Assembly: GCF_025960875.1 (NCBI RefSeq)
Contig: NZ_JAODLR010000016.1
Span: forward strand, 1 to 64,000
Reading direction: 5' to 3'
DNA: 64,000 nt
Source of the DNA: Crystallibacter permensis
GTDB taxonomy: Bacteria; Actinomycetota; Actinomycetes; Actinomycetales; Micrococcaceae
Position numbers and translations under genes: made by a program. The notes beneath the pieces were generated by a model. That model had not been told where the DNA came from, ran no database searches, and was given only the letters and a program-made list of their open reading frames with translations. Every line of letters starts with the position of its first letter. Within the stretch, counting starts at the first letter, position 1. Below, one piece after another: positions 1 through 64,000 of the stretch.

Positions 1-748
1 CGTTTGACCGCACATGCTACGCTGAAGACGTAGCGTGAGCTTGCGAACCTGGCGGCGGAGTCGAGGGCGTAGCATGTGGCCGGAAAACCGCCCTCCACAC
101 CCCTTCCGACAGCAGCCCCTAACACCGTAACCGTTCCGGGCACAGTCACTGTCCTGTAACAGTCATTTGGAAACAGACCCTGCCGTTCCACGACAGGTTG
201 TTTCCCGGGTCCGGCAGCTGACCGTACTCATTCCCCCCGGACTTCGTGATGACCAGGGATCCGCTTTCTCAGGGTCGACCGTCTGCAGCCAGAGTCTAAA
301 TCCGCCAAAGCGATTATCGCTAATGAGAGCCCTTCCCAGTCCGTGAACAGCATCCCTGCATGCCGGCGCCTAGGGAGGCCCTCCTTAGGGCACCGGTGAG
401 CTCCGGACAGCGAAGACACCACAAACACCCCCCGGCCCCGACAGTGCTGCAGACGAACTGTCGGGGCATCGAAGGTAGGAGCAGCCGCTGCAGTGTCTGC
501 CGCTGGACCAACTCGCCTTGGGCCACTTCGCCCCTCGGACGGAATCTCTGATTAAGAGCCTTCCGCAGATGCTGTACGGGTACTTAGCTTCGAAGTTAAA
601 GTGGGATCAGATTCGCTGAACAGCTGATGTCATCCGGTCCAGCAAGCGTTCAAAAGGTTCTGATACCGGCTTGCCCGGTTAGCGATGCGCGCGTTGGCCC
701 TGGAGCGGCTTGGCTGCCCGCCAAGGCGGACAGGGGCAGGAAACACTG
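1..748. other. Intergenic region at window start
   Basis: I see no convincing gene here: the open frames are short, overlap on opposite strands and have no ribosome binding sites. Two hairpins are visible. One is a perfect 12-bp inverted repeat listed separately. The other, at 169-205, pairs GGAAACA with TGTTTCC and CCTG with CAGG, which could be a terminator for a gene left of the window. Confidence 0.5.
11..78. repeat. 12-bp perfect inverted repeat
   Basis: CACATGCTACGC at 11-22 is the exact reverse complement of GCGTAGCATGTG at 67-78, with 44 bases between. It could be a long-loop hairpin, a recombination site or the edge of a mobile element. The sequence to the left is needed to decide. 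Confidence 0.5.
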
Positions 749-1867
749 ATGCGTACTTTCGGTATCGAGGAAGAACTAATGCTCGTCGATCCGGGCAGCG
801 GTGCAACCGTGCCCGTAGCCGGGCAGGTTATGGATCTTTACGCCCGATCCGGCTCTCCTATGATCAATCCGGGCGCAGGAGTGCCGGCAGTGGCGCTGAC
901 CCATGAGTTCGTCCATGAGCAGATCGAAACCGCCACAGCCGTGCATACCACCCTGAACGGACTTACCCGGGACATCGTGGCCGGCCGGGCACGGGCTGAC
1001 GCCCTGGCGCGCCAGGTCGGGGCAAGAGCCGTTGCCCTCGGAACCGCTCCCCTGCCCGCAGAACTGCATACGGTGCGGCTGCCGCGTTTCGAAGCGATCA
1101 GGAACCGGATGGGATTGACCGCGGTCCAACAGCTAACATGCGCCTGCCATGTGCACGTCGGCATCGAATCGCCCGAGGAAGGAGTAGCAGTGCTGGACCG
1201 CATAAGGGTCTGGCTTCCGATACTGGCGGCGTTGAGCGCCAATTCGCCCTTCTGGCACGGCACCGACACCGGATACGCCAGCTTCCGCACTCAGCTCTGG
1301 GGCCGCTGGCCGACAACTGGCCCCACGGAGATATTCGGCTCCGCGGACGCCTACCGCCGTCTCGTGCGTAACCTGCTAACGACCGGTGTCCTCCTCGACG
1401 AAGGCATGGTCTACTTCGATGCCCGGCTCTCCCGGAACTACCCGACCGTGGAGATCCGCGTCCCGGACGTCTGCCTCACCGTCAATAATGCCGTCCTTAT
1501 CGCTGCCCTGGCCCGTGCACTGGTCGAAACGGCAGCAAGGCAGTGGCGCTCCGGACAACCGCCGCCGGTGATGCCCGCACCCCTGCTCAAACTCGCATCC
1601 TGGCAAGCCAGCAGACACGGCGTCGAAGCCGATCTCCTCCATCCATTGGAGGCCCGACCCGGCCCGGCGAAAGACATCATCAGCTTACTGCTCAACCGCA
1701 CCCTTCCGGCCCTCGCCGACGCCGGAGACGACGCACGGACCGAAGAACTCCTCAAGGCGCTCCTGCGCCGGGGCACCGGATCCAGCGAGCAGCGGAATGC
1801 CTACAAGGACACACGGTCTTTCACCGCTGTAGTGGCCGAAGCCCTGAAGCATACCGGCACCGGGTAG
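749..1867 (+). CDS. Carboxylate-amine ligase, YbdK/GCS2 family
   Basis: This 372-residue protein belongs to the glutamate-cysteine ligase 2 (YbdK) family, ATP-dependent enzymes that join an amino group to a glutamate-type carboxylate. The N-terminus MRTFGIEEELMLVDP carries the family signature GIEEE. CHVHVG near residue 145 and the arginine-rich ARLSRNYPTVEIR stretch are also typical, and the length is normal. I chose the ATG at 749 because the family signature starts there and GGGGCAGG precedes it; an in-frame TTG at 710 would add 13 unconserved residues. The gene stands alone before the complex I-like operon. The natural substrate cannot be read from the sequence; a thiol-buffering role would suit a metal island but is only inference. 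Confidence 0.85.
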   Translation: MRTFGIEEELMLVDPGSGATVPVAGQVMDLYARSGSPMINPGAGVPAVALTHEFVHEQIETATAVHTTLNGLTRDIVAGRARADALARQVGARAVALGTAPLPAELHTVRLPRFEAIRNRMGLTAVQQLTCACHVHVGIESPEEGVAVLDRIRVWLPILAALSANSPFWHGTDTGYASFRTQLWGRWPTTGPTEIFGSADAYRRLVRNLLTTGVLLDEGMVYFDARLSRNYPTVEIRVPDVCLTVNNAVLIAALARALVETAARQWRSGQPPPVMPAPLLKLASWQASRHGVEADLLHPLEARPGPAKDIISLLLNRTLPALADAGDDARTEELLKALLRRGTGSSEQRNAYKDTRSFTAVVAEALKHTGTG

Positions 1868-2038
1868 ATCAGCCTGGGCGGCGCCGCCTTCGAGGACGGC
1901 ATCGATTACTGAACCATCCGCTTCCAGCCTTGCTCTCAGGGCCTGTGATGCACTGGCCAGACATCGAATAGTAAGGGTACTGTGCGTATTGGGGCTCGGC
2001 GCCCGCCGGACCGCAGCAAACCGGATTGGAGCAGGACC

Positions 2039-2142
2039 ATGAATCACATCAGCTCGATGCTCGGAACCTATCCGAAGGACATGGGAGGTGTGGACCGGGA
2101 GAGGCCTGCCTGCTGCGCGGACCTGGTCGCCGCCCTGGCCTG
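2039..2142 (+). pseudogene. Truncated four-helix copper-storage protein (DUF326-like) remnant
   Basis: An ATG after a good ribosome binding site (GGAGCAGGACC) begins a reading frame starting MNHISSMLGTYPKD, then GGVDRE, and stopping after 34 residues. From memory, this start resembles the N-terminus of actinobacterial four-helix-bundle copper-binding proteins (DUF326/Csp type), which continue with Cys-rich helices. Here the similarity ends right after the VDRE motif and the sequence runs straight into the nuoA-like gene. It therefore looks like the 5' end of a copper-storage gene whose body was deleted when the operon was joined to it. Its promoter and leader may now serve the downstream operon. 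The short length makes the identification tentative. Confidence 0.5.
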
Positions 2143-2165
2143 AGCGTCGAGCCCCTGACCGCCCC

Positions 2166-2510
2166 GTGTACTCCGGAATCGTGGCCATGGCCCTGATGGC
2201 GGTGCTCGCCGTCGTCTTCCTTTTTACGTTTCACCGCCTCACCGCTGTCGATACCAGCCCGTTGGAGGTTCTGCCCGCCCAGTCCGGGTGGATGCCGCAG
2301 GAGCACGCTTTGTCCCGGTTCCATGTGCGCTGGTACCTGGCCTCGATCGTTTTCCTCGCCTTCGACATCGAGATGCTCTTCATGTACCCCTGGGCCGTGA
2401 TCGTGATCGAAAGAGGGATGTCCGCCGTAGTGGAGATGTTCCTGTTCCTCGGCGCCCTGCTTGTGGGCGTGGTCTGGGCCTGGAGGGAGGGAGCCTTCCG
2501 ATGGGCCTGA
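2166..2510 (+). CDS. nuoA: NuoA-like complex I membrane subunit
   Basis: A small membrane subunit of about 114 residues with three predicted transmembrane helices, matching NuoA of NADH:quinone oxidoreductase. The central motif RWYLASIVFLAFDIEMLFMYPW is the NuoA hallmark (F-D-x-E in the loop region). The frame stays open upstream to 2088, but the hydrophobic N-terminus begins at VYSGIVAMAL, so I use the GTG at 2166; the ATG at 2187 is an alternative and no strong ribosome binding site settles it. The stop overlaps the start of the next gene by 10 bases, suggesting translational coupling. It is the first gene of an eight-gene operon. Confidence 0.85.
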   Translation: MYSGIVAMALMAVLAVVFLFTFHRLTAVDTSPLEVLPAQSGWMPQEHALSRFHVRWYLASIVFLAFDIEMLFMYPWAVIVIERGMSAVVEMFLFLGALLVGVVWAWREGAFRWA

Positions 2511-3901
2511 CCGAGACCCTCGCCCGCCTTGCCGTGCGCGCTACCCGGATCCTCGTTGTGGAGGCCCCGGGGCAGTGGCAGACACGGGTGGAGCTCGAGC
2601 AGCAGATGCTGCGCCTAGGATGGCGCCCGGCGTGGACGCCAGGAGACGCGGACGTGCTTGCTGTGTGCGGGGCGCCCGGTCCCGAACTGGCCCAACTGGT
2701 GGAACGCCTCTGGGAACAGATGCCCGGACCACGCGTACGCGCCGCCGTCACCTCGCCCACAGCCGTTACCCCAGCCCTCAACGACGCCGCAGCCCTCCTT
2801 CTTGACACCCCCGCACACAGGACCGATGCCCAGGAGCGGGCACAAAAACCTCAGATCCCCGCAGTCATGGACCATGGCGGCCACGGTGAAATGGGTCATC
2901 ACGGCATCGACCACAGCGGCATGAACCATGGCGGGCACGACGGAATGGACCACACCAGTCATGGGGGCATGGACCAGGGCCAGCCGGGCGACGAAGACCA
3001 CCGCACCATGAAGCACGAAGACCATCACGGCACGGACCACAGCAGCATGAACCATGGCGGGCACGACGGCATGGACCACGGCAGCCATAGGGGGATGGAC
3101 CACGGGGACACGGACCAGGGCCAGCCAGGCGACGAAGACCATCACGGCATGAACCACAGCGGCATGAACCATGGCGGACACGGCGAGATGGACCACAGCA
3201 GCCACGGGGGTATGGACATGGCCCCGGAAGGTATACCGCTGGCCCAAGGCGGGGAGGACCGCGACGGTTTGGGGGTGGATGTGCTGCATCTGCCCTTGGG
3301 CCCGGTGCTGCCGTTCTGGCCGGCTGGCCTGGTCCTGCATTGTTCGTTGCAGGGCGATGTGGTGGTTGCTGCTGACGCGGCGGTGGTAGACGGCGGAAGC
3401 CACGCGGACGGCATCCACAGCCGGCATTCCGGCTTGGTGCCGGCTGCGGCAGTGCGGTGTGACAACCTCGTGGCGCTGCTGACACTGATCGGCACGCAGG
3501 ACCTCGCCGCCCGTGCCCGGTCGGCCAGAGACGCGTTGTTGCACGGTGACCCTGGCGGCGCCCGAGGCGCCGTGGAGCGGTTGCACCGGGTTGTGCGCCG
3601 ATCCATCTTTGTGCGCTGGTCCCTGCGCGGGGTTCTGCCGCTCGCACCGGCCGATCTGGAACGCCACGGTTTGCCGGACCGCTGCCTCGGGGATGCCTAC
3701 GACAGGGTGTTGTCACTGGTGGAGCGGGTCCGGGCCGAGGTGAACGGCGCAAATCCAGGGGCACCGGTTGGCGCTGAAAGAGTGCCGTGGGGCATGGTGC
3801 CGCACCTGGTGACCGGGCTGGAGATAGGGACGGTGCGTCTGGCGGTTGCGAGCCTGGACCTTGACCCGTTCCCGGCCGTCCACGAGGTGGGACATGCCTG
3901 A
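2501..3901 (+). CDS. NuoB/NuoD-like fusion with Met/His-rich linker
   Basis: This 466-residue protein sits where nuoB, nuoC and nuoD normally lie. Residues 1-115 resemble NuoB in layout (ADVLAVCGAPGPELAQL, then LWEQMPGPRV) but lack the cysteines that hold cluster N2. Residues about 123-240 are a low-complexity linker with roughly 14 Met and 26 His in units such as MNHGGHDGMDH, divided by two DQGQPGDEDH spacers. The rest resembles a NuoD core: LGPVLPFWPAGLVLHCSLQG sits where NuoD has its GPQHP(A/S)THG region, but the quinone-site histidines are not conserved. The start ATG follows GGAGGGAG and overlaps nuoA; the stop overlaps nuoH by 8 bases. I infer a structural adaptor that closes the membrane arm without redox clusters, with a copper-binding linker. 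The B and D assignments rest on position and weak motif similarity. Confidence 0.6.
   Translation: MGLTETLARLAVRATRILVVEAPGQWQTRVELEQQMLRLGWRPAWTPGDADVLAVCGAPGPELAQLVERLWEQMPGPRVRAAVTSPTAVTPALNDAAALLLDTPAHRTDAQERAQKPQIPAVMDHGGHGEMGHHGIDHSGMNHGGHDGMDHTSHGGMDQGQPGDEDHRTMKHEDHHGTDHSSMNHGGHDGMDHGSHRGMDHGDTDQGQPGDEDHHGMNHSGMNHGGHGEMDHSSHGGMDMAPEGIPLAQGGEDRDGLGVDVLHLPLGPVLPFWPAGLVLHCSLQGDVVVAADAAVVDGGSHADGIHSRHSGLVPAAAVRCDNLVALLTLIGTQDLAARARSARDALLHGDPGGARGAVERLHRVVRRSIFVRWSLRGVLPLAPADLERHGLPDRCLGDAYDRVLSLVERVRAEVNGANPGAPVGAERVPWGMVPHLVTGLEIGTVRLAVASLDLDPFPAVHEVGHA
2867..3222 (+). repeat. Met/His-rich repeat region inside the NuoB/D-like gene
   Basis: The DNA encoding the linker is a degenerate tandem array. 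Short units (ATGAACCATGGCGGGCACGA and variants) are nested in a longer period marked by GACCAGGGCCAGCC at about 2971 and 3114. The pattern suggests growth by slippage or unequal recombination, as is common in metal-binding low-complexity regions. It also produces long open frames on the opposite strand, which are not genes. Confidence 0.85.
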
Positions 3902-4844
3902 AAACATGCCTGAGACACTGCTGACGACTGTTCCCGCCGGTTGGGCGGTACTCGCAGGCATGATTTTGTGCGCCCTGGCCTTCTTCGCGGCCGCTCTGGA
4001 CTCTGCCCTGTCCGCCCGAGCCGAGGGCGCCGGTCGCGGAGGATGGCTGGCACCTGCGTGGTCAACGGCGCGGTTGCTGCGGCAGCGGCGGCGTACCGTC
4101 GTGGCCGCGGACACTTTGTTGCTGCGGGTCGGGGCAGCCGGAATGTTGGGCGGGTCGTTCCTGATGGTCGCGGTGATCCCGTTCGGCCGGTGGACACTGG
4201 CAGACCTGGACGTTGGTGTCGTGTGGTTCAACACGGTTGATGTCATGGTGTGGGCGTTGGTGTGGTTGGCGGGGTGGGGGGCGAACTCGGTCCATGGTCT
4301 GGTCGGCGGTTACCGGTTCCTGGCCCACGGGTTGGCGTATGAGCTGCCGTTGATGTTCGCGCTGGTGGCTCCGGCGATCGCGGCCGGCAGTCTCAGGGTA
4401 AGCGATGTGGCCGGCGCCCAGGACCGGCTGTGGTTCGCGGTGTGGATGCCGGTAGCGTTCGTCATCTTCCTGGTTGGAGTAACCGGGTTCTCAGTATGGG
4501 GGCCTTTCGCCGCGGCCCTCGGCGCGGATGTCGCCGGCGGTGTGCTGGCCGAACTGTCCGGGGTCGACCGCCTGGTTCTGCAGGCTGGGCGCTACGCCTT
4601 CCTGGCGGCCGGGGCCGCGTTTTCGGTGCCGCTGTTTTTGGGCGGGGGCGCCGGGCCGTTCCTGCCGGAGTGGGCGTGGGTGGTGGTGAAGACGGTCGCG
4701 GTTCTGGCGGTACTGGTGTGGCTGCGGCGGAAGCTGCCGGTGTTCCGCCCGGACCGGTTTCTGGAGATCGGGTGGGTGGTGCTGCTCCCGGCGGCCGTGG
4801 CCCAGGATCTCGTGGTATCTCTCGTCGTCGTGTGGAAGGGATGA
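3894..4844 (+). CDS. nuoH: NuoH-like complex I membrane subunit
   Basis: A 316-residue membrane protein with about eight helices, matching NuoH (subunit 1), which forms the quinone chamber and joins the peripheral and membrane arms. Recognisable pieces are GWGANSVHGLVGGYRFLAHG followed by YELPLMFALVAPAIAAGSL (the usual GWxSNSxYxLLGxxR...SYExP region) and the C-terminal VWLRRKLPVFRPDRFLEIGW. The normal PFDLPEAESELVAG loop, which faces the NuoB/NuoD interface, is replaced by an altered ELSGVDRLVLQAGRYA stretch. That fits a non-standard partner. The ATG follows GAGGTGG and overlaps the fusion gene. Confidence 0.85.
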   Translation: MPENMPETLLTTVPAGWAVLAGMILCALAFFAAALDSALSARAEGAGRGGWLAPAWSTARLLRQRRRTVVAADTLLLRVGAAGMLGGSFLMVAVIPFGRWTLADLDVGVVWFNTVDVMVWALVWLAGWGANSVHGLVGGYRFLAHGLAYELPLMFALVAPAIAAGSLRVSDVAGAQDRLWFAVWMPVAFVIFLVGVTGFSVWGPFAAALGADVAGGVLAELSGVDRLVLQAGRYAFLAAGAAFSVPLFLGGGAGPFLPEWAWVVVKTVAVLAVLVWLRRKLPVFRPDRFLEIGWVVLLPAAVAQDLVVSLVVVWKG

Positions 4845-4847
4845 GCC

Positions 4848-5411
4848 GTGGTGGCTGCAATCGTGTTTTGGGGACTGGCCGTAGTGGCCGTGGCCGCCGG
4901 GGTGGCGGTCTTCGTGGTGGATTCCATGGCCCGGGCCACTTACGCCCTGGCGCTGTCGTTCATTGCCGTCGGGGCTCTGATCATCCTGCTGCAGCAGAGT
5001 TATCTGGGGGTCATCACGATCCTGATGATGGTGATGGAGATGGCGGTGATGGCCGTCTACATGGTGATGTTCATGGGCATGAACCCTGCGCTGATGCCCA
5101 TGGACATGACCCACGGCAAGAAAACGGCGATCGGTGCTTCCGCCGGTGTCTTCGTCCTGCTCGCTTCCGGTGCGCTGCTGATCCCTTGGCCTGAACGCCG
5201 CGGGGTTCCGGCAGAGGACATCACGAACGCGCTGGGACTCGAGATCATGGGCGAAAAGATGCTGGTGATGGCGGTGGTGGGCCCGGTCATGGTGGCGACC
5301 ATCGTGTCCGGAGTGGTCCTCGCCGCCGGCCGGACCCGCTACGACCGTCTGGGCGATGACCTGCGCCGCCGCCCGGCGGATGACCCTCAGCCCGGAGGTG
5401 TGGGCCGATGA
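4848..5411 (+). CDS. nuoJ: NuoJ-like complex I membrane subunit
   Basis: A 187-residue subunit with five predicted helices, matching NuoJ. The start is a GTG four bases after the nuoH stop. Family marks are FVVDSMARATYALALSFIAVG followed by a membrane segment rich in acidic and Met residues around MVMEMAVMAVYMVMFMGM. Its 3' end overlaps nuoK by four bases (ATGA). NuoJ helps couple the quinone site to the antiporter-like subunits. The high Met content near residues 60-85 is notable, though hydrophobic helices often favour Met. Confidence 0.9.
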   Translation: MVAAIVFWGLAVVAVAAGVAVFVVDSMARATYALALSFIAVGALIILLQQSYLGVITILMMVMEMAVMAVYMVMFMGMNPALMPMDMTHGKKTAIGASAGVFVLLASGALLIPWPERRGVPAEDITNALGLEIMGEKMLVMAVVGPVMVATIVSGVVLAAGRTRYDRLGDDLRRRPADDPQPGGVGR

Positions 5412-5710
5412 GCCTGGAGGTTGTTTTGCTCGTCGCCGCCGCACTGTTTGCGGTGGGGCTCTACGGGGCCCTCTCGCAGCAGGTGGTGGTGATGGTGATG
5501 ATGGGCCTGGAGCTGATGGTCAACGGGGTGCTGCTGGCCGCCGCCGGATTTTGGTGGTTCATGGCCCCGGCCCCCTCCGGGCAGGTACTGCTGCTGGTGG
5601 TGCTGGCGGCGATGACCGTGGAGATGGCCATGGGTTTTGCCGTGGCCACGCTGCTGCATCGGCGGCGGCAGACGGACATGACCGACATGGCCGAGGACCT
5701 GTCCCGGTGA
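5408..5710 (+). CDS. nuoK: NuoK-like complex I membrane subunit
   Basis: A 100-residue subunit with three transmembrane helices, the normal size for NuoK. The GLELMVNGVLL motif holds the conserved membrane glutamate, and a second acidic residue lies in AAMTVEMAMGFAV, both part of the proton path. The start overlaps nuoJ and the stop overlaps the nuoL start (GTGA), as in tightly coupled nuo operons. Confidence 0.92.
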   Translation: MSLEVVLLVAAALFAVGLYGALSQQVVVMVMMGLELMVNGVLLAAAGFWWFMAPAPSGQVLLLVVLAAMTVEMAMGFAVATLLHRRRQTDMTDMAEDLSR

Positions 5711-7620
5711 CGGCGGTCCAGGCCGCGCTGCTGACACTTGTGCTGTTGCCCGCCGCCGTGGGCGTACTGCTGGCTCTGGTCCGAGGCACCGAACGAGTGG
5801 CCACACCGGTCGCCGTCGTAACCGCCGGGCTCACGACGGCCATGGCGTTCGTTGTTGCCCTGGCCCGGCCAAGCCTGGTGCTCCCGTTCATGGTCGGGGC
5901 CGACTTCTCGCTGGCGGTTGACGCCCTGGCGGCACTGGTCGTGCCGGCGGTCGCCGCGGTGACTTTCCTCGTGTTGGTCTTTGCGGCCGGGAACATCCGG
6001 GAGTCACGGAGCCGGTTCCACGGGCTGATGCTGATCTTCTCGGCGGCGGCTTTGGCCACCGCGACGGCAGCCAGCATCCCGGCGCTGTTGTTCGCGTGGG
6101 AGCTGATGGGTGCGACTTCCTACGCCCTGATCGGGTTCTGGTGGCGTAACACCGATCGGGTCGCGGCCGGGCTGACGGCCTTTGTCACTACGCGTACCGC
6201 CGACCTCGGCCTGTACGTGGCCGCCGGCGCCGCCCTGGCCGGTGGGGCCGGGATGGCCTTGGCCGACCTGCCGGCAGCTACGGATCCGTGGCGCCATGTC
6301 ATCACCGCCGGGATCCTGGTCGCCGCACTGGGCAAGGCGGCCCAGCTGCCTTTCTCGTTCTGGCTCTCCGGTGCGATGAAGGGCCCGAGTCCGGTGAGTG
6401 CCCTGTTGCATTCGGCGGCAATGGTGGCCATGGGCGGGTATCTGCTGCTGCGGGTGGAGCCGTTGCTGGCCTCCACCGGCTGGGCCGGTCCCTTGGCGGC
6501 GTGGATCGGGGTGGTCACGGCGGTCCTGATGGGGGTTGTGGCGCTGGCCCAGCGGGAGCTCAAGCAGCTGCTGGCCGCGTCCACGGTCGCCCAGATGGGC
6601 TTCGTGGTCCTTGCGGCCGGTGTGGGCGCGGTCAGCGGCGGTGCTGCCCACCTGGTTGCCCATGCCTCGACCAAAGCCCTGTTGTTCCTAGCGGCCGGTG
6701 CGTGGCTGACGGCACTGGGTACCGGGGAGCTGGCCGGGCTGCGTGGCGTGGGACGCCGGTGGCGGGTCGTCGGCGTGGCCGCAACCCTGGGGGCGCTTGC
6801 CCTGGCCGGGATTGCCCCGCTGTCGTTGTGGGCCACCAAGGACGCCGTACTCGCCGCCGCACTCGGGGCCTCCCCATGGCTCTACGCTGCCGGTCTCGTG
6901 GCCGCGGCGTTGTCCGCGGCCTATGCAGGGAAGGCCCTGTGGACGATCTGGCGTCGCGGGCAACGCGAGGAAGCGGAGGAGGGCGGCACCGGCGAAGTGG
7001 GGGCACTGGAGCGGACCCCGCTGGTCGTGCTCGCCGCCGGAGCCGCGGTGCTGGGCGTGCTCGCCCTGCCGCCTATCAGCGGCACGCTCGCCGGGGCCCT
7101 CGGCGGACACGGAGAGGTCGCGTTGACCGAGTTGCTGGTCTCGGCGGGAATCGCCCTCGTGGTGCTGCTGGCCATGTTCCGGTGGCGTGCCCCGGAGCCC
7201 GGATGGGCCCGGCAGTGGCTGAGGCTGGAGCACACCGCCCACGCCGTTGTCGTCCGCCCTGCACTGGCCCTCGCCAGAGCGCTGGCCCGCTTCGACGACC
7301 GAGTCCTCGACCGTGCCGCCCTGGCTGCTGCCAGGGCCGTGGCCGTGGCAGCCCGTGCGGTTGCCCGCTTCGATGACCGGGTCCTCGACGCCGGGGTCGA
7401 GGCCTCGGCGGCCACCGCCGATGCAACCGGCCGGGGCGCTGCACGTCTCGATGACGCGAGGGTGGACGGCGCTGTCGAGGGCCTCGCCGGCCGGGTTCGC
7501 CGGTTGGGCGAGATCGCCCGGGCACCGCAGACCGGGGCGGTCCACCAGTACCTTCTCCAGGCCGTCGCGGTTCTCGCCGTTGGGGTCCTCGCCTGGTTCG
7601 TCTACGCCGTGATGGGATGA
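5707..7620 (+). CDS. nuoL: NuoL-like antiporter subunit
   Basis: A 637-residue Mrp-antiporter-like subunit, the distal proton pump of complex I. The GTG at 5707 overlaps the nuoK stop and is followed directly by the hydrophobic N-terminus; the frame is open further upstream but would run through nuoK. Key marks are FAWELMGATSYALIGFW (helix 5 glutamate), AALGKAAQLPFSFWL (helix 7 lysine) and MKGPSPVSALLHSAAMV. The C-terminal 130 residues form a charged amphipathic stretch in which RFDDRVLD occurs twice, followed by RLDDARVD, before a final helix. This is presumably the lateral helix and anchor running along the membrane arm. Confidence 0.92.
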   Translation: MTAVQAALLTLVLLPAAVGVLLALVRGTERVATPVAVVTAGLTTAMAFVVALARPSLVLPFMVGADFSLAVDALAALVVPAVAAVTFLVLVFAAGNIRESRSRFHGLMLIFSAAALATATAASIPALLFAWELMGATSYALIGFWWRNTDRVAAGLTAFVTTRTADLGLYVAAGAALAGGAGMALADLPAATDPWRHVITAGILVAALGKAAQLPFSFWLSGAMKGPSPVSALLHSAAMVAMGGYLLLRVEPLLASTGWAGPLAAWIGVVTAVLMGVVALAQRELKQLLAASTVAQMGFVVLAAGVGAVSGGAAHLVAHASTKALLFLAAGAWLTALGTGELAGLRGVGRRWRVVGVAATLGALALAGIAPLSLWATKDAVLAAALGASPWLYAAGLVAAALSAAYAGKALWTIWRRGQREEAEEGGTGEVGALERTPLVVLAAGAAVLGVLALPPISGTLAGALGGHGEVALTELLVSAGIALVVLLAMFRWRAPEPGWARQWLRLEHTAHAVVVRPALALARALARFDDRVLDRAALAAARAVAVAARAVARFDDRVLDAGVEASAATADATGRGAARLDDARVDGAVEGLAGRVRRLGEIARAPQTGAVHQYLLQAVAVLAVGVLAWFVYAVMG

Positions 7621-9113
7621 GCATGCTGAGTCTGATCGTCTTCCTGCCCCTGGCCGTCGCCGCCGTCCTGGCTGCGGCGCCCGCAATCGGTCCCACCGCC
7701 GGAAGGTGGATCTGGGTATCCGTGTGCGCCGCGGAACTGGTGCTCGTGGGGATCGTGTGGGCAGGCTACGAGGATCCGGGACCGAACGGGTTGGCGTTCG
7801 AGGAGCAGGTGCCGTGGATCCCCGGGGTCAACAGCAGTTATCACGTGGGCGTGGACGGCCTCTCCCTGCCGTTACTGGCCATGACGGCCGTCGTGTTCCT
7901 GGCCTGCTCGGTCTACGCCCTGCGGGACACCGACCGGACCCGGGTGCAGGCCGCCCTGTTCCTTTTCCTGCAGGGGGTGAGTCTGGGTGTGTTCGTGGCG
8001 GCCGACCTCATCCTGTTCTTCGTCTTCTTCGACCTCTCCATCGTGGGCATGTACTTCGTGATTGCCGGGTGGGGCCACGGCAATGCGGCCCGGTCGGCGC
8101 TGAAATTCTTCCTTTACACATTCCTGGGCTCCCTGGCCCTGCTGCTGGGCTTCATCGGGCTCTATGTGGCCGCCGAACCGCATACCTTCGACATTCCCGA
8201 GCTTGTCGCCGCGGCCCCGCTTGAGGGCAGCGCACTTACCGGGGGGCTGGTGCTGGCTGCCATCTTGGTGGGTCTGGCGGTGAAGACCCCCACCGTCCCG
8301 TTCCATACCTGGCTCCCCCCGGCGCACACCGACGCCCCGGCTATCGGCTCGGCTGTGCTGGCGGGTGTGCTGCTGAAGATGGGAACCTACGGGTTCGTGC
8401 GTATCGCCATGCCTATGCTGCCTGATGCATGGCGGGCGTGGGCCTGGGTGATCGTGGTGATCGGCATTATCTCAGTGCTCTACGGAGCGTTCGTGGCCTT
8501 GGCCCAGACCGATCTCAAACGGATGATTGCGTATACTTCGGTGAACCACATGGGCTACATTGTCCTGGCACTGGGCGCGGTCGGGCTGATCGCCGAGAAC
8601 GCCGCCCAGGCCCGTTCCGTGGCGGTCACCGGCGCGATGGTACAAATGGTCAGCCACGGGCTGATCACCGCCGCATTGTTCCTGCTGGCCGGGGTGATGC
8701 AGGACCGGTCCGGCACCTACGATATGGGCTCCTACGGAGGCCTCGCCGCCCCGGCGCCCCGGTACGCGGCGCTGTTCGCGGTCGGCGCCTTCGCGTCCCT
8801 GGGCCTGCCCGGCTTCTCCGGGTTCATCGCCGAGTTCCAGGTCTTCGCCGGCAGCATCGCCCTCGCCCCCGTGACCGCGGTCGCACTGCTGGGCATCCTG
8901 GTCACCGCCGCCCTGTTCCTGCGGGCTCTGCAGAGGGTCTTTACCGGGCCCGCGGAGGGCCGCTCCCCCGGGTTCGCCGATCTGCGTCCCCGGGAACTTT
9001 GGTCGGTCGGGCCGCTGCTGGGCCTGTCCCTGCTCATCGGTGTGCTGCCCCGGTTCCTGCTCGAGGTGATCGAGCCGGCCGCCTCCGCCCTCGCTACCCT
9101 GGTCAGGAGCTAG
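7617..9113 (+). CDS. nuoM: NuoM-like antiporter subunit
   Basis: A 498-residue antiporter-like subunit with about 14 helices, normal for NuoM. Marks include FFVFFDLSIVGMYFVIAGWG, KTPTVPFHTWLPPAHTDAP with the key helix 7 lysine, and LKRMIAYTSVNHMGYIVL. The ATG overlaps the nuoL stop (ATGA). It should form the middle proton channel between NuoL and NuoN. Confidence 0.93.
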   Translation: MSMLSLIVFLPLAVAAVLAAAPAIGPTAGRWIWVSVCAAELVLVGIVWAGYEDPGPNGLAFEEQVPWIPGVNSSYHVGVDGLSLPLLAMTAVVFLACSVYALRDTDRTRVQAALFLFLQGVSLGVFVAADLILFFVFFDLSIVGMYFVIAGWGHGNAARSALKFFLYTFLGSLALLLGFIGLYVAAEPHTFDIPELVAAAPLEGSALTGGLVLAAILVGLAVKTPTVPFHTWLPPAHTDAPAIGSAVLAGVLLKMGTYGFVRIAMPMLPDAWRAWAWVIVVIGIISVLYGAFVALAQTDLKRMIAYTSVNHMGYIVLALGAVGLIAENAAQARSVAVTGAMVQMVSHGLITAALFLLAGVMQDRSGTYDMGSYGGLAAPAPRYAALFAVGAFASLGLPGFSGFIAEFQVFAGSIALAPVTAVALLGILVTAALFLRALQRVFTGPAEGRSPGFADLRPRELWSVGPLLGLSLLIGVLPRFLLEVIEPAASALATLVRS

Positions 9114-9116
9114 CCG

Positions 9117-10550
9117 ATGGAGGCATCGATGCGGATGCTGCCCGCGCTGCTGCTGCCCGAGATCATCGTCTTCATTGGAGCCCTCGCGGTGCTGCTGGGC
9201 GGGTCGTTTATGCCGCGCCGGCGCCAGTGGATCGCCCGCATCATGGCCGCCCTGGCCCTGCTGGGTGCCACGGCGGCCGCTATCTTCGCCATGGTGGAGC
9301 CGGCGCAGACCGCCTTCAGCGGCACTTTCGCCGTTGACACCGCCACCGGCATGGCCCGCATCGTCACCGCCGTGGCTACCCTGCTGGTGCTTGGAGTGGC
9401 CTCCGGGGAAATCGCCGCCTCGCCTCGGGAATCCGACACCTACGCGCTGCTGCTGTTCGCCGCCACCGGGGTGATGGTCCTGGCCGGGGCCACGGACCTG
9501 CTGGTGCTCATTGCCGGGTTCCTGCTGGCCAGCATCCCCCTGTACGGGATCGTAGGTTTGGCCGGTGGCTGGTCCGGGGCAGAGGCTGCACTGAAGACTT
9601 ACCTCATGGGTGCACTGTCGGGGATCCTGCTCATGCTCGGGGTCACCGTACTCTATGCCCTGGCTGGCGGCACGGATTACGCACTGCTCGGGGAGACTCT
9701 ACCCGACGCTCCTAACGCGGCGGTGGGGGCCGGTGTATTGGGCGTGCTGGCCGGGCTGCTCTTTAAAGCCGGCGGGGTGCCCTTCCACTTCTGGGTGCCT
9801 GACGCATCCCAGGGCACCGGGGGCGCCGCCGCCACTTTCCTCACCACGGTTCCGAAGGTGGGGGCGCTGGTGGCGGTGTACCGGCTCGTGGATACGGTCT
9901 CCACCGGTGAGGACACTTTGTTGTTCGTCGCGGCGATACTGGCTACGGCGTCGATGTTCCTGGGCAACCTCGCCGCCTACTGGCAGACTGACCCCCGCCG
10001 GCTGCTTGGCTGGTCAACCGTTGCCCAGGTCGGATTCCTGCTGGTACCTGTGGCGGCGGCCGGGCGCAGCGGCCTGGCCCTGCCCTCACTGCTGTTCTAT
10101 CTGGCCGCTTATGCCGTCACCAATGTCGCCGCCTTCGCAGTCACCGCCGCATTGCCCCAGCACCGCGAGCTGGTGGCCTACCGGGGCCTTGTCCGGGCCC
10201 GTCCGGGGCTGGCGCTGGCCCTGCTCGTCGCGCTGCTGGGCCTGGTGGGCACCCCGCCGCTGGCGGTCTTCGTCGGAAAACTCACCACCGCCACCGCCGC
10301 CTGGGACGGCGGGCACGGCTGGCTGGCCCTGGCAGTGATGCTCAACAGTTTGCTCAGCCTCTTCTACTACCTGCGCTGGTTTGCCCCCGTCTTCGCCCAC
10401 CCGCGCCAAGGTGCCATGGGGTTCCCAAAACCGGGCGGGGCCGCCGCCTGGCCTGGGGCCACTGCGGGTATCGCCGCGGCCGCGAGCCTGGCACTTGGCC
10501 TCCTTGCCGGGCCCCTGTGGGCGGCCCTCGAAGGTCCCCTGGCCATGTAG
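9117..10550 (+). CDS. nuoN: NuoN-like antiporter subunit
   Basis: A 477-residue antiporter-like subunit matching NuoN, starting at an ATG three bases after the nuoM stop. Typical segments are GLLFKAGGVPFHFWVPDA (conserved lysine and the VPFHxWxPD signature), RRLLGWSTVAQVGFLL and GLVGTPPLAVFVGKL. It ends the operon: a strong hairpin follows at 10713. No nuoE, F, G, I or separate C gene is present anywhere in the window. Confidence 0.93.
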   Translation: MEASMRMLPALLLPEIIVFIGALAVLLGGSFMPRRRQWIARIMAALALLGATAAAIFAMVEPAQTAFSGTFAVDTATGMARIVTAVATLLVLGVASGEIAASPRESDTYALLLFAATGVMVLAGATDLLVLIAGFLLASIPLYGIVGLAGGWSGAEAALKTYLMGALSGILLMLGVTVLYALAGGTDYALLGETLPDAPNAAVGAGVLGVLAGLLFKAGGVPFHFWVPDASQGTGGAAATFLTTVPKVGALVAVYRLVDTVSTGEDTLLFVAAILATASMFLGNLAAYWQTDPRRLLGWSTVAQVGFLLVPVAAAGRSGLALPSLLFYLAAYAVTNVAAFAVTAALPQHRELVAYRGLVRARPGLALALLVALLGLVGTPPLAVFVGKLTTATAAWDGGHGWLALAVMLNSLLSLFYYLRWFAPVFAHPRQGAMGFPKPGGAAAWPGATAGIAAAASLALGLLAGPLWAALEGPLAM

Positions 10551-10712
10551 GTCCGGCTGGTTCCGCCCACGCGGTACATATCGAGACATCAGGGAAACTC
10601 CGTACGGACTGCCGTGACCCGGTTTCGAGGACGGAGTGGTCCGGCTGGCTGAAAGTGCCCGGCGGAAAAGTGTAGCGAGCCTCAGCAGAGAGGCAACTGG
10701 ACCTGCCGTTAA

Positions 10713-10753
10713 AGAGGTATGCACCGTCGGCAGTTCCGACGATGCATACCTCT
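10713..10753. terminator. Bidirectional hairpin terminator
   Basis: AGAGGTATGCA at 10713-10723 pairs perfectly with TGCATACCTCT at 10743-10753, and inside it CGTCGG pairs with CCGACG. The hairpin lies between the convergent ends of the nuo operon and the LysM-NlpC/P60 gene and could end transcription from both sides. Confidence 0.75.
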
Positions 10754-10784
10754 ATTGCTGCCGCAGGTGAACGGCTGCGGGGAT

Positions 10785-11681
10785 TTACCGGACGGTGTAA
10801 TAACCGTCTACGGGCATCCAGCTGATCGGGTGGACCAGAGTGCCATCGCCCGGGTTCAGGGCGCTGACCATCTTGCCGTCGCCAAGGTAGATGCCGATAT
10901 GGCCTCCGCCGTTCTGGGATACCAGGTCGCCCGGCTGCGGGTTGCTGGTCGGCGTCATGGCGGCGATTTGCTGCTGGCTGGTACGGGGAAGGTCGATGCC
11001 TGCCTGGGCGTAGACCCATTTGGTAAAGCCGGAGCAGTCCCACCCGCTGCTCGGTGAAGTTCCACCATAGACATACGGCGAATCCACCATGGACTTGGCG
11101 ACATCGGCGATGCTTGAGGTGCTGGCGGCCGGTTCAATGTTGGCGCTTGCCGCAGCAACCGTAAAGGCTTCTTCCTTCGGCGCGGACTGGGCCGGCGCTT
11201 CAGCCGGCGCCGGAGCGTTCTCTGCCGGAGCAGTCTCCGCCGGCGCGGCCGGGGCCGGGGCAGCCGGCGCCTGCGAGGCACCGGAGAGTTCGATGACGTC
11301 ACCCGGGTAGATGATCGAAGTCCAGTCGAGGCCGTTGACGGCGAAGAGTTCATTCAGCTCAACGCCGTGCTGCGAGGCGATGGCCCCGAGGGTGTCGCCG
11401 GCCTTGACAGTGTGGGTTGCAGCGTCCTCAGAGGAAGCCGGTGCTGAGGCCGGAGCGGCACCGGTTTCGGTTTGGGTCTGGGCTGCGAAGTTGCTGGAAT
11501 CCACTTCTGCAGCAGCATTGGCGGGCAGGCCGGCGCCGAGCATCAGGCCACCGGCAGCGGTGACAACTGCGGCACTGCGGCCAACGGTACCTGCGTGGGA
11601 CGATACGGCCTTGGAAACTCCGCTGAACGGGTTGCTGCGGACCGGGGTGGCACGGTGGCGTGCGTGATTGTTCTTGAACAA
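10785..11681 (-). CDS. Secreted LysM - NlpC/P60 peptidoglycan endopeptidase
   Basis: A 298-residue cell wall hydrolase. After a basic N-terminus there is a signal-like hydrophobic segment ending at LPANAAAEV, a LysM domain (HTVKAGDTLGAIASQHGVEL to YPGDVIEL), an Ala/Pro/Glu-rich linker, and a C-terminal NlpC/P60 domain. The catalytic Cys is in WDCSGFTKWVY and the His in GGGHIGIYLGDG; such enzymes cut the stem peptide. The start is a TTG at 11681 behind GGGAGAGG with eight-base spacing; the frame stays open much further upstream but that part is the riboswitch leader. A c-di-AMP riboswitch leader is typical for actinobacterial genes of this kind and would tie wall turnover to c-di-AMP. Confidence 0.9.
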   Translation of the reverse strand: MFKNNHARHRATPVRSNPFSGVSKAVSSHAGTVGRSAAVVTAAGGLMLGAGLPANAAAEVDSSNFAAQTQTETGAAPASAPASSEDAATHTVKAGDTLGAIASQHGVELNELFAVNGLDWTSIIYPGDVIELSGASQAPAAPAPAAPAETAPAENAPAPAEAPAQSAPKEEAFTVAAASANIEPAASTSSIADVAKSMVDSPYVYGGTSPSSGWDCSGFTKWVYAQAGIDLPRTSQQQIAAMTPTSNPQPGDLVSQNGGGHIGIYLGDGKMVSALNPGDGTLVHPISWMPVDGYYTVR

Positions 11682-11694
11682 GGTTGTAGCCTCT

Positions 11695-11887
11695 CCCAAT
11701 GCCTGCGAGGTAAGCTGTCGGGTTCGGATGGGAGTCACCCGGCCGCGTTCCACCTCGGAAAATCGCTCCGTGGCGAACTGCGGCTTAACCCCAAGGGCTC
11801 TGGAGGGAGCCCGGTAAACGTGGGTCCCCCGCCTCTGCCATCTGTTTGGCGAACGGACTCGGAACGGTGGCAGAGTTAGGCAAAGCC
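11695..11887 (-). ncRNA. Cyclic di-AMP riboswitch (ydaO/yuaA type)
   Basis: The minus-strand leader of the LysM-NlpC/P60 gene contains the recognisable ydaO/yuaA core in order: GGCGGGGGACCCA, TTGGGGTTAAGCC, CGAACCCGACAGCTTACCTC and GCAGGC, ending just before the GGGAGAGG ribosome binding site. In actinobacteria this riboswitch commonly sits in front of wall hydrolase genes and usually lowers expression when c-di-AMP is high. I identified it by eye from the consensus; a covariance-model search would fix its ends. Confidence 0.8.
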
Positions 11888-12298
11888 ATTCCGAGGGGGC
11901 CGGCCCAGGTAGCGCCGACGTGATTGCCACCCTACATAACGAATCGGTAACAACGCAAAACGGACACGCCGCCAACGACCGGTTGCCGCAACATGAATGC
12001 CGATAACGGCACGAAGCATTCATATCGGCGGAGATCGGCATTCACCACAGTCACGGGCTCGTTAATGCGTGTGGAGAAAGCCCAGGAAACGGATCAGATC
12101 CTGCTCTGGTTCAAATACAGCCAGTCGTCCGCACCGCACACGTGGCTCAAAGAGAATATGCCGCGCGCCGTCTGCCTGGCGCTTCCGCAGTTTGTCCTGG
12201 CCCGGCCTGTTCTCGGTACGGAGCCGGCAGAAGGCGCTCGGAACGCACAAAAACGCAAAAACTAAGCATGACAGCAGCCCGTCGATGCTTAAATTAGC
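11888..12298. other. Intergenic, nothing identified
   Basis: About 400 bases between the riboswitch and the downstream hairpin. Its GC content is lower than its surroundings. The promoter for the riboswitch-led transcript should lie at the left edge. I see no supported gene. Confidence 0.4.
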
Positions 12299-12351
12299 GG
12301 GCACCGGCCGGACCGGGAGGTTGGGAGTCCTCCCGACGATGGCCGGTGCCC
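12299..12351 (-). terminator. Hairpin terminator downstream of DUF305 gene
   Basis: GGGCACCGGCC at 12299-12309 pairs perfectly with GGCCGGTGCCC at 12341-12351, with an inner CGGGAGG/CCTCCCG stem. It lies 150 bases beyond the stop of the minus-strand DUF305 gene and probably ends that transcript. Confidence 0.6.
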
Positions 12352-12500
12352 CTGTTCACTAGCACCTATGAGGCGGTTCCCACGCTATCGGCATCTCCTG
12401 AGTGACCGAGCAACGTTCCCTGACCGTTGACTGAACGTCGGCGATCATGCGGCAGGGCCAGGGCAGCTGACGTTCAGCGGAGCCGCGATCCTGTGGCCAA

Positions 12501-13115
12501 CTAGGGCAAGCTCAGCGCAGATGAAGCGCCCTGGCAGTTCCTGAACGCACTCACCTCGTACTCCGGTACCGGTCGGTTTTCAGCCTCGGCGGCGCTTTCC
12601 GCCGGCCCATTCTCCGCAATGTCGTTGACGAGCCATTCCATCTCGCTGATTTCCCGCCGTTGGGCATCGCTGATGGCAACAGCCAGCTCGCACACCCGGT
12701 AGTCCTCGATCCCGGCCCGTTCCGACCGCAGGATCGCCATGGAGTGGTGGGGGATCATGGAGTTCATGAACGCGGTGTCGTCGATGGTCGCCTGGCTGCG
12801 ATCGAGGCTGATGGAGGCTGCGAGTACGAGCAAAGCCGCCCCCACGATGGCTATGTTCATCTTCCGGTTCCGACACATGTTCAACATCCAGCCGAGCATG
12901 ACCAGGGCCATCACGCCGCCCATCGTGATCGCCATGTACATCCGGCTCTCGCTCCACCGCAAGTGGTCCAGTGCGTAGGTGTCGATGAACATCAGTCCGT
13001 ACATTACGACGGTGGCGGTGGCGATCATCGCGCCGAAACGCCAATAGCTCATCTTCATCCCTCCTCCTTTGCCCTGCTCGTGGCTTGCCTGGTTCTTGTC
13101 GGTATCTGACTTCAT
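12501..13115 (-). CDS. DUF305 membrane protein, probable copper-associated
   Basis: A 204-residue protein with a short hydrophilic N-terminus, three predicted transmembrane helices (about residues 25-110) and a C-terminal DUF305 domain with the motif MNSMIPHHSMAILRSERA. DUF305 proteins are ferritin-like helical proteins often linked to copper resistance; the HH pair and Met residues are candidate metal ligands. I use the ATG at 13115, behind AGAGGA. An internal ATG at 13058 behind AAAGGAGGAGGG gives a 185-residue form beginning MKMSYWRFG, and is nearly as likely. It probably forms its own transcript. Confidence 0.8.
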   Translation of the reverse strand: MKSDTDKNQASHEQGKGGGMKMSYWRFGAMIATATVVMYGLMFIDTYALDHLRWSESRMYMAITMGGVMALVMLGWMLNMCRNRKMNIAIVGAALLVLAASISLDRSQATIDDTAFMNSMIPHHSMAILRSERAGIEDYRVCELAVAISDAQRREISEMEWLVNDIAENGPAESAAEAENRPVPEYEVSAFRNCQGASSALSLP

Positions 13116-13178
13116 CGCATGTCCTCTCTTTGCCGAGCACCGCGTGGCTCCGCGGGGCTGCGGGCTGGTTAATTACTG

Positions 13179-13328
13179 TCAGGGCAGGGATGGCTCCTTC
13201 GACGAAGGCTGTACGGGCGAGGCGAAGTGGACGAATAACTCGTCTTCGCGCATAGGGGCAACCGTCGGACGGATGATAGTCACTGTGTTCTCGAATAGTC
13301 CGCGTGGGCACCGCAGATGCCGGTACAT
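13179..13328 (-). CDS. Possible small protein or gene fragment
   Basis: A short minus-strand frame of 49 codons from the ATG at 13328 (open from 13358) has protein-like composition (MYRHLRCPRGLFENTVT, then HFASPVQPSSKEPSLP). It has no clear ribosome binding site and I recognise no family. It could be the 3' end of a decayed gene upstream of the DUF305 gene. Confidence 0.2.
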   Translation of the reverse strand: MYRHLRCPRGLFENTVTIIRPTVAPMREDELFVHFASPVQPSSKEPSLP

Positions 13329-13662
13329 CGTCTTGAAGGCGTCCCGGTGGTCGAACTTTCATCCCGAGCATAAATTCGTGCGGCGACCACGCCCTCCCCT
13401 GTCTGCCGGCCATTGGTGGTGACTTAGGTACCCGCAGCAGTGCGCGAGCAGTTTCCAGCCGTCGCAGAACTCGACGATGTACCGCCCGGGCCCTTAGCAA
13501 GGCGAGTCCGGGGCGGGCTCCGGCGAAGAAGGCGATGGCGACGCTGGGGACCATGTCCAACGAACTGAATCGGAGCCGAACAGAGTAAGAGTCCAGTGAC
13601 ATGTGCCGAGGATGATCCGCCAACGTCTACCCGCATCCGATACCGTGGTCGTCCGTCTGATC

Positions 13663-14586
13663 CTAGGTTCCGGCCGGCAGCCTGTTGTCCCGCCAGACGG
13701 CTTCTTCGCGGGCGACTCCGCCCACCGCCGGGAAGAACGGGTAAAACCGCCTGACTTCCTGCGCGAAATCCTCCAGATCTCTCTCCCCGGACGAAACAAT
13801 CTTTGAGCGCCAGCGGGAATGTTCCACCAGTGCCAGCGCAGCGAACACAATAAAGCGGCCCACAGCCACCGTCGGACGCAGCAGATTGATCAGCTCCACA
13901 GCTGCGACCTTGGCAGGGAGCAGCTCGCCGTCGAGGTCCCTGTGTCCTCCGATCTGGGATGCCGGGCATCCCAGAGGCGTCTTCACCGTGCCCGAACGAA
14001 TCCGGTCGACCAGCTCTGTGACCCATTTTTCTGTTCGGTTCCGGCGCAGCTGAGCCCACCAGTCGCCGGGGCCCAGAGAGGCTGCTTTATCGATCATGCG
14101 GCTGAGTTCGCGGGCCAGGGTCTCGGCGCCGCGGCCGGTAACCGGCACACCCGCCCATTGACAGACTGCCCGGGTGAGAATGAGCCGCACCTCATCATGC
14201 AGGACCACCGGTTCCTGCCACTTTTTGGCCCGGTCCTGCCAGACGCCCTCGAAAGTGTCCCTGAGACGACCGACGGAGTCTTCGGACATGAGATCCATAA
14301 ACATGGCCTTGCGGTGGCGGTGGTCCCCGCCATCGAGCATCTGGACGCTGCCCTTGTCCTGAAGCAGACGAAGAGTGTTCGGGGGCAACGCGCCCCGTCG
14401 TGTAAACAACCCGCTCGTATACAGCAGAGCCGCCGCCTCTGCTGCGCGCATGCAGATAACCTGGTGCGCTGCTATCCGGGTCCGGAAGGCATCAGTGCCG
14501 AGCCTGTCGCAGCGGGAGGAGATGAAACCATAGCCTTCACGGAGAAAAGGAATCGAACTGTCAAGCGTCGCAACGGTTGGAATCAT
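13663..14586 (-). pseudogene. Truncated CYP152-type cytochrome P450 (fatty-acid peroxygenase)
   Basis: The 307 readable residues match the N-terminal three quarters of bacterial CYP152/CypC P450s, which hydroxylate or decarboxylate fatty acids with hydrogen peroxide. Seen here are the early IPFLREGYGFI, the substrate-helix region with LLRPTVAVGRFIVFAALAL, the ExxR-containing FAQEVRRFYPFFPAVGGVARE, and WRDNRLPAGT just before the stop. Family members run to about 415-430 residues and end with the heme-binding Cys loop. No frame after 13663 restores that loop, so the protein cannot bind heme normally. The intact start (ATG behind GAGGG) suggests recent decay. Confidence 0.8.
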
Positions 14587-15041
14587 GGTGCCCTCGTTTT
14601 CCTTGGGATCCGGGTGCCGAAGGGTACCGGCAAGTGCCGCCGTAGTGCGTCCCCCATATCGTCGCCACGGTCAGTGGCAGAGTCAAGGACACGCCCGAAG
14701 CAACTCCTACTGGCCACCCCTTTGCCGCAGGACCGCCACTACATAGCGGAGCATTTTCTCGCCGTGTCCGCTGCAACAATAATCGCCCTGGCTGCCAACG
14801 CCTGCTGTCGGATAGGCGGGCGGACTACCGCAACGGCAACGATGACCGGAACATCGCCTCTCACAGCCGGCGCCACGACGCGAACGGACGAACTGCGCCC
14901 CGCCCAGCTCAATGTCACATAAGGTCTGGTACGTTTGAAAAACGTAGAATAAGCAACGGATAAAGTGACACTTTTGCCACTGTTTGTCAGTCCGAAATCC
15001 AGCGTCACCTAAACGGCCGTTTAAATGATGGAGGCAGCCAG
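14587..15041. promoter_or_regulatory. Probable resolution/recombination (res) site region
   Basis: The 455 bases before the resolvase gene hold no supported gene. The last 110 contain several dyads of the kind resolvases bind: TACGTTT/AAACGTA at 14930-14946, TGACA/TGTCA at 14966-14989, and the 14-bp palindrome TAAACGGCCGTTTA at 15010-15023, which lies just before the resolvase start. By analogy with Tn3-family elements this could be the res site and the resolvase promoter. Confidence 0.45.
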
Positions 15042-15656
15042 ATGCTGGTCGGTTACATGCGGGTTTCAAAAACCGATGGATCACAGACTACTGATCTGCA
15101 GAGGGATGCCCTGCTGGCCTCCGGCGTCGACTCCGGCCAGCTGTATGAAGACAAGGCATCCGGCAAACGCGAGGACCGGCCGCAGCTGGCCGCCTGCCTC
15201 AAAGCGCTCCGGAACGGTGACACCCTGGTGGTATGGAAACTGGACCGTCTGGGCCGTGACTTACGCCACCTGGTCAACGTCGTCCACGACCTTACCCAAC
15301 GCGGCATAGGACTCAAAGTCCTGACCGGACAGGGCGACGCCATCGACACCACCACCGCCTCGGGGAAACTCGTGTTCGGGATCTTCGCCGCGCTGGCCGA
15401 GTTCGAACGCGAACTCATCTCAGAACGCACCCTCGCCGGCCTCGCGTCGGCGCGTGCTCGCGGACGAAAAGGCGGAAGGCCCTTCAAAATGACGCCCGCG
15501 AAAGTCCGACTGGCCATGTCATCCATGGGACAGCCCGACACCAAAGTCGCAGACCTCTGCGACGAGCTGGGGATTACACGGCAGACCCTGTACCGGCACG
15601 TCTCGCCCGCAGGGGAACTGAGGCCAGACGGAGCCAAACTGCTCGCGAAGAAATAG
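15042..15656 (+). CDS. Serine recombinase, resolvase/invertase family
   Basis: A 204-residue small serine recombinase. The catalytic domain starts with GYMRVSKTDGSQTTDLQRDAL (the nucleophilic Ser is in RVS) and includes VVWKLDRLGRDLRHL and FAALAEFERELISERT. A C-terminal helix-turn-helix is seen in TKVADLCDELGITRQTLYRH. Such enzymes resolve cointegrates of Tn3-type transposons or invert DNA segments. The ATG follows GGAGG. No matching transposase lies in the window, so this is either a stand-alone plasmid resolvase or what remains of a transposon. Confidence 0.93.
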   Translation: MLVGYMRVSKTDGSQTTDLQRDALLASGVDSGQLYEDKASGKREDRPQLAACLKALRNGDTLVVWKLDRLGRDLRHLVNVVHDLTQRGIGLKVLTGQGDAIDTTTASGKLVFGIFAALAEFERELISERTLAGLASARARGRKGGRPFKMTPAKVRLAMSSMGQPDTKVADLCDELGITRQTLYRHVSPAGELRPDGAKLLAKK

Positions 15657-16098
15657 GCCGGCCTCCTGCACAGAGGGGATGCCCCGAACAGTGGACGTGC
15701 CAAATCTAACTGTGTACACGGGTTTGAAACCGGCTTCTGGACCAGCAAAGCGGACGTTCGGCCCAGGAACGAGGACTCTTTCCCCACACCATCTGCGCGT
15801 TCCACATTAAGGAAGTGAGACGTTGGTTCCGCCGAGGCTACCACGTGGTCTTCGCCCGCCGGCTTCTCCTCTGTACGGCGGAGCTCGCCTACCAGCCGGC
15901 CGACATCTGGCGCGGACCTGCCCGGTTCGCGCGTGAGCTGGCTGCTACGGCTGATGTTCAAGGGGATGCCCAGCCTCCAGTATTGGCATGCATGGTGGTC
16001 GCGGCAGCGATAGACGGAAACTAGCATTTTCTACTACCGACTCTTTTGCCATCTCCCGCACAAGCCGACCTGCTGTTGCGGATGCATAGTTTCGCAAT
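15657..16098. other. Intergenic, nothing identified
   Basis: About 440 bases after the resolvase. Open frames exist on both strands but none has a credible start or recognisable product. The right end leads into the CopY-type operator. Confidence 0.35.
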
Positions 16099-16115
16099 TA
16101 CTATATAGCTTAGTA
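16099..16115. promoter_or_regulatory. CopY/BlaI-type operator, copy 1
   Basis: TACTATATAGCTTAGTA: TACTA and its reverse complement TAGTA separated by seven bases. It is one of five equally spaced copies between 16 and 26 kb and lies about 100 bases before the small membrane protein gene at 16218. Confidence 0.7.
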
Positions 16116-16217
16116 GATAGGCCCCGCATGGCCGACATGCACGAACACATGTATGGACGATCGCTCCGAGGGGAGGCACCCTCTGTACCCGACCGCCGAA
16201 GACGAAGGAGGAGCCCG

Positions 16218-16445
16218 ATGAATGAAGCGCCGCTTGCGTTGGCCGTAGTAGCATGCCCGGTTGGCATGGGCTTGATGGTGATGCACAGCAGGAAGCACAG
16301 TTCGCGGACGGCGCCGCCTCCCCCGCCTGCCATTAACGCCCAGTTGATAAAGCTGCGCGCCGAAGTGGACCAGCTATGGGAAGGCGGGCGGGACGCCGGG
16401 CAGAACGCCCTGGCCTCGCCCTCAACGGACATTGGCTCCCGGTGA
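16218..16445 (+). CDS. Small membrane protein, ACPVGMGLM family
   Basis: A 75-residue protein with one N-terminal transmembrane segment (LALAVVACPVGMGLMVMHSR) and a short charged helix (INAQLIKLRAEVDQLWEGG). The ATG at 16218 lies behind GAAGGAGGAG, and a longer in-frame start is less likely. The product at 22494-22712 has the same plan: ACPVGMGLMMWFMM, then a RLRAEVESL coiled stretch. Both genes follow copies of the TACTA-N7-TAGTA operator. The Cys and Met residues in the membrane segment suggest metal handling, but no function is known to me. Confidence 0.7.
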   Translation: MNEAPLALAVVACPVGMGLMVMHSRKHSSRTAPPPPPAINAQLIKLRAEVDQLWEGGRDAGQNALASPSTDIGSR

Positions 16446-16836
16446 GCGAATCCTGCCTACTTCGCGCGCAACGGTCCTCCTCCTGCCACTGACCGCGACT
16501 ACTTCTGCCTCCGCACGACGCGTCAAGCCCGAGCACGATGGCGGAAAACGGCGCATCCGGGAGTATCAGGTGAAGGGGTGAAATCCCGCTCCTCATGAAG
16601 GCAGCGGCAGCCCTGCGCGGAGCCGCTTACCAATCAATCGACTAGCGCCGGAGCCGATCCCCATGGTCTGCCTCCGGACGGCATCGTCGCCCTAATTAGC
16701 CCCGCCGACCGGTCGCCTCAGGAACCCAAAGGGTGCCACTATTTGCAACCACATCACTCGCCCCCGCTCGGCTAACTTCCACAGCAGCGCCTGCTGCTTC
16801 CACCCACAGCCGTATCAATGACTAAGGATCCATATC
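16446..16836. other. Intergenic, nothing identified
   Basis: About 390 bases with no supported gene or clear hairpin. The right end should hold the promoter of the BNR-repeat gene. Confidence 0.35.
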
Positions 16837-17760
16837 GTGAACGACACATCCCGTACGCCCGCAGTACCAGCCGAGAAGCAAAAGAAAGCCAGTGCTGGCC
16901 GGCCCCGGTGGGTAGCGGCAGCAGTAGCCACAGCTGTTATCGCCGTCGGCGGTGGGATCGGAGTGTTTGCGGCCACGGGCGGGAAAGATGCTGCTACAGA
17001 AGCATCAGGGGCTGCAACCAGTCCCTACGTTGGCGGAGATCTGCACATACTGACCTCTCTCGAGGGCCGGCTTTACGTGGGCGGCCACGACGGCGGGGCT
17101 GTTTCCACCGATGGCGGTGTCACCTGGACACAACTGCCATCGCTTAAAGGGACCGACCCGATGGGGGCGGCAGCAACAGAGGAACTTACACTCATCGGTG
17201 GCCACCCCGGCCTTTACCGGTCCACCGACGGTAAGTCCTTTACGAAAGTTACAGGTGAAGGGGCACTCGATGATGTGCACGCCCTTGGCGGCTCAGGCGA
17301 AATCTTCTACGCCAGCACAGTAGAGGGTGGCCTGCAGGTCAGCGATGACGGCGGGAAGAGCTGGACTACCCGTAACGCTGAGATCGGTCAGTCTTTTATG
17401 GGAGTCATTTTGGTGGATCCAGCCGAGCCCGAGCGGCTGATCGCGACGGATATGGCCAACGGCCTCGTTACCAGTAGCGATGGTGGCCGAACATGGGCAG
17501 GCCTGGGCGGACCCGGTGGGCCGATGGCCGTCACGTGGGACCCGACCAACACTGCGCGGTTGGTGGTTTCAGGTATGGCCGAAAGCGCCATCAGCAATGA
17601 TGGCGGAGAAACCTGGGCCCCTTTGACTGCACCTGAGGGTACTACCGCCACCGCCTTCTCCCCCGACGGGAAGACGCTCTTCGCCGCCGTCCGCAACGGC
17701 ACTGACGCCAGTGTTTACGCCAGCAGCGACGCGGGCCGGTCTTGGACGAGTCTGGTTTAG
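16837..17760 (+). CDS. BNR-repeat protein, F510_1955 glycosylhydrolase-like
   Basis: A 307-residue membrane-anchored beta-propeller. One transmembrane helix lies near residues 24-47, followed by six Asp-box (BNR) repeats: STDGGVTW, STDGKSF, SDDGGKSW, SSDGGRTW, SNDGGETW and SSDAGRSW. The plan matches proteins annotated as F510_1955-family glycosylhydrolases, which recur near copper genes; I see no glycosidase active site, so an enzymatic role is unproven. The GTG start follows AAGGAT. It could be an extracytoplasmic binding or scaffold protein. Confidence 0.8.
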   Translation: MNDTSRTPAVPAEKQKKASAGRPRWVAAAVATAVIAVGGGIGVFAATGGKDAATEASGAATSPYVGGDLHILTSLEGRLYVGGHDGGAVSTDGGVTWTQLPSLKGTDPMGAAATEELTLIGGHPGLYRSTDGKSFTKVTGEGALDDVHALGGSGEIFYASTVEGGLQVSDDGGKSWTTRNAEIGQSFMGVILVDPAEPERLIATDMANGLVTSSDGGRTWAGLGGPGGPMAVTWDPTNTARLVVSGMAESAISNDGGETWAPLTAPEGTTATAFSPDGKTLFAAVRNGTDASVYASSDAGRSWTSLV

Positions 17761-18136
17761 GGCGGCAAAGTATCACCCGGGCAGGGCACTGCCGCAAACT
17801 CGCGTCAGCTCCCCCTGCCACCCCGGGCCCCGCGGCCGGCGCCCTCGCCCCCTCTGCCATGAGCCTTGATGAGTCATTTCGGAGATGCAGCCCCGTAGGT
17901 TAGCGCTCCCGGGCTCTTCTGCTCCGGAAGCCGCTGCTTGTGTGCCGCCGGAGGTGATTGGCCGCGGCGCGGGCCTTATCTCAAGTGGCAACGCCAGACT
18001 TGGAAATCACGGGCTTGTTGCCGCATGGCAGTCAATTCGCGGGAGCCCAGCGGCTTGCAGGATGGAGCGTCACGCTATGTTCCGTCGGCCTATAGACCTT
18101 ATCCTTGTTGAGCTCCACATGCTTACCGTGCCGCTG
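17761..18136. other. Intergenic, nothing identified
   Basis: About 375 bases downstream of the BNR gene. It has several GC-rich stretches and no supported gene. Confidence 0.35.
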
Positions 18137-18283
18137 CTAGCGGCCGACAACAGCGCGCCACACCTTTTGAGCCGCAGTGGGATGGCGGCGGACGCAGCCG
18201 TAGCACCCCTGGCCTTGATGATTCCGGGAACGTCCAGCCAGGCCCACTGGGACCGAAATGACCAGCAGCAGGTATATCTCCAT
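18137..18283 (-). CDS. Possible divergent small membrane peptide
   Basis: A 48-residue minus-strand frame starting MEIYLLLVISVPVGLAGRSR, with AGAGAGGACG upstream and CopY-type operator copy 2 located 41 bases before the start. The hydrophobic start recalls the other small membrane proteins of this island, but the second half (GCYGCVRRHPTAAQKVWR) looks frameshifted. It may be a decayed operon neighbour read divergently from the CopC-CopD gene. Confidence 0.3.
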   Translation of the reverse strand: MEIYLLLVISVPVGLAGRSRNHQGQGCYGCVRRHPTAAQKVWRAVVGR

Positions 18284-18323
18284 TCCGACGCGTCCTCTCT
18301 AAGGTCCCGCCAAGTCCAGACAC

Positions 18324-18340
18324 TACTATGTTTGTTAGTA
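18324..18340. promoter_or_regulatory. CopY/BlaI-type operator, copy 2
   Basis: TACTATGTTTGTTAGTA, the same TACTA-N7-TAGTA palindrome. It lies 88 bases before the CopC-CopD start and 41 bases before a possible divergent small gene. Confidence 0.7.
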
Positions 18341-18428
18341 TTGACACTCGGTTCGAGTTGGTATCTCCGACTCCGGCTTCGGTGGACTCTTAGGACCGCA
18401 GGTACAGCAGCCGACATTGGAGTGCCTG

Positions 18429-20519
18429 ATGCTGAAGCTGGCCTCCAGGTGCCTGCGACAACGATTACGGAGAGAACTTTTGACGGATCACCAGCAGGTG
18501 GGGCTCCTGCCGCAGCCAGCAGGCACCGCATTGGACGCCGGCACGGGAGGCAGTATCCCCGGAGATTCCACTTGGCGTTCGCGGCTGGGCTACGCTGCCC
18601 GCAGCGGCAGGCGGCTGCTGGTCCTTGCAGCGCTGGCTGGCATTGCGTTGCTGGGCGGGGCCGGTCCGGCTTCCGCCCATGCCAATCTTCTCTTTACCGC
18701 TCCGGCAGCCGGTGCTGCCGTTGCCGATGCCCCGCAGGCCCTGACTCTTCTGTTCGATGAGCCGGTATCTGCCGGCGGCACGGTGGTTGAGGTGTCGGGC
18801 GGCGATGCAGGTATCGCCATGGGTCCGGCAACGCTTAGCCATGAAGGCCGGGCGGTGGAAGTGACGGTCGACGGTGTGATGGCACCGGGTGTTTATGTGG
18901 TGGAATGGCAGATCACAGCCCGTGACGGGGACGTGATGGGCGGCAGCTATCGCTTCGCTGTGGGTCCGGCCACAGCTTCCCTCGATCCCGTGCAGTCAAC
19001 GCAGACGCGGGGATTCTGGATCACGGCTGGTTTGCGGTGGATCGTTTTTGCCGGCCTGGCCCTGAGTCTTGGCGAGCTGGTTCAGGCCCGCCTGTTGCGG
19101 CGCGAACCAGGCGCCGCGCCGCGCACCTGGATGTTGCCGGTGCTGCTGTCGGGTCTGGCCGCGGCGGCAGGCCTGGCCTTGGTGCTGGCAGGCAACGGCT
19201 CCCTTGCTCAAGGTGTCCTCAGCCCGGATCCGGAAGCCTTGTTTTCTTCACGTCCCGGGGTTCTGGCGTTGATTACCGCAGGCGGGTTCGCTTTGGCTGT
19301 GGCAGCCGAACTCGTGTCCCGTCGCCGCTGGCTGTGGCCTGGCCTGTTCATGGTGGTCGCGGGCGAGGCCCTGCGGGCGCATCCGCAGCTGGTGAATCCT
19401 GTTCTCGGCATTCCGCTGTCTCTGGTTCATCTGGCCGCCGCGGCGGCGTGGGCAGGTACGCTGGTTTATGCCCTGCGTGCCGCGGCAGCGCGGCGGCACG
19501 CGCCGCAGGGGGTTCGTACAGTCTTTGGCACCTATGCGGGCCTGGCAGTGTGGCTCTTTGCCGCCGTCGCCGTGACCGGAACCGGTTCGGCGTTGCTCCT
19601 GGTGCCGCCCGATGAAATCGCCACCACCGAATACGGGCGCGCCCTGGCCATCAAACTTCTCCTTGTCGCCGCCGTCGCCGCACTGGCCCTACTGGCCCGG
19701 CGCCGGCTCCGCCGCCGGACAGCGGGTTCAAAGATCATCCTCCCGGCCCGGATGGAAGCGGCTGCGCTGCTGGTGCTCCTGGGCCTTTCGGCCCTGCTGA
19801 CGGTGCTGCCGATGCCGGGGACCAAAGACGCAGCGCTGGCTTTTCCGCCGCCTGCCACGGGACCGGCAGTCATCACGGGGGCATTGGCCGGCAATGTGGG
19901 CATCACGGCCATGGCCAGCGAAGGCCAGCTCGTGGTGCAGCTGGCGGCACCGCAAACCCCGGACGGCAGCGGCGGCACCGATCAGCAGTACAGCTTGAGC
20001 GGGGCACTGGCGGGCCCTTCCGGCGGGACGCAGGAGCTGGACCTGCGCGGGTGCGGCACCGGCTGCTACGTCAGCGCCGCCACCTGGGAAAACGGATCCA
20101 GCCGGTTGACGCTGACCGTCACGGCCGAAGGCTGGACCGGCGGCCGCGCCGGCCTCACTGTCGCCTGGCCCGCATCGCCTGCCCCGGAGCTTCTCACGGA
20201 AGTCGTTTCAACGATGGCGCAAATCCCGGAATTCACGGTGCACGAAGTCGTGACCAGCGACACGACCCAGGGCCTGGGGACCCCCACGTCCCTGCAGGTT
20301 GAAGGCCCGGGGTTCCTTGAGCGGGCACTTTACGGGTCAGGGACTGCACCGTGGACCAACCGGCTTCCAAACGAGGACGGCCACCGGCGCCTCGCACTGG
20401 CCTACCCAGCTGAAAACGCCTACTTCGAACTGACTCTTTCCGATGACGGCAGAATCCTCTCCGAAACGCTCGCCGCACCCCACCACCAGGTCACCCGCAC
20501 CTACATCTACGCCGGATAA
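18429..20519 (+). CDS. CopC-CopD fusion copper resistance protein
   Basis: A 696-residue fusion like Bacillus YcnJ. A long N-terminal extension leads into a signal segment (LLVLAALAGIALLGGAGPASA), cut so that a mature N-terminal His (HANLLFTAP) is exposed, which is the usual Cu(II) ligand of CopC. The CopC domain runs to about residue 180 and ends DGDVMGGSYRFAVG, where the customary second His (DGHPVSG) is replaced. A CopD-type domain with about eight helices follows, then a C-terminal extracytoplasmic domain of about 230 residues (IPEFTVHEVVTSDTTQG and onward). The ATG at 18429 sits six bases behind GGAG. Such proteins are tied to copper uptake or periplasmic copper handling. Operator copy 2 suggests control by the local CopY-type repressor. 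Confidence 0.85.
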   Translation: MLKLASRCLRQRLRRELLTDHQQVGLLPQPAGTALDAGTGGSIPGDSTWRSRLGYAARSGRRLLVLAALAGIALLGGAGPASAHANLLFTAPAAGAAVADAPQALTLLFDEPVSAGGTVVEVSGGDAGIAMGPATLSHEGRAVEVTVDGVMAPGVYVVEWQITARDGDVMGGSYRFAVGPATASLDPVQSTQTRGFWITAGLRWIVFAGLALSLGELVQARLLRREPGAAPRTWMLPVLLSGLAAAAGLALVLAGNGSLAQGVLSPDPEALFSSRPGVLALITAGGFALAVAAELVSRRRWLWPGLFMVVAGEALRAHPQLVNPVLGIPLSLVHLAAAAAWAGTLVYALRAAAARRHAPQGVRTVFGTYAGLAVWLFAAVAVTGTGSALLLVPPDEIATTEYGRALAIKLLLVAAVAALALLARRRLRRRTAGSKIILPARMEAAALLVLLGLSALLTVLPMPGTKDAALAFPPPATGPAVITGALAGNVGITAMASEGQLVVQLAAPQTPDGSGGTDQQYSLSGALAGPSGGTQELDLRGCGTGCYVSAATWENGSSRLTLTVTAEGWTGGRAGLTVAWPASPAPELLTEVVSTMAQIPEFTVHEVVTSDTTQGLGTPTSLQVEGPGFLERALYGSGTAPWTNRLPNEDGHRRLALAYPAENAYFELTLSDDGRILSETLAAPHHQVTRTYIYAG

Positions 20520-20806
20520 GGAGTAGTGTTCCCGTCCCGCCGGCCATGGCCGTCCTGACGCAATCCTTCCCCCGAGGAACACCGCCATGAGCACGTTACA
20601 GGTGGTGAATTTGTAGATGTAATCCCACCGGTATCTGCGCTGCCTGTAGAAGCCTCGTGCGGAGGGTATGCAGGCCGTGCAGGCGTCATGATTACTGCGG
20701 GCAGGAGCCGATGAAACAAGTGGAAAGTCGATTCCCTGCTAGCTGAACCTCAAGATCAGCGCGGTAAATTCACGTACGGGTTTTCGTGACCGGCTGTCAT
20801 GCCAGC

Positions 20807-20823
20807 TACTATGTAAGGTAGGA
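20807..20823. promoter_or_regulatory. CopY/BlaI-type operator, copy 3
   Basis: TACTATGTAAGGTAGGA, a copy of TACTA-N7-TAGTA with one mismatch in the right half. It lies 27 bases before the repressor gene, as expected for autoregulation. Confidence 0.65.
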
Positions 20824-20849
20824 ATAAAAGCCAAGCCCGGGGGTAGAAG

Positions 20850-21233
20850 GTGGTTGTGGTGCGTCAGCTGGGACAGCTGGAAGCTGCGGTGATGGAGCGT
20901 GTGTGGTCTGCAGATGCTGCCGTTTCGGTCCGCGAGGTGCTCGATGCTTTGCAGCAGGAGCGCACTATCGCGTATACAACGGTCATGACAGTGATGGACA
21001 ACCTTCATACCAAGGGTTTGCTGGTGCGCCAGAAAGAGGGCCGGGCTTACCGGTACCTGGCTGCCCGGACACGCGAGCAGCACGCTGCCGAGTATATGCA
21101 GAACGTGCTGGCCTCCGGCAGCGACCGTACCGCGACACTGCTGCATTTCCTTGAACAGATGCCCGCCGATGAAGTTGCCGAGCTGCGTCGGGCACTGGAT
21201 CAGGCCGGGAACGGCGAAGCCGCAACGTCATGA
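20850..21233 (+). CDS. BlaI/MecI/CopY-family transcriptional repressor
   Basis: A 127-residue winged-helix repressor: LGQLEAAVMERVWSADAAVSVREVL (helix 1 and start of the HTH), IAYTTVMTVMDNLHTKGLLVRQKEGRAYRY (recognition helix and wing), and a C-terminal dimerisation helix. These regulators bind short palindromes and leave DNA when copper binds (CopY) or when cut by an M56 protease (BlaI/MecI). No CxC copper-binding tail is seen, so the protease route is more likely. Three in-frame GTG codons (20850, 20856, 20859) are possible starts. The stop overlaps the M56 gene by four bases. Confidence 0.88.
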   Translation: MVVVRQLGQLEAAVMERVWSADAAVSVREVLDALQQERTIAYTTVMTVMDNLHTKGLLVRQKEGRAYRYLAARTREQHAAEYMQNVLASGSDRTATLLHFLEQMPADEVAELRRALDQAGNGEAATS

Positions 21234-22261
21234 CTGTCCCGGTTGTCCTGGTCGTTTTTGCCATAGCTGCTGCCGTCTTGGGGCCGCGGCTGCTTCGGCG
21301 AGGAGACTGGCTCACCAGGTCGCCGCAGATGGGCATTTTCACCTGGCAGGCCCTGAGCGGCTCGGTATTGCTCTCGGCACTGCTCGCTGGAGCAGCGCTG
21401 GCCGTACCGGCACTGCCTGCAACAGCCAATCTTGCCGAGTTCCTGCAGTCCTGCCTGATGCTCCTTAAGGCACAGTATTCGACTCCTGGCGGAGCCGCGG
21501 CAGGAATCACGGGCGCGATTCTGGCCGTCAGTGTTCTGGCACGCTACGGCTTCTGCCTCGCCAGATGCATGGTCTCAGCCAGGAGCAGCAGGCTGGAGCA
21601 GCTTCGGGCGCTGGCGCTGGTCGCCCGCCGGAATGACCGGTATGGGGTACTCGTTGTGGACCACCCGGTCGCAGCCGCGTACTGCCTGCCCGGCCGCGGA
21701 CGGCAGATTGTCCTGACCACGGCAGCACTGGACGCCTTGGACGAGGAGCAGCTCAGCGCAGTACTGGCCCACGAGAGAGCACATCTGCGCGGCCGGCACG
21801 ATCTGGTCATGGCCGGCGCGGAGGCCCTGGAGCAGGCGTTTCCCCGCGTTCCCGCGTTTCGCGCCGCCCGCCTTGAACTTGCCCGGCTAATTGAGCTGCA
21901 GGCCGATGACACCGCTGTGCGCCACTATCCGCGGCTTACGGTTGCTTCTGCCCTGGTCCGTCTGGCTGAGGGCGGCGCGGCGCCCGCCTCCGCGCTGGGG
22001 GCCGGAGGCCAGAGCGCACTCATGCGCGTACGCCGTCTGGCGGCACCGTTAAATCCCCTGGGTCCCGGGCGCAGGGCGGCCATTGCGTTGGCCGCGGCCG
22101 TCCTGCTTGCCGGACCGGTCCTCCTGGCTGCCGTACCCGCTGCCGGCATTGCGCACGATTATTCATGCCCGACCGCCGCCCTTGCAAGCCATAAAGACAT
22201 GGCGGCCCTTGGTTGCCTGCCGGCGGCGCAGGCATGCCCGGGGGAAGCGGCCCGTAGTTAG
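21230..22261 (+). CDS. M56-family membrane metalloprotease (BlaR1/MecR1-like)
   Basis: A 343-residue membrane zinc protease. Helices flank a cytoplasmic domain with the HExxH motif in LSAVLAHERAHLRGRHD and the downstream LIELQADDTAV that supplies the third ligand. A last helix leads into a short external tail containing three Cys and several His/Met residues (HDYSCPTAALASHKDM, CLPAAQACPGE). No penicillin-binding sensor domain is present. Because it overlaps the CopY-type repressor, I infer that it senses a signal outside the membrane, possibly copper through the Cys-rich tail, and cuts the repressor. The copper link is inference. Confidence 0.87.
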   Translation: MTVPVVLVVFAIAAAVLGPRLLRRGDWLTRSPQMGIFTWQALSGSVLLSALLAGAALAVPALPATANLAEFLQSCLMLLKAQYSTPGGAAAGITGAILAVSVLARYGFCLARCMVSARSSRLEQLRALALVARRNDRYGVLVVDHPVAAAYCLPGRGRQIVLTTAALDALDEEQLSAVLAHERAHLRGRHDLVMAGAEALEQAFPRVPAFRAARLELARLIELQADDTAVRHYPRLTVASALVRLAEGGAAPASALGAGGQSALMRVRRLAAPLNPLGPGRRAAIALAAAVLLAGPVLLAAVPAAGIAHDYSCPTAALASHKDMAALGCLPAAQACPGEAARS

Positions 22262-22275
22262 GATCCCGATGACTT

Positions 22276-22494
22276 TCAGGCGCTCCCCTGTTCGTTGGAA
22301 GTCCTGCGCAGCTCTGCGATTTCCGCCCGAAGCAGCTCTGCCTCCGAGGCGCTGCCTGCCGGCCCTTGAGGTTTGGATGCCGCCCCTGTGAGGGCCGCAA
22401 GTGAACAGTTGCCCCGTCGCATGGGCCGCAGGCACAGGAAATACATCGCGGACACCGATGCCAGGAAAAGCGCTGCGGCAAATACCGTATCCAC
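22276..22494 (-). CDS. Small membrane protein with Cys-containing N-terminus
   Basis: A 72-residue protein with one N-terminal membrane helix (VFAAALFLASVSAMYFLCLRPMRRGNC) and a hydrophilic tail ending in a short helix (EAELLRAEIAELRR). The CLRPMRRG motif after the membrane helix is striking. It is the last gene of a three-gene minus-strand operon whose starts and stops touch, behind operator copy 4. Its stop lies 14 bases from the convergent M56 gene. Function unknown; copper handling is suggested only by context. Confidence 0.7.
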   Translation of the reverse strand: MDTVFAAALFLASVSAMYFLCLRPMRRGNCSLAALTGAASKPQGPAGSASEAELLRAEIAELRRTSNEQGSA

Positions 22495-22712
22495 TACCGA
22501 ACCCCGGCCGAATCATGCCCGGTGACGCCGGGTTCCTGCCGGGAACCGCGAAGGCTTTCAACTTCCGCCCGCAGCCTGCGGATCTCGTCCGGGGAAGCCG
22601 CCGTGTCCGGGGCGGTATTCTTTGCACCCCTCATCATGAACCACATCATCAGCCCCATCCCCACGGGGCAAGCAAGCAGTGCCAGGGCATAAAATGCTTC
22701 AGCCATCATCAT
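22494..22712 (-). CDS. Small membrane protein, ACPVGMGLM family
   Basis: A 72-residue protein: membrane helix with LACPVGMGLMMWFMMRG and a tail with RRLRAEVESLRG. It is a clear relative of the product at 16218-16445, with the same Cys/Met-bearing helix and the same RAEV coiled segment. Its start overlaps the stop of the Met/His-repeat gene, and its own stop touches the next start, so the three are probably translated together. Function unknown. Confidence 0.75.
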   Translation of the reverse strand: MMMAEAFYALALLACPVGMGLMMWFMMRGAKNTAPDTAASPDEIRRLRAEVESLRGSRQEPGVTGHDSAGVR

Positions 22713-23044
22713 TTCCCTTCGGTGCGGTCGACAGGGGTCCCGGCCGGGCCGGATTCGCCCATCATCTGTTCATGCATCCGGGCCATGCCCGGATTCCCGT
22801 CCATCATCAGTTCATGCATGCGCGCCATGCCCGGATTCCCGTCCATCATCAGTTCATGCATGCGCGCCATGCCCGGATTCTCGTCCATCATCAGTTCATG
22901 CATGCGCGCCATGCCGGCCCCGTTAATTTCGGATACGTCCGGGGATGAAGGCGGAGTGGCATCGGCCGCCGGTACGGACGCGGCGGTTCCAGCGGCCAGC
23001 ACAGCGGCTGTTGCGGCAAGTCCCGCGAAAGTTGCAGAAATCAT
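22709..23044 (-). CDS. Secreted Met/His-repeat protein, probable copper binder
   Basis: A 111-residue exported protein. The N-terminus (MISATFAGLAATAAVLAAGT) is a signal peptide, and most of the mature part is four near-identical 14-residue units of the form MARMHELMMDGNPG. Each unit carries four Met and one His, a good set of soft ligands for Cu(I). The ATG at 23044 lies five bases behind GGAAAGG. Operator copy 4 lies 16 bases upstream, so transcription should be directly controlled. I recognise no named family; an extracytoplasmic copper sponge or carrier is the natural inference. Confidence 0.75.
   Translation of the reverse strand: MISATFAGLAATAAVLAAGTAASVPAADATPPSSPDVSEINGAGMARMHELMMDENPGMARMHELMMDGNPGMARMHELMMDGNPGMARMHEQMMGESGPAGTPVDRTEGK
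22758..22916 (-). repeat. Four tandem 42-bp repeats
   Basis: The 42-bp unit encoding MARMHELMMDGNPG occurs four times in frame. The inner two copies are almost identical at the DNA level and the outer two carry a few changes. This suggests recent expansion by slippage. Confidence 0.9.
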
Positions 23045-23060
23045 GATCACCTTTCCAATC

Positions 23061-23077
23061 TACTAAGTTCCATAGTA
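23061..23077. promoter_or_regulatory. CopY/BlaI-type operator, copy 4
   Basis: TACTAAGTTCCATAGTA, a perfect TACTA-N7-TAGTA palindrome lying 16 bases before the start of the Met/His-repeat gene on the minus strand, where it would overlap the promoter. Confidence 0.75.
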
Positions 23078-23148
23078 GTTGAACGGATGACGGGCTGCAA
23101 TGGTTCCCGCCGGCGGTTCCTCCTGCTGCAGCCGCGCCCCGGGGAAGG

Positions 23149-25926
23149 TCAGCGGCCGGCTCCGGAAGCCTTCACCTGGGCCGGCACCGGTACCGTTCCG
23201 GCGTCGCCGGGTTCTTCGGCCGGTTCCGGGGCGAAGCGGTGCAGCCGGCTGGCGTTGACAACAACGCTGATGCTTGAAACGGCCATGGCGGCGGCAGCGA
23301 TCATGGGCGAGAGCAGGGCTCCGGTGGCCGGGTAGAGCAGTCCCGCGGCGATCGGGATGGCGGCGGTGTTGTAGCCGAAGGCGAGGAAGAGGTTCTGCCG
23401 GATGTTGCGCATGGTGGCCTTGGACAGGGCGACCGCCGTGACCAAGGCCTGCAGGTCCCCCGACATCAGGGTGATGTCTGCGGCTTCGATGGCAACGTCG
23501 GTGCCGGTGCCGATGGCGATGCCGACGTCGGCCTGGGCCAGTGCGGGTGCATCGTTGATGCCGTCGCCGACCATGGCCACCAGTTTGCCCTGGTCCTGCA
23601 GGGTGCGGATTTCCGCTGCCTTGTGTTCGGGCAGGACGTCTGCCAGGACCCGGTCAATGCCTACCTGGCCGGCGACGGCACGGGCGGTGGCGGCGTTGTC
23701 CCCGGTGATCATGACGACCTCGACGCCGAGCCGCTGGAGGGCGGCCACCGCGGCGCGGGAGCTGGGTTTGAGCGTATCGGCGACCGCCACCAGGCCGGCC
23801 GCCTGCCCGTCCACGGCAACATACATGGGGGTTTTGCCCTCCTCCGAGAGCCGGGCGGCCTGCTCGCCGAACTGCCCGGTTTCGATGGCCGCGTCGGAGA
23901 GCAGGCGGATGTTGCCGATCAGCACCTCCCGGCCGTCGACGCTGGCCCTCACTCCCTTGCCGGTGACGGAGTCGAAGGCGCTCACGGGTGAGAGCCGCAG
24001 CCCTTTTTCCTGCGCGTTCCGGACGATGGCCGCGGCCAGCGGGTGTTCGCTGTCGGCTTCTGCCGAAGCGACGAGACGCAGCAGTTCGTCCGGGTCCTGG
24101 CCCGCAGCCGGAACCAGATCGGTCAGGGACGGCTCGCCCCTGGTGATCGTGCCCGTCTTATCCAGCACCACGGTGTCGGCTTTGTGAGCGGATTCAAGCG
24201 CTTCGGCGCTCTTGACCAGCACGCCCATGGAGGCCCCCTTACCGGTGGCAACCATGATCGACAGAGGCGTGGCCAGGCCCAGCGCACACGGGCAGGCGAT
24301 GATCAGGACGCTCACCGCCGCGACCACGGCCAGGGTCAGGGCCGGGCCGACGACAAACCAGACGACGAAGGCGATGACGGCTATGAAGACGACCGCGGGC
24401 ACAAAGTACCCGGCAACGGTATCGACGAGGCGCTGGATGGGTGCCTTCGAACTCTGGGCTTCCTGGACGAGCTTGATGATCTGCGCCAGGGCGGTCTCGG
24501 CACCGACACGGGTAGCGCGCATGGTGAATGCCCCGGTCGTGTTCACTGTGGCCCCGGTGACCGGGTCGCCGGCGCCTTTGCTGACCGGGACGCTTTCGCC
24601 GGTGATCATTGATTCATCTATGGTTGACCGTCCCTCGATGATTTCCCCGTCGACGGGAATCTTCTCCCCCGGGCGTACACGGATTTTGTCGCCGGCCTGC
24701 ACTTCGTTGGCGTCGACTTCGACTTCCTGGCCGTCCCTGAGCACCCTGGCGGTGGCCGGGGTCAGGGCCAGGAGCGCGCGGATGGCCTCGCCCGTGCCGG
24801 AACGTGCGCGGGCTTCAACCAGGCGGCCCAGCAGGATGACCGTCACGATGAAACTGACGACCTCGTAGTAGACCTCACGGACCTCTTCGGGAAACACCCC
24901 GGGGAAGAAGGTCACTGCCAGGCTGTATCCGAAAGCGGCCGCGGTCCCCAGGGCGATAAGACTGTTCATTTCCGCCGAGCGGTTGGCCAGGGCGCGCCAG
25001 CCGATGCGGTGGATCGGCCAGCCGACGATGAACATCACCGGCAGGGTCAGCACCAGCTGCGTGTACGGGTTTTCCAGGAAATCCGGGACATACCGGCTTC
25101 CGATGAAGTGTGAAACCATGGCCGCGTAGAGCACCGGAACCGTCAACACGGTTCCGAGCGCCACGCGCCATTTAAGGTCCCGCACCTCCTGGTGCTGGGC
25201 CTCCGCTTCGGCTTCCTCGGTCGGTTCGCTCCCCGGGTCCGGGCGCAGGCGGGCGGGGAAGCCGGTAACGTCGGCGACGGCTTTTTCGAGCTCGCCGGTA
25301 CCCGCGCGCTCCGGGTCGTACACCAGCACGGCACGTTCGGCGCCGAAATTGATCTCCGCTGATTCGACCCCGTCGATACGCTGCAGCCGGGATTCGGCTT
25401 TCACGGTGTCGATCAGCATGCTACGCAGCGCGCCGGGGAGCATGAACTCGGCGCGTTCACGGGGCCGGTTCGCCTCCAGCCGGGGTCCGACGCCGACGGC
25501 GCGGGCGGTTTCGGCTTCTTCCTCCCGACCGGTATCGGCCGGTGTGCTTCCGGCAGGTTCGGCGACCAGGCGGCCGTGCAGCATGTTCATCCCGCACGCC
25601 CAGGGATACTCTCCGGGCTCGTCAATGACCAGGTCAACCGTCGTGGTGCCGAACGCCGCCAGCGATGCGCTTTTGCGCAGATCGGGAAAAACGACCCGGC
25701 TGGTGCAGTCACTGTTGTCCTGCCGGTTGAACCGCAGCCTGACCGGGGTACCTGCCGTAACATGCACCAGATCCGGTGTATATCCGCCGCGCACCGCAAT
25801 GTCGACCGTCTGGACGCCGCCGGAAACCTCGGCGCGCGTCGCTTTCCGGGGCCGGAAAAAGTACCAGGCGAGGAAACCTATCAAAGCGATACCGGCGGCA
25901 ATGACGGCTAAATCGAGCGTATCCAT
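23149..25926 (-). CDS. Cupredoxin-fused copper-exporting P1B-type ATPase
   Basis: A 925-residue P1B-ATPase with an unusual front end. It starts with a membrane helix ([19 protein letters not shown]), then a cupredoxin-like domain at about residues 35-125 with candidate ligands in [11 protein letters not shown] and [14 protein letters not shown] (Cys, Met, His), then an HMA-like fold without the CxxC motif. The ATPase core is standard: the TGES actuator motif, the copper motif CPC in [12 protein letters not shown], the DKTGT phosphorylation site, SEHPL and GDGINDAP. The ATG at 25926 follows GGAG with eight-base spacing. The cupredoxin domain probably accepts or delivers copper on the outer face. 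Operator copy 5 lies upstream. Confidence 0.93.
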
Positions 25927-26006
25927 TTCTGCTTCTCCATCCGCAGTGCGCCCGCCCTGTTCGGCCTGCCGCTGCTGCTGTTGTCCGCGAAACACCTTTA
26001 ACTAGC

Positions 26007-26023
26007 TACTATGTAGATTAGTA
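26007..26023. promoter_or_regulatory. CopY/BlaI-type operator, copy 5
   Basis: TACTATGTAGATTAGTA, a perfect TACTA-N7-TAGTA palindrome between the divergent ATPase and lgt genes, so it could control both. Confidence 0.75.
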
Positions 26024-26162
26024 CATGTGGCCGGGCGTTTTGCCTTCGGCTAAGGAAATCACTGCTTCCACAGTCCCGGGGCCGGGGAACAGGCAGGCAA
26101 GGACAGAACGAACGCCAACAGGCAAGGCTGCGAGAAATGCATCTACCAGAGGAAGCTAGACT

Positions 26163-27155
26163 ATGAAACCAGCCATTGGCCCTGCCTTACCCGCGGGCAT
26201 CCCGAGTCCTGACTGGACCGGCTTCACCATCGGCCCCTTGACCATACATGCCTACGCACTGTGCATCCTGACCGGAATTGCCGCCGGCCTGTGGCTGACC
26301 TCCGCCCGCTGGAAACAACGCGGAGGACCGCAAGACGCCGTATGGGACATCGCCGTGTGGGCCATCCCTTTCGGCATCATCGGTGGCCGCCTCTACCATG
26401 TCGTTTCGTCACCGGACGCCTATCTCGGCCCCAACGGCGACCTGTCCCTGATCCCCCAGATCTGGCGCGGCGGCCTGGGGATCTGGGGCGCCGTCGCCCT
26501 GGGACTGCTCGGGGCATGGATCGGCTGCCGCCGCTCCGGAGTGCGGCTCACCGCCTTCATGGACGCGGCCGCACCCGGGCTCCTGCTCGCCCAGGCCATC
26601 GGCCGCTGGGGAAACTGGTTCAACCAGGAGCTGTACGGAGGCCCGACCACACTGCCCTGGGGACTTCAAATCGACCCCGGCAACCCGGATTATCCTGCCG
26701 GCCTGCCGGCAGGTACCCTCTTTCACCCCACGTTCCTTTATGAGTCCTTGTGGAACCTGCTCGGGGTCGGCGTTCTCCTGTTGCTGGACCGGCGTTTCGG
26801 ATTCCGCGGCGGCCGTCTTTTCTGGCTTTACGCCGCCTACTACACGCTCGGACGCGCCTGGATAGAGGCGATGCGGATCGACGAGGCCGAACTCGTGCTG
26901 GGCCTCCGGCTCAACATATGGACCAGCATCCTGGTCTTCATCTTCTCCATCGCTGTCTTTATCGCCCTCGGGCGGGAGCAGCGGAAAGCAGGGCCGCCAC
27001 AGAACGTATATCTTCCCGGCCATGAGCCCGCCGAAGACGGGAACACGATGGAACCCGAGGAAAGCCGGAGAAACAAAAACAGTACGGACAACGCTGCCGG
27101 CCGCCACAAGACGGATCCGGCCCAAAACAACCCTGAAAGAAGAGACCCGCAATGA
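26163..27155 (+). CDS. lgt: Prolipoprotein diacylglyceryl transferase
   Basis: A 330-residue membrane enzyme that moves diacylglycerol from phosphatidylglycerol to the lipobox Cys of prolipoproteins. The core is complete: IWRGGLGIWGAVALG, the Lgt signature GRWGNWFNQELYGGPT (essential Arg and Asn) and LFHPTFLYESLWN. The last 55 residues are a hydrophilic, probably disordered tail. As an accessory copy in a copper island it may serve locally encoded lipoproteins, such as the ZnuA-like protein. It shares an ATGA-type overlap with the SHOCT gene. Operator copy 5 upstream suggests co-regulation with the cupredoxin-ATPase. Confidence 0.92.
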   Translation: MKPAIGPALPAGIPSPDWTGFTIGPLTIHAYALCILTGIAAGLWLTSARWKQRGGPQDAVWDIAVWAIPFGIIGGRLYHVVSSPDAYLGPNGDLSLIPQIWRGGLGIWGAVALGLLGAWIGCRRSGVRLTAFMDAAAPGLLLAQAIGRWGNWFNQELYGGPTTLPWGLQIDPGNPDYPAGLPAGTLFHPTFLYESLWNLLGVGVLLLLDRRFGFRGGRLFWLYAAYYTLGRAWIEAMRIDEAELVLGLRLNIWTSILVFIFSIAVFIALGREQRKAGPPQNVYLPGHEPAEDGNTMEPEESRRNKNSTDNAAGRHKTDPAQNNPERRDPQ

Positions 27156-27394
27156 TGGACTTTATGGGATTCGGTATGGCGTGGATGTGGATCTTGGGCC
27201 TTCTGTTGCTCGCGGGCCTGGTCCTGCTCATCGTTTTCCTAGTACGTGCCCTGTCCGCCGGCCCCAACCGAGGCAGCCGCAGGAGCGGAGAAGCTACACG
27301 TGCCCGGGGCATTCTGGAGGAGCGGTATGCGCGGGGGGAACTAAGTACCGAGGAATACCAGGAGCGCCTGCACATCCTCAATGAGAATTCGTAG
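27152..27394 (+). CDS. SHOCT-domain small membrane protein
   Basis: An 80-residue protein with a Met-rich N-terminus (MMDFMGFGMAWMWI), one membrane helix and a C-terminal SHOCT motif (ARGILEERYARGELSTEEYQERLHIL). SHOCT proteins are common beside metal-efflux genes; the domain is thought to mediate oligomerisation. It overlaps lgt and is presumably translated with it. Confidence 0.85.
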   Translation: MMDFMGFGMAWMWILGLLLLAGLVLLIVFLVRALSAGPNRGSRRSGEATRARGILEERYARGELSTEEYQERLHILNENS

Positions 27395-27978
27395 CCGGCC
27401 GTACGAAGCATTGCTGGACAAAGTTTCGTGCCCTTGCAATGAGCCCTGCCGTTACAGCCAGCCGTAGAGCCTCACCCCACCTTGACCAGCTGATCCGCGT
27501 GACGGGAAACCAAGAGAACACGGACCACGGGGAGTCCATGTTGCTCGGCTAGCCGCCCCAGTCAGGGCAGTCCTGGTCATTGTCAGGCCGACCTGCACAC
27601 TCTGCTCACGGCCTCCGGCAGGAACACCGACGGAGATACTCTCCTGCCCTATTCGGTTGGCACAGTATCCCTCTGAGACGGCGCGATGATAATGCTCTGA
27701 AGGAGCAACGGCCTCAAGCAACAATGGCCCGAAAGCAGGTTCATTTTTGCTCCGCTTCCAAACTTTTCTACAAGGTCGCCGCTGCAAGCTGTCACAATCA
27801 CCATCCATACGTAATTGGGGTACGGAAATGATGACAGTAGTTGGGGAACGCACTGTCGGGTCTGAAACCGAAGGAACCGGGGTTCCAAACGGCCTGACGC
27901 GCACGATATTTGGAGGACCAGTAAGGGCCTGCCTAGCACCCGTAACGCTATGCGAGCCCGGTTGGTTGGAGCACGGCC
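27395..27978. other. Intergenic, nothing identified
   Basis: About 580 bases of mixed GC content. Overlapping short frames on both strands show no recognisable product. The right end holds the ribosome binding site GGAG for the multicopper oxidase gene. Confidence 0.35.
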
Positions 27979-29562
27979 ATGAATGAGTTCGAAAACAACG
28001 TTCAGCATAACGACGACGGCGGGGCCCTCCTGGGCGAGGACGCGCCGGTGAGCCGCTGGAGCTTTGTGAAATACGGGGCTGCCGCGGGGCTTGGCGCGCT
28101 GGCACTGGCCGGCGCGCAGCCGGCCCATGCGCGGACCGCGACGCCGACCGAAGAGGCTGAGGCGCCCGAGCCCACCGATCTAGCGACGGGTGTTGCGACC
28201 GGCGTGGCGACCGAAGAGGCTGAGGGCCTGGAGCCGACCGACAAGGCGACCGATGAGGCTGAGGACCTGGAGCCCACTGACGAGGCGACTGATGAAGCGG
28301 CAGCTGCTGACGCAAAGCTGCTGGAATCGGACCGGGAAGTGCTGGATGTCTACATCAACGAGGGCTACCTCAAGATGGTGGATGACTCGCTGGTCTACTT
28401 CCGCGGGTTCGGCGACCGCCCCACGGAGAAGAACGACGCGAATCCCAGCCTTACCATCAAGCCCAAGGTCTTCCTGAAGGACGATACCTGGGTGGACAGC
28501 CGGATCTACCCGGTAGGGGCGCCGGAACCTCCCCGTGGGACGCCGACGCCGCTGCAGCCGGATCCCGATAATCCCGGCCAGTACTTCGTCCGCAGGGCCT
28601 ACTGGGGCAGCTTCCTGCCGGAGCGGGTGATCGTGGCCGAAACAGGCAGCAAGATCAAGCTGCGCGTGCACAACCGGCTGGCCAAGGATCACGAGCTGGC
28701 CATCCACAAGGCCGGCGACGACGGCGAAGACGTCAGCACGGGCAAAATCGCACCAGGCGCGGTAGGAACGCTGGAACTGAAAGCGCCGGAACCCGGGGTC
28801 TACATTTACAGCGATCCGGGCAACCAGCCGGTGGAACGGACCTTGGGCCTATACGGCGCGCTGGTTGTCATGGACCCGTCGGACGCCTGGTGCATCTCGC
28901 CGGACGGCGCCGAGTTCGAACGCCAGTGGGTCTGGCTCTGCCACGCCGTCGATCCTGTGTGGGCCAATATCGAGGCCAAGGGCGGCACCGTGGACCCGGC
29001 CCGGCAAAAGGCCGTACCGCGCTACTTCACGCTCAACGGCCGCAGCGGCTACGAGTCCATGGGCATGACCCGGGATACGGCGTTGAACCTGGCCTCCGAT
29101 GAGGAGACCACCATCTCGGGGTACCCGCGGCAGTTCGACGCCCGGGAGTTCGCCGAGGGCTCGGCCATCGGCTCACTGCGCGGCGGGCAGCTGGTACGCA
29201 TCGTCAACTGCGGGATTGTCTACCACCAGATGCACTTCCACGGCAACCATCTGTGGACCGTGCGCTGCAATAACGAGGACTGGGGCCGCACCGAGGGCTA
29301 CGTGGATGAGAACGGCTACGTCTGCATCCAGCAGTGGGAGGACGTCATCAAGGTCAGGGGGATGGAGATCAAAGAGGCCATCATCCCAATCAAGCGGCCG
29401 CCGGACGCGGTCGACGAGGTTTGGGACAACAGGAAAACCGACTGGGCGTACCCCATGCACTGCCACTCCGAATCCTCCCAAACCGCTGCCGGTGGCATGT
29501 ACCCGGGTGGCCTGACCTCTCACTGGATCCTTAAAGCGCCTACGGATGGAGCGTCATCATAA
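27979..29562 (+). CDS. Multicopper oxidase-like exported protein
   Basis: A 527-residue cupredoxin-type protein. The N-terminus has a Tat-like hydrophobic segment (SRWSFVKYGAAAGLGALALA) in which the twin arginine reads SRW, followed by an acidic repeat of TEEAE and EPTDEATDEA units (residues about 55-115). The oxidase part includes YHQMHFHGNHLW (HxHxHG-type copper motif) and PMHCHSESSQTAAGGMYPGG near the C-terminus. In classic enzymes the last motif is HCHxxxHxxxGM; here the third His is replaced by Ser, so the type 1 site may be altered or rely on other residues. A copper-oxidase role in Cu(I) detoxification fits the context. The ATG lies seven bases behind GGAG. Confidence 0.82.
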   Translation: MNEFENNVQHNDDGGALLGEDAPVSRWSFVKYGAAAGLGALALAGAQPAHARTATPTEEAEAPEPTDLATGVATGVATEEAEGLEPTDKATDEAEDLEPTDEATDEAAAADAKLLESDREVLDVYINEGYLKMVDDSLVYFRGFGDRPTEKNDANPSLTIKPKVFLKDDTWVDSRIYPVGAPEPPRGTPTPLQPDPDNPGQYFVRRAYWGSFLPERVIVAETGSKIKLRVHNRLAKDHELAIHKAGDDGEDVSTGKIAPGAVGTLELKAPEPGVYIYSDPGNQPVERTLGLYGALVVMDPSDAWCISPDGAEFERQWVWLCHAVDPVWANIEAKGGTVDPARQKAVPRYFTLNGRSGYESMGMTRDTALNLASDEETTISGYPRQFDAREFAEGSAIGSLRGGQLVRIVNCGIVYHQMHFHGNHLWTVRCNNEDWGRTEGYVDENGYVCIQQWEDVIKVRGMEIKEAIIPIKRPPDAVDEVWDNRKTDWAYPMHCHSESSQTAAGGMYPGGLTSHWILKAPTDGASS

Positions 29563-30110
29563 TGGAGACATTGCTCCCGGGCCGAAGGCTGAGCTTCCAG
29601 GAGCCGAAGCGAGTCGCGTGCCACGGGGAAGTTTAGACCGACAGGTCCGCCTCCGATGCTGGGCGATCCCCGGCAGGATGAAGCCGGAAAGGAAAGGAAC
29701 AGCTTGCGCCTTCGCGTTGTTCCCTTCTGCAAGATGACATTGCATCAGCACTGTGTGCGCTTCCGCGCAACGGCTCAATGGCTCAATGGCAATGGCAGCG
29801 CATGCTGTCTCCACTGGCCGCATAATTGTCCCCCCTTAGCTTAGTCCTGCACCGAAACAAGGCCGGTCGCGCGTAGGTCTTCGAGCCTCTGACGCGGGCA
29901 GATGCTTACAAGGCTGACGTCGGCCAGACCCTCACCTCGGAAGCGCCAGCCGCGTGAACGACACGCCTAGTTTCACCTCAGCGCTGTGACGGATAGAAAG
30001 CGCCAGGGGTGACGGGCGCATTCCAAGGATGAGTGAGTCTGAAGAGATTTCCCTTGGCCCTATTCTGGTGTCTAATCGGTGTAGGTGATGCTGAACAGCT
30101 GGTGGGGGAA
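29563..30110. other. Intergenic, nothing identified
   Basis: About 550 bases without a supported gene. The following gene has in-frame start codons from 30033, but the ATG at 30111 behind GGTGGGGGAA is better placed. Confidence 0.35.
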
Positions 30111-31118
30111 ATGTCTGGTATAAATTTCGGAAAGCGAGGCTGGCCCTCAGCCCGCATGGACGGAGCAGAGCAAGAAAAGTACGAGCGCATCCGTCAGTCT
30201 TCCAGCGGCAGTATCCAGCAGTGGGCAATCGAAGAATCAGCCGGGAAGAACAGTGGCCCTGTTACCGCTGAGGACAGGGCCACTACAAACCGTCGTACCA
30301 CGGGAAAGAGCGGGTCCAAGTTTCGCCGCTATCTGCGGGGCGGTCTCAGGACTGGCTTAGGCATTGCTTTGGTCGTAGGCCTCTACTTCAGCCCTGCGTT
30401 GTTTGAGCGATGGGTGTTGCCGCCGGTCCTGCCTTATTTGCCCGGTTCCAATGTCCCGCCAAGAGGGTTTGAGGCTGCGGCTGCGCCGCTGGGCGTACCT
30501 CCTGCCGTATCGCCTTCGCTGGAGTACCGGTTGCAGCCTTCACCAGATTCGTTTCAGCCTTTCGTAGCCTACGACCCTTGCCGCCCGGTCCATTACGTGG
30601 TCCGGCCAGACAATATGCCCGCAGGCGCTGATCGGCTGGTTCAGGAAGCGGTAGCGGAAGTTTCTGCTGCAACCGGGCTGCAGTTTGTTTATGACGGAAT
30701 AACGACGGAAGGTCCCAGTGAACAGCGCGAGAAGTATCAGCCCGACCTTTATGGCAAAAGGTGGGCGCCTGTGTTGATCGCCTGGTCGACTCCGGAGGAG
30801 AGTCCTGGTCTCGCCGGTAACATCGTCGGCTTGGGCGGCAGTGCCTATGCCCATGCCCCGGGTCATCCTTACATTTATGTTGCGGGACAGGTAAACCTAG
30901 ATGCGCCGGCCCTAGCGCCCCTCATGGGGCAGTGGGAAGGACCGGATCATGTAAAAGCAACTATCATGCACGAACTCGGGCATGTCCTCGGCCTGGACCA
31001 TACTGATGATCCGGGCCAGCTAATGTATGGAGAAGGAAACGGAGTTACAGAGCTCGCTGACGGCGACCGTGCGGGACTGGCTCTCCTAGGGACCGGGGAG
31101 TGCGTACCGCAACTGTAA
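30111..31118 (+). CDS. Membrane-anchored matrixin-like metalloprotease
   Basis: A 335-residue protein: hydrophilic cytoplasmic N-terminus of about 75 residues, one membrane helix (TGLGIALVVGLYFSPALFERWVLPPVL), a proline-rich spacer and an external metzincin domain. The zinc site HELGHVLGLDH is the full HExxHxxGxxH motif, and GQLMYGE supplies the Met-turn. Two Cys (YDPCRPVHYVV and GTGECVPQL) may form a disulfide. Matrixin-type proteases of this plan are common in actinobacteria and their substrates are mostly unknown. It has no obvious operon partner. Confidence 0.82.
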   Translation: MSGINFGKRGWPSARMDGAEQEKYERIRQSSSGSIQQWAIEESAGKNSGPVTAEDRATTNRRTTGKSGSKFRRYLRGGLRTGLGIALVVGLYFSPALFERWVLPPVLPYLPGSNVPPRGFEAAAAPLGVPPAVSPSLEYRLQPSPDSFQPFVAYDPCRPVHYVVRPDNMPAGADRLVQEAVAEVSAATGLQFVYDGITTEGPSEQREKYQPDLYGKRWAPVLIAWSTPEESPGLAGNIVGLGGSAYAHAPGHPYIYVAGQVNLDAPALAPLMGQWEGPDHVKATIMHELGHVLGLDHTDDPGQLMYGEGNGVTELADGDRAGLALLGTGECVPQL

Positions 31119-31306
31119 GAAGATTCTTCACTTCCTATCGACGACCCTATGTCTGGCCGGAGATGCCTACATTCCTAAAATGGGCATGAAACGAAAAACC
31201 GATCCAGGTTCATAATTCCCTGCCGCCCGCTGTTGGATCCGTCCGGTCTTTCGCGGCCGCCCCCCAAGAGCGGATCGGCCTTGGGGGCATCCGGAAGTCC
31301 AATGGC

Positions 31307-32539
31307 TCATGCACCGGGTGGGGTGTCGATGGTCTGGTCCTTCACGGTTTGCCGGACATTCCGGGCGGCCGCCGCGACCATTCTCTCCAACGGCCCTTGA
31401 CCGAACTTCCGGTGCCAGACCCAGGCGAACACGGCGGCTGGGATCAGCTGGAGGACGAACCACAGGGCGGGTTCATCGTAGTGGAGCTCCGGGGCCAGTG
31501 CGATCAGGTGGGCAGAGTAGAGAGTGAGGGTCATGACACCCATGACGGCCAGGGGCTTCAGCCACAGCTCGGCCTTGCTTGCTACGAGCAGGAAGACCCC
31601 GGTCACCAGCAGCCCCATGCCCAGGCTGGCGGCGATAGCCAAGGGGGTATTGGTGTGCGGGGTAGCGATGGCCAGCCACCAGGCAGACGTATCAGAGTGT
31701 CCTTCCGGACCGAATGTGAGGGCCCGCTCAAGATCGCTGCGGGTCATGCCCGTGGTGGCCAATAGCGCCTCGTACCCGCCGGCGAACTTTAGCAGCAGGG
31801 ATGACGCCAGGTTGGCCAGGACAGCCAGGACCGCACCGGCCCCAGCGACGAGTCCCTGGACCCGGATACTGCGCAAGTTCAGCCGGCCCAGGCCCAGCCC
31901 GACCAGGAGATAGGTCATATAGGCCAGGGCCGGATAGGAGCCGGTGAGCAGCAGTTCCGAGGCCGTGCCGAGCGGCTCGGTGACCAGGTTCACCACGGTG
32001 TGGTTCCAGGCCGAGGACTCCGGCAACACAGGACCCAGCAGTTGGCGCAGGATCGGGGCGATGATGCTGAAGGCCCCTGCACTGAGGAAGAGCATCAGAG
32101 GGCGCAACTGCAGGAACGGAATGGCCATCAGGAAGAACACCGCGTAGTACACCAGGATGCCGTAGGCCGGGGGGTCCGCGGGCATGATCGCCGAGATCAC
32201 CAGCCCTATGGACCCGATCACCACGGCCCGCGCCGCCAGGCCGATCCTGTCCGCAGTCATCCGCTTGCCCCGGTGCGGGGCGGACCCGCCGGAGGACAGG
32301 GCCAGCCCCACCCCGGCCAGCAGCGCGAACAGCGCAGCCGAGTCTCCAGAGAACAGGTTCCACGCCAGGGTCGGCTCGTGCGTTAACTCGTCCTCGGATG
32401 GAAAAAGGTGGATGGCCATCAGCCCGATCAGCGCCAGGCCGCGGGCCGCGTCGATGCCGATCAGCCGCTTACCGGCCCGGGCCGATGGCGTCGCGGGCGG
32501 ATCCACGGTGGACTTCTGCGAGACCTCATCTGCACTCAT
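31307..32539 (-). CDS. DUF418/DUF1624-like multi-pass membrane protein
   Basis: A 410-residue protein with about ten transmembrane helices. The N-terminal motif IGIDAARGLALIGLMAIHLF and the C-terminal GQGPLERMV are typical of DUF418/DUF1624 proteins, related to heparan-alpha-glucosaminide acetyltransferase and thought to be acyltransferases or transporters. The gene at 41533-42768 encodes a paralogue with the same ends (GVDAARGAALLGMLAVN and GKGPLEGPL). The ATG at 32539 lies behind AAGGA. Substrate unknown. Confidence 0.82.
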   Translation of the reverse strand: MSADEVSQKSTVDPPATPSARAGKRLIGIDAARGLALIGLMAIHLFPSEDELTHEPTLAWNLFSGDSAALFALLAGVGLALSSGGSAPHRGKRMTADRIGLAARAVVIGSIGLVISAIMPADPPAYGILVYYAVFFLMAIPFLQLRPLMLFLSAGAFSIIAPILRQLLGPVLPESSAWNHTVVNLVTEPLGTASELLLTGSYPALAYMTYLLVGLGLGRLNLRSIRVQGLVAGAGAVLAVLANLASSLLLKFAGGYEALLATTGMTRSDLERALTFGPEGHSDTSAWWLAIATPHTNTPLAIAASLGMGLLVTGVFLLVASKAELWLKPLAVMGVMTLTLYSAHLIALAPELHYDEPALWFVLQLIPAAVFAWVWHRKFGQGPLERMVAAAARNVRQTVKDQTIDTPPGA

Positions 32540-32582
32540 CGCGGATCCTTATCCTCGTTCGTCATGGGACGTTCCTCGGGTC

Positions 32583-32613
32583 TGGCTTGTCGTGTGGCTT
32601 GTCGTGTGGCTTG
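32583..32613. repeat. Short 12-bp tandem repeat
   Basis: TGGCTTGTCGTG occurs twice in direct succession and then partly a third time, just upstream of the DUF418-like gene on the minus strand. Confidence 0.7.
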
Positions 32614-32626
32614 TTCGTTTACGAGC

Positions 32627-32788
32627 TCAGTACCGCCGGCTAAGTCCTACTTTCATCGCTGCCAGCCCGAGGACAATCCCGACTGGCGGCAGCGTGCCGC
32701 CGCCAGTGACATGTGCTGCCGCTGAGAGCGATAAGATGCCGACTGAGACTATAGCCGCGCGGTGCAGACGTACATGCTGATCCTGCAT
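32627..32788 (-). CDS. Small membrane protein, possibly truncated
   Basis: A 53-residue frame starting MQDQHVRLHRAAIVSVGILSL, behind AAAGGGGG, with GGGTLPPVGIVLGLAAM as a second hydrophobic stretch. The HRAAIVSVG...AHVTGGGTLP plan resembles the first two helices of a longer actinobacterial membrane protein, so this may be its remnant. An upstream in-frame start at 32866 is less likely. Confidence 0.4.
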   Translation of the reverse strand: MQDQHVRLHRAAIVSVGILSLSAAAHVTGGGTLPPVGIVLGLAAMKVGLSRRY

Positions 32789-33104
32789 GGCCGGCCCCCT
32801 TTTTCTATAGACTGTAGGACCACCCTCCTCTTCTAGTCTGGCTGTCATTTCCTTGGCCGACCTCATTTTGGAGGATACACCTTGGCAAAATCTTGCTCCT
32901 TTGTGTCCGCGTCCTTCTGCAGCTGGCCCGTCTCGTTCCTAGGGTGTTCATTGAGTCTCCATGGAGTATCGGCAGAACGTTAAGGTCCGGAACGAGGTAG
33001 AGACCGAGCGTGCCATCCAGCAGAATGGTTGTCTACGCGGAGTGGCAACGATGCGGTTCTCTCGTCTGAGGCAGCTACGGGGCCTCCTGCAGTAAAGGAG
33101 TTTT
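32789..33104. other. Intergenic, promoter region of two-component genes
   Basis: About 315 bases with no gene seen. The right end contains the ribosome binding site AAAGGAG for the response regulator. Confidence 0.35.
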
Positions 33105-33827
33105 ATGTCTGTAGTTCGAGCAGGCCGTGTGCTAGTGGTCGAAGATGAGGTTACTTTGGCCCGCGTGGTGGAAAAGTACCTGCGCAAGTTCGGGCTGGAG
33201 GTGTCGGTGTGCCACGACGGGGCGGACGCGGTGGAGGCGGTGAGGGCTTTCACACCGGATGTGCTGGTACTGGACTTGGGTCTGCCGGGGCTGGACGGTA
33301 TCGAGGTCTGTCGGCGGGTGCGTACGTTCTCGGACTGCCACGTATTGATGCTCACGGCCCGTGACGATGAGGTGGATAAGGTCGTGGGACTGTCGGTGGG
33401 GGCCGATGACTATATGACAAAACCGTTTAGCCAACGTGAACTGCTGGCGCGGGTGCAAGCCAGGTTGCGCCGGATCCACCAACTCGACTCGGCACCCAGA
33501 GCTGAGCCGACGTCGAGCGATCGGACCGTGACGATCGGGGATCTTGTGGTGGACCGTGCCGCACGCCAGGTCCACGTGGACGGAGAACCGGTGCCGTTCA
33601 CTCGGATCGAGTTCGACCTGCTAACCGCCCTGGCGGAGCATCCCCTGCAGGTGCTCAGCCGTCGGCAGCTGGTAGACATGATCTGGAACGCCCAGTGGAA
33701 CGGGGACGAGCACCTCGTGGACGTCCACATCGGGCGGATCCGCAAGAAGCTCAACGATCCCGCCGCCGCCCCCCGGTTCATTCATACAGCCCGCGGGGTC
33801 GGATACCGGATCGGAGATGGACGATGA
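33105..33827 (+). CDS. OmpR-family response regulator
   Basis: A 240-residue two-component regulator. The receiver has the acidic pair in VVEDE, the phosphorylated Asp in VLVLDLGLPG and the Lys in YMTKPF. The C-terminal winged helix ends RFIHTARGVGYRIGDGR, typical of OmpR/PhoB proteins. The ATG follows AAAGGAG. It overlaps the histidine kinase gene by ATGA. The signal is unknown; copper is possible in this setting. Confidence 0.95.
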   Translation: MSVVRAGRVLVVEDEVTLARVVEKYLRKFGLEVSVCHDGADAVEAVRAFTPDVLVLDLGLPGLDGIEVCRRVRTFSDCHVLMLTARDDEVDKVVGLSVGADDYMTKPFSQRELLARVQARLRRIHQLDSAPRAEPTSSDRTVTIGDLVVDRAARQVHVDGEPVPFTRIEFDLLTALAEHPLQVLSRRQLVDMIWNAQWNGDEHLVDVHIGRIRKKLNDPAAAPRFIHTARGVGYRIGDGR

Positions 33828-34960
33828 CGAGCACCTCCACGCCTTCTGTGACGCACTGGCAACCGCTGACGCTAAGGTTGATGTTGGCGCAGGCCTTGGT
33901 GCTGCTAGTGGGGTTGGTCCTCATGCTCGTGACGGTGTTGTGGTTCGGCCCGTCGATGTTCTTCCACGAGCTGGCGGTGTCCGGCCATGCCGAGGAGGCG
34001 GCGCATGTGGGTGAGGAAATCCTGCAGGGCGCCTTCCGCACGGTCAGCTTCAGTGCCGTGATTGTCGGGGGGCTGCCTGCCCTTGTTATCGCTGTATTGC
34101 TCAGCTTCTACCTGTACCGGACCATAGGCCGATCACTCACGGCGTTCAGCTCCGCTGCCGAGCAGGTGGCCTCGGGCGACTATCAAGTCCAGCTCACATC
34201 GCCGGGGTTGGGTCCGGAGTTCGATACCTTGGCGTCCTCGTTCAGCGACATGGCCGCCCGGCTTTCCGCGGTAGACACCACGCGGCGCCAGATGCTGGCC
34301 GATCTGGCTCATGAGATGCGCACCCCGCTGGCCAGCATCAATGCACATGTGGAGGCGATCGAAGACGGAGTGCTGGAGATGGATGAGGAGACTACCCGCA
34401 TCCTGTACTCCCAAACTGGCCGGCTCGAACGATTGGCCGGGGACATCCGGCTGCTGGCCCAGGCCGAAGAAGGTCTCGTCCATCTCCAATTGGCTGCGCA
34501 GTATCCGGCGGAGGTGGTTGCCGAGGCGGTAGCCTCGGTGCAGCAGGAAGCCGCGGCCAAGGACATCACGCTCGCCACCACCATGTCCGGACTGGACGCG
34601 GGGCCAGTGCTTATGGATCGGGAGCGGATCGGCCAGGTACTGGGCAACCTGCTGGTCAATGCACTGCGCCATACCCCTGCCACAGGGAGGATCACGGTGC
34701 ACACCGACCACGCCGTGGACGCGGTGACGATCGCCGTGACCGACACCGGGGACGGGATCCCAGCGGAGCACCTGCCCCATATCTTCGACCGGTTCTACCG
34801 TGCCCGTGCCGGGAGGGAAGCCGGTCCCGGATCGGGTCTGGGATTGTCGATCAGCAGGGCACTGGTCGAGGCCCATGGTGGGAGACTCCAGGCCAGCAGC
34901 GCGGGGGTTGACCGTGGAGCGAGCTTCGAGCTGCTCTTGCCCCGCTCCGTGTCTTCCTGA
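33824..34960 (+). CDS. Sensor histidine kinase
   Basis: A 378-residue membrane kinase: two helices (about residues 18-42 and 85-105) around a short external loop of about 40 residues, a HAMP linker, the H-box LADLAHEMRTPLASI, the N-box NLLVNALRHTP, and G-boxes DTGDGIP and GSGLGLSISRALVEAHGG. The ATG at 33824 overlaps the regulator stop; longer in-frame starts run through the regulator gene. The small sensor loop has a Met and a His (MFFHELAVSGHAEEAAHV) but no clear metal site. Confidence 0.95.
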   Translation: MTSTSTPSVTHWQPLTLRLMLAQALVLLVGLVLMLVTVLWFGPSMFFHELAVSGHAEEAAHVGEEILQGAFRTVSFSAVIVGGLPALVIAVLLSFYLYRTIGRSLTAFSSAAEQVASGDYQVQLTSPGLGPEFDTLASSFSDMAARLSAVDTTRRQMLADLAHEMRTPLASINAHVEAIEDGVLEMDEETTRILYSQTGRLERLAGDIRLLAQAEEGLVHLQLAAQYPAEVVAEAVASVQQEAAAKDITLATTMSGLDAGPVLMDRERIGQVLGNLLVNALRHTPATGRITVHTDHAVDAVTIAVTDTGDGIPAEHLPHIFDRFYRARAGREAGPGSGLGLSISRALVEAHGGRLQASSAGVDRGASFELLLPRSVSS

Positions 34961-35135
34961 GCTCGCGCGAGCTCAACAACAACGAAGACTTGCCCATCCG
35001 GCGATCAAGCCGATCTGTTGGCCGCTGCCCAAACCTGTGAAGGTGTCCACGGCCCGCATACCGGCGCCCATGATCGGCCCGTCCCGTCGATCAGATGACC
35101 GAGGACGTGGACCACGCGGCCAATCAACCCGTCTC

Positions 35136-35480
35136 CTACAGTTCCAGTCCACCGTGGCGCGAGAGCACCACTCGGGTCCCGATCAATGGGGTCCAGCCCC
35201 CGACCAGCGGTACGACGGTGGCCTCGGCGCCGTTCACCGCCACCACCTGCGCCTCGACTCCCGCTTCATAGCAGCCAGGCTGTCGGGGGCCCTTGATGGC
35301 CTCCCAGCCGGAAATAGCCACCACGTCCCCGACGACGACGTCGAGCCCACCGATGGTGGCTTGCAGCCCCTGGGAGGAGACGACGGTGCCGTAGGCGAAC
35401 GCGCCGGCCGGATCGGCGGCGGCGTGATCCTTCTGGGTGCGCCGCCACCGCAGCAGGGAGGCGATACTGAACCTGGCCAT
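35136..35480 (-). CDS. Orphan FliI-N-like beta-barrel protein
   Basis: A 114-residue protein with a basic N-terminus (FSIASLLRWRRTQKD). Its remainder resembles the small beta-barrel at the front of FliI/YscN-type rotary ATPases: YGTVVSSQGLQATIGGLDVV, VGDVVAI, EAQVVAVNGAEATVVPL and GTRVVLS follow the usual order. The ATPase domain that should follow is absent. The start is directly adjacent to the stop of the 51-residue gene upstream. No flagellar or secretion genes lie in the window. The similarity is by eye and could be coincidental. Confidence 0.5.
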   Translation of the reverse strand: MARFSIASLLRWRRTQKDHAAADPAGAFAYGTVVSSQGLQATIGGLDVVVGDVVAISGWEAIKGPRQPGCYEAGVEAQVVAVNGAEATVVPLVGGWTPLIGTRVVLSRHGGLEL

Positions 35481-35635
35481 CAGGAGGCCCTCCCGTCACG
35501 ATGGGCGGCGTCCGGGGTCGCAGATAGGGCGGTGAAGCCGTCCATGTCGCGACGCAGTAATCCCCCGATCGACGTGTTGCGGAGCTGGACGAGCGCCCCA
35601 GGCTGGGATTTCCCATTCACCTTGATCACGTTCAC
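35480..35635 (-). CDS. Small conserved-looking protein of unknown function
   Basis: A 51-residue product starting MNVIKVNGKSQPGALVQLRN, from a GTG just after AAGGAGG. It precedes and abuts the FliI-N-like gene, so the two form a small operon. It has no membrane segment and no motif I recognise. The strong ribosome binding site and clean junction support a real gene. Confidence 0.55.
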   Translation of the reverse strand: MNVIKVNGKSQPGALVQLRNTSIGGLLRRDMDGFTALSATPDAAHRDGRAS

Positions 35636-36157
35636 ACATCCTCCTTGTGGGCGCGACCGCCACCTGTCCGTTAGAGGAGGCCGGCAGGTCCTGAACAGGG
35701 CCCGCATCATCAGAATGGCAAAGCGCCTATGCGCTGGCGTTGCGTGATTCTCACAATTCTCTCAAGGAAGACCGGGATCTAAGCGGCCATGAAAAACTGC
35801 CCGTAGGTGGCCACGGAATTTTGTGGCAACGTCGACGCGGGTTTGCTAACTAAAGTGAGCAGGACAACCACAAGGTGCCTCACTTTAGTAAGAAATTCCG
35901 TAGGAACGGCACCTTGGTGAATTTTTTAGTAACATCCCCGACAACTCGACACTGAACATCGACGCCGCTACGAAAACCTTGAACCATACTGCCGGGCCGT
36001 GATAGACGGGGATCATTCGAATGCCTCGGGCTTCAACTGGTACCGAAACGTCAGCGCAGGTGCGAGCGGGTCGGCGCCAGCGGGGTCGACTCACCACCCA
36101 TCACCGCTGCCACATCCGCAGCCTTCTGCGACTCGGGCCCCAACTCGGCCATCGTCC
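35636..36157. other. Intergenic with nested inverted repeats
   Basis: Two perfect inverted repeats interlock: ACTAAAGTGAG (35849-35859) with CTCACTTTAGT (35879-35889), and CAAGGTGCC (35871-35879) with GGCACCTTG (35908-35916). A further TTTTAGTAAC lies at 35925. They look like operator sites or the end of a small mobile element. No gene is supported. Confidence 0.5.
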
Positions 36158-36690
36158 TTATGTAGCAATCTGAAGCTGCGTCGCCCGGTTCAAACGGACC
36201 CGGAAGAACGATTCGTCCAGCTTCGCTTCGTACGCGTCCGTGGCATCCTCGACATCGCCGAGCGTGACCACCTCATCGTTGGCCACCATCCAGACCTGGT
36301 AACCCAGCTCCTGGATGAAGTAGAGATAACCTTCGGTCAGCTTGAAAGCCCGTTCGAGTGCATCCTGCTCGAACCGAGCCCCTCAGCTAGTGCGGCCTCG
36401 GCCAGCGCTCTTGGCGCGTCTTCCTCATCGAGGGAACCGATGCGCGGTAACTTGAAGAGCCTTTCGGGATAGAATTTGGCGTCGCCGGTGAGTTTGGCGA
36501 TCTGCGGCAGTCCGGCACAGACGAACGTCACGGAAGTTTCCGCTGTACGGTCTTGTGGATCGCCTGGATGATGGCTTCCAGCTGGAATCGGCTCAGGAAC
36601 TGGACCTCGTCGACGAGCAGCGCCAGACCCGTGCCGTGGTCCGCCGCCTCGCCGATAGCGACCAAGACGTCCGTGAGGGTCCAGTGTCAG
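36158..36690 (-). pseudogene. AAA-family ATPase, degenerate fragment
   Basis: Reading the minus strand in more than one frame gives pieces of an AAA ATPase: a Walker B-like GLALLVDEVQFLSRFQLEAI, then FVCAGLPQIAKLTGDAKFYPERLF, IGSLDEEDAPRALAEAALAEG, and finally FKLTEGYLYFIQELGYQVW to the stop at 36158. The order and wording match a common actinobacterial ATP-binding protein. The N-terminal P-loop part is missing and at least two frameshifts break the rest. Confidence 0.7.
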
Positions 36691-37013
36691 TTCGGAGTGA
36701 TTGAGCACCTAGGCAATGAAAGCCAGTTTCCTCACTTTAGGCAACTTCATCTGATCCTAATAAACTTAGCTAAATCCCTAAAGTCACTCTTGTCGCTCCA
36801 CGCCGCTGCAGCAGTGCTGGTGCGTTGAAGCAGCCTCGCCTGTCGAGCTTCAGGAGCCTCAGGAGGACGGTCCGAAGGACATGATCATTGTGAAGCACTG
36901 TTATCCTGCGTGTGACGCAAACGCCGATAACAGCAAATAGGGGTCTTGCACTTCCGGGAGTACCTGGCATCCTACTGTGGCGTGCGGCTGGGCTTCTGGA
37001 GTCTCCTGCACGA
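36691..37013. other. Intergenic, nothing identified
   Basis: About 320 bases between the ATPase remnant and the NRPS stop. CTCACTTTAG at 36731-36740 repeats, in the same orientation, the right half of the palindrome at 35879. Nothing else is seen. Confidence 0.35.
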
Positions 37014-40000
37014 TTAGGCGGGAATGCCCACATGCTTGCCCGGGTTTGTTCTGTGGTCTCGCGTCGGCCTCATCTGCCCGATCCAGCGCTTGGTACGGTG
37101 ACGGGGAATGCGCGGAAGCGTGACCTGGGGCGGCACATACACGTTGCGGTCCCTTATTTCGCGTGCCGGATTGCCGCCGTACAGAGTGTTTTCCGGGACT
37201 TCTTCGCCCTTCATCAGGAACGAGTCGGCCAGCAGCGTTGAGCCGTTGTGCATGGTGACTCCGTAGTTGACGAAGGACTCAACACCTAGTGAGCAGCGGT
37301 CACGGAGGGTGATGTAGTCGGATTTGAAGGTGCCGTCTTCCATTGAATGGCTCTGGATGGCGGTGCCTTCGTTGAGTGCGCAGTCGTCGCCGATGGAGAC
37401 CAGAGTCTTTTCCGGTATGTCGCAGCCGGCATCGTAAAGCCGCTTCCCCACCCTCACGCCGAGCAGTCGCCAGATCATGGGTTTGAAGGGCGTGCCGCTG
37501 AAGGGTGCTACGGCCAGGAGCTTCCAGAGGCGTTCGTGGTGCCAGAAGTAGGGGTCGTAGATGGAACAGTATTGGGGCTTCAGTCGGCCGAAGCCCAGGA
37601 CGGAGCGCTCGGCCACCACGCTGATCAGGATGCCGACGATCAGGAACGCGATGGTCGCGACTCCCACGGCCAGTACCCCGAAGTCGTCGTAGAAGGTCAC
37701 GGCGATGGCCGCGAGCAGCGTCGCCTCGAAGAACAGGAACCACCGTAGGGTCAGGAACAGTCCGATGGTCACGATGTTGTGCTTGTTCTTGGCCTGAATG
37801 AGGGGCTTTCTGACTTCTTCGTTCTTGAGTTCATCGAATTCCTTGTCCCGATCAACGATTCTGGGGATTTCAAACGGTGGGGATCCGAGCAGGCCCACGC
37901 CTTCCCTGATGGGCCCGTCGATCGGGACCATGACCTTGGTCGCGAGCAGGCAGTTGTCTCCGGTGCGCGCAGCGAGTGGGAAGGTGATGTCGTTGCCAAG
38001 GAAGTTGCGTTCGCCGATGGTGACGCGTGAGACGCGGAAGGATGAGCTGGAAAAGTCGGCGTTCATGATGTTCAGGCCGTCCGAGACCATCGTGCCGGAA
38101 CCGACGGAGCTGAGGTAGGGCGTTTCGTGTGCGACTTCGGGACCGAAATTCGACCCGGTTTGTTCGACTTTGCCCAGGTCGTATCCCAGGGCCTGCAGGA
38201 AATGCACAATGTATGAGCTGTCGCCGAAGATGTCTTTATACATTTTGGCGTTCGTCATGCGGGCGATCATCCGCTGAAGGGTGAAGTGCACGCCGTAGAG
38301 CGGGTAGACGGTGTCGGGTTTCAGCGCCCGGTTCAGGATCCTGGGGACGGTGAGCACGAAGACGAGGCCGGTGATCAGGCCGCTGATGAACAGCACCAGG
38401 GTGGTAGCCAGCACGTCGAGGTAGAAGCGCGGATTGTTCAGCTGCAGGTGTTCGGTCTCCAGGTAGTCCGGGAGCAGCATGGCCAGGCCGACGAGGCCGA
38501 CGGGCAGGACCAGAACGAAGCGGTTGAAAAGCTGCAGCAGGCTGTAGATGACCCGTCGGCGGGTGGTGCAGTTCGCGGGTTCGGTTGTTCTGTAGTTCGC
38601 GTCTGTGGAGACAGCTGGGGAACCGTGCCAGGTCTGTCCGTCCGGCACTGATTGTGAACTCTGCAGTGAGGAGGCATGCCCGAGCTGGGCGTTGTCGCCC
38701 ATCGAGGATCCGATGTCCAAGGTGGTTTTCTCGGAAATGAGGACGTTTCGTCCCAGCGTCACAGGACCGGTCTCTATGGTGCCTGGGCGGGCGCGGTAGC
38801 CGAGGAAGAACGAGTTCTTGTGGATGACGCTGTCTTCTCCGATGGTAATCAGATCGGTACACACCGGTACGGTGCGGGAGAAGATCACCACGTTCTTCCC
38901 GATCTTCGCCCCCAGGGCGCGTAGGTAGAGGATGTAGAGGGGCGAGCCGACGAACATCACGAGGGGGTTGGCCCGGGTCAGTGTTTTAACGGCCCAGAAC
39001 CGAATGTAGGCCATGCTCCAGAGCGGGATCTCCGCTGGCTTCCAGCGGCCGATGAGTATCCATTTCATAATGATGGGAGCGATGGAGAGCGCCACGAACA
39101 TGGCTGCCCCGAATCCGACGGACCGTACCCACATGTCGATCAGGCTGGTGCCTTCGGAAACCCAGTTGAATCCGAAGATCAGCAGGAACGCGGCGTACGT
39201 CGTGTAGCCAAGGAAAATCAGCAGCTGGATGGCGCCGCACAGAACGAAGCTGCCGGTGCCGGGTAACGGGCCGGCAGGCACCGCTTCAGGCAGTCTTGAG
39301 GGTTCCGGTTCAAGGACCGTTGCGGACTGTGCAGCGTCCAGGACCACGGCCAGCTGCCGGACCGTCGGGGACTGGTAGACGTCCTGCATGGCGATCGGCG
39401 GCAACCCGGTGTGCTTCCTGACCCTGGCGCTGAAATGCGCGAGCAGCAGCGAATTGGCCCCCAGATCCTCAAAGAAGTTCGCCTCGGCTGACACCCGCTC
39501 CAGGCCCAGGACTGCGCCGAGCTGCGTTGCCAGCGATTCTTCCGTTCCGGTCGCCGGGGCCGTGTAGCTGTCGGGACCCGTCAGGCTTCGCCTGTTCGTC
39601 GGGGCGGGCAGCTTCTTACGGTCCGCCTTGTCACTGGCCATCATGGGAATGGCATCGAGGCGTTCGAAATACGCCGGCACCATGTAGCCGGGCAGCAGCT
39701 TCCTCAGCATCTCGTGGATTTTCTGTTCATCGGCGTCCCTGTCGTGGCGGACGGTGTAGTACGCGACAAGCTCCACGAAACCCGGCGCCGGCTCATAGGT
39801 TCCCACGACCGCCTGGGCGACCCCGGGGGCCTTCAGCAGCACGGACTCAATCTCTGTCAGCTCGATCCGGTAACCGCGGATCTTGACCTGCGTATCGATA
39901 CGGCCGAAGTACTCGATCTCTCCGTCTGTATTGATCCGGCCCAGGTCCCCGGTGCGGTAGATACGCGCCGACGGGTTGTTCCCGATCCCCAGGAAATCGG

Positions 40001-41240
40001 GGATGAACGCCTTTTCGGTCAAGTCATCGCGGTTCACATAGCCTCTTGCCAGCCCGATGCCGGCCAAACCGATTTCGCCTGTCTCGCCCGGACCAAGCGC
40101 CCGGCTTTCCTCAGGGTCAAGGATGACGGCGGAATAGGTCGGCAGCGGCACGCCCAGCGTGACCGGACGGTCCGGATCAACAACGTTCCACGTCGCGGTA
40201 ACGGTCGCTTCGGTCGGACCGTAAACGTTGAGGAAGCGCAGACCGGGCCGGTGCCAGCGCACGATCAGGTCCCGGGGACAGGCCTCCCCGGAGACCAGCA
40301 GGAAGCGCAGATCCGGCAGCTCCTCCTCGATGGTTGCAAGCAGGGTCGGCACGCAGCACAGCGCGGTGATCTGCTTCTCCGTCAGGAACGCTGAAAGTTC
40401 GGTCCCGAGCAGGCTCGACCCGCCGGGTTTGGGAACCAAGGTTGCCCCGGCCAGCCAGGGAACCCAGATTTCCTCCACGGAGAAGTCGAAGGCCAGTGTC
40501 ATGCCCTGATAGACACGGTCCGAGGACCGGTATCCGTAGACGTCCGAGGCCACACGGACAAAGTTGCAGATGCTCGCATGGTCAACGGCCACGCCCTTGG
40601 GCCGGCCGGTCGAGCCGGAGGTGTAAATGATGTACGCCAGATCGGTGGGTGTGCCCCAGTCCGACAAGTCGGTCAGGCGCGAGGATTCGCACCCGAATAT
40701 GTGCAGATGCTCGTGGTCGAGGCACACCACGGGAGCCGCGACCTCAGGAAGCAGGTCCTTCAAATGGCTGAGCGAGAGCACCATCGCGGCATCCGCGTCC
40801 TCAACAATGTATTTCAACCGGTCGGAGGGAAACGCCGGATCCATCGGCACATACGCGGCACCGATCTTCAGCACCGCAAGCATGGCCACATAGGCACGCC
40901 ACGGCTGGTCGAACAGCAGAGCGATGCGGTCACCGGGACGTGCCCCCAACACCAGCAAGTGGCGCGCGAGCTGGTTGGCACACCCGTCCAGATGCTTATA
41001 TGTCAAAAGGACATCCCCGGCATCCACCGCCGGGTGGGCGCCCCGTCCCTCTGCCAGGAGCTGGTCGCAACGGTCTTCAAAAAGCCGCTCCAACCGTTCA
41101 CCCGGGCGCCAGCGGATGGACTGGTCAGGGGAAGCTGACGTGAGAACGGCACCCTCCCCCACACCCGCCCTCGCGGAGATCCGACCCTGAAGCTCCACCG
41201 GGCGATTTGCGACCACGCCAGTTCTCGCCTTTTTTCCCAT
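37014..41240 (-). CDS. Pls/PosA-family non-ribosomal peptide synthetase
   Basis: A 1408-residue single-module synthetase. The adenylation domain (about residues 45-560) has YIIYTSGSTGRPKGVAV and YRTGDLGRI; a carrier domain follows with the phosphopantetheine Ser in LGANSLLLAHF (about residue 600). The rest, from about residue 690, alternates groups of transmembrane helices with left-handed beta-helix (hexapeptide) stretches. This is the plan of the Pls/PosA family, which includes epsilon-poly-L-lysine synthase and related polymer-forming enzymes. There is no thioesterase or condensation domain. The amino acid used cannot be read with confidence. The ATG at 41240 has only weak upstream signals. 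Confidence 0.88.
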   Translation of the reverse strand: MGKKARTGVVANRPVELQGRISARAGVGEGAVLTSASPDQSIRWRPGERLERLFEDRCDQLLAEGRGAHPAVDAGDVLLTYKHLDGCANQLARHLLVLGARPGDRIALLFDQPWRAYVAMLAVLKIGAAYVPMDPAFPSDRLKYIVEDADAAMVLSLSHLKDLLPEVAAPVVCLDHEHLHIFGCESSRLTDLSDWGTPTDLAYIIYTSGSTGRPKGVAVDHASICNFVRVASDVYGYRSSDRVYQGMTLAFDFSVEEIWVPWLAGATLVPKPGGSSLLGTELSAFLTEKQITALCCVPTLLATIEEELPDLRFLLVSGEACPRDLIVRWHRPGLRFLNVYGPTEATVTATWNVVDPDRPVTLGVPLPTYSAVILDPEESRALGPGETGEIGLAGIGLARGYVNRDDLTEKAFIPDFLGIGNNPSARIYRTGDLGRINTDGEIEYFGRIDTQVKIRGYRIELTEIESVLLKAPGVAQAVVGTYEPAPGFVELVAYYTVRHDRDADEQKIHEMLRKLLPGYMVPAYFERLDAIPMMASDKADRKKLPAPTNRRSLTGPDSYTAPATGTEESLATQLGAVLGLERVSAEANFFEDLGANSLLLAHFSARVRKHTGLPPIAMQDVYQSPTVRQLAVVLDAAQSATVLEPEPSRLPEAVPAGPLPGTGSFVLCGAIQLLIFLGYTTYAAFLLIFGFNWVSEGTSLIDMWVRSVGFGAAMFVALSIAPIIMKWILIGRWKPAEIPLWSMAYIRFWAVKTLTRANPLVMFVGSPLYILYLRALGAKIGKNVVIFSRTVPVCTDLITIGEDSVIHKNSFFLGYRARPGTIETGPVTLGRNVLISEKTTLDIGSSMGDNAQLGHASSLQSSQSVPDGQTWHGSPAVSTDANYRTTEPANCTTRRRVIYSLLQLFNRFVLVLPVGLVGLAMLLPDYLETEHLQLNNPRFYLDVLATTLVLFISGLITGLVFVLTVPRILNRALKPDTVYPLYGVHFTLQRMIARMTNAKMYKDIFGDSSYIVHFLQALGYDLGKVEQTGSNFGPEVAHETPYLSSVGSGTMVSDGLNIMNADFSSSSFRVSRVTIGERNFLGNDITFPLAARTGDNCLLATKVMVPIDGPIREGVGLLGSPPFEIPRIVDRDKEFDELKNEEVRKPLIQAKNKHNIVTIGLFLTLRWFLFFEATLLAAIAVTFYDDFGVLAVGVATIAFLIVGILISVVAERSVLGFGRLKPQYCSIYDPYFWHHERLWKLLAVAPFSGTPFKPMIWRLLGVRVGKRLYDAGCDIPEKTLVSIGDDCALNEGTAIQSHSMEDGTFKSDYITLRDRCSLGVESFVNYGVTMHNGSTLLADSFLMKGEEVPENTLYGGNPAREIRDRNVYVPPQVTLPRIPRHRTKRWIGQMRPTRDHRTNPGKHVGIPA

Positions 41241-41532
41241 TCGCTTCTCCCCATCGCATGAGAACCCACAGATAGGGCCTAGTGGAGCGCACCGCCTGTT
41301 ATCCGCTCGTCACGGCGCCGTTACTGGGAGACAAGACCGTGAGATTCCGCATGCAAATACTTGAAGTGAGAGGGCTTTAGGCGCACCATCTCAGGCATTG
41401 CTGTGTTCGAGGCCGAGAGGCAGGCACTCAGGATTTTCCAAGTTTTTGACTTTAGGTTGATCCGGAAGGTTGGATACCGACATTGCCGGACAGGATGCCC
41501 ATGCTCCGGAATGCTGTCCCTGAGGAGCGGCT

Positions 41533-42768
41533 GTGCCCAAGGCAGATGACACCACCGAAGGGTTCTTGCCGCCTTCCCCCGAGCAATTTGCAGGAAGCCG
41601 CAGACCCCGGATAAAGGGTGTTGACGCGGCGCGCGGAGCGGCGTTGCTGGGGATGCTTGCCGTCAACGTACTGCCGGCCGCAACAGCAGATCACGAGCCG
41701 ACAATGACGACGATGATGTTGGCGGGGCACGCTTCGGCACTTTTCGCGGTCCTCGCCGGCGTTTCACTGGCGTTCATTTCCGGCGGGCGCCGCCGGTTCC
41801 TCGGCCGCCCGCTGTTGGCGGCAAAGGCCGGGCTTGCGGTAAGGGCACTACTCATTCTGGGGCTTGGCCTGTTGCTAGGTTACGCGGAACCGGGTCCGGC
41901 GATTATTCTGGCCTATTACGGTGTGATGTTCCTGCTGGCGGTGCCGCTGCTGGGCCTGCCACCGTGGGCGTTGGCCGTCCTTGCGGTCGGCTCCGCCACT
42001 CTGGCACCGGCTCTCCTGCTGGGCCTGCAAGGCGATCTGCCTACCGTGCAAACGGACAATCCCACGTTCACTGACATTTTTGAAGAGCCGGTCGGGTCGG
42101 CGGTCCTCCTGACGTTCACCGGCTTCTACCCGGCAGTACCGTGGATGGCTTATATCTGTGCCGGCATGGTGATCGGGCGGCTGAATCTGTCTTCGCGGCG
42201 ATCCGCGGCCTGGCTGCTGGCCGGCGGCGTCCTGCTCGCACTGTTGGCATGGGGTGTCTCGGCGTTCCTGCTCGGGCCCGCCGGCGGCTTTGGCCAGCTC
42301 GTTGCTTCGTCGCCGGGCCTCGCTGCTGACGACGTGAACGAAGTCTTTGTCTATGGTCCGGATTCGGGTTTGCCGGGCGGGTCCTGGTGGTGGCTGGCGG
42401 TAATGGCCCCGTACTCGTCGATGCCTTTGGAATTGCTGCATACGATCGGTACGTCTGCGGCGGCACTTGGGCTCGTTTTGCTGTTGGGCAAGGCATTCGA
42501 TCCGATTATCGGCGTCCTGGCCCCGGCGGGGAGCATGACGCTGACCCTGTATTCCGCCCATCTGCTCTTCGTGTCCACCAGGTTCCTCGGCGACAGGCCC
42601 TTTGTCTCGCTGGCTGTCCAGGCAGGCGCAGCGGTCATCTTCGCCGTGGTCTGGCACAGTACGAAGGGCAAAGGGCCGCTGGAAGGCCCGCTGGGTGCGT
42701 TGTCCGAAAAGGTCCGCAACCGGATCAGGCATCGGCGCCGGGCAGCGCTGGATCCGGCGGCCGAGTGA
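41533..42768 (+). CDS. DUF418/DUF1624-like multi-pass membrane protein, second copy
   Basis: A 411-residue protein with about ten helices, paralogous to the product at 31307-32539 (GVDAARGAALLGMLAVN, AGHASALFAVLAGVSLA, GKGPLEGPL). The start is a GTG six bases behind GAGGAG. It is divergent from the NRPS gene, with about 290 bases between. Function unknown; an acyl or glycan modification role is suggested only by distant family members. Confidence 0.82.
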   Translation: MPKADDTTEGFLPPSPEQFAGSRRPRIKGVDAARGAALLGMLAVNVLPAATADHEPTMTTMMLAGHASALFAVLAGVSLAFISGGRRRFLGRPLLAAKAGLAVRALLILGLGLLLGYAEPGPAIILAYYGVMFLLAVPLLGLPPWALAVLAVGSATLAPALLLGLQGDLPTVQTDNPTFTDIFEEPVGSAVLLTFTGFYPAVPWMAYICAGMVIGRLNLSSRRSAAWLLAGGVLLALLAWGVSAFLLGPAGGFGQLVASSPGLAADDVNEVFVYGPDSGLPGGSWWWLAVMAPYSSMPLELLHTIGTSAAALGLVLLLGKAFDPIIGVLAPAGSMTLTLYSAHLLFVSTRFLGDRPFVSLAVQAGAAVIFAVVWHSTKGKGPLEGPLGALSEKVRNRIRHRRRAALDPAAE

Positions 42769-42878
42769 GTAGATCTACCGGAGACACCGAGGCTACGGGG
42801 ATATGCGGCGGGCTTTTGCAGCGGATTGGGTTCCTCGCCGGTCTGGTACCGCCCCCTGCGTGTGGCACCGGGTCCGGG

Positions 42879-43754
42879 TCAGGCCTGGGTGCCTTGGCCG
42901 TGGTCGTTAGCGTAGGCCGCGAAAACGTCTTCGGAGTTCTTATCCCTGGCCACGAAATCCTCTTGGAGTTTTTTCGCGAGCTGTTCCAGTGCGAGGGAGA
43001 TCCGCCGGGCGCTGAGCTGCAGCTCCTTGACTGGGGAAGCGTCCGCCGCATCCCGCAATGCCAGCGCGTACGGCAGCTGCCGGGCCAGGGAAAGGTCAGG
43101 GTCCTCTTCCTGAAAGTAATAGCTCTCCGTGTACTGGGTGAAGTCGATGCGGATCTTCTCAAGCTGGGCCGTCAGGGTGTCCAGGACACGGGTAGCTACA
43201 GCATGGTCGACTTCGCCGAGTGCCTTGGCGTAATTGACGTCGGCGAGGCCTTTGAGCTCCAGGGCCAGTGCCCGGCGCCGGGACAGAGGAGGATAGACCT
43301 GGGTGAACCAGGTCAGTGCCGCGGTCAGCAGGGCGAAACCGGTCAGCCCCTGCAGCGGGGAGGCCAGGCGAACCCACGGGTCGGTGGCCACAACATCCCC
43401 AAAGCCCAGGGTCGCCAGGGTCACGAGGGAAACGTAGATTGCCTCAGCGAAGTCAGGGTAGTCTGCTGGATTCACCCCCGGAGAGTACATGAAACCGCCC
43501 GGGATATGCGGGTAGTAGATGAGCGCCCAGCCGATTGTCTGCAGGGACACCCACAGCAGGATCACGGCGACCATCGCCGCAGGTCCCACGGCAGACCCCA
43601 GCCGGTGGCCGGTCGCCCTCGACGCCCTCCAGACACCCGAGAGCACCAGATGGCTCAGGTAGCCCTTGCCGCTCGGGTGCAGCAAGCTGTGAAACATGTC
43701 GATTAATCCCAGTGCGGCGAGTGAAATTCCGGCAACTGTCAGAAGTAGATCCAC
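42879..43754 (-). CDS. Two-helix potassium/ion channel
   Basis: A 291-residue channel subunit. Membrane helices surround the selectivity filter TLATLGFGDVV (GFGD version of the GYGD signature), and a cytoplasmic helical domain of about 140 residues follows. The start is a GTG behind GGAGG at 43754; the frame is open to 43979 but the first helix begins MDLLLTVAGISLAALG. It stands alone, converging with the DUF418-like gene. Regulatory ligand unknown. Confidence 0.85.
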   Translation of the reverse strand: MDLLLTVAGISLAALGLIDMFHSLLHPSGKGYLSHLVLSGVWRASRATGHRLGSAVGPAAMVAVILLWVSLQTIGWALIYYPHIPGGFMYSPGVNPADYPDFAEAIYVSLVTLATLGFGDVVATDPWVRLASPLQGLTGFALLTAALTWFTQVYPPLSRRRALALELKGLADVNYAKALGEVDHAVATRVLDTLTAQLEKIRIDFTQYTESYYFQEEDPDLSLARQLPYALALRDAADASPVKELQLSARRISLALEQLAKKLQEDFVARDKNSEDVFAAYANDHGQGTQA

Positions 43755-44033
43755 GTCCGGCCTCCGTCTTTGGTGTTGTTCCAGTCGTGCTGGCCCGCAG
43801 GTTCGCTCATGTGGCCGGCAAGTAACCGGCCGCCTGCGCATTCCGGCGCCCGTATCAATCACGATCCCATCGGAGAAGGCTCCATCGTAGGCAGGGGGCA
43901 ACGCCTCTTCATGTTCCCTGTGCTTCTGCACGCTTGCCTCGCGGCTTCCTTGAGGAGAAACGGCACCAGCTTCTTGCAACGAAATTCACAGGTCTCAGTA
44001 ATCTAGCAGTACCGAGGACAAGAGGAACTTAGG

Positions 44034-44930
44034 ATGCAGAAGAAGTTGTTGGGACAAACCGGCCTGTTCGTTTCCGAACTTGGGTTTGGGGCCGGTGGAT
44101 ACTGGGGGTTCACGGCCTTTCCCGAGAAGAAGGCGGCCGCGCTGATCGACATAGCCCTCGAGCACGGAATCAACCTTTTCGATACCGGACCCAACTACAG
44201 CGCCGGGAACGCCGAAACAAGGTTGGGCCGAATCCTTAAGGAAAGATCCGCAGAACCCGTCGTGGCTACCAAGGTGGGCACCAGATTCGTCAACGGCAGG
44301 CACATTAAGGACTTCACCCCGGGCGGCATCGAAAGAAGCATTGTCTCGAGCCTGAGAAACCTGCAGCTGGATCAACTACCGCTGGTTCACTTCCACGGAT
44401 TCCCCCGACCGGCAGGCCCGGCAGTCGAGAAACTCCTGGAGCTCAGGGAGCGGGGCCTGATCGGCCACGTTGGCGTCTCAGCAAACGGCTCCGGCGCCAG
44501 GAAAACTGCAGAATTGGACGTCTTCGATTCGCTGATGATTGAGTACAACGTCATCAACAGGGCCGGCCCGGCAAAAATCATCGATACAGCCGGCAGCCGG
44601 GGCATGGGTGTTCTGATTAAATCCCCGCTGGCGCAAACCCTGTTTTCGAACGATATTTTCAAAATCAGGCGCCGAAGCGACATCTGGTATCTGCTCCGGG
44701 CAATGAAGAATCACAGAAGCAAGTTCACCCGCGGCCGGAACTACCGGTTCCCTAACCATATTGACGGCATGACCGGCAGCGAAGCGGCCCTCAACTTTGT
44801 GCTCGCCAACCCTCATGTCACCAGTGCCATCACCGGAACCGTCGATGCCCAACATCTTGTCAGCAATATCGAGGCTGCGGGCAAAGGTTTGCCGCGGGAA
44901 TTGCTCAAGAGAATCGAGTCGACCGGATAG
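44034..44930 (+). CDS. Aldo/keto reductase
   Basis: A 298-residue NAD(P)H-dependent oxidoreductase of the AKR superfamily. The catalytic tetrad is visible: Asp and Tyr in INLFDTGPNYSAGNAE, Lys in VVATKVGT and His in PLVHFHGFP. The cofactor-binding C-terminal part contains FVLANPHVTSAITGT. The ATG follows GAGGAACTTAGG. Substrate not predictable. Confidence 0.92.
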   Translation: MQKKLLGQTGLFVSELGFGAGGYWGFTAFPEKKAAALIDIALEHGINLFDTGPNYSAGNAETRLGRILKERSAEPVVATKVGTRFVNGRHIKDFTPGGIERSIVSSLRNLQLDQLPLVHFHGFPRPAGPAVEKLLELRERGLIGHVGVSANGSGARKTAELDVFDSLMIEYNVINRAGPAKIIDTAGSRGMGVLIKSPLAQTLFSNDIFKIRRRSDIWYLLRAMKNHRSKFTRGRNYRFPNHIDGMTGSEAALNFVLANPHVTSAITGTVDAQHLVSNIEAAGKGLPRELLKRIESTG

Positions 44931-44987
44931 GCCGGCAGAAGGCGGGACCGGCGTTCCATGTGGGACGGCCAGATTCCCGGGGGTTCC

Positions 44988-45497
44988 TCACGCGCGTCCC
45001 CGGCTCCGCAGCGGCGGCTTGGGCCGTCTGCTCAGGGCAGCCAGGCCGAGCAGGCACATTCCAGCAATCAGCCACACTTCAGCGAGGTTGAAGTCGGGGA
45101 GCCATCCCGTATAGAAGTATTCGATATGACCGTGTCCCTCCACCCGGCCAACCAGCTCTGCCGTCGCCCCACCAAGGATCAGTGCGCTGGCAATCAGATC
45201 TGAGGTATGCCCCGCCATTGCAGCGTGCAGTGTATAAGCGCCCAGTATGATGACGGCCAAACCCATTCCTGTGAGGAGTATCCGCTCAGGAAATTCAACA
45301 GCGTCAGCGTTGGATTGTGCGTCGTAGGCCGGCCGCAGCTTCAGGAAGCCGAAATCGAAAACCGGGGCATCAGGCAAGCGGGCCGATGTCCAGGATTTTA
45401 GGCCCAGATCGGCGACCGCCAGAAGAGCTGCCGTCACATAAACCTGCACCAGCCGCCGAAAAACCGGAACATGATCCGAAGCCTCTGGCCCAGTCAT
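44988..45497 (-). CDS. LspA-like protein lacking the catalytic aspartates
   Basis: A 169-residue membrane protein with four helices and the overall plan of signal peptidase II, which cuts prolipoprotein signal peptides. The diagnostic regions are present but altered: the GGAxGNLxDR box reads GGATAELVGR, losing Asn and catalytic Asp, and the FNLAD box reads FNLAE. Both active-site Asp residues are therefore replaced. The protein may be inactive, may do another job, or may use a changed mechanism. The ATG at 45497 follows GGCAGGA. The partner enzyme Lgt is encoded at 26 kb and looks intact. Confidence 0.75.
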   Translation of the reverse strand: MTGPEASDHVPVFRRLVQVYVTAALLAVADLGLKSWTSARLPDAPVFDFGFLKLRPAYDAQSNADAVEFPERILLTGMGLAVIILGAYTLHAAMAGHTSDLIASALILGGATAELVGRVEGHGHIEYFYTGWLPDFNLAEVWLIAGMCLLGLAALSRRPKPPLRSRGRA

Positions 45498-45708
45498 CGA
45501 AGTCCTGCCTTTTATGCCACAAAGAACGTCCGTATTCAGCGAGGAAATCCGCTGGCCGTGCCCCATGCTTCCTATCTCCGTCCTTAGTCTACGGCCAGGC
45601 ACTCTGGCAGACCGCGGACAGGAGGCCATCGGTTTTTACCACCGGTTCCGGTGTACGGGGCGGAAGGCGAAGGCCCCGGTTTCTTGTTCTACCCGGCTTC
45701 GTGCCGGC

Positions 45709-46296
45709 TTACATGTTTCCTGTACCGCCGTCAGGGAACTTCAGGCCGGCCATGATGACGGCCACGAGCCGGTGGACGGCTTCCTGGGATGACAGCGTGT
45801 TTGCCGCTGCGAGGGCATGCAGGCAGTAGACGGCTAGCTCCTCCGGCGAAACGTCAGTCCGCAGGTCACCGGCGTCCGCCGTCTCGCCTATCAGATCCCG
45901 GATGAAATCCTGGAGATGCTGTTGGGCTCGGGAAACATGTCCGCCATGGTGCAACAAGGCAGCGAGTTCGGTGCCGTGACGTTGATAAGAGATCCGCGCG
46001 TAGGCTTCCAGTACGGCTTTGAGCCGCTCGGCAGGGTTGCCGGCCCCGTGCCGGATCCCGGCCAGCTGTTCAAGATGGCCGGTGACTTGGCGTTCGTGCC
46101 AAGCGGCCATAATCGCATCGACATCCGGGAAGTATTTGTAAAGCGTGGCCCTTCCGATGCCAACCGCCTCGGCGACCTGGGTCATCGTCACCGAGGCAAG
46201 CCCATGCCTGTGCACGAGGTCTGCAGTCGCGTCCAGTGTTGCAGCCCGTACGGCATCACGGTGGGCCGCTATCGTCTCGTTCCACAGTTTGGGCAC
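45709..46296 (-). CDS. TetR-family transcriptional regulator
   Basis: A 195-residue regulator: N-terminal HTH (LASVTMTQVAEAVGIGRATLYKYFPD) and a helical ligand-binding domain. It is divergent from the membrane protein genes at 46407-47140 and probably controls them and itself. Ligand unknown. A His-rich patch (LLHHGGHVSRAQQH) is visible in the C-terminal domain. Confidence 0.9.
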   Translation of the reverse strand: MPKLWNETIAAHRDAVRAATLDATADLVHRHGLASVTMTQVAEAVGIGRATLYKYFPDVDAIMAAWHERQVTGHLEQLAGIRHGAGNPAERLKAVLEAYARISYQRHGTELAALLHHGGHVSRAQQHLQDFIRDLIGETADAGDLRTDVSPEELAVYCLHALAAANTLSSQEAVHRLVAVIMAGLKFPDGGTGNM

Positions 46297-46406
46297 GCTT
46301 TTAGTTTAGGGTGCGTGGTAAGACCCGGATTGATCAAGACACTCTGTATCGTAAACTGTTGTTGTCGACCGCCGTTGATGCCCGCCTTCAGAGGAGAACC
46401 CCGCTC

Positions 46407-46616
46407 ATGGACGAACCGCACAACAATCCCCGGCAGGACCCGCAGACCGGTTCCGGCCGCGATTCCGCTCCGCGGACGCCCCGCTGGGTATACATCTTCG
46501 GAATCATCGCCGCCGTCCTCGTCCTGGCGTTTGCGATCTTCCACCTTGCCGGCGGCGGGATGGGCAGGCACGCTCCGGCCTCCAGCGGCTGGGAGTACGG
46601 CGTACGGCAGCCATGA
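46407..46616 (+). CDS. Small single-helix membrane protein
   Basis: A 69-residue protein with a polar N-terminus, one transmembrane helix (WVYIFGIIAAVLVLAFAIFHLAGGG) and a short tail (GMGRHAPASSGWEYGVRQP). The ATG lies behind AGGAG. It overlaps the DUF2269-like gene by four bases and is divergent from the TetR gene. Function unknown. Confidence 0.75.
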   Translation: MDEPHNNPRQDPQTGSGRDSAPRTPRWVYIFGIIAAVLVLAFAIFHLAGGGMGRHAPASSGWEYGVRQP

Positions 46617-47140
46617 AAATGCCTCCGCGGCTTCGCAAACTGGCCCTCACCGCCCACGTCACGGCATCCGTTGGCTGGCTTGGCGCCGTGGCCGGTTTCC
46701 TGGTCCTGGCCATCGCGGGCCTGGGCAGCAGGGACCTGCAGACCGTGCGCGCGGCCTACATTTCCATGGAACTCATCGGCTGGTTCGCGATCGTCCCGCT
46801 GAGCCTTGCGTCGTTGCTGACCGGAGTCATCCAGGCCCTGGGCACTGTCTGGGGGCTGTTCCGGCACTACTGGGTGCTTGCGAAACTGCTGATAACCGTC
46901 GTTGCCAGCTTCCTCCTGGTCGTGCACATGCAGCCGGTCAGCCTCATGGCCGATCGGGCTGCCGGGACGGCCTTGACGTTCGCTGACCCGGACGGACTGA
47001 AGGTCCAGCTGCTCGCCGACGCCGGCGCCGCTTTGGCGGTTCTGCTCGTGGCCGTAGTGCTCTCCGTTTACAAGCCCCAGGGCAGGACCCGGTACGGGTG
47101 GCGCAAGCAGCAGGAACAGCGCACGGCGTTGTTGCCGTAA
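46613..47140 (+). CDS. DUF2269-like four-helix membrane protein
   Basis: A 175-residue protein with four predicted helices; LALTAHVTASVGWLGAV at the front and HYWVLAKLLITVVASFLLVVHM in the middle resemble DUF2269-type proteins, which recall heme-bearing membrane bundles. The conserved His residues (AHVTAS, FRHYW, VVHMQ) are possible cofactor ligands. It is coupled to the preceding small gene. Confidence 0.75.
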   Translation: MKMPPRLRKLALTAHVTASVGWLGAVAGFLVLAIAGLGSRDLQTVRAAYISMELIGWFAIVPLSLASLLTGVIQALGTVWGLFRHYWVLAKLLITVVASFLLVVHMQPVSLMADRAAGTALTFADPDGLKVQLLADAGAALAVLLVAVVLSVYKPQGRTRYGWRKQQEQRTALLP

Positions 47141-47295
47141 GGCCTGCGCCAACGCGGGTCCGTCCAACCGCTTCAGGCCTTTCCACCGCGGCCCCACGTT
47201 GGCCCCTGCACCGGCATAATGAGTCTGGCTGGAAACAGCCGTTTCCATAATTTTTATTCGGCTCCGGCCGGTTTTAGAGAACGAGGACGCTGAAG

Positions 47296-47604
47296 ATGAA
47301 CGCACTGATTTGGGCCGTTACGAACCCGTTTCCGGACCAAGGAACGGATTTACGCCCTGGCCTGGAACCGGACCAGGTGACCCCCGGCGCCCTCGGTTTC
47401 TTCGCCACCTTCTTCCTGGTCGTCGCCGTTGTGTTACTGATGCGCTCCATGGCTTCCCACATTCGGAAAGTCCGTTACCGTTCAATGGTCCTCGAACGCC
47501 TGGAGCCAAGCCCCGCCGCTGCAGGAATCCCGTCGGCCGGCACCGCGGATGGCCGGTCAGTCAGCACCGAGAACGCCGCTTTGATCAGCGTGAAGCCGGA
47601 CTGA
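47296..47604 (+). CDS. Small single-helix membrane protein
   Basis: A 102-residue protein with one transmembrane helix (ALGFFATFFLVVAVVLLMRSMASHI) followed by a basic, then flexible tail. The N-terminal part is predicted outside. It resembles short conserved actinobacterial membrane proteins of unknown function. Confidence 0.65.
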   Translation: MNALIWAVTNPFPDQGTDLRPGLEPDQVTPGALGFFATFFLVVAVVLLMRSMASHIRKVRYRSMVLERLEPSPAAAGIPSAGTADGRSVSTENAALISVKPD

Positions 47605-47919
47605 GTGGCTGGGGCAAGCCCAGCAAGCAGCTTGCCCCGACCGACCCTAACCCTCCAGGCTTCACCCGCGAACGCAGCGGCTTTGTTAGTCCATCGAGGC
47701 GCGGACTGATGTCCGTCCGGGCCAATCCAAGGTTGGTTACGGCCACGCTTCCTGCTATCGGTCCGGCCCGACAAAGAGTGCAGGTGGCCGCCGCGGAGCT
47801 GGGGGTCCGTGAATATGCGTTGGTAGCGGCCGGACGAGCTGCCACTTCTTCTGGAATGATTCTCATTTACAATGATGAGGTTGAACCGATTTCATCCCCT
47901 GGACTTTGAGGATTAACCA
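47605..47919. other. Intergenic, promoter region of znuA-like gene
   Basis: About 315 bases with no supported gene. The right end holds the Zur-type box listed separately. Confidence 0.4.
47852..47871. promoter_or_regulatory. Zur-type zinc regulator box
   Basis: TGGAATGATTCTCATTTACA matches the actinobacterial Zur palindrome TGnnAATGATnnTCATTnnCA closely and lies about 50 bases before the zinc-binding protein gene. It should keep the gene off when zinc is plentiful. Confidence 0.75.
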
Positions 47920-48837
47920 ATGCGCCGTCCCCCTGCCCTTTTGCGGATCTTTGCCGCTGCCGGAGTCCTCCTCCTTTCTGCCTGCGGCCAGTCCCCCGGC
48001 GGATCTGCCGGGCCGGAGACATCCGATACGTCCGCCGCGATCAGCGTGGTGACGAGCACGAACGTTTATAGCGACATCGTGCGGACGATTGGCGGGGACC
48101 AAGTAGAGGTAACGCCCATCATCACTAAAATCAGTCAGGATCCGCACTCCTATGAGCCGACGGTGCGGGATAGGCTCGCGGTTTCGGAAGCCGACCTCGT
48201 TGTCAGCAACGGAGGAGGTTACGATCCCTTCCTCGACACCCTTACCGACAGCCTTGGTCTTGGCCCGGCCAAAATTATCGATGCGGTGGAGGTCTCCGGA
48301 GAAAACGGCAGCGGCTCCAACGAGCATATCTGGTACGACATGCCGTCCGTTGCAGCGGTTGCCGATCTGATTGCTTCGCGGCTCGGTGACCTTGATGCCG
48401 AAAACGCCGAACTGTTCACAGAGAACGCTGAACGCTTCAAGGCCGACATCGGGCAGATCTCCGACAAATTAGCGGACGTTAAGTCCACACATGCGGGAGA
48501 AGGCGCAGCACTCACCGAACCGCTGCCGGCATACATGCTTGAAGCTGCCGGGTTGGTAAACCGGACCCCCGAAGATTTTCTGGAAGCGGTCGAGGAAGGC
48601 ACTGATGCACCGGCAGGGGCGCTGAAGGAAACCGTTGAGCTCATGTCATCCGACAGCGTACGTTTGCTGGCCTTCAACAGCCAGACTTCCGGTCCGCAGA
48701 CGGAGTCAGTCCGGGAGGCTGCCGATGCGGCCAAACTGCCGGTTGTCGAGTTCAGCGAGACGCTGCCCGAAGGTACAACATTCGTTCAATGGATGAATGA
48801 GAATGCCGACAACATCGCTGGCGCCCTGCAGTCTTAG
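47920..48837 (+). CDS. znuA: Zinc/manganese ABC transporter binding lipoprotein (ZnuA-like)
   Basis: A 305-residue cluster 9 solute-binding protein. A lipobox (LLLSACGQS) anchors it outside the membrane. Metal-site His residues are seen in SQDPHSYEPTVRDR and NEHIWYDM; LLAFNSQTSGPQTE and VVEFSETLPEGTTF match the second lobe. There is no His-rich loop. The ATPase and permease genes that normally follow are absent, so this is an orphan that must share a transporter encoded elsewhere. The Zur-type box argues for zinc. Confidence 0.87.
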   Translation: MRRPPALLRIFAAAGVLLLSACGQSPGGSAGPETSDTSAAISVVTSTNVYSDIVRTIGGDQVEVTPIITKISQDPHSYEPTVRDRLAVSEADLVVSNGGGYDPFLDTLTDSLGLGPAKIIDAVEVSGENGSGSNEHIWYDMPSVAAVADLIASRLGDLDAENAELFTENAERFKADIGQISDKLADVKSTHAGEGAALTEPLPAYMLEAAGLVNRTPEDFLEAVEEGTDAPAGALKETVELMSSDSVRLLAFNSQTSGPQTESVREAADAAKLPVVEFSETLPEGTTFVQWMNENADNIAGALQS

Positions 48838-48915
48838 CAGCGGGGACAATACTCGACGTTCATGCCGCCGGACCGTGAGCCCGGCGGCACGACGCAGTCA
48901 GGTTGAAGGCGCGGG

Positions 48916-49140
48916 TCAGTCCTCCCCCTCCTGTGCGGAGAGCCAGGTGCGGAAGTCGACAACTTCCGCTTCCTGATTCAGGATTCCAGTGGCCGCAGCC
49001 ACCCTCAGCTGGGCATGGGGCGCCCTGGACTGCGGCTCCAAGGACTCAATGATTCCGCCCTGGTGATGCGGGATCATGCGCATGACAAAGGCTTTGTCAA
49101 AGCCCTCGCCTTCATCGACCCGGCGCAGTTCTTTGATCAT
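48916..49140 (-). pseudogene. DUF305 domain fragment
   Basis: The 74 readable residues from an ATG at 49140 match the C-terminal half of a DUF305 protein: FDKAFVMRMIPHHQGGIIESL and a closing NQEAEVVDFRTWLS. The N-terminal half is missing, cut at the junction with an IS1595-type transposase remnant. It is a separate sequence from the intact DUF305 gene at 12501-13115. Confidence 0.7.
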
Positions 49141-49157
49141 TTGTATTAGGTATCTGC

Positions 49158-49370
49158 TTAGCTGAAGTCCTTCTCGTTTTCCGGGATAACGAGGGTTTTC
49201 AGTGGATGGGGGCCGGTACTCACAGCCTGGTCCAGCAGGCGATAGAAGAGCAGCCCGCGGCTCTTGGACGTGCGCCGGTTGAACCGGAAGGTGAACTCGT
49301 CGAGGTAGTAGGCGAACTGTTCCCTTGAGGCGCCGTAATGCATGGTGCCGATCATCCAGCGCTTGAGCTG
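49158..49370 (-). mobile_element. IS1595-family transposase C-terminal remnant
   Basis: The frame LKRWMIGTMHYGASREQFA then YLDEFTFRFNRRTSKSRG and LFYRLLDQAV matches the C-terminus of ISXO2/IS1595-type transposases. The catalytic domain is absent. Upstream the frame runs into unrelated membrane-protein-like sequence, so this is a scar of an old insertion. Confidence 0.75.
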
Positions 49371-50442
49371 GGAGGCGACAATCATGGTAACAGACCCCCA
49401 TGCCAGAAGTACGGCAAGCTGAGCGCTCACCAGTTCCGCGGTTCCTGCCAGGCGCTGAACGGCAGGTTTTGGATCATCTGCCTATACGAACCACGGGAAC
49501 CGGAAGATATTGGCCAATGTGCTGCCCAGCAAAAACGCGACGAAGGCGATGTGCGCGAAAGCCACGATAATTGTGTGTAGACCCCGAGTCCGTCATTGGC
49601 CACCATTCTGTCTACACTCCCGCCCCGCATCAGCCGGACCATGCCGAATACGATCTGTGCGATCAGCTCGTCGCCGCCTGAAGCGGGGCGTTCCCCTGCC
49701 GGGGCCGGCAGAACAGGCAGAGCTAAGCATGCGCCGAGCAGAAGACATGATCCGCCTTCCGGACCGATACTGCACCATCTTCCGCCCGCGAAGCCGATGT
49801 CAGGGCGGAGCAGCCGCGCCGCCGACGCTGCTTTAGGAGGATGCGCATCCGGATTCCCCGTCGTTGTCCTGCCCTTCGGCTTTTTCCCTGGCCTGCTGCT
49901 GGTGTTGGCGAAGTTTCTCTGCGGCATCGCGGCGGCGGCGCATCTGTCCCCGCAGCCCGCTGCCCCAGCTACCGTCGGCCTCGGGAAGGATCAGGGGTAT
50001 GGCAGAAGTGGCAGGCTGCCGCCGGGAGCCGGCTTCCTCGTCTCATTCGTCACCCATACTGGATCGTCCCACCCGGCCACGGCCGCTAACAACACCCCCT
50101 GCGTACAGCAAAGGGCGATACCGGGCCCCGGGGCCCGCTGCCTTGGGCTGTCCGCCGTAACACGATGGTGTTGCCGGCAGGGTGCCAGCCAGTTGAAGGG
50201 TTACCGAATGCGCACAAAGACCGGCCTGCGTGGTACGAGAAGTCATCAGCCGGAACAACGCCAACCCGCGCGCTATCCCCCGGCTTCACGTTGGCTGACC
50301 GCTGCCGCGTCATCCGTAGCCGGGAGGCAGATGCCGTAAACTCAAACCGGCTGGCTGGGTTTTCAAACCCCGGGGCCGGTGGGCATGACAGACGGCGGGC
50401 GTGGGCACTACAGCTTTACAGATGTCGCCAAAGGAGGATCCA
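49371..50442. other. Gene debris and intergenic sequence
   Basis: On the minus strand, 49371-49590 reads IIVAFAHIAFVAFLLGSTLA, then NIFRFPWFV, a stop, and AELVSAQLAVLLAWGSVTM, which looks like a broken multi-helix membrane protein joined to the transposase remnant. From 49650 to 50442 I see no supported gene. Confidence 0.4.
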
Positions 50443-50646
50443 TTGGAGGAGCTGGTAGGGGACGCCATCATGGGCATCGTCGTCGCCTCAGCGGTAGTGC
50501 ATTCGGCCTCCTTCCTCCTGGTGCTTGGCAGTACGGGTCGGCGTGGCGCGGTGGCCAGGATCGGCATGCTCGTCGGATCGCTTGTCCCGCTCCTGGGCCC
50601 GGTCCTGGCCATCGTCACAGCCTGGGCTTCCCGTGGACGGCGTTGA
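50443..50646 (+). CDS. Small two-helix membrane protein
   Basis: A 67-residue protein with two hydrophobic stretches (AIMGIVVASAVVHSASFLLV and IGMLVGSLVPLLGPVLAIV). The TTG start lies five bases behind AAAGGAGG; an in-frame GTG at 50401 has no such site. Function unknown. Confidence 0.55.
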   Translation: MEELVGDAIMGIVVASAVVHSASFLLVLGSTGRRGAVARIGMLVGSLVPLLGPVLAIVTAWASRGRR

Positions 50647-51198
50647 TTGTGTCAAGGCCGTAACGCTTAAGTGCGGAATCAGGACGACCGGGCCTGCCCC
50701 GTTGTCGAATGCCGGGCGAGGCAATCCGCCGGGCTCATAGCCAGCCGGAAACCGACATCGCATACATGCACCCCACGCCGCAGCCACTAACTGGCAGGAC
50801 CTTTCGCTCAATCCCGGCCCGTTGCAGCAGGCCTTGGCGATGGACACTCCGCTGCTATTGCAGCAGACCTGGTGGACCACGGCAGCGAGGGCCTGTGCGG
50901 CCTTCATCGCTCCGCTCAACGGGCACGGCGCTACCCTGCCTGGCCAGAACACGAGTGCGAGGCGAATGGCTTTGCGGGCTGATCGCAGTGACAGCCGGTC
51001 ACGTCGCACAACTCACCCGGAATGGACTTCTTGGAGGTCCGGACGGGCCCGGCGCAGCCGATGGCAATGGTCTTCGTGACCGCTCTGTGCTCGCTCCCCG
51101 TCCGCTCCGGTCTCACGATGCCGCGCACGCTCAGCCTGCAGGGCCGACCCACCGCTCGCGCCGAGCACTTTAATAGGCCAGCGCGATACCTTGACCGA
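50647..51198. other. Intergenic, promoter region of csoR operon
   Basis: About 550 bases with no supported gene. Its right end leads into the CsoR box. Confidence 0.35.
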
Positions 51199-51216
51199 TT
51201 ACCCCCTAGGGGTATA
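51199..51216. promoter_or_regulatory. CsoR operator
   Basis: TTACCCCCTAGGGGTATA has the GC-rich palindromic core of CsoR operators (ATACCCCnnnGGGGTAT type). It lies 14 bases before the csoR start, so copper-loaded CsoR would release it and allow csoR-copZ-copA transcription. Confidence 0.8.
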
Positions 51217-51230
51217 TATTGGAGGAAACG

Positions 51231-51578
51231 ATGAAAGGACCGGCCATGGAAGCCGTAGTTTCGACACCCCTTGACGAGGGGGCCATTCACGGATACACCG
51301 CCGACAAGGCCGCCTACAAACGCCGGCTCAACCGGATTGAGGGGCAGGTCCGCGGTATCGCACGGATGATTGAGGACGACAAGTACTGCGTCGACGTTCT
51401 CACGCAGATTTCCGCGGTCACCAAGGCGCTCCACGCGGTGAGCATCGGACTGCTTGAGGAGCATATTTCGCATTGCGTCGTGGGTGCAGCGAACGAGTCC
51501 GTGGCCACCGGGGACCCTGCCGCAGTCCAGGACAAAGTCCGGGAAGCCTCGGAGGCGATCAGCCGCCTGCTGCGCTAG
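51231..51578 (+). CDS. csoR: CsoR-family copper-sensing repressor
   Basis: A 115-residue four-helix-bundle regulator. The DNA-facing helix contains [19 protein letters not shown]. The Cu(I) ligands are in place: Cys in DDKYCVDVL, then His and Cys in EEHISHCVV. Without copper it sits on the operator; with Cu(I) it lets go. The ATG lies behind GGAGG; a TTG at 51219 overlaps that site and is unlikely. It leads the copZ-copA cluster. Confidence 0.95.
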
Positions 51579-51614
51579 CCGAAACCTCCCCAGCTACCGA
51601 TAAGGACAATCACC

Positions 51615-51836
51615 ATGGAAACTACCATCAGCATCTCCGGAATGACCTGCGGACACTGCGTGGACGCCGTGACCGAGGAACTCTCGGCCCTCGACGGTGT
51701 CGAAGAGGTCAACGTGGAATTGAACAAAGGCGGTATCTCCCGCGCGGCCATCAGTTCCAGCACGCCGCTGAAGCCGGCGGAAATCAGCGAAGCTGTCGCG
51801 GAGGCTGGCTACGTCGTCGTCTCCAACGGCGCCTGA
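51615..51836 (+). CDS. copZ: CopZ-like copper chaperone
   Basis: A 73-residue single HMA domain with the Cu(I)-binding motif GMTCGHC near the N-terminus. It ferries Cu(I) in the cytosol and hands it to the CopA ATPase encoded just downstream. The ATG lies behind AAGGA. It lies 36 bases after csoR and 31 before copA. Confidence 0.95.
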   Translation: METTISISGMTCGHCVDAVTEELSALDGVEEVNVELNKGGISRAAISSSTPLKPAEISEAVAEAGYVVVSNGA

Positions 51837-51867
51837 ACACCTCACCCCACAGCGACGGAACAGGATT

Positions 51868-54150
51868 ATGGCAACCACGACGCAGACAGAAGCGCCGAAC
51901 ACACGCATCGTTGAACTAGACATCGAAGGCATGACCTGCGCCTCCTGTGTGGCCCGCGTCGAACGGAAACTGGGCAAACTCGAGGGCGTCAGCGCCACGG
52001 TCAACCTTCCGCTTGAGTCAGCCCAGGTCACGGTCCCGGCGACGGTAACCGACCAACAGATCGTCGAGACGGTCAACGCGACCGGCTACAAGGCCACACT
52101 CAAGACGGCCTCCGCCCCGGAGGTACCGGAGCGGGGTGCCATTGCACCCGATACCGGCGGTCCCGGTGAGGGGCAGGCGGCAGCCGGAACACCGGTCCAT
52201 GTGCACGCTGCCGGACTGCTGCGGCGGCTGATCGTAGCCGCGGTGTTCACCGTTCCCGTGGTTGTTGTTTCGATGGTCCCGGGAGCCCAGTTCCCGAACT
52301 GGGGGTGGCTGGCCCTTGTCCTGACGCTTCCGGTGGTGAGCTGGGCAGCCTGGCCGTTCCACCGGGCTGCGGCCATCAACGCCCGGCACCTGGGATCGAC
52401 GATGGATACCCTGGTCTCGCTCGGGGTCACCGCCGCGTTCCTGTTCTCTGCCTGGCAGCTCTTCGCCGACCCTGACCTCACCGCCCACCCTGGCATGGAC
52501 ATGGATGCGCACGCGCTCTACTTCGAAGTCGCCGCCGTGGTCGTAACCTTCCTGCTGCTCGGCCGCTACCTGGAAGCCAACGCCAAGCAGCGGGCCGGAG
52601 ACGCCCTCAAGGCACTGCTGAACCTCGGGGTGAAAGAGGCCGTGGTCCTGCGTAACGGGGTGGAGACCCGTGTCCCGGCCGGATCCCTGGCCGCCGGCGA
52701 TGTCTTCGTCGTCCGCCCGGGCGAAAAGATCGCGACCGACGGCATTGTCGCAGAGGGCGAAAGCGCGGTCGATGTCTCTCTGGTCACGGGAGAATCAGTG
52801 CCGGTGGACGTGACACCGGGCGACCCGGTCACCGGGGCAACCATCAACGCCTCCGGCCGCCTGCTCGTCAGGGCAACCAGGGTGGGCAGCGAAACCACTC
52901 TGGCGCAGATGGGCCGCCTCGTCAGCCAGGCCCAAAGCGGCAAAGCGCCGATCGCCCGGCTCGCCGACCGCATCAGCTCCGTATTCGTGCCCGTCGTCCT
53001 GGCCGTCGCCGTGCTGACGTTCGTCCTCTGGATGGTCATCACCGGTGACCTGAACGGCGCCTTCACTTCCGCCGTCGCCGTGCTCGTCATCGCCTGCCCC
53101 TGCGCCCTCGGGCTCGCGACCCCGGTGGGGCTGCTAACCGGCACCGGACGCGGAGCCCAGCTCGGCATCCTGATCCGCGGACCCCAGGTCCTCGAAGACA
53201 CCCGCACGGTAGACACGATCGTGCTGGACAAGACCGGCACCGTCACCACCGGGAACCTCGCCGTCACCGCCGTCACCCCGCTGGCCTCCATCGGTGAGGA
53301 TGAGATCCTGCAGTTGGCTGGAGCCGTCGAAGCCGCCAGCGAGCACCCGCTCGGCCGCGCCATTACCGCCGCCGCCGGGCAGCACGGACCGCTCCCGGCG
53401 GTCAGCGCTTTCACCAGCACCCCCGGCGGCGGGGTCCGCGGCACTGTCAGCGGGCACACCGTCGTGGCAGGACGCGAAGGCCTGCTGGCCGGTCACGGTA
53501 TCACCGTCATGCAGGAACACCGCGAGCTGCTGTCCGAGTTGCAGGACGCCGGTGCGACCGCCGTCTGGGTCGCCGTCGACGGGACACCTGCCGGGATCAT
53601 CAGCCTCCGGGACACCATCAAGGACGGCTCGAAGGCGGCCGTGACCCGGTTCCGGGAGCTGGGGCTGCGCCCGATGCTGCTCACCGGAGACAACGCCGCC
53701 GTCGCGGCGCAGGTCGCGAAGGCCGTCGGCATCGACGCGCACGATGTGCTGGCCGAAGTCCTCCCGCATGAGAAAGTCGAGCACGTCCGCCGCCTCCAGG
53801 TCTCCGGCAGGACAGTGGCCATGGCCGGCGACGGCGTCAACGACGCCGCTGCCCTGGCACAGGCCGACCTGGGCATAGCGATGGGATCAGGCACCGACGT
53901 GGCCATCGAAGCAGCCGACCTGACGGTCATGGGCGACCACCTGCCGCAGGTAGCCCAGGCCATCGAACTCTCCCGCCGCACCCTCGCCACGATCAAGACA
54001 AACCTCTTCTGGGCCTTCTTCTACAACGCGGTCGGAATCCCGGTCGCCGCGCTAGGACTGCTGAACCCAATGATCGCCGGTGCCGCCATGGCTGCCAGCT
54101 CCGTACTTGTCGTCACAAACTCGCTCCGGCTGCGCCGCTTCGGACGCTAG
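51868..54150 (+). CDS. copA: Copper-exporting P1B-type ATPase CopA
   Basis: A 760-residue Cu(I) pump. It has an N-terminal HMA domain with GMTCASC, eight predicted helices, the actuator TGES, the membrane CPC motif in [13 protein letters not shown], the phosphorylation site DKTGT, the SEHPLG nucleotide motif and GDGVNDAAAL. It expels Cu(I) from the cytosol. It is a normal CopA, without the cupredoxin front of the ATPase at 23 kb or the His-rich front of the one at 57 kb. It lies in the csoR operon. Confidence 0.97.
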   Translation: MATTTQTEAPNTRIVELDIEGMTCASCVARVERKLGKLEGVSATVNLPLESAQVTVPATVTDQQIVETVNATGYKATLKTASAPEVPERGAIAPDTGGPGEGQAAAGTPVHVHAAGLLRRLIVAAVFTVPVVVVSMVPGAQFPNWGWLALVLTLPVVSWAAWPFHRAAAINARHLGSTMDTLVSLGVTAAFLFSAWQLFADPDLTAHPGMDMDAHALYFEVAAVVVTFLLLGRYLEANAKQRAGDALKALLNLGVKEAVVLRNGVETRVPAGSLAAGDVFVVRPGEKIATDGIVAEGESAVDVSLVTGESVPVDVTPGDPVTGATINASGRLLVRATRVGSETTLAQMGRLVSQAQSGKAPIARLADRISSVFVPVVLAVAVLTFVLWMVITGDLNGAFTSAVAVLVIACPCALGLATPVGLLTGTGRGAQLGILIRGPQVLEDTRTVDTIVLDKTGTVTTGNLAVTAVTPLASIGEDEILQLAGAVEAASEHPLGRAITAAAGQHGPLPAVSAFTSTPGGGVRGTVSGHTVVAGREGLLAGHGITVMQEHRELLSELQDAGATAVWVAVDGTPAGIISLRDTIKDGSKAAVTRFRELGLRPMLLTGDNAAVAAQVAKAVGIDAHDVLAEVLPHEKVEHVRRLQVSGRTVAMAGDGVNDAAALAQADLGIAMGSGTDVAIEAADLTVMGDHLPQVAQAIELSRRTLATIKTNLFWAFFYNAVGIPVAALGLLNPMIAGAAMAASSVLVVTNSLRLRRFGR

Positions 54151-54337
54151 TCCAATCAGAGCTGGAGCAGCAGCAGGTCATTGCAGGTCAAGGGTCTGAA
54201 CGAGACGGGGAGGGCCCACAGTCCCCTCTGTGGCCGGCTCCGGGGCAGAAAGACGGATGGATCACGCCTTGTGTGAACCGGGCGTATTCGCTTCCGATCG
54301 GTCACAGTCCATGCCGCTGCCTAAAGGCGTTGAAGCG

Positions 54338-54772
54338 TTAGAACCGCTCGGGCTGTTCGCCCAGGATAAAGTGCCGGCCGCTGATGCGCTCCGGTTTCAC
54401 CTCGATGTAGAAGTCCTTCAGCGTGGGAACCCAGGTTTTCAGTCCCAGGCTTTCGGCTTCGGCAATCTCTGCGCCGGACTGCAGGACCCTGGCTGTTCCC
54501 TTCACGACGACGCTCCACGCTTCGTCACTGCCGATACCGTCCGTTTCGAACACCACGTTCTCGTTGATGGTGATCTCCGCGAGCTTCGTGCCCGGTGCGC
54601 TGCGCATGAGCAGGACTCCGTCGTGCACCAGGTAGTTAATAGGGAAGATGTCCGTCTCCCCCGCCGCTGTCAGGACAATCCGGCCGTGCCGGGTCTTTTC
54701 CAGCAGCTTCCAGCACTGGTCGTCGGTGAGTTCAAGGATCGGATCGTCATGTTCGAACATCATGCCCCCCAT
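54338..54772 (-). CDS. Pyridoxamine 5'-phosphate oxidase-family flavin-binding protein
   Basis: A 144-residue split-barrel protein: GRIVLTAAGETDIFPINYLV, VLLMRSAPGTKLAEI and a later SVVVKGTARVL match the PPOX-type FMN/F420-binding fold common in actinobacteria. The true substrate and cofactor cannot be told. Several ATG codons (54772, 54763, 54760) are possible starts. It converges with the copA operon. Confidence 0.85.
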   Translation of the reverse strand: MGGMMFEHDDPILELTDDQCWKLLEKTRHGRIVLTAAGETDIFPINYLVHDGVLLMRSAPGTKLAEITINENVVFETDGIGSDEAWSVVVKGTARVLQSGAEIAEAESLGLKTWVPTLKDFYIEVKPERISGRHFILGEQPERF

Positions 54773-55207
54773 TCTTCAAAGGTTTGCTGCAAAAGCAAAG
54801 CGGTTCAGCGACAGTCCGCCCGGTGCGGGTGGGTAAACCGTGCGGCAGGCCTGCCCCGCCTCGTGGCCGGAGCCGCCGGCGACTGCCTTCGTTTGAGCGC
54901 CCAAGGGGCAACTGTGCCAGCTCCAGGGAATTTGCGGTACCCCCAATGATCTGCCCCTGGCATCAGGGTGTACGTGTGTGGATTCTGCTGCAACAGTCCG
55001 GCACTCCCGGACCGGGCAGGACAGTCAGCCAGGCCACCGGCAAATTGGTGCCAGGCATTCCGGCACCTCGAGTCCCGCATAAGAACAGTTGCCGTTCTTC
55101 GGCAGCCGCGTGTGCCGGAGAATGGGTACGGGCAGGCAAAATGACGCGACGAGCTTTGAAGCGTGCGGGCCTGTGCGTTGCGCTGTAGGGGAAAGGTTGT
55201 GGTCCGA
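54773..55207. other. Intergenic, nothing identified
   Basis: About 435 bases with GC-rich stretches but no supported gene. Confidence 0.35.
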
Positions 55208-56010
55208 ATGAAAATGACCGACACCGAACTACTATCAGTACCGGCCGGCCCTGCCGATGATCCGGCACGGGTGGCAAGGATCCTGACTGGATTCGAGGAA
55301 GGGTTCGATGCGTTGGCCCGGATAGGCAAAGCCGTCACGGTCTTCGGATCCTCCCGTACGCCGCGTGAGGATCCCGACTATGACCTGGCACGACGGCTGG
55401 GAGCAGAATTAGCCGGACAGGGATTCACCGTCATTACCGGCGGTGGCCCCGGCATCATGGCCGCGAACAGGGGTGCTAAGGAGGCGGGCGGAACCTCGGT
55501 AGGTTTGGCATAGAGCTTCCCCACGAGCAAGGCTTAAACGACTACCTCGATGTATCCGTCACGTTTAAGATACTTCTAGATACTTCTAGATACTTCTAGA
55601 TACTTCTTTGCGCGAAAGCTTATGTTCGTTCGATATTCATCAGCGTTCCCGGTACTTCCCGGTGGGTTTGGAACTTTGGACGAACTGTTTGAAGCGCTCA
55701 CGTTGGTGCAGCCAGGGAAGATGCACGAATTCGCAGTGGTCCTGTTGGGCTCCGAGTGCTGGAGCGGCCTCTACTCGTGGTTGCCCGAGAAGCCCGGAAG
55801 CCGGGGCCTGATCGCCCCGGCCGATTTACGGTTGCTCCGAATTGCCGACAGGTCGACGACGCCGCCGGGTTCGCCCATGAGTGTCACCTCCGCCAACTCG
55901 CCCTGCAACGGCACCAGCACCGCCCGCCCCTTCCCCGGTACCGGCTGCACACGAAGCCCTTTGACCCCATGGCGGGTCTTCCGGAAATCCTCCCCCATCA
56001 GGTCACGCCC
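55208..56010 (+). pseudogene. LOG-family (lysine decarboxylase-like) protein, broken
   Basis: Two halves of a LOG-family cytokinin riboside phosphoribohydrolase-like protein are readable. The first, from the ATG at 55208, has VTVFGSSRTPREDPDYDLAR and FTVITGGGPGIMAANRGAKE. The second, from about 55616, has MFVRYSSAFPVLPGGFGTLD and ELFEALTLVQPGKMHEFAVV. Between them a probable one-base G loss near 55507 brings a stop at 55511, and a 31-base insertion made of three 10-bp repeats lies at 55570-55600. Together these changes return the downstream half to the original frame, but the stop remains. A further frameshift near 55840 breaks the C-terminus. Confidence 0.8.
55570..55609 (+). repeat. 10-bp tandem repeat inside the broken LOG gene
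   Basis: ATACTTCTAG occurs three times in a row (55570-55599), followed by the partial copy ATACTTCTTT. The unbroken gene probably had a single TACTTCTTT here, so the repeat looks like replication slippage within a coding region. Confidence 0.9.
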
Positions 56011-56115
56011 TGATGATTCCGGCTGGCATTGGAAGCCGGCGGGCGGACCCCGGGGACACAGTTCACCATACTGCCTTGGGTGTGAGCCATACCCCATGGT
56101 AAAGACCTTGACGCA

Positions 56116-56132
56116 TACCCCTAGTGGGTATA
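56116..56132. promoter_or_regulatory. CsoR operator, second copy
   Basis: ATACCCCTAGTGGGTAT, a near-perfect CsoR palindrome, lies 143 bases before the HMA protein gene at 56275. It suggests that the single CsoR of this window controls this second cluster as well. Confidence 0.78.
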
Positions 56133-56274
56133 CATTGGGATTACCGGAACATGCTGTCTCGGCCCCGCGAAGGGTCCTACGCGATGAAGGTCCCCGCAGT
56201 GCGGCAGGGCCGGGCCCTCCCAGGTCAAAATCGGCCCCACCGCACGCTTTGCAACCATCTTTGAGGAGATCGAT

Positions 56275-56610
56275 ATGTGCGGTTCAACAGTCCAGGAAAC
56301 CCCCCGGAACACCAACAGCGCGCCAGGCTGCTCCTGCTGCGGCCCGGCCCAGCACTCCGAAGTGATCATCCAGACCACAACCCCTGCCGCCACAGAGTCG
56401 GAATACCTGGTTAACGGCATGACCTGCGGGGGCTGCGCCTCCGGCGTCTCGCGCGAGATCGGCAGGCTCGACGGTGTCGGTGATGTCCAGGTCTCGCTGG
56501 TTCCCGGCGGCACCTCGAAGATTACGGTTCGCAGCACTGGACCGTTGTCCCCTGAGGCCGTCCGCGCCGCGGTAGCCAATGCGGGCTATGAGCTCGCCGG
56601 AAGCAGGTAG
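56275..56610 (+). CDS. HMA-domain copper chaperone with Cys-rich N-terminus
   Basis: A 111-residue protein. The first 25 residues contain four Cys (MCGS near the start and GCSCCGP), followed by an HMA domain with GMTCGGCASGVSREI. The extra Cys cluster could hold another Cu(I) or pass it on. The ATG lies behind GAGGAG. A CsoR box upstream predicts copper induction. It may serve the CPD-type ATPase at 57 kb. Confidence 0.88.
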   Translation: MCGSTVQETPRNTNSAPGCSCCGPAQHSEVIIQTTTPAATESEYLVNGMTCGGCASGVSREIGRLDGVGDVQVSLVPGGTSKITVRSTGPLSPEAVRAAVANAGYELAGSR

Positions 56611-56856
56611 CCGCTGTTGACGCCGGCCTGCACTGTGCGGGCCGGCAAGGCTGACCCGTCACAGTGAAAGTGCCGGCGAAGACACATCCCCCGGATTCCC
56701 TCCTCCTCCCCCTGCCTCCTGCCGCCATATGGCAAAGACCGGGACGCACGGCGGATCGTTGGAAACAAAAGCTCAAAGCCCTGAGTGCGCATGTATGCTC
56801 GGACTTGGGGCTTGCCCCGGCGGGACTTTCAGATCGAAGATCAGGGGGTAAGCACT

Positions 56857-57324
56857 ATGCCTGGAGCACGGCGCCGATGCCTTCGCTCCCCCTTGTCCGC
56901 GTGGCTGGCGGCACTTACCCTGCTCGCCGTTCTTACCGCCGTGAGCATCGGCTTCCCCATGAATCCAGGCCAATGGTCCGAAGCCTCCGGATGGGGCGCT
57001 CAACTCGAACCGCCCGCGCCGGCGGGTTCAGATTCCCCGGACCACGGCCACCGCCTCTCCAATGACAACACCGCTGCGGCGAACGTCTCTGCCTCAGTCC
57101 TTCCCGACAGCTTGGCGCCCTCTGACCATTGCCCACACAGCGACGGCCAGGAAGCCAAGTGCTCCACTGGCATAGCCCCTGCGGTGTTGACGGAGTCCTT
57201 GTCGGACAGACCCGATTTCAGCCCCACCTTCATGGTGGCGGGTCCGCCGGCTGCTACGGCTGACACATCAAAGACGCACGCGAAACCCGTCTGCCTTCTT
57301 CAGCTTTCCACCAGCCGCGTTTAG
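56857..57324 (+). CDS. Exported or membrane-anchored protein with His/Cys tail
   Basis: A 155-residue protein with one N-terminal hydrophobic segment (LSAWLAALTLLAVLTAVSIGF) and a polar remainder. It contains SPDHGHRLSNDN, SDHCPHSDGQEAKCSTG and a final PVCLLQLSTSR. The His/Cys pairs suggest metal binding outside the cell. The ATG at 56857 follows CAGGGGGT. Its position between two copper genes supports a copper role; I recognise no family. Confidence 0.6.
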   Translation: MPGARRRCLRSPLSAWLAALTLLAVLTAVSIGFPMNPGQWSEASGWGAQLEPPAPAGSDSPDHGHRLSNDNTAAANVSASVLPDSLAPSDHCPHSDGQEAKCSTGIAPAVLTESLSDRPDFSPTFMVAGPPAATADTSKTHAKPVCLLQLSTSRV

Positions 57325-57464
57325 GACAACTTTGACCTGATCCATTTTGCCGGGCACCAGCGGATCAGGTCCTTCCGCCACCGCATGTTCCCGGCGTGCG
57401 ATCACGCTGAGCTGGAACTTCCGCATCGCTTGAGCAACGTCAATTCCGAGAGGAACAAATACCC

Positions 57465-59957
57465 GTGAATCAAAAAACCCAAACCGCGGTCATGGAGGTA
57501 TCCGGTGTCCACTGGGCCTCGTCCAAGTCGGTCAGCGAATCCGTGCTGTCCCGCAGACCGGGCGTGCTCAGCGTGGAGACCAATCCTGTGGCCCAGACCG
57601 CCAACGTCACTTTCGACCCGGACCGGACTTCGGTCGCGGAACTGACCCGGTGGGTGCGTGAGTGCGGCTACCACTGCGCCGGCCAATCCGTGCCGGAGCA
57701 CATCTGCGACCCCATGCACGAAGACCATGCAGGGCACGAAAGCCATTCAGGACACGGAACGACGGCGCTGAAGGAACCCGCGGCACCGGGCGGCACGGAG
57801 AACATCACGGTTCAGGAAGCTCAGGTCTCCCACGGGGAGCACGGGGAGCACGCCGGGCACGGCAAGGCCGCGGTCCGGGACGCGCAGGAAGTCATGGGCC
57901 ACGGCGGGCATGGCGGGCACGGCATGTCGATGGAGTCCATGATCCGTGACATGCGCAACCGCTTTCTCCTGGCGGCTCTGCTGTCAATACCCATCACCCT
58001 CTGGTCGCCTATCGGGCGCGACGTCCTCGGCTTCACGGTCCCGGCCCCGTTCGGCCTGCGCGACGACGTCTTCGCGCTCATCCTGTCCCTGCCGGTGATC
58101 TTTTACTCGGCTTGGATCTTCTTTGACGGCGCCTACCGGGCGTTGAAGGCCCGCACCCTGGACATGATGGTCCTGGTCGCCGTCGGCGTCGGAGCCGGCT
58201 GGCTTTACAGCCTCATCGTCACGCTGACCGGTGGCGGCGAAGTGTTCTACGAAGCGGCCACCGTCCTGGCCACCTTCGTGCTGCTGGGCCACTGGTTTGA
58301 AATGCGGGCACGGGGCGGCGCCAACGACGCCGTCCGTACGCTGCTCGAACTCGCACCCTCGATGGCCCTGGTCATTCGCGACGGGGAACCGGTGGAAGTC
58401 CCGACCGCCGAGGTGATGCCCGGGGATTTGATGCTGGTCCGTCCGGGATCGAAGATCCCCACCGACGGTGTCGTCGAAGAGGGCGAATCCGAGATCGATG
58501 AGTCCATGGTCACCGGGGAAAGCCTGCCGGTCGCCAAATCCGCCGGCTCTGAGGTGATCGGCGCTTCGGTGAATACCACCGGTACGCTCCGTGTCCGGGC
58601 CACCAAAGTCGGCGCCGACACCGCCCTGGCACAGATCGTCGCCCTGGTGCAGGAGGCCCAGAACTCCAAGGCACCCGGGCAGCGGCTGGCGGACCGGGCC
58701 GCGTTCTGGCTCGTGTTCGTCGCCCTGATCGGCGGCTCGGCGACGTTCCTGGCCTGGTGGCTCGCTGGCGCCAGTGTGGCCCAGGCCATCCTGTTCGCCA
58801 TCACCGTGGTGGTCATCACTTGCCCTGACGCCCTCGGTCTGGCCACTCCGACCGCGATCATGGTCGGCACCGGGTTGGGCGCCAAACGCGGCGTGCTGTT
58901 CAAGAATGCCACGGCACTGGAAACCTCCGCCCGCATCGATACCGTAATTCTTGACAAGACCGGCACCCTGACCAAGGGCGAACCGGAAGTCACCGATTTC
59001 ATCGCCCACGGCATCGGCGAGGATGAACTTCTGGCCCTCGTCGCCGCAGTGGAACGCGAATCCGAGCACCCCCTGGCCGGCGCCGTCGTCAACTACGCCG
59101 TGGCTCGGGGCGTGTCCTCGCTGGACGCCAGTTCCTTCCGGAATGTCCCCGGACACGGTGCCGGTGCCACCGTGGACGGGCGCAGGGTCCTGGTGGGGAA
59201 CCGAAAGCTCATGATTGCCGAAGGCGTTGATATTGCCCCCATCGCCGAGCAGCGTGAAACCCTCGCCTCCACCGGCCGCACCGCGGTGTTAGTGGCCGTG
59301 GACGGCAGGGCCGCCGGTGTCATCGCCTTGGCCGATGCCGCCCGCGAGACCGCTGCCCCCGCCGTGGCGGCCCTGCACGAGGCCGGGATCGAGGTTGTCA
59401 TGCTCACCGGCGACAACGAGGCCACCGCCAGGCGCATCGCCGCCCAGCTGGGCATCGACACGGTCATCGCCGAGGTGCTCCCGGAGGATAAATCCGCGAA
59501 GGTAACCGAACTTCAGAAGGCGGGTAAACGGGTCGCCATGGTCGGCGACGGCGTCAACGACGCTCCCGCCCTCGCCCAGGCCGACCTCGGCATCGCCATC
59601 GGTGCCGGCACCGACGTGGCCATCGAAACCGCAGACGTGGTGCTCATGCGCTCTGATCCGCTGGACGTGCCCACAGCATTGCGCATCGGCAAGGGCACCG
59701 TGCGCAAGATGCGCCAGAACCTGGGCTGGGCCATCGGCTACAACGTCATCGCTCTGCCGATCGCCGCCGGCGTCTTCTACCCCTCACTCGGCATCATGCT
59801 CAGCCCGGAAATCGCCGCCATTTCGATGTCCGGTTCCAGTGTCATCGTCGCGGTCAACGCCCTGCTCTTGAAGCGGCTGGACCTGCCGGAGCCGGGAGAG
59901 GCCATGGGCCAGGTCGCCGAAGCCGCGCCCGCACCCCAACCCACCGGCGCGAAGTAG
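57465..59957 (+). CDS. P1B-type ATPase with CPD motif and His-rich N-terminus
   Basis: An 830-residue P-type ATPase. The front HMA-like domain has lost its CxxC ([14 protein letters not shown]). A His-rich linker follows with [26 protein letters not shown] and [15 protein letters not shown]. The membrane motif reads [11 protein letters not shown], with CPD in place of the CPC or CPH of known copper pumps, while the TGES, DKTGT, SEHPL and GDGVNDAP motifs are intact. The motif change may alter metal choice or oxidation state. The GTG start lies behind AGAGGAAC. Confidence 0.9.
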
Positions 59958-60011
59958 ATACAGCGGTTCAGATTACGACCGTCATGACGAAAGCGAAAGG
60001 CAGCTACATCC

Positions 60012-62444
60012 ATGAACCACACTCAGGAACTGTCCGAGAAGGATTGCGTACTGACGCCCGATCAGCTTCAGCGCATCCACGCCTGGTGGCGGGCGGCAAA
60101 CTATCTGTCCGTGGGGCAGATTTATCTGATGGACAACCCGCTGCTGCGGGAACCGCTGCGGCCGGAGCATGTTAAGCCGCGGCTGCTGGGGCATTGGGGC
60201 ACCACTCCGGGACTGAACTTCATTTACGCCCATTTGAACCGGGTCATCATGGAGCGGGACCTGGACATGATGTACGTCATGGGCCCGGGACACGGCGGGC
60301 CGGGCCCGGTCGCCGCCGGGTGGCTTGAAGGTACCTACAGCGAGACCTATCCCGATGTATCCCAGGACCTGGCGGGGATGAAACGGCTGTTCAAACAGTT
60401 CTCCTTCCCGGGAGGCATTCCCAGCCACGTCGCCCCGGAAACCCCCGGATCCATCCATGAAGGCGGGGAGCTGGGGTATGCCCTCTCCCACGCCTACGGG
60501 GCGGCCTTCGACAACCCGGACCTGATCGTCGCGGCGGTTGTGGGAGATGGGGAAGCCGAAACCGGGCCGCTGGCGGCGAGCTGGCACTCCAACAAGTTCA
60601 TGAACCCGGCACGTGACGGGGCCGTGCTGCCGATCCTGCACCTGAACGGCTACAAGATCGCCAATCCCACGGTCCTGGCCCGCATGGACCGGGACGAACT
60701 GGAGGGGCTGCTGCGCGGCTACGGCCACACCCCCTACTACGTTGAGGGCGAAGACCCGGACCAGATGCACCAGGACTTCGCCCGGACCCTGGACGCCTGC
60801 CTTGACGAGATCCGGGAAATCCGCCGCCGTGCCCGGGACGAGGGCCGGACCGAACGCCCGCGTTGGCCGATGATCGTGCTTCGCTCCCCCAAGGGATGGA
60901 CGGGACCGGCCGAAGTCGACGGGCAGAAGGTCGAAGGCTCCTGGCGCTCCCACCAGGTGCCCTTCAGCGCCGCACGGGAAAACGAGAGCCACCGGCAGGT
61001 CCTGGAGGACTGGCTGCGCAGCTACCGCCCGGAGGAACTTTTCGACGACTCCGGTGCCCCGGTCGAAGCGGTCCGCGCCCTGCACCCGGAAGGGGCACGG
61101 CGGATGAGCGCCAGCCCGCACGCCAACGGCGGTGTCCTGCTGAAGGACCTGCGGATGCCCGACTTCCGCGACTACGCGGTGCCGGTGTCCGAGCCGGGCA
61201 CCGGGGCGGTGGAGGCCACCCGTGTGCTCGGTGAAATGCTGCGGGACGTCATGGCCGCCAACATGGACAACTTCAGGGTCTTCGCCCCGGATGAGAACAA
61301 TTCGAACCGGCTCGGCGCCGTGCTGGAAGCCACGGACCGGGCCTGGAACGCCCGGACCGTCGAGGAGGATGACCGTCTCGCCCGTGATGGCCGGGTGATG
61401 GAGATCCTCTCCGAGCACACCTGCCAGGGCTGGCTGGAAGGCTACCTGCTCACCGGCCGGCACGGGCTCTTCTCCTGCTACGAGGCCTTCATCCACATCG
61501 TGGACTCCATGTTCAACCAGCACGCCAAGTGGCTGGATACCGCCAACGGCATCTCCTGGCGCCGGCCGGTCGCTTCCCTTAATTATCTGCTGACCTCCCA
61601 CGTCTGGCGACAGGACCACAACGGCTTCTCCCATCAGGATCCGGGCTTCATCGACCACGTGATCAACAAGAAGTCCGAGGTGATCCGCGTGTACCTGCCG
61701 CCGGACGCGAACACGCTGCTGTCCGTCGCCGACCACTGCCTGCGCAGCCGCCAGTACGTCAACGTGATCGTGGCCGGCAAGCAGCCGCAGCTGCAGTATC
61801 TGGACATGGACGACGCCATCGTGCACTGCACCAAGGGCATCGGCATCTGGGACTGGGCCAGCACGGATGCCGGCACCGAACCGGACGTGGTGATGGGGTG
61901 CGCCGGGGACGTGCCGACCATGGAAACCCTGGCCGCCGTGGACATCCTGCGCTCCCGCTTCCCGGACCTGAAGATCCGGGTGGTCAACGTCGTGGACCTG
62001 ATGCGGCTGCAGGACGACGCCGAAAATCCGCACGGCCTGGCCAACCGTGAGTTCGACGCCCTGTTCACCACGGACAAGCCGGTCATCTTCGCCTACCACG
62101 GCTACCCGTGGCTGATCCACCGGCTCACCTACCGGCGCACCAACCACGGCAACTTCCACGTCCGCGGGTACAAGGAGGAAGGCACGACCACGACACCGTT
62201 CGATATGTGCGTGCTCAACCAGATCGACCGGTTCAGCCTGGCCATCGACGTCATCGACCGGGTGCCGCGCCTGAAGGACATCGCGGCGCACGTGCGCGAG
62301 GAGCTGAAAAACAAGCTGATCGAGCACCGCCAGTACATCCGGACCCACGGCGAGGACATGCCCGAAATCAGGAACTGGCAATGGGCCGCCGTGCCCGGGC
62401 CGGCCAACCGACCGGCCGATGAAGCGCGAGAGGAACCGGTTTAG
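60012..62444 (+). CDS. xfp: Phosphoketolase
   Basis: An 810-residue thiamine-diphosphate enzyme that splits xylulose 5-phosphate (and often fructose 6-phosphate) with phosphate into acetyl phosphate and a smaller sugar phosphate. Seen are the signature [19 protein letters not shown], the cofactor loop [20 protein letters not shown], and the second-domain [18 protein letters not shown]. The length is standard. The ATG follows AAAGGCAG. It is one base from the HAD-GH65 gene, so the two are probably one operon handling sugar phosphates. Confidence 0.95.
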
Positions 62445-62445
62445 C

Positions 62446-64000
62446 ATGTCCCCCGTTCATCCCGGCGGACTACACCCGTCCCAGGCCTCCGGGCACCGCA
62501 CCCTATTGCCCTTTGATGCTGTGCTCTTCGATATGGACGGAGTCGTCACCCGGACAGCCGTCGTACATGCGGCGGCCTGGAAGGAGCTGTTCGATTCCGT
62601 CCTGGCCGACCCGCGGTCCGGCACAGGAGCGGACACCCCACCGTTCGACGCCGATGCGGACTACCGGCTTTATGTGGACGGCCGGAAGCGCGAAGACGGC
62701 ATCCGCGCCTTCCTGGCCTCCCGCGGGCTGCACCTGTCCGAAGGTTCCCCCGGTGACCGGCCGGAAGCCTGGACGGTTGCCGGACTGGGGTCGCGCAAGA
62801 ATGACCTGTTCCTCACGGCACTGGCCCGGGACGGGGTCAGCGCCTATCCCGGGACTGTCGCGCTGCTGGAACGGCTCCGCGAGGCGGGTATTCCCGTGGG
62901 CCTGGTCACGGCCAGCCGCAACGCTGCTGCCCTCCTGAAGGCGGCGGGCCTCGAACCGGCATTCGACGTGATCATCGACGGCCAGACCGCCGAGGATCAG
63001 GGTTTGCCCGGCAAGCCGGATCCGGCGATGTTCCTCGAAGCCGCCCGCCGGCTCGGCGTGCCGCCGGAGCGTGCCGCGGTCATCGAGGATGCCGTCTCCG
63101 GCGTGCAGGCGGGCCGCCGCGGCGGCTTCGGACTGGTGGTCGGCATCGACCGCACCGGTCACCGGGAGCAGCTGGAACTGGCGGGGGCCGACGTCGTCCT
63201 GGGCGACGTCGGCCAGCTGGATCTGGGTGCTTCACGCACCGACCCCTGGACGCTGGTCTACGAAGGATTCGACCCGGCGCACGAGGGCCACCGGGAGGCC
63301 CTGACCGCCCTGGGCAACGGGTACATGGCCACGCGCGGTGCCCGCCCGGAGCGCAACGATGACGGGACCCACTATCCCGGGACCTACCTGGCCGGGGTCT
63401 ACAACCGGACTGCGGGCATCATCCACGGCCGCGAACTGGAAGAAGAACACCTGGTCAACGTCCCCAACTGGCTGCCGGTCGACGTCCGCATCGGCGACGG
63501 GCCCTGGTGGTCAACCGGCGACCTCGACGTCACGGAAGAACGAAGCGAACTCGACCTGCGCCGCGGCGTGCTCACCCGCCGCGCCACCCTCACCGGCCCC
63601 GAAGGCGGGCAGCTGTCCGTGGTGCAGCGGCGGCTGGTCTCCATGCACCGCCACCACCTGGCGGCCCTGGAAACCACGCTGACGGCCCGCGGCTTCACCG
63701 GCACCCTCAGCGTCCAGGCGGGCATCGACGCACAGGTGGCCAACACCAACGTCCGCGCCTACGTCGGCACCGGCCAGGGGCACCTGGCGGACGCCACGTT
63801 CACCGAGACGGACAGCAGCACCGTCCTGTGCGAGGTCGAGACCACCCAGAGCCGGATACGGATCGCCCTCGCCGTCCGGACCGGGTTCAACGGCGCTGCA
63901 GCGGTCACCTCCCGCGGTGCCGAAAACGGTAACGCACGGTACCGGCGGCAGTTCGACCTCCGGCTGGCCGACGGGCAGCCCGTCACCATGACCAGGACCG
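62446..64000 (+). CDS. Beta-phosphoglucomutase - GH65 phosphorylase fusion (3' end outside window)
   Basis: The frame is open from an ATG two bases after the phosphoketolase stop to the window end, giving 518 residues. Residues about 20-260 are a HAD-type beta-phosphoglucomutase: LFDMDGVVTRTA with the nucleophile Asp, VGLVTASRNA, and AAVIEDAVSGVQAG. From about residue 270 a glycoside hydrolase family 65 N-terminal domain begins (TLVYEGFDPAHEGHREALTA, LGNGYMATRGARPE). GH65 phosphorylases split maltose, trehalose or similar sugars into glucose and beta-glucose 1-phosphate, which the mutase turns into glucose 6-phosphate. The catalytic (alpha/alpha)6 domain should lie past 64000. Confidence 0.92.
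   Translation, partial: MSPVHPGGLHPSQASGHRTLLPFDAVLFDMDGVVTRTAVVHAAAWKELFDSVLADPRSGTGADTPPFDADADYRLYVDGRKREDGIRAFLASRGLHLSEGSPGDRPEAWTVAGLGSRKNDLFLTALARDGVSAYPGTVALLERLREAGIPVGLVTASRNAAALLKAAGLEPAFDVIIDGQTAEDQGLPGKPDPAMFLEAARRLGVPPERAAVIEDAVSGVQAGRRGGFGLVVGIDRTGHREQLELAGADVVLGDVGQLDLGASRTDPWTLVYEGFDPAHEGHREALTALGNGYMATRGARPERNDDGTHYPGTYLAGVYNRTAGIIHGRELEEEHLVNVPNWLPVDVRIGDGPWWSTGDLDVTEERSELDLRRGVLTRRATLTGPEGGQLSVVQRRLVSMHRHHLAALETTLTARGFTGTLSVQAGIDAQVANTNVRAYVGTGQGHLADATFTETDSSTVLCEVETTQSRIRIALAVRTGFNGAAAVTSRGAENGNARYRRQFDLRLADGQPVTMTRT

Follow-up and report, generated by a model that had tools for sequence, protein, structure and literature searches.

A complex I-like membrane operon of Crystallibacter permensis with a conserved methionine ladder and a candidate role in copper handling

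Organization of the operon

The window, i.e. the whole stretch of Crystallibacter permensis DNA analysed (64,000 nucleotides of contig NZ_JAODLR010000016.1, which starts at window base 1), contains at positions 2166–10550 an intact operon of eight genes: nuoA, a gene for a NuoB–NuoD fusion, nuoH, nuoJ, nuoK, nuoL, nuoM, and nuoN. All of them lie on the + strand and either overlap or are separated by a few bases. nuoA (2166–2510; PF00507, E 5.7e-23) has a GTG start and is followed by the fusion gene (2501–3901), nuoH (start at 3894 or 3906, end at 4844; PF00146, E 2e-42), nuoJ (4848–5411; PF00499, E 1.3e-9), nuoK (5408–5710; PF00420, E 8.5e-13), and the genes of three antiporter subunits matching PF00361, nuoL (about 5701–7620; E 1.6e-45), nuoM (7617–9113; E 3.1e-66), and nuoN (9117–10550; E 8.1e-48). 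The seven nuo genes proper each scored above the Pfam cut-off, and the NuoM subfamily model was the sole NCBIfam model to do so for the operon. Two more PF00361 genes, found in a genome-wide search, are located on another contig and possibly represent an Mrp system.

The operon is preceded by a 34-codon leader ORF (2039–2143, + strand) matching the first ca. 24 residues of Csp copper-storage proteins, with E values down to 9.3e-10, in agreement with an earlier note on this DNA, which placed a remnant of a copper-storage gene directly before the operon. A short Csp-like leader ORF is also present in two related loci (L021 and L025), and the DNA upstream of it is almost identical in two related genomes.

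The redox subunits

The earlier note described a complex I-like membrane arm devoid of redox subunits, and the survey bears this out, nuoC, nuoE, nuoF, nuoG, and nuoI being absent from the locus. A search with E. coli queries for NuoC, E, F, G, and I and for separate NuoB and NuoD at E <= 1e-4 gave no close match in 99 sequences (the window and 98 loci, the plasmid loci L014, L017, and L020 being left out); the sole match, at 20.8% identity, was a distant NuoG-like protein encoded in L232 some 5 kb beyond nuoN. In the positive control all seven redox and cap subunits were recovered in four of four canonical loci. The possibility that nuoB, nuoC, nuoD, and nuoI lie just beyond the window was rejected, as a gene for a YbdK-type ligase is found upstream of the operon, relatives carry the identical gene set, and a genome-wide search detected no canonical NuoD in this strain. 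NuoD was not found, either, in 10 of the 50 host genomes surveyed (drafts, representing 50 of the 80 loci described below), so the cassette does not depend on canonical complex I.

The NuoB–NuoD fusion

The fusion protein of 466 residues consists of a NuoB-like part (residues 1–115), a linker (ca. 120–240), and a NuoD-like part (ca. 241–466). The window copy has no Pfam match over the cut-off, and its N-terminus matches the NCBIfam NuoB model below the cut-off (E 7.8e-4). A profile built from nine fusions gave 40 matches in PDB at E <= 0.1 (best 5.5e-7), of which 39 were NuoB-type chains of complex I/NDH entries and the remaining one was MbhJ of the MBH complex (6cfw_J). The NuoB-like part of the window fusion has a single cysteine (Cys56) and none of the motifs CC, GACAS, and PGCPP, which hold the N2 cluster cysteines. 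The likeness to NuoD is more remote: the predicted fold of the C-terminus resembles that of NuoD, with a TM-score of the query of about 0.3 and an rmsd of 8–13 Å in a search with a model based on an alignment of 45 rows, and NuoD-type subunits of MBS and FHL are among the matches (6u8y_L and 7z0s_E). Alignment of the C-terminal part with NuoD by hhalign gave a probability of 0.3% in the global and 37% (E 3.5e-4) in the local mode. At the place of GPxHPxxHG, the motif with the quinone-site histidine pair of NuoD, the fusion has LGPVLPFWPAG as aligned by eye, both histidines being gone. A fusion unrelated to NuoB and NuoD was rejected on the NuoB profile matches, the NuoD fold match, and the PF00346 domain found in relatives, and the earlier reading of the protein as a NuoB/NuoD-like fusion without the N2 cysteines is thereby upheld. 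MBS, MBH, and FHL retain their Fe–S clusters and catalytic site, unlike the cassette.

The linker (2858–3220, + strand) is rich in His, Met, and Asp. The counted part of the window copy, 133 residues beginning at residue 106, has 27 His and 13 Met, and no Pfam domain was recognized in this linker. A His/Met-rich linker is found in most loci, while the counted slice of L090, L092, L096, and L101 has no His. Two loci of Pseudomonadota, L235 and L236, carry two and three HMBD domains (PF19335; E 2.6e-28 and 2.8e-44, respectively) in the linker, between the NuoB-like part and PF00346. HMBD occurs in copper-efflux proteins of the CusB/CopA type, which thus have PF19335 in common with these two fusions but differ in their membrane machine. 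The relation of linker His content to copper neighbours was not significant (Mann–Whitney p 0.054; 69 of the 80 loci, three being excluded for lack of an intact fusion and eight because the motif rules failed on them), p-values serving here as guides only, since the loci have relatives among one another and in at least two pairs both members come from one strain.

Key residues of the membrane subunits

Positions regarded as key in complex I were compared in 79 NuoH, 79 NuoJ, 80 NuoK, 61 NuoL, 60 NuoM, and 74 NuoN rows, the window included and shorter or badly started copies excluded. The claim that the antiporter subunits keep all their key Lys and Glu motifs stood for most of NuoL, except that K169 is gone; H334 of this subunit is replaced by Gln in 27 of 61 rows. 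It did not stand for the other two, as NuoM has Asp in place of Glu144 (60/60), and NuoN has lost Glu133 (73/74, with Leu in 68) and has Glu instead of Lys217 in 20 of 74 rows. NuoN adjoins the J/K axis, and without its TM5 Glu the coupling may be altered or partial. NuoK retains Glu35 and Glu72, and NuoH the equivalents of E228 and K274. Among the quinone-side acids of NuoH, E216 is mostly Leu, E218 falls in a gap, and E241 is Arg; at E36 the alignments differ, showing either Ala or a gap.

These losses bear on the idea of a redox-driven pump with an unknown partner, in which the cap would use Cu(I)/Cu(II) or thiol chemistry in place of N2 and quinone to drive proton pumping. The pump-like NuoH-A-J-K-L-M-N set is complete and multicopper oxidases are encoded near 24 of 88 loci, yet both quinone-site histidines of NuoD (by eye) and several quinone-side acids of NuoH are lost, and no constant partner gene was found in the operon, whose neighbours vary; we consider such a pump improbable.

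The methionine ladder

The NuoJ-like subunit carries between Met60 and Met87 a ladder of methionines (Met60, 61, 63, 65, 68, 72, 74, 76, 78, 83, 85, and 87), followed by His89, each conserved in at least 90% of the 79 cassette NuoJ proteins; this ladder is a new observation of the present analysis. Eleven of the 13 positions (all except Met63 and Met83) are kept, along with Glu64, in eight of eight NuoJ proteins of Pseudomonadota. The Met fraction of cassette NuoJ is 0.095 (n = 78, minimum 0.086) versus 0.040 (maximum 0.050) in canonical NuoJ, the latter taken from 30 host genomes (the NuoJ with the best score in each, aligned stretch only), and the two ranges do not overlap. NuoK is also enriched in Met (0.093, n = 79, versus 0.054, n = 30), with overlapping ranges. 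A genome or family trend as the source of the high Met content was rejected, because the mean Met content of the cassette's NuoH, L, M, and N is lower than in their counterparts from E. coli and L175. In NuoA, His53, Met70, and Met73 are identical in 75 of 75 cassette rows used and in eight of eight rows of Pseudomonadota, and differ from the residues of NuoA in E. coli and in three canonical rows. Conserved soft-metal ligands are thus present in three membrane subunits, NuoJ, NuoK, and NuoA, and the residues of the NuoJ ladder may be copper ligands lining a path through the membrane. Confidence in the structure model of NuoJ is low (mean pLDDT 60), and a comparison of NuoJ with PDB gave no match at E <= 0.001, the best being a cyanobacterial NDH chain (1.4e-3).

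Distribution and previous descriptions

Of 339 loci, 80 were kept, and 72 of them have all eight genes in the window order, the remaining eight being truncated by contig ends. The fusion, whole or partial, is found on plasmids from nine actinobacterial genera (10 of the 16 matching plasmid regions were viewed), the eight-gene set is mobile, and it also occurs in two lineages of Pseudomonadota. In a NuoM tree the cassette copies form a group separate from canonical complex I, with two loci labelled FHL-like placed outside it on long branches. The occurrence of the cassette is patchy (23/197 in the family and 26/394 in the class), and some plasmid copies are decayed (L014, L017, L019, and L020), as would be expected if an old fragment of nuo, with some unrelated function, were hitch-hiking on metal-resistance plasmids. 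This explanation has, in our estimation, a low probability: the soft-metal features are intrinsic to the proteins, are conserved across two phyla, and are also found in copies whose contigs measure from several hundred kb up to several Mb.

The operon is not new as a gene set. Marine or salt-exposed actinomycetes (Salinispora, Kocuria, and Streptomyces) are reported to carry nuoA, H, J, K, L, M, and N as a "partial nuo operon" among marine adaptation genes, which has been read as a pump of protons or sodium serving in seawater or under osmotic stress (PMC3314556, PMC6002675, PMC6676996). The gene content in these papers matches the window operon, and PMC6676996 gives its order too, with a hypothetical protein at the position of the fusion, between nuoA and nuoH; in the relevant passages this protein is given no identity and nuo no copper role. 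PMC6002675 scores nuo = 1 for Kocuria marina SO9-6 and K. polaris CD08-4, the strains of our loci L032 and L054. The same paper has a separate count of copD copper genes among the adaptation genes, PMC6676996 mentions a carrier from copper-rich mine fluids, and PMC11442307 deals with the ordinary nuo operon. Among titles and abstract openings, no literature tying the operon to a copper function was found. The occurrence in marine and salt-exposed actinomycetes speaks for a pump serving marine or osmotic adaptation, but no redox energy source was found at the loci, cassettes occur on plasmids of soil and clinical isolates and next to copper genes, and the Met ladder and the HMBD domains are left unaccounted for by salt; we regard the published reading as very unlikely.

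Copper genes in the neighbourhood

Copper-related families flank 55 of the 80 loci and 2 of 40 control regions, the latter hand-picked at round positions on long contigs of 21 of the 50 host genomes, so that islands are under-sampled in them, and having a mean flank of 13 kb versus about 10 kb for the loci. Eleven of the 57 loci with a flank of at least 10 kb have no copper family, and three of the 10 plasmid regions viewed have no annotated copper genes. Three of the eight Pseudomonadota loci have copper-related neighbours (MCO/CopC/CsoR-type in L229, CopC/CopD/cupredoxin in L230, and MCO/cupredoxin in L231), the other five regions, some on short contigs, having no copper family. In the window, a copper island comprises a heavy-metal (P1B-type) ATPase with an N-terminally fused cupredoxin domain (23149–25995, – strand) and a multicopper oxidase-like protein (27979–29562, + strand; PF07732, E 3.2e-4, just above the cut-off), and two heavy-metal (P1B-type) ATPases with HMA domains are encoded further on (51868–54150 and 57465–59957, both + strand). 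A DUF305 membrane protein (12501–13115, – strand; PF03713, E 2e-8) is a recurrent neighbour, the DUF305 flank cluster being found at 15 loci including the window. Part of the copper linkage could be due to hitch-hiking, as many cassettes sit on plasmids with metal genes. The link to copper suspected earlier nevertheless gains from the neighbour counts, from the metal-binding domains in relatives, and from the NuoJ ladder.

A potassium-channel-like gene (PF07885) adjoins 13 of the 80 loci and none of the 40 controls. Together with the metal-binding cap and the largely retained NuoL machinery, it would fit a copper-gated ion channel or antiporter, in which copper, bound at the cap and on the Met ladder, would open the way for protons or K+ through NuoL/M/N, or drive their flow, without being carried itself, tuning the membrane potential or pH during copper stress. 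A sensor, however, could do without some twelve conserved methionines on one membrane helix and its loop, and without those in NuoK and NuoA. We consider such gating rather unlikely, and a channel is no better supported than a coupled transporter.

Proposed function

The loss of the electron-carrying parts and the gain of copper-binding features make copper handling more probable than respiration, and the operon most likely encodes a complex I-derived, proton-coupled transporter of Cu(I) or Ag(I), transport itself being what we infer. Of complex I, much of the proton half (NuoL, M, and N with the NuoH-A-J-K axis) is retained, while the electron half, i.e. the flavin and iron–sulfur subunits, the N2 cluster, and the quinone-site histidines, is gone. 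The remnant of NuoB and NuoD would have become a fused docking cap, whose linker may gather a soft metal, most likely Cu(I) and possibly Ag(I), and hand it to the cytoplasmic Met/His loop of NuoJ. The metal would then cross the membrane along the methionines of NuoJ helix 3, NuoK, and NuoA, its passage being coupled to proton movement via the antiporter subunits, and export from the cytoplasm would best fit the resistance context. We assign a probability of about one half to the view that the operon encodes a membrane complex which arose within the complex I family and handles copper, with the path, proton coupling, and export proposed here. More tentative is the specific proposal of a Cu(I)/H+ transporter made from the proton arm, in which the Met ladder would stand in for part of the central water axis, and a cap that collects metal for the electron-input module.

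If the proposal is true, the coupling machinery of complex I can run on a metal ion in place of electrons, and the cassette offers a natural test of energy transfer from NuoH-A-J-K to NuoL/M/N, a central open question in bioenergetics. It would also give bacterial copper handling a further system, widespread and often carried on plasmids, and explain a gene set which at least three papers class as a marine or osmotic adaptation (PMC3314556, PMC6002675, PMC6676996).

Common to the cassette and respiratory complex I (NDH-1) are all seven subunits of the membrane arm (A, H, J, K, L, M, and N), a NuoB/NuoD-like cap, and most of the NuoL residues; the cassette differs in having the NuoJ Met ladder and in lacking the N2 cysteines, NuoC/E/F/G/I at the locus, the quinone site, and the Glu of NuoN. 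The Ehr complexes, related to energy-converting hydrogenases and containing degenerate NuoD and NuoB, are likewise complex I-like assemblies which have lost their catalytic metal ligands; they are not known to have a metal-binding insertion or a copper context. The Mrp Na+/H+ antiporter (mrpA–G) is a redox-free use of NuoL/M/N/K/J-type modules without NuoA and NuoH, whereas the cassette has both of these as well as the NuoB–NuoD fusion, and its Met-rich NuoJ is a subunit by itself.

Gene content and upstream region

The segment 2166-10550 (+) of the window is a single eight-gene operon of the order A-BD-H-J-K-L-M-N, in which BD stands for a 466-residue NuoB-NuoD fusion. The first base of the window is also that of its contig, which is 110,995 bases long and belongs to a 4.95-Mb genome in 66 contigs; the same-genus genome G004 carries the cassette on a 171,676-base contig. 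Upstream of the operon lie a gene for a YbdK-type carboxylate-amine ligase (710-1867) and a short ORF (2039-2143), a remnant of a copper-storage (Csp) gene retaining the initial ca. 24 residues of Csp. The same ORF is present in two loci from other genomes, L021 and L025, where its C-terminal end is also Csp-like (a weak match). The DNA preceding the remnant is near-identical in all three, which suggests that the operon may be transcribed from the former csp promoter; the ORF, retained in three related genomes, might act as a leader peptide.

Distribution and phylogeny

A pattern scan confirmed by tblastn yielded 339 related places, of which 80 were kept. All eight genes, in identical order, are matched in 72, the other eight being cut by contig or locus ends; by label 77 belong to Actinomycetota, two to Lysobacter, and one to a MAG labelled Acidobacteria. 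The cassette is an accessory gene set. Sampling, with the carrier chosen as centre always counted, found it in 23 of 197 genomes at family level, 26 of 394 at class level and 9 of 398 from Pseudomonadota. Canonical NuoD is present in 40 of the 50 host genomes searched and was not found in 10; the cassette is therefore neither a substitute for complex I nor dependent on it. A NuoM tree, rooted only at the midpoint, splits 14 actinobacterial-type and seven Pseudomonadota cassette rows from five canonical ones (branch support 98/95). The cassette of the two Lysobacter genomes (L044, L045) is of actinobacterial type and its fusion C-part shows 59% identity, which points to inter-phylum transfer. 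The fusion is also matched by sixteen plasmid records, six of them across at least 80% of its length. Decayed plasmid cassettes (L014, L017, L019, L020) show frame breaks, an IS3 inside the fusion gene, or nuoA with a partial fusion alone.

The NuoB-NuoD fusion

The NuoB-like part spans residues 1-115 (NCBIfam NuoB E 7.8e-4, below the cut-off; hhalign with canonical NuoB, 93% probability across residues 43-83), and its 40 PDB sequence matches at E ≤ 0.1 are without exception NuoB-type chains (best 5.5e-7). The N2 cysteines are all missing from it. Residues 241-466 are NuoD-like. In the AF2 model most of both domains have pLDDT ≥ 90 and the linker is disordered; every one of the 19 PDB fold matches with E ≤ 0.001 belongs to a complex I or NDH entry, the matched chain being presumably NuoD/49-kDa. 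The best of them has E 1.5e-4, but TM-scores are just ca. 0.3, and hhalign with NuoD gives E 3.5e-4 over 52 columns; by themselves these values are weak. Firm support for a NuoD identity comes from Pfam PF00346, above the cut-off in three of four Pseudomonadota fusions tested (E 8.2e-15, 3.5e-16, 1e-7), the fourth, L229, giving no match. The linker of Actinomycetota fusions is mostly a His/Met/Asp repeat of highly variable length. In L235 and L236, two Pseudomonadota fusions, it contains two or three HMBD domains (E 2.6e-28, 2.8e-44).

Other loci with related genes were noticed. L178, L179 and L180 contain NuoD-like genes, with no match to E. coli NuoB or membrane subunits (E ≤ 1e-3) within the ca. 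20 kb fetched, and L232 has a distant NuoG-like gene, perhaps a molybdopterin oxidoreductase, at 14192-15535, ca. 5 kb beyond nuoN.

Membrane subunits

The methionine fraction of NuoJ separates the cassette (minimum 0.086, n=78) completely from canonical complex I (maximum 0.050, n=30), as exemplified by the window stretch ITILMMVMEMAVMAVYMVMFMGMNPALMPMDMTH versus VVVYTGAVMMLFLFVLMLIGVDSA in the canonical NuoJ of one host; mean methionine of cassette NuoH, NuoL, NuoM and NuoN is lower than in the E. coli counterparts. Met60, 61, 65, 68, 72, 74, 76, 78, 85 and 87, with Glu64 and His89, are kept in the window, in 8/8 Pseudomonadota rows and in the six further actinobacterial-type rows shown, one from Lysobacter. 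A low-confidence structure model places helix 3 at residues 51-75, and therefore Met60-Met74 would lie inside the helix and the remaining methionines in the next loop. Lys/Arg residues in this loop and at the C-terminus suggest that it faces the cytoplasm, the same side as the fusion. NuoA has His53, Met70 and Met73 in 75/75 cassette and 8/8 Pseudomonadota rows.

Other positions (E. coli numbering) were chosen as those we take to be functionally important in complex I. Lost are NuoH E216 (mostly Leu), E218 (gap), E241 (Arg, 79/79) and E36 (Ala, 79/79, although the alignment with Pseudomonadota rows has a gap here), NuoK R25 (Gln, 80/80) and R26 (Gln, 79/80), NuoL K169 (Thr in 51/61) and NuoN E133. 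Retained are NuoH E228 and K274 (79/79), NuoK E36 and E72 (80/80), NuoL E144, D178, K229, H254, K305, H338, K342 and K399 (61/61), NuoM K265, H322, H348 and E407 (60/60) and K234 (59/60), and NuoN K247 (73/74) and K395 (74/74). Six Pseudomonadota rows likewise retain NuoH E228 and K274 and NuoN K217, K247 and K395 and share the loss of NuoN E133; NuoH E157 does not hold in them.

Copper neighbourhood and putative function

Among the flanks of 88 loci (the 80, the window and seven plasmid loci) the commonest genes code for multicopper oxidases (24), DUF305 proteins (22 and 15) and Csp (22), followed by P1B ATPases (17), CsoR-type regulators (14) and HMA proteins (14); DUF305, DUF1541 and Csp are presumably copper-related. 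A first set of copper families occurs at 48/80 loci versus 2/40 hand-chosen regions of the same host genomes (Fisher p 1.1e-9), the full set at 55/80 versus 2/40 (p 3.9e-12). Among the 57 loci flanked by 10 kb or more, 46 have a copper family and 11 have none; none was seen in five of eight Pseudomonadota regions. Ten plasmid regions were viewed: annotated copper or heavy-metal genes lie nearby in six (L012, L013, L014, L015, L016, L018), L017 is ambiguous, and L011, L019 and L020 have none. The window itself contains three heavy-metal ATPases, one with a fused N-terminal cupredoxin domain (23149-25995, -; PF13473 E 4.2e-16), one multicopper oxidase-like gene and one DUF305 gene. A link of the cassette to copper, already proposed in an earlier note, is highly probable (ca. 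0.85).

The most economical account would be a soft-metal transporter derived from complex I, composed of a collecting cap, a methionine path and proton modules. That it transports copper has about an even chance, and outward transport a lower one. Several observations count against this account: NuoN lacks a coupling Glu, His-free linkers exist (L090, L092, L096, L101), linker His content shows no significant association with copper neighbours (p 0.054), and copper families are missing from the 11 well-flanked loci and the five Pseudomonadota regions mentioned above.

In reports on Salinispora (PMC3314556), Kocuria flava S43 (PMC6002675) and Streptomyces SM17/SM18 (PMC6676996) the gene set is a partial NDH-1 or nuo operon, read as a marine or osmotic adaptation. 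The Streptomyces report gives the identical gene order, with a hypothetical protein next after nuoA, and mentions carriers from the rhizosphere and copper-rich mine fluids, explained there by osmotic stress; the Kocuria report lists copD among the same adaptation genes and assigns nuo a proton role. Among the open-access papers retrieved by literature searches, none assigns the partial nuo operon a copper role in its title or abstract opening.

Other genes

A potassium-channel-like gene (PF07885) adjoins the cassette at 13/80 loci versus 0/40 controls (e.g., L076, 18051-18971). Far from the operon, 37014-41240 (-) in the window codes for a protein of 1408 residues combining AMP-binding and carrier domains with weakly scoring hexapeptide domains, which we take to resemble an epsilon-poly-lysine synthetase-type enzyme.
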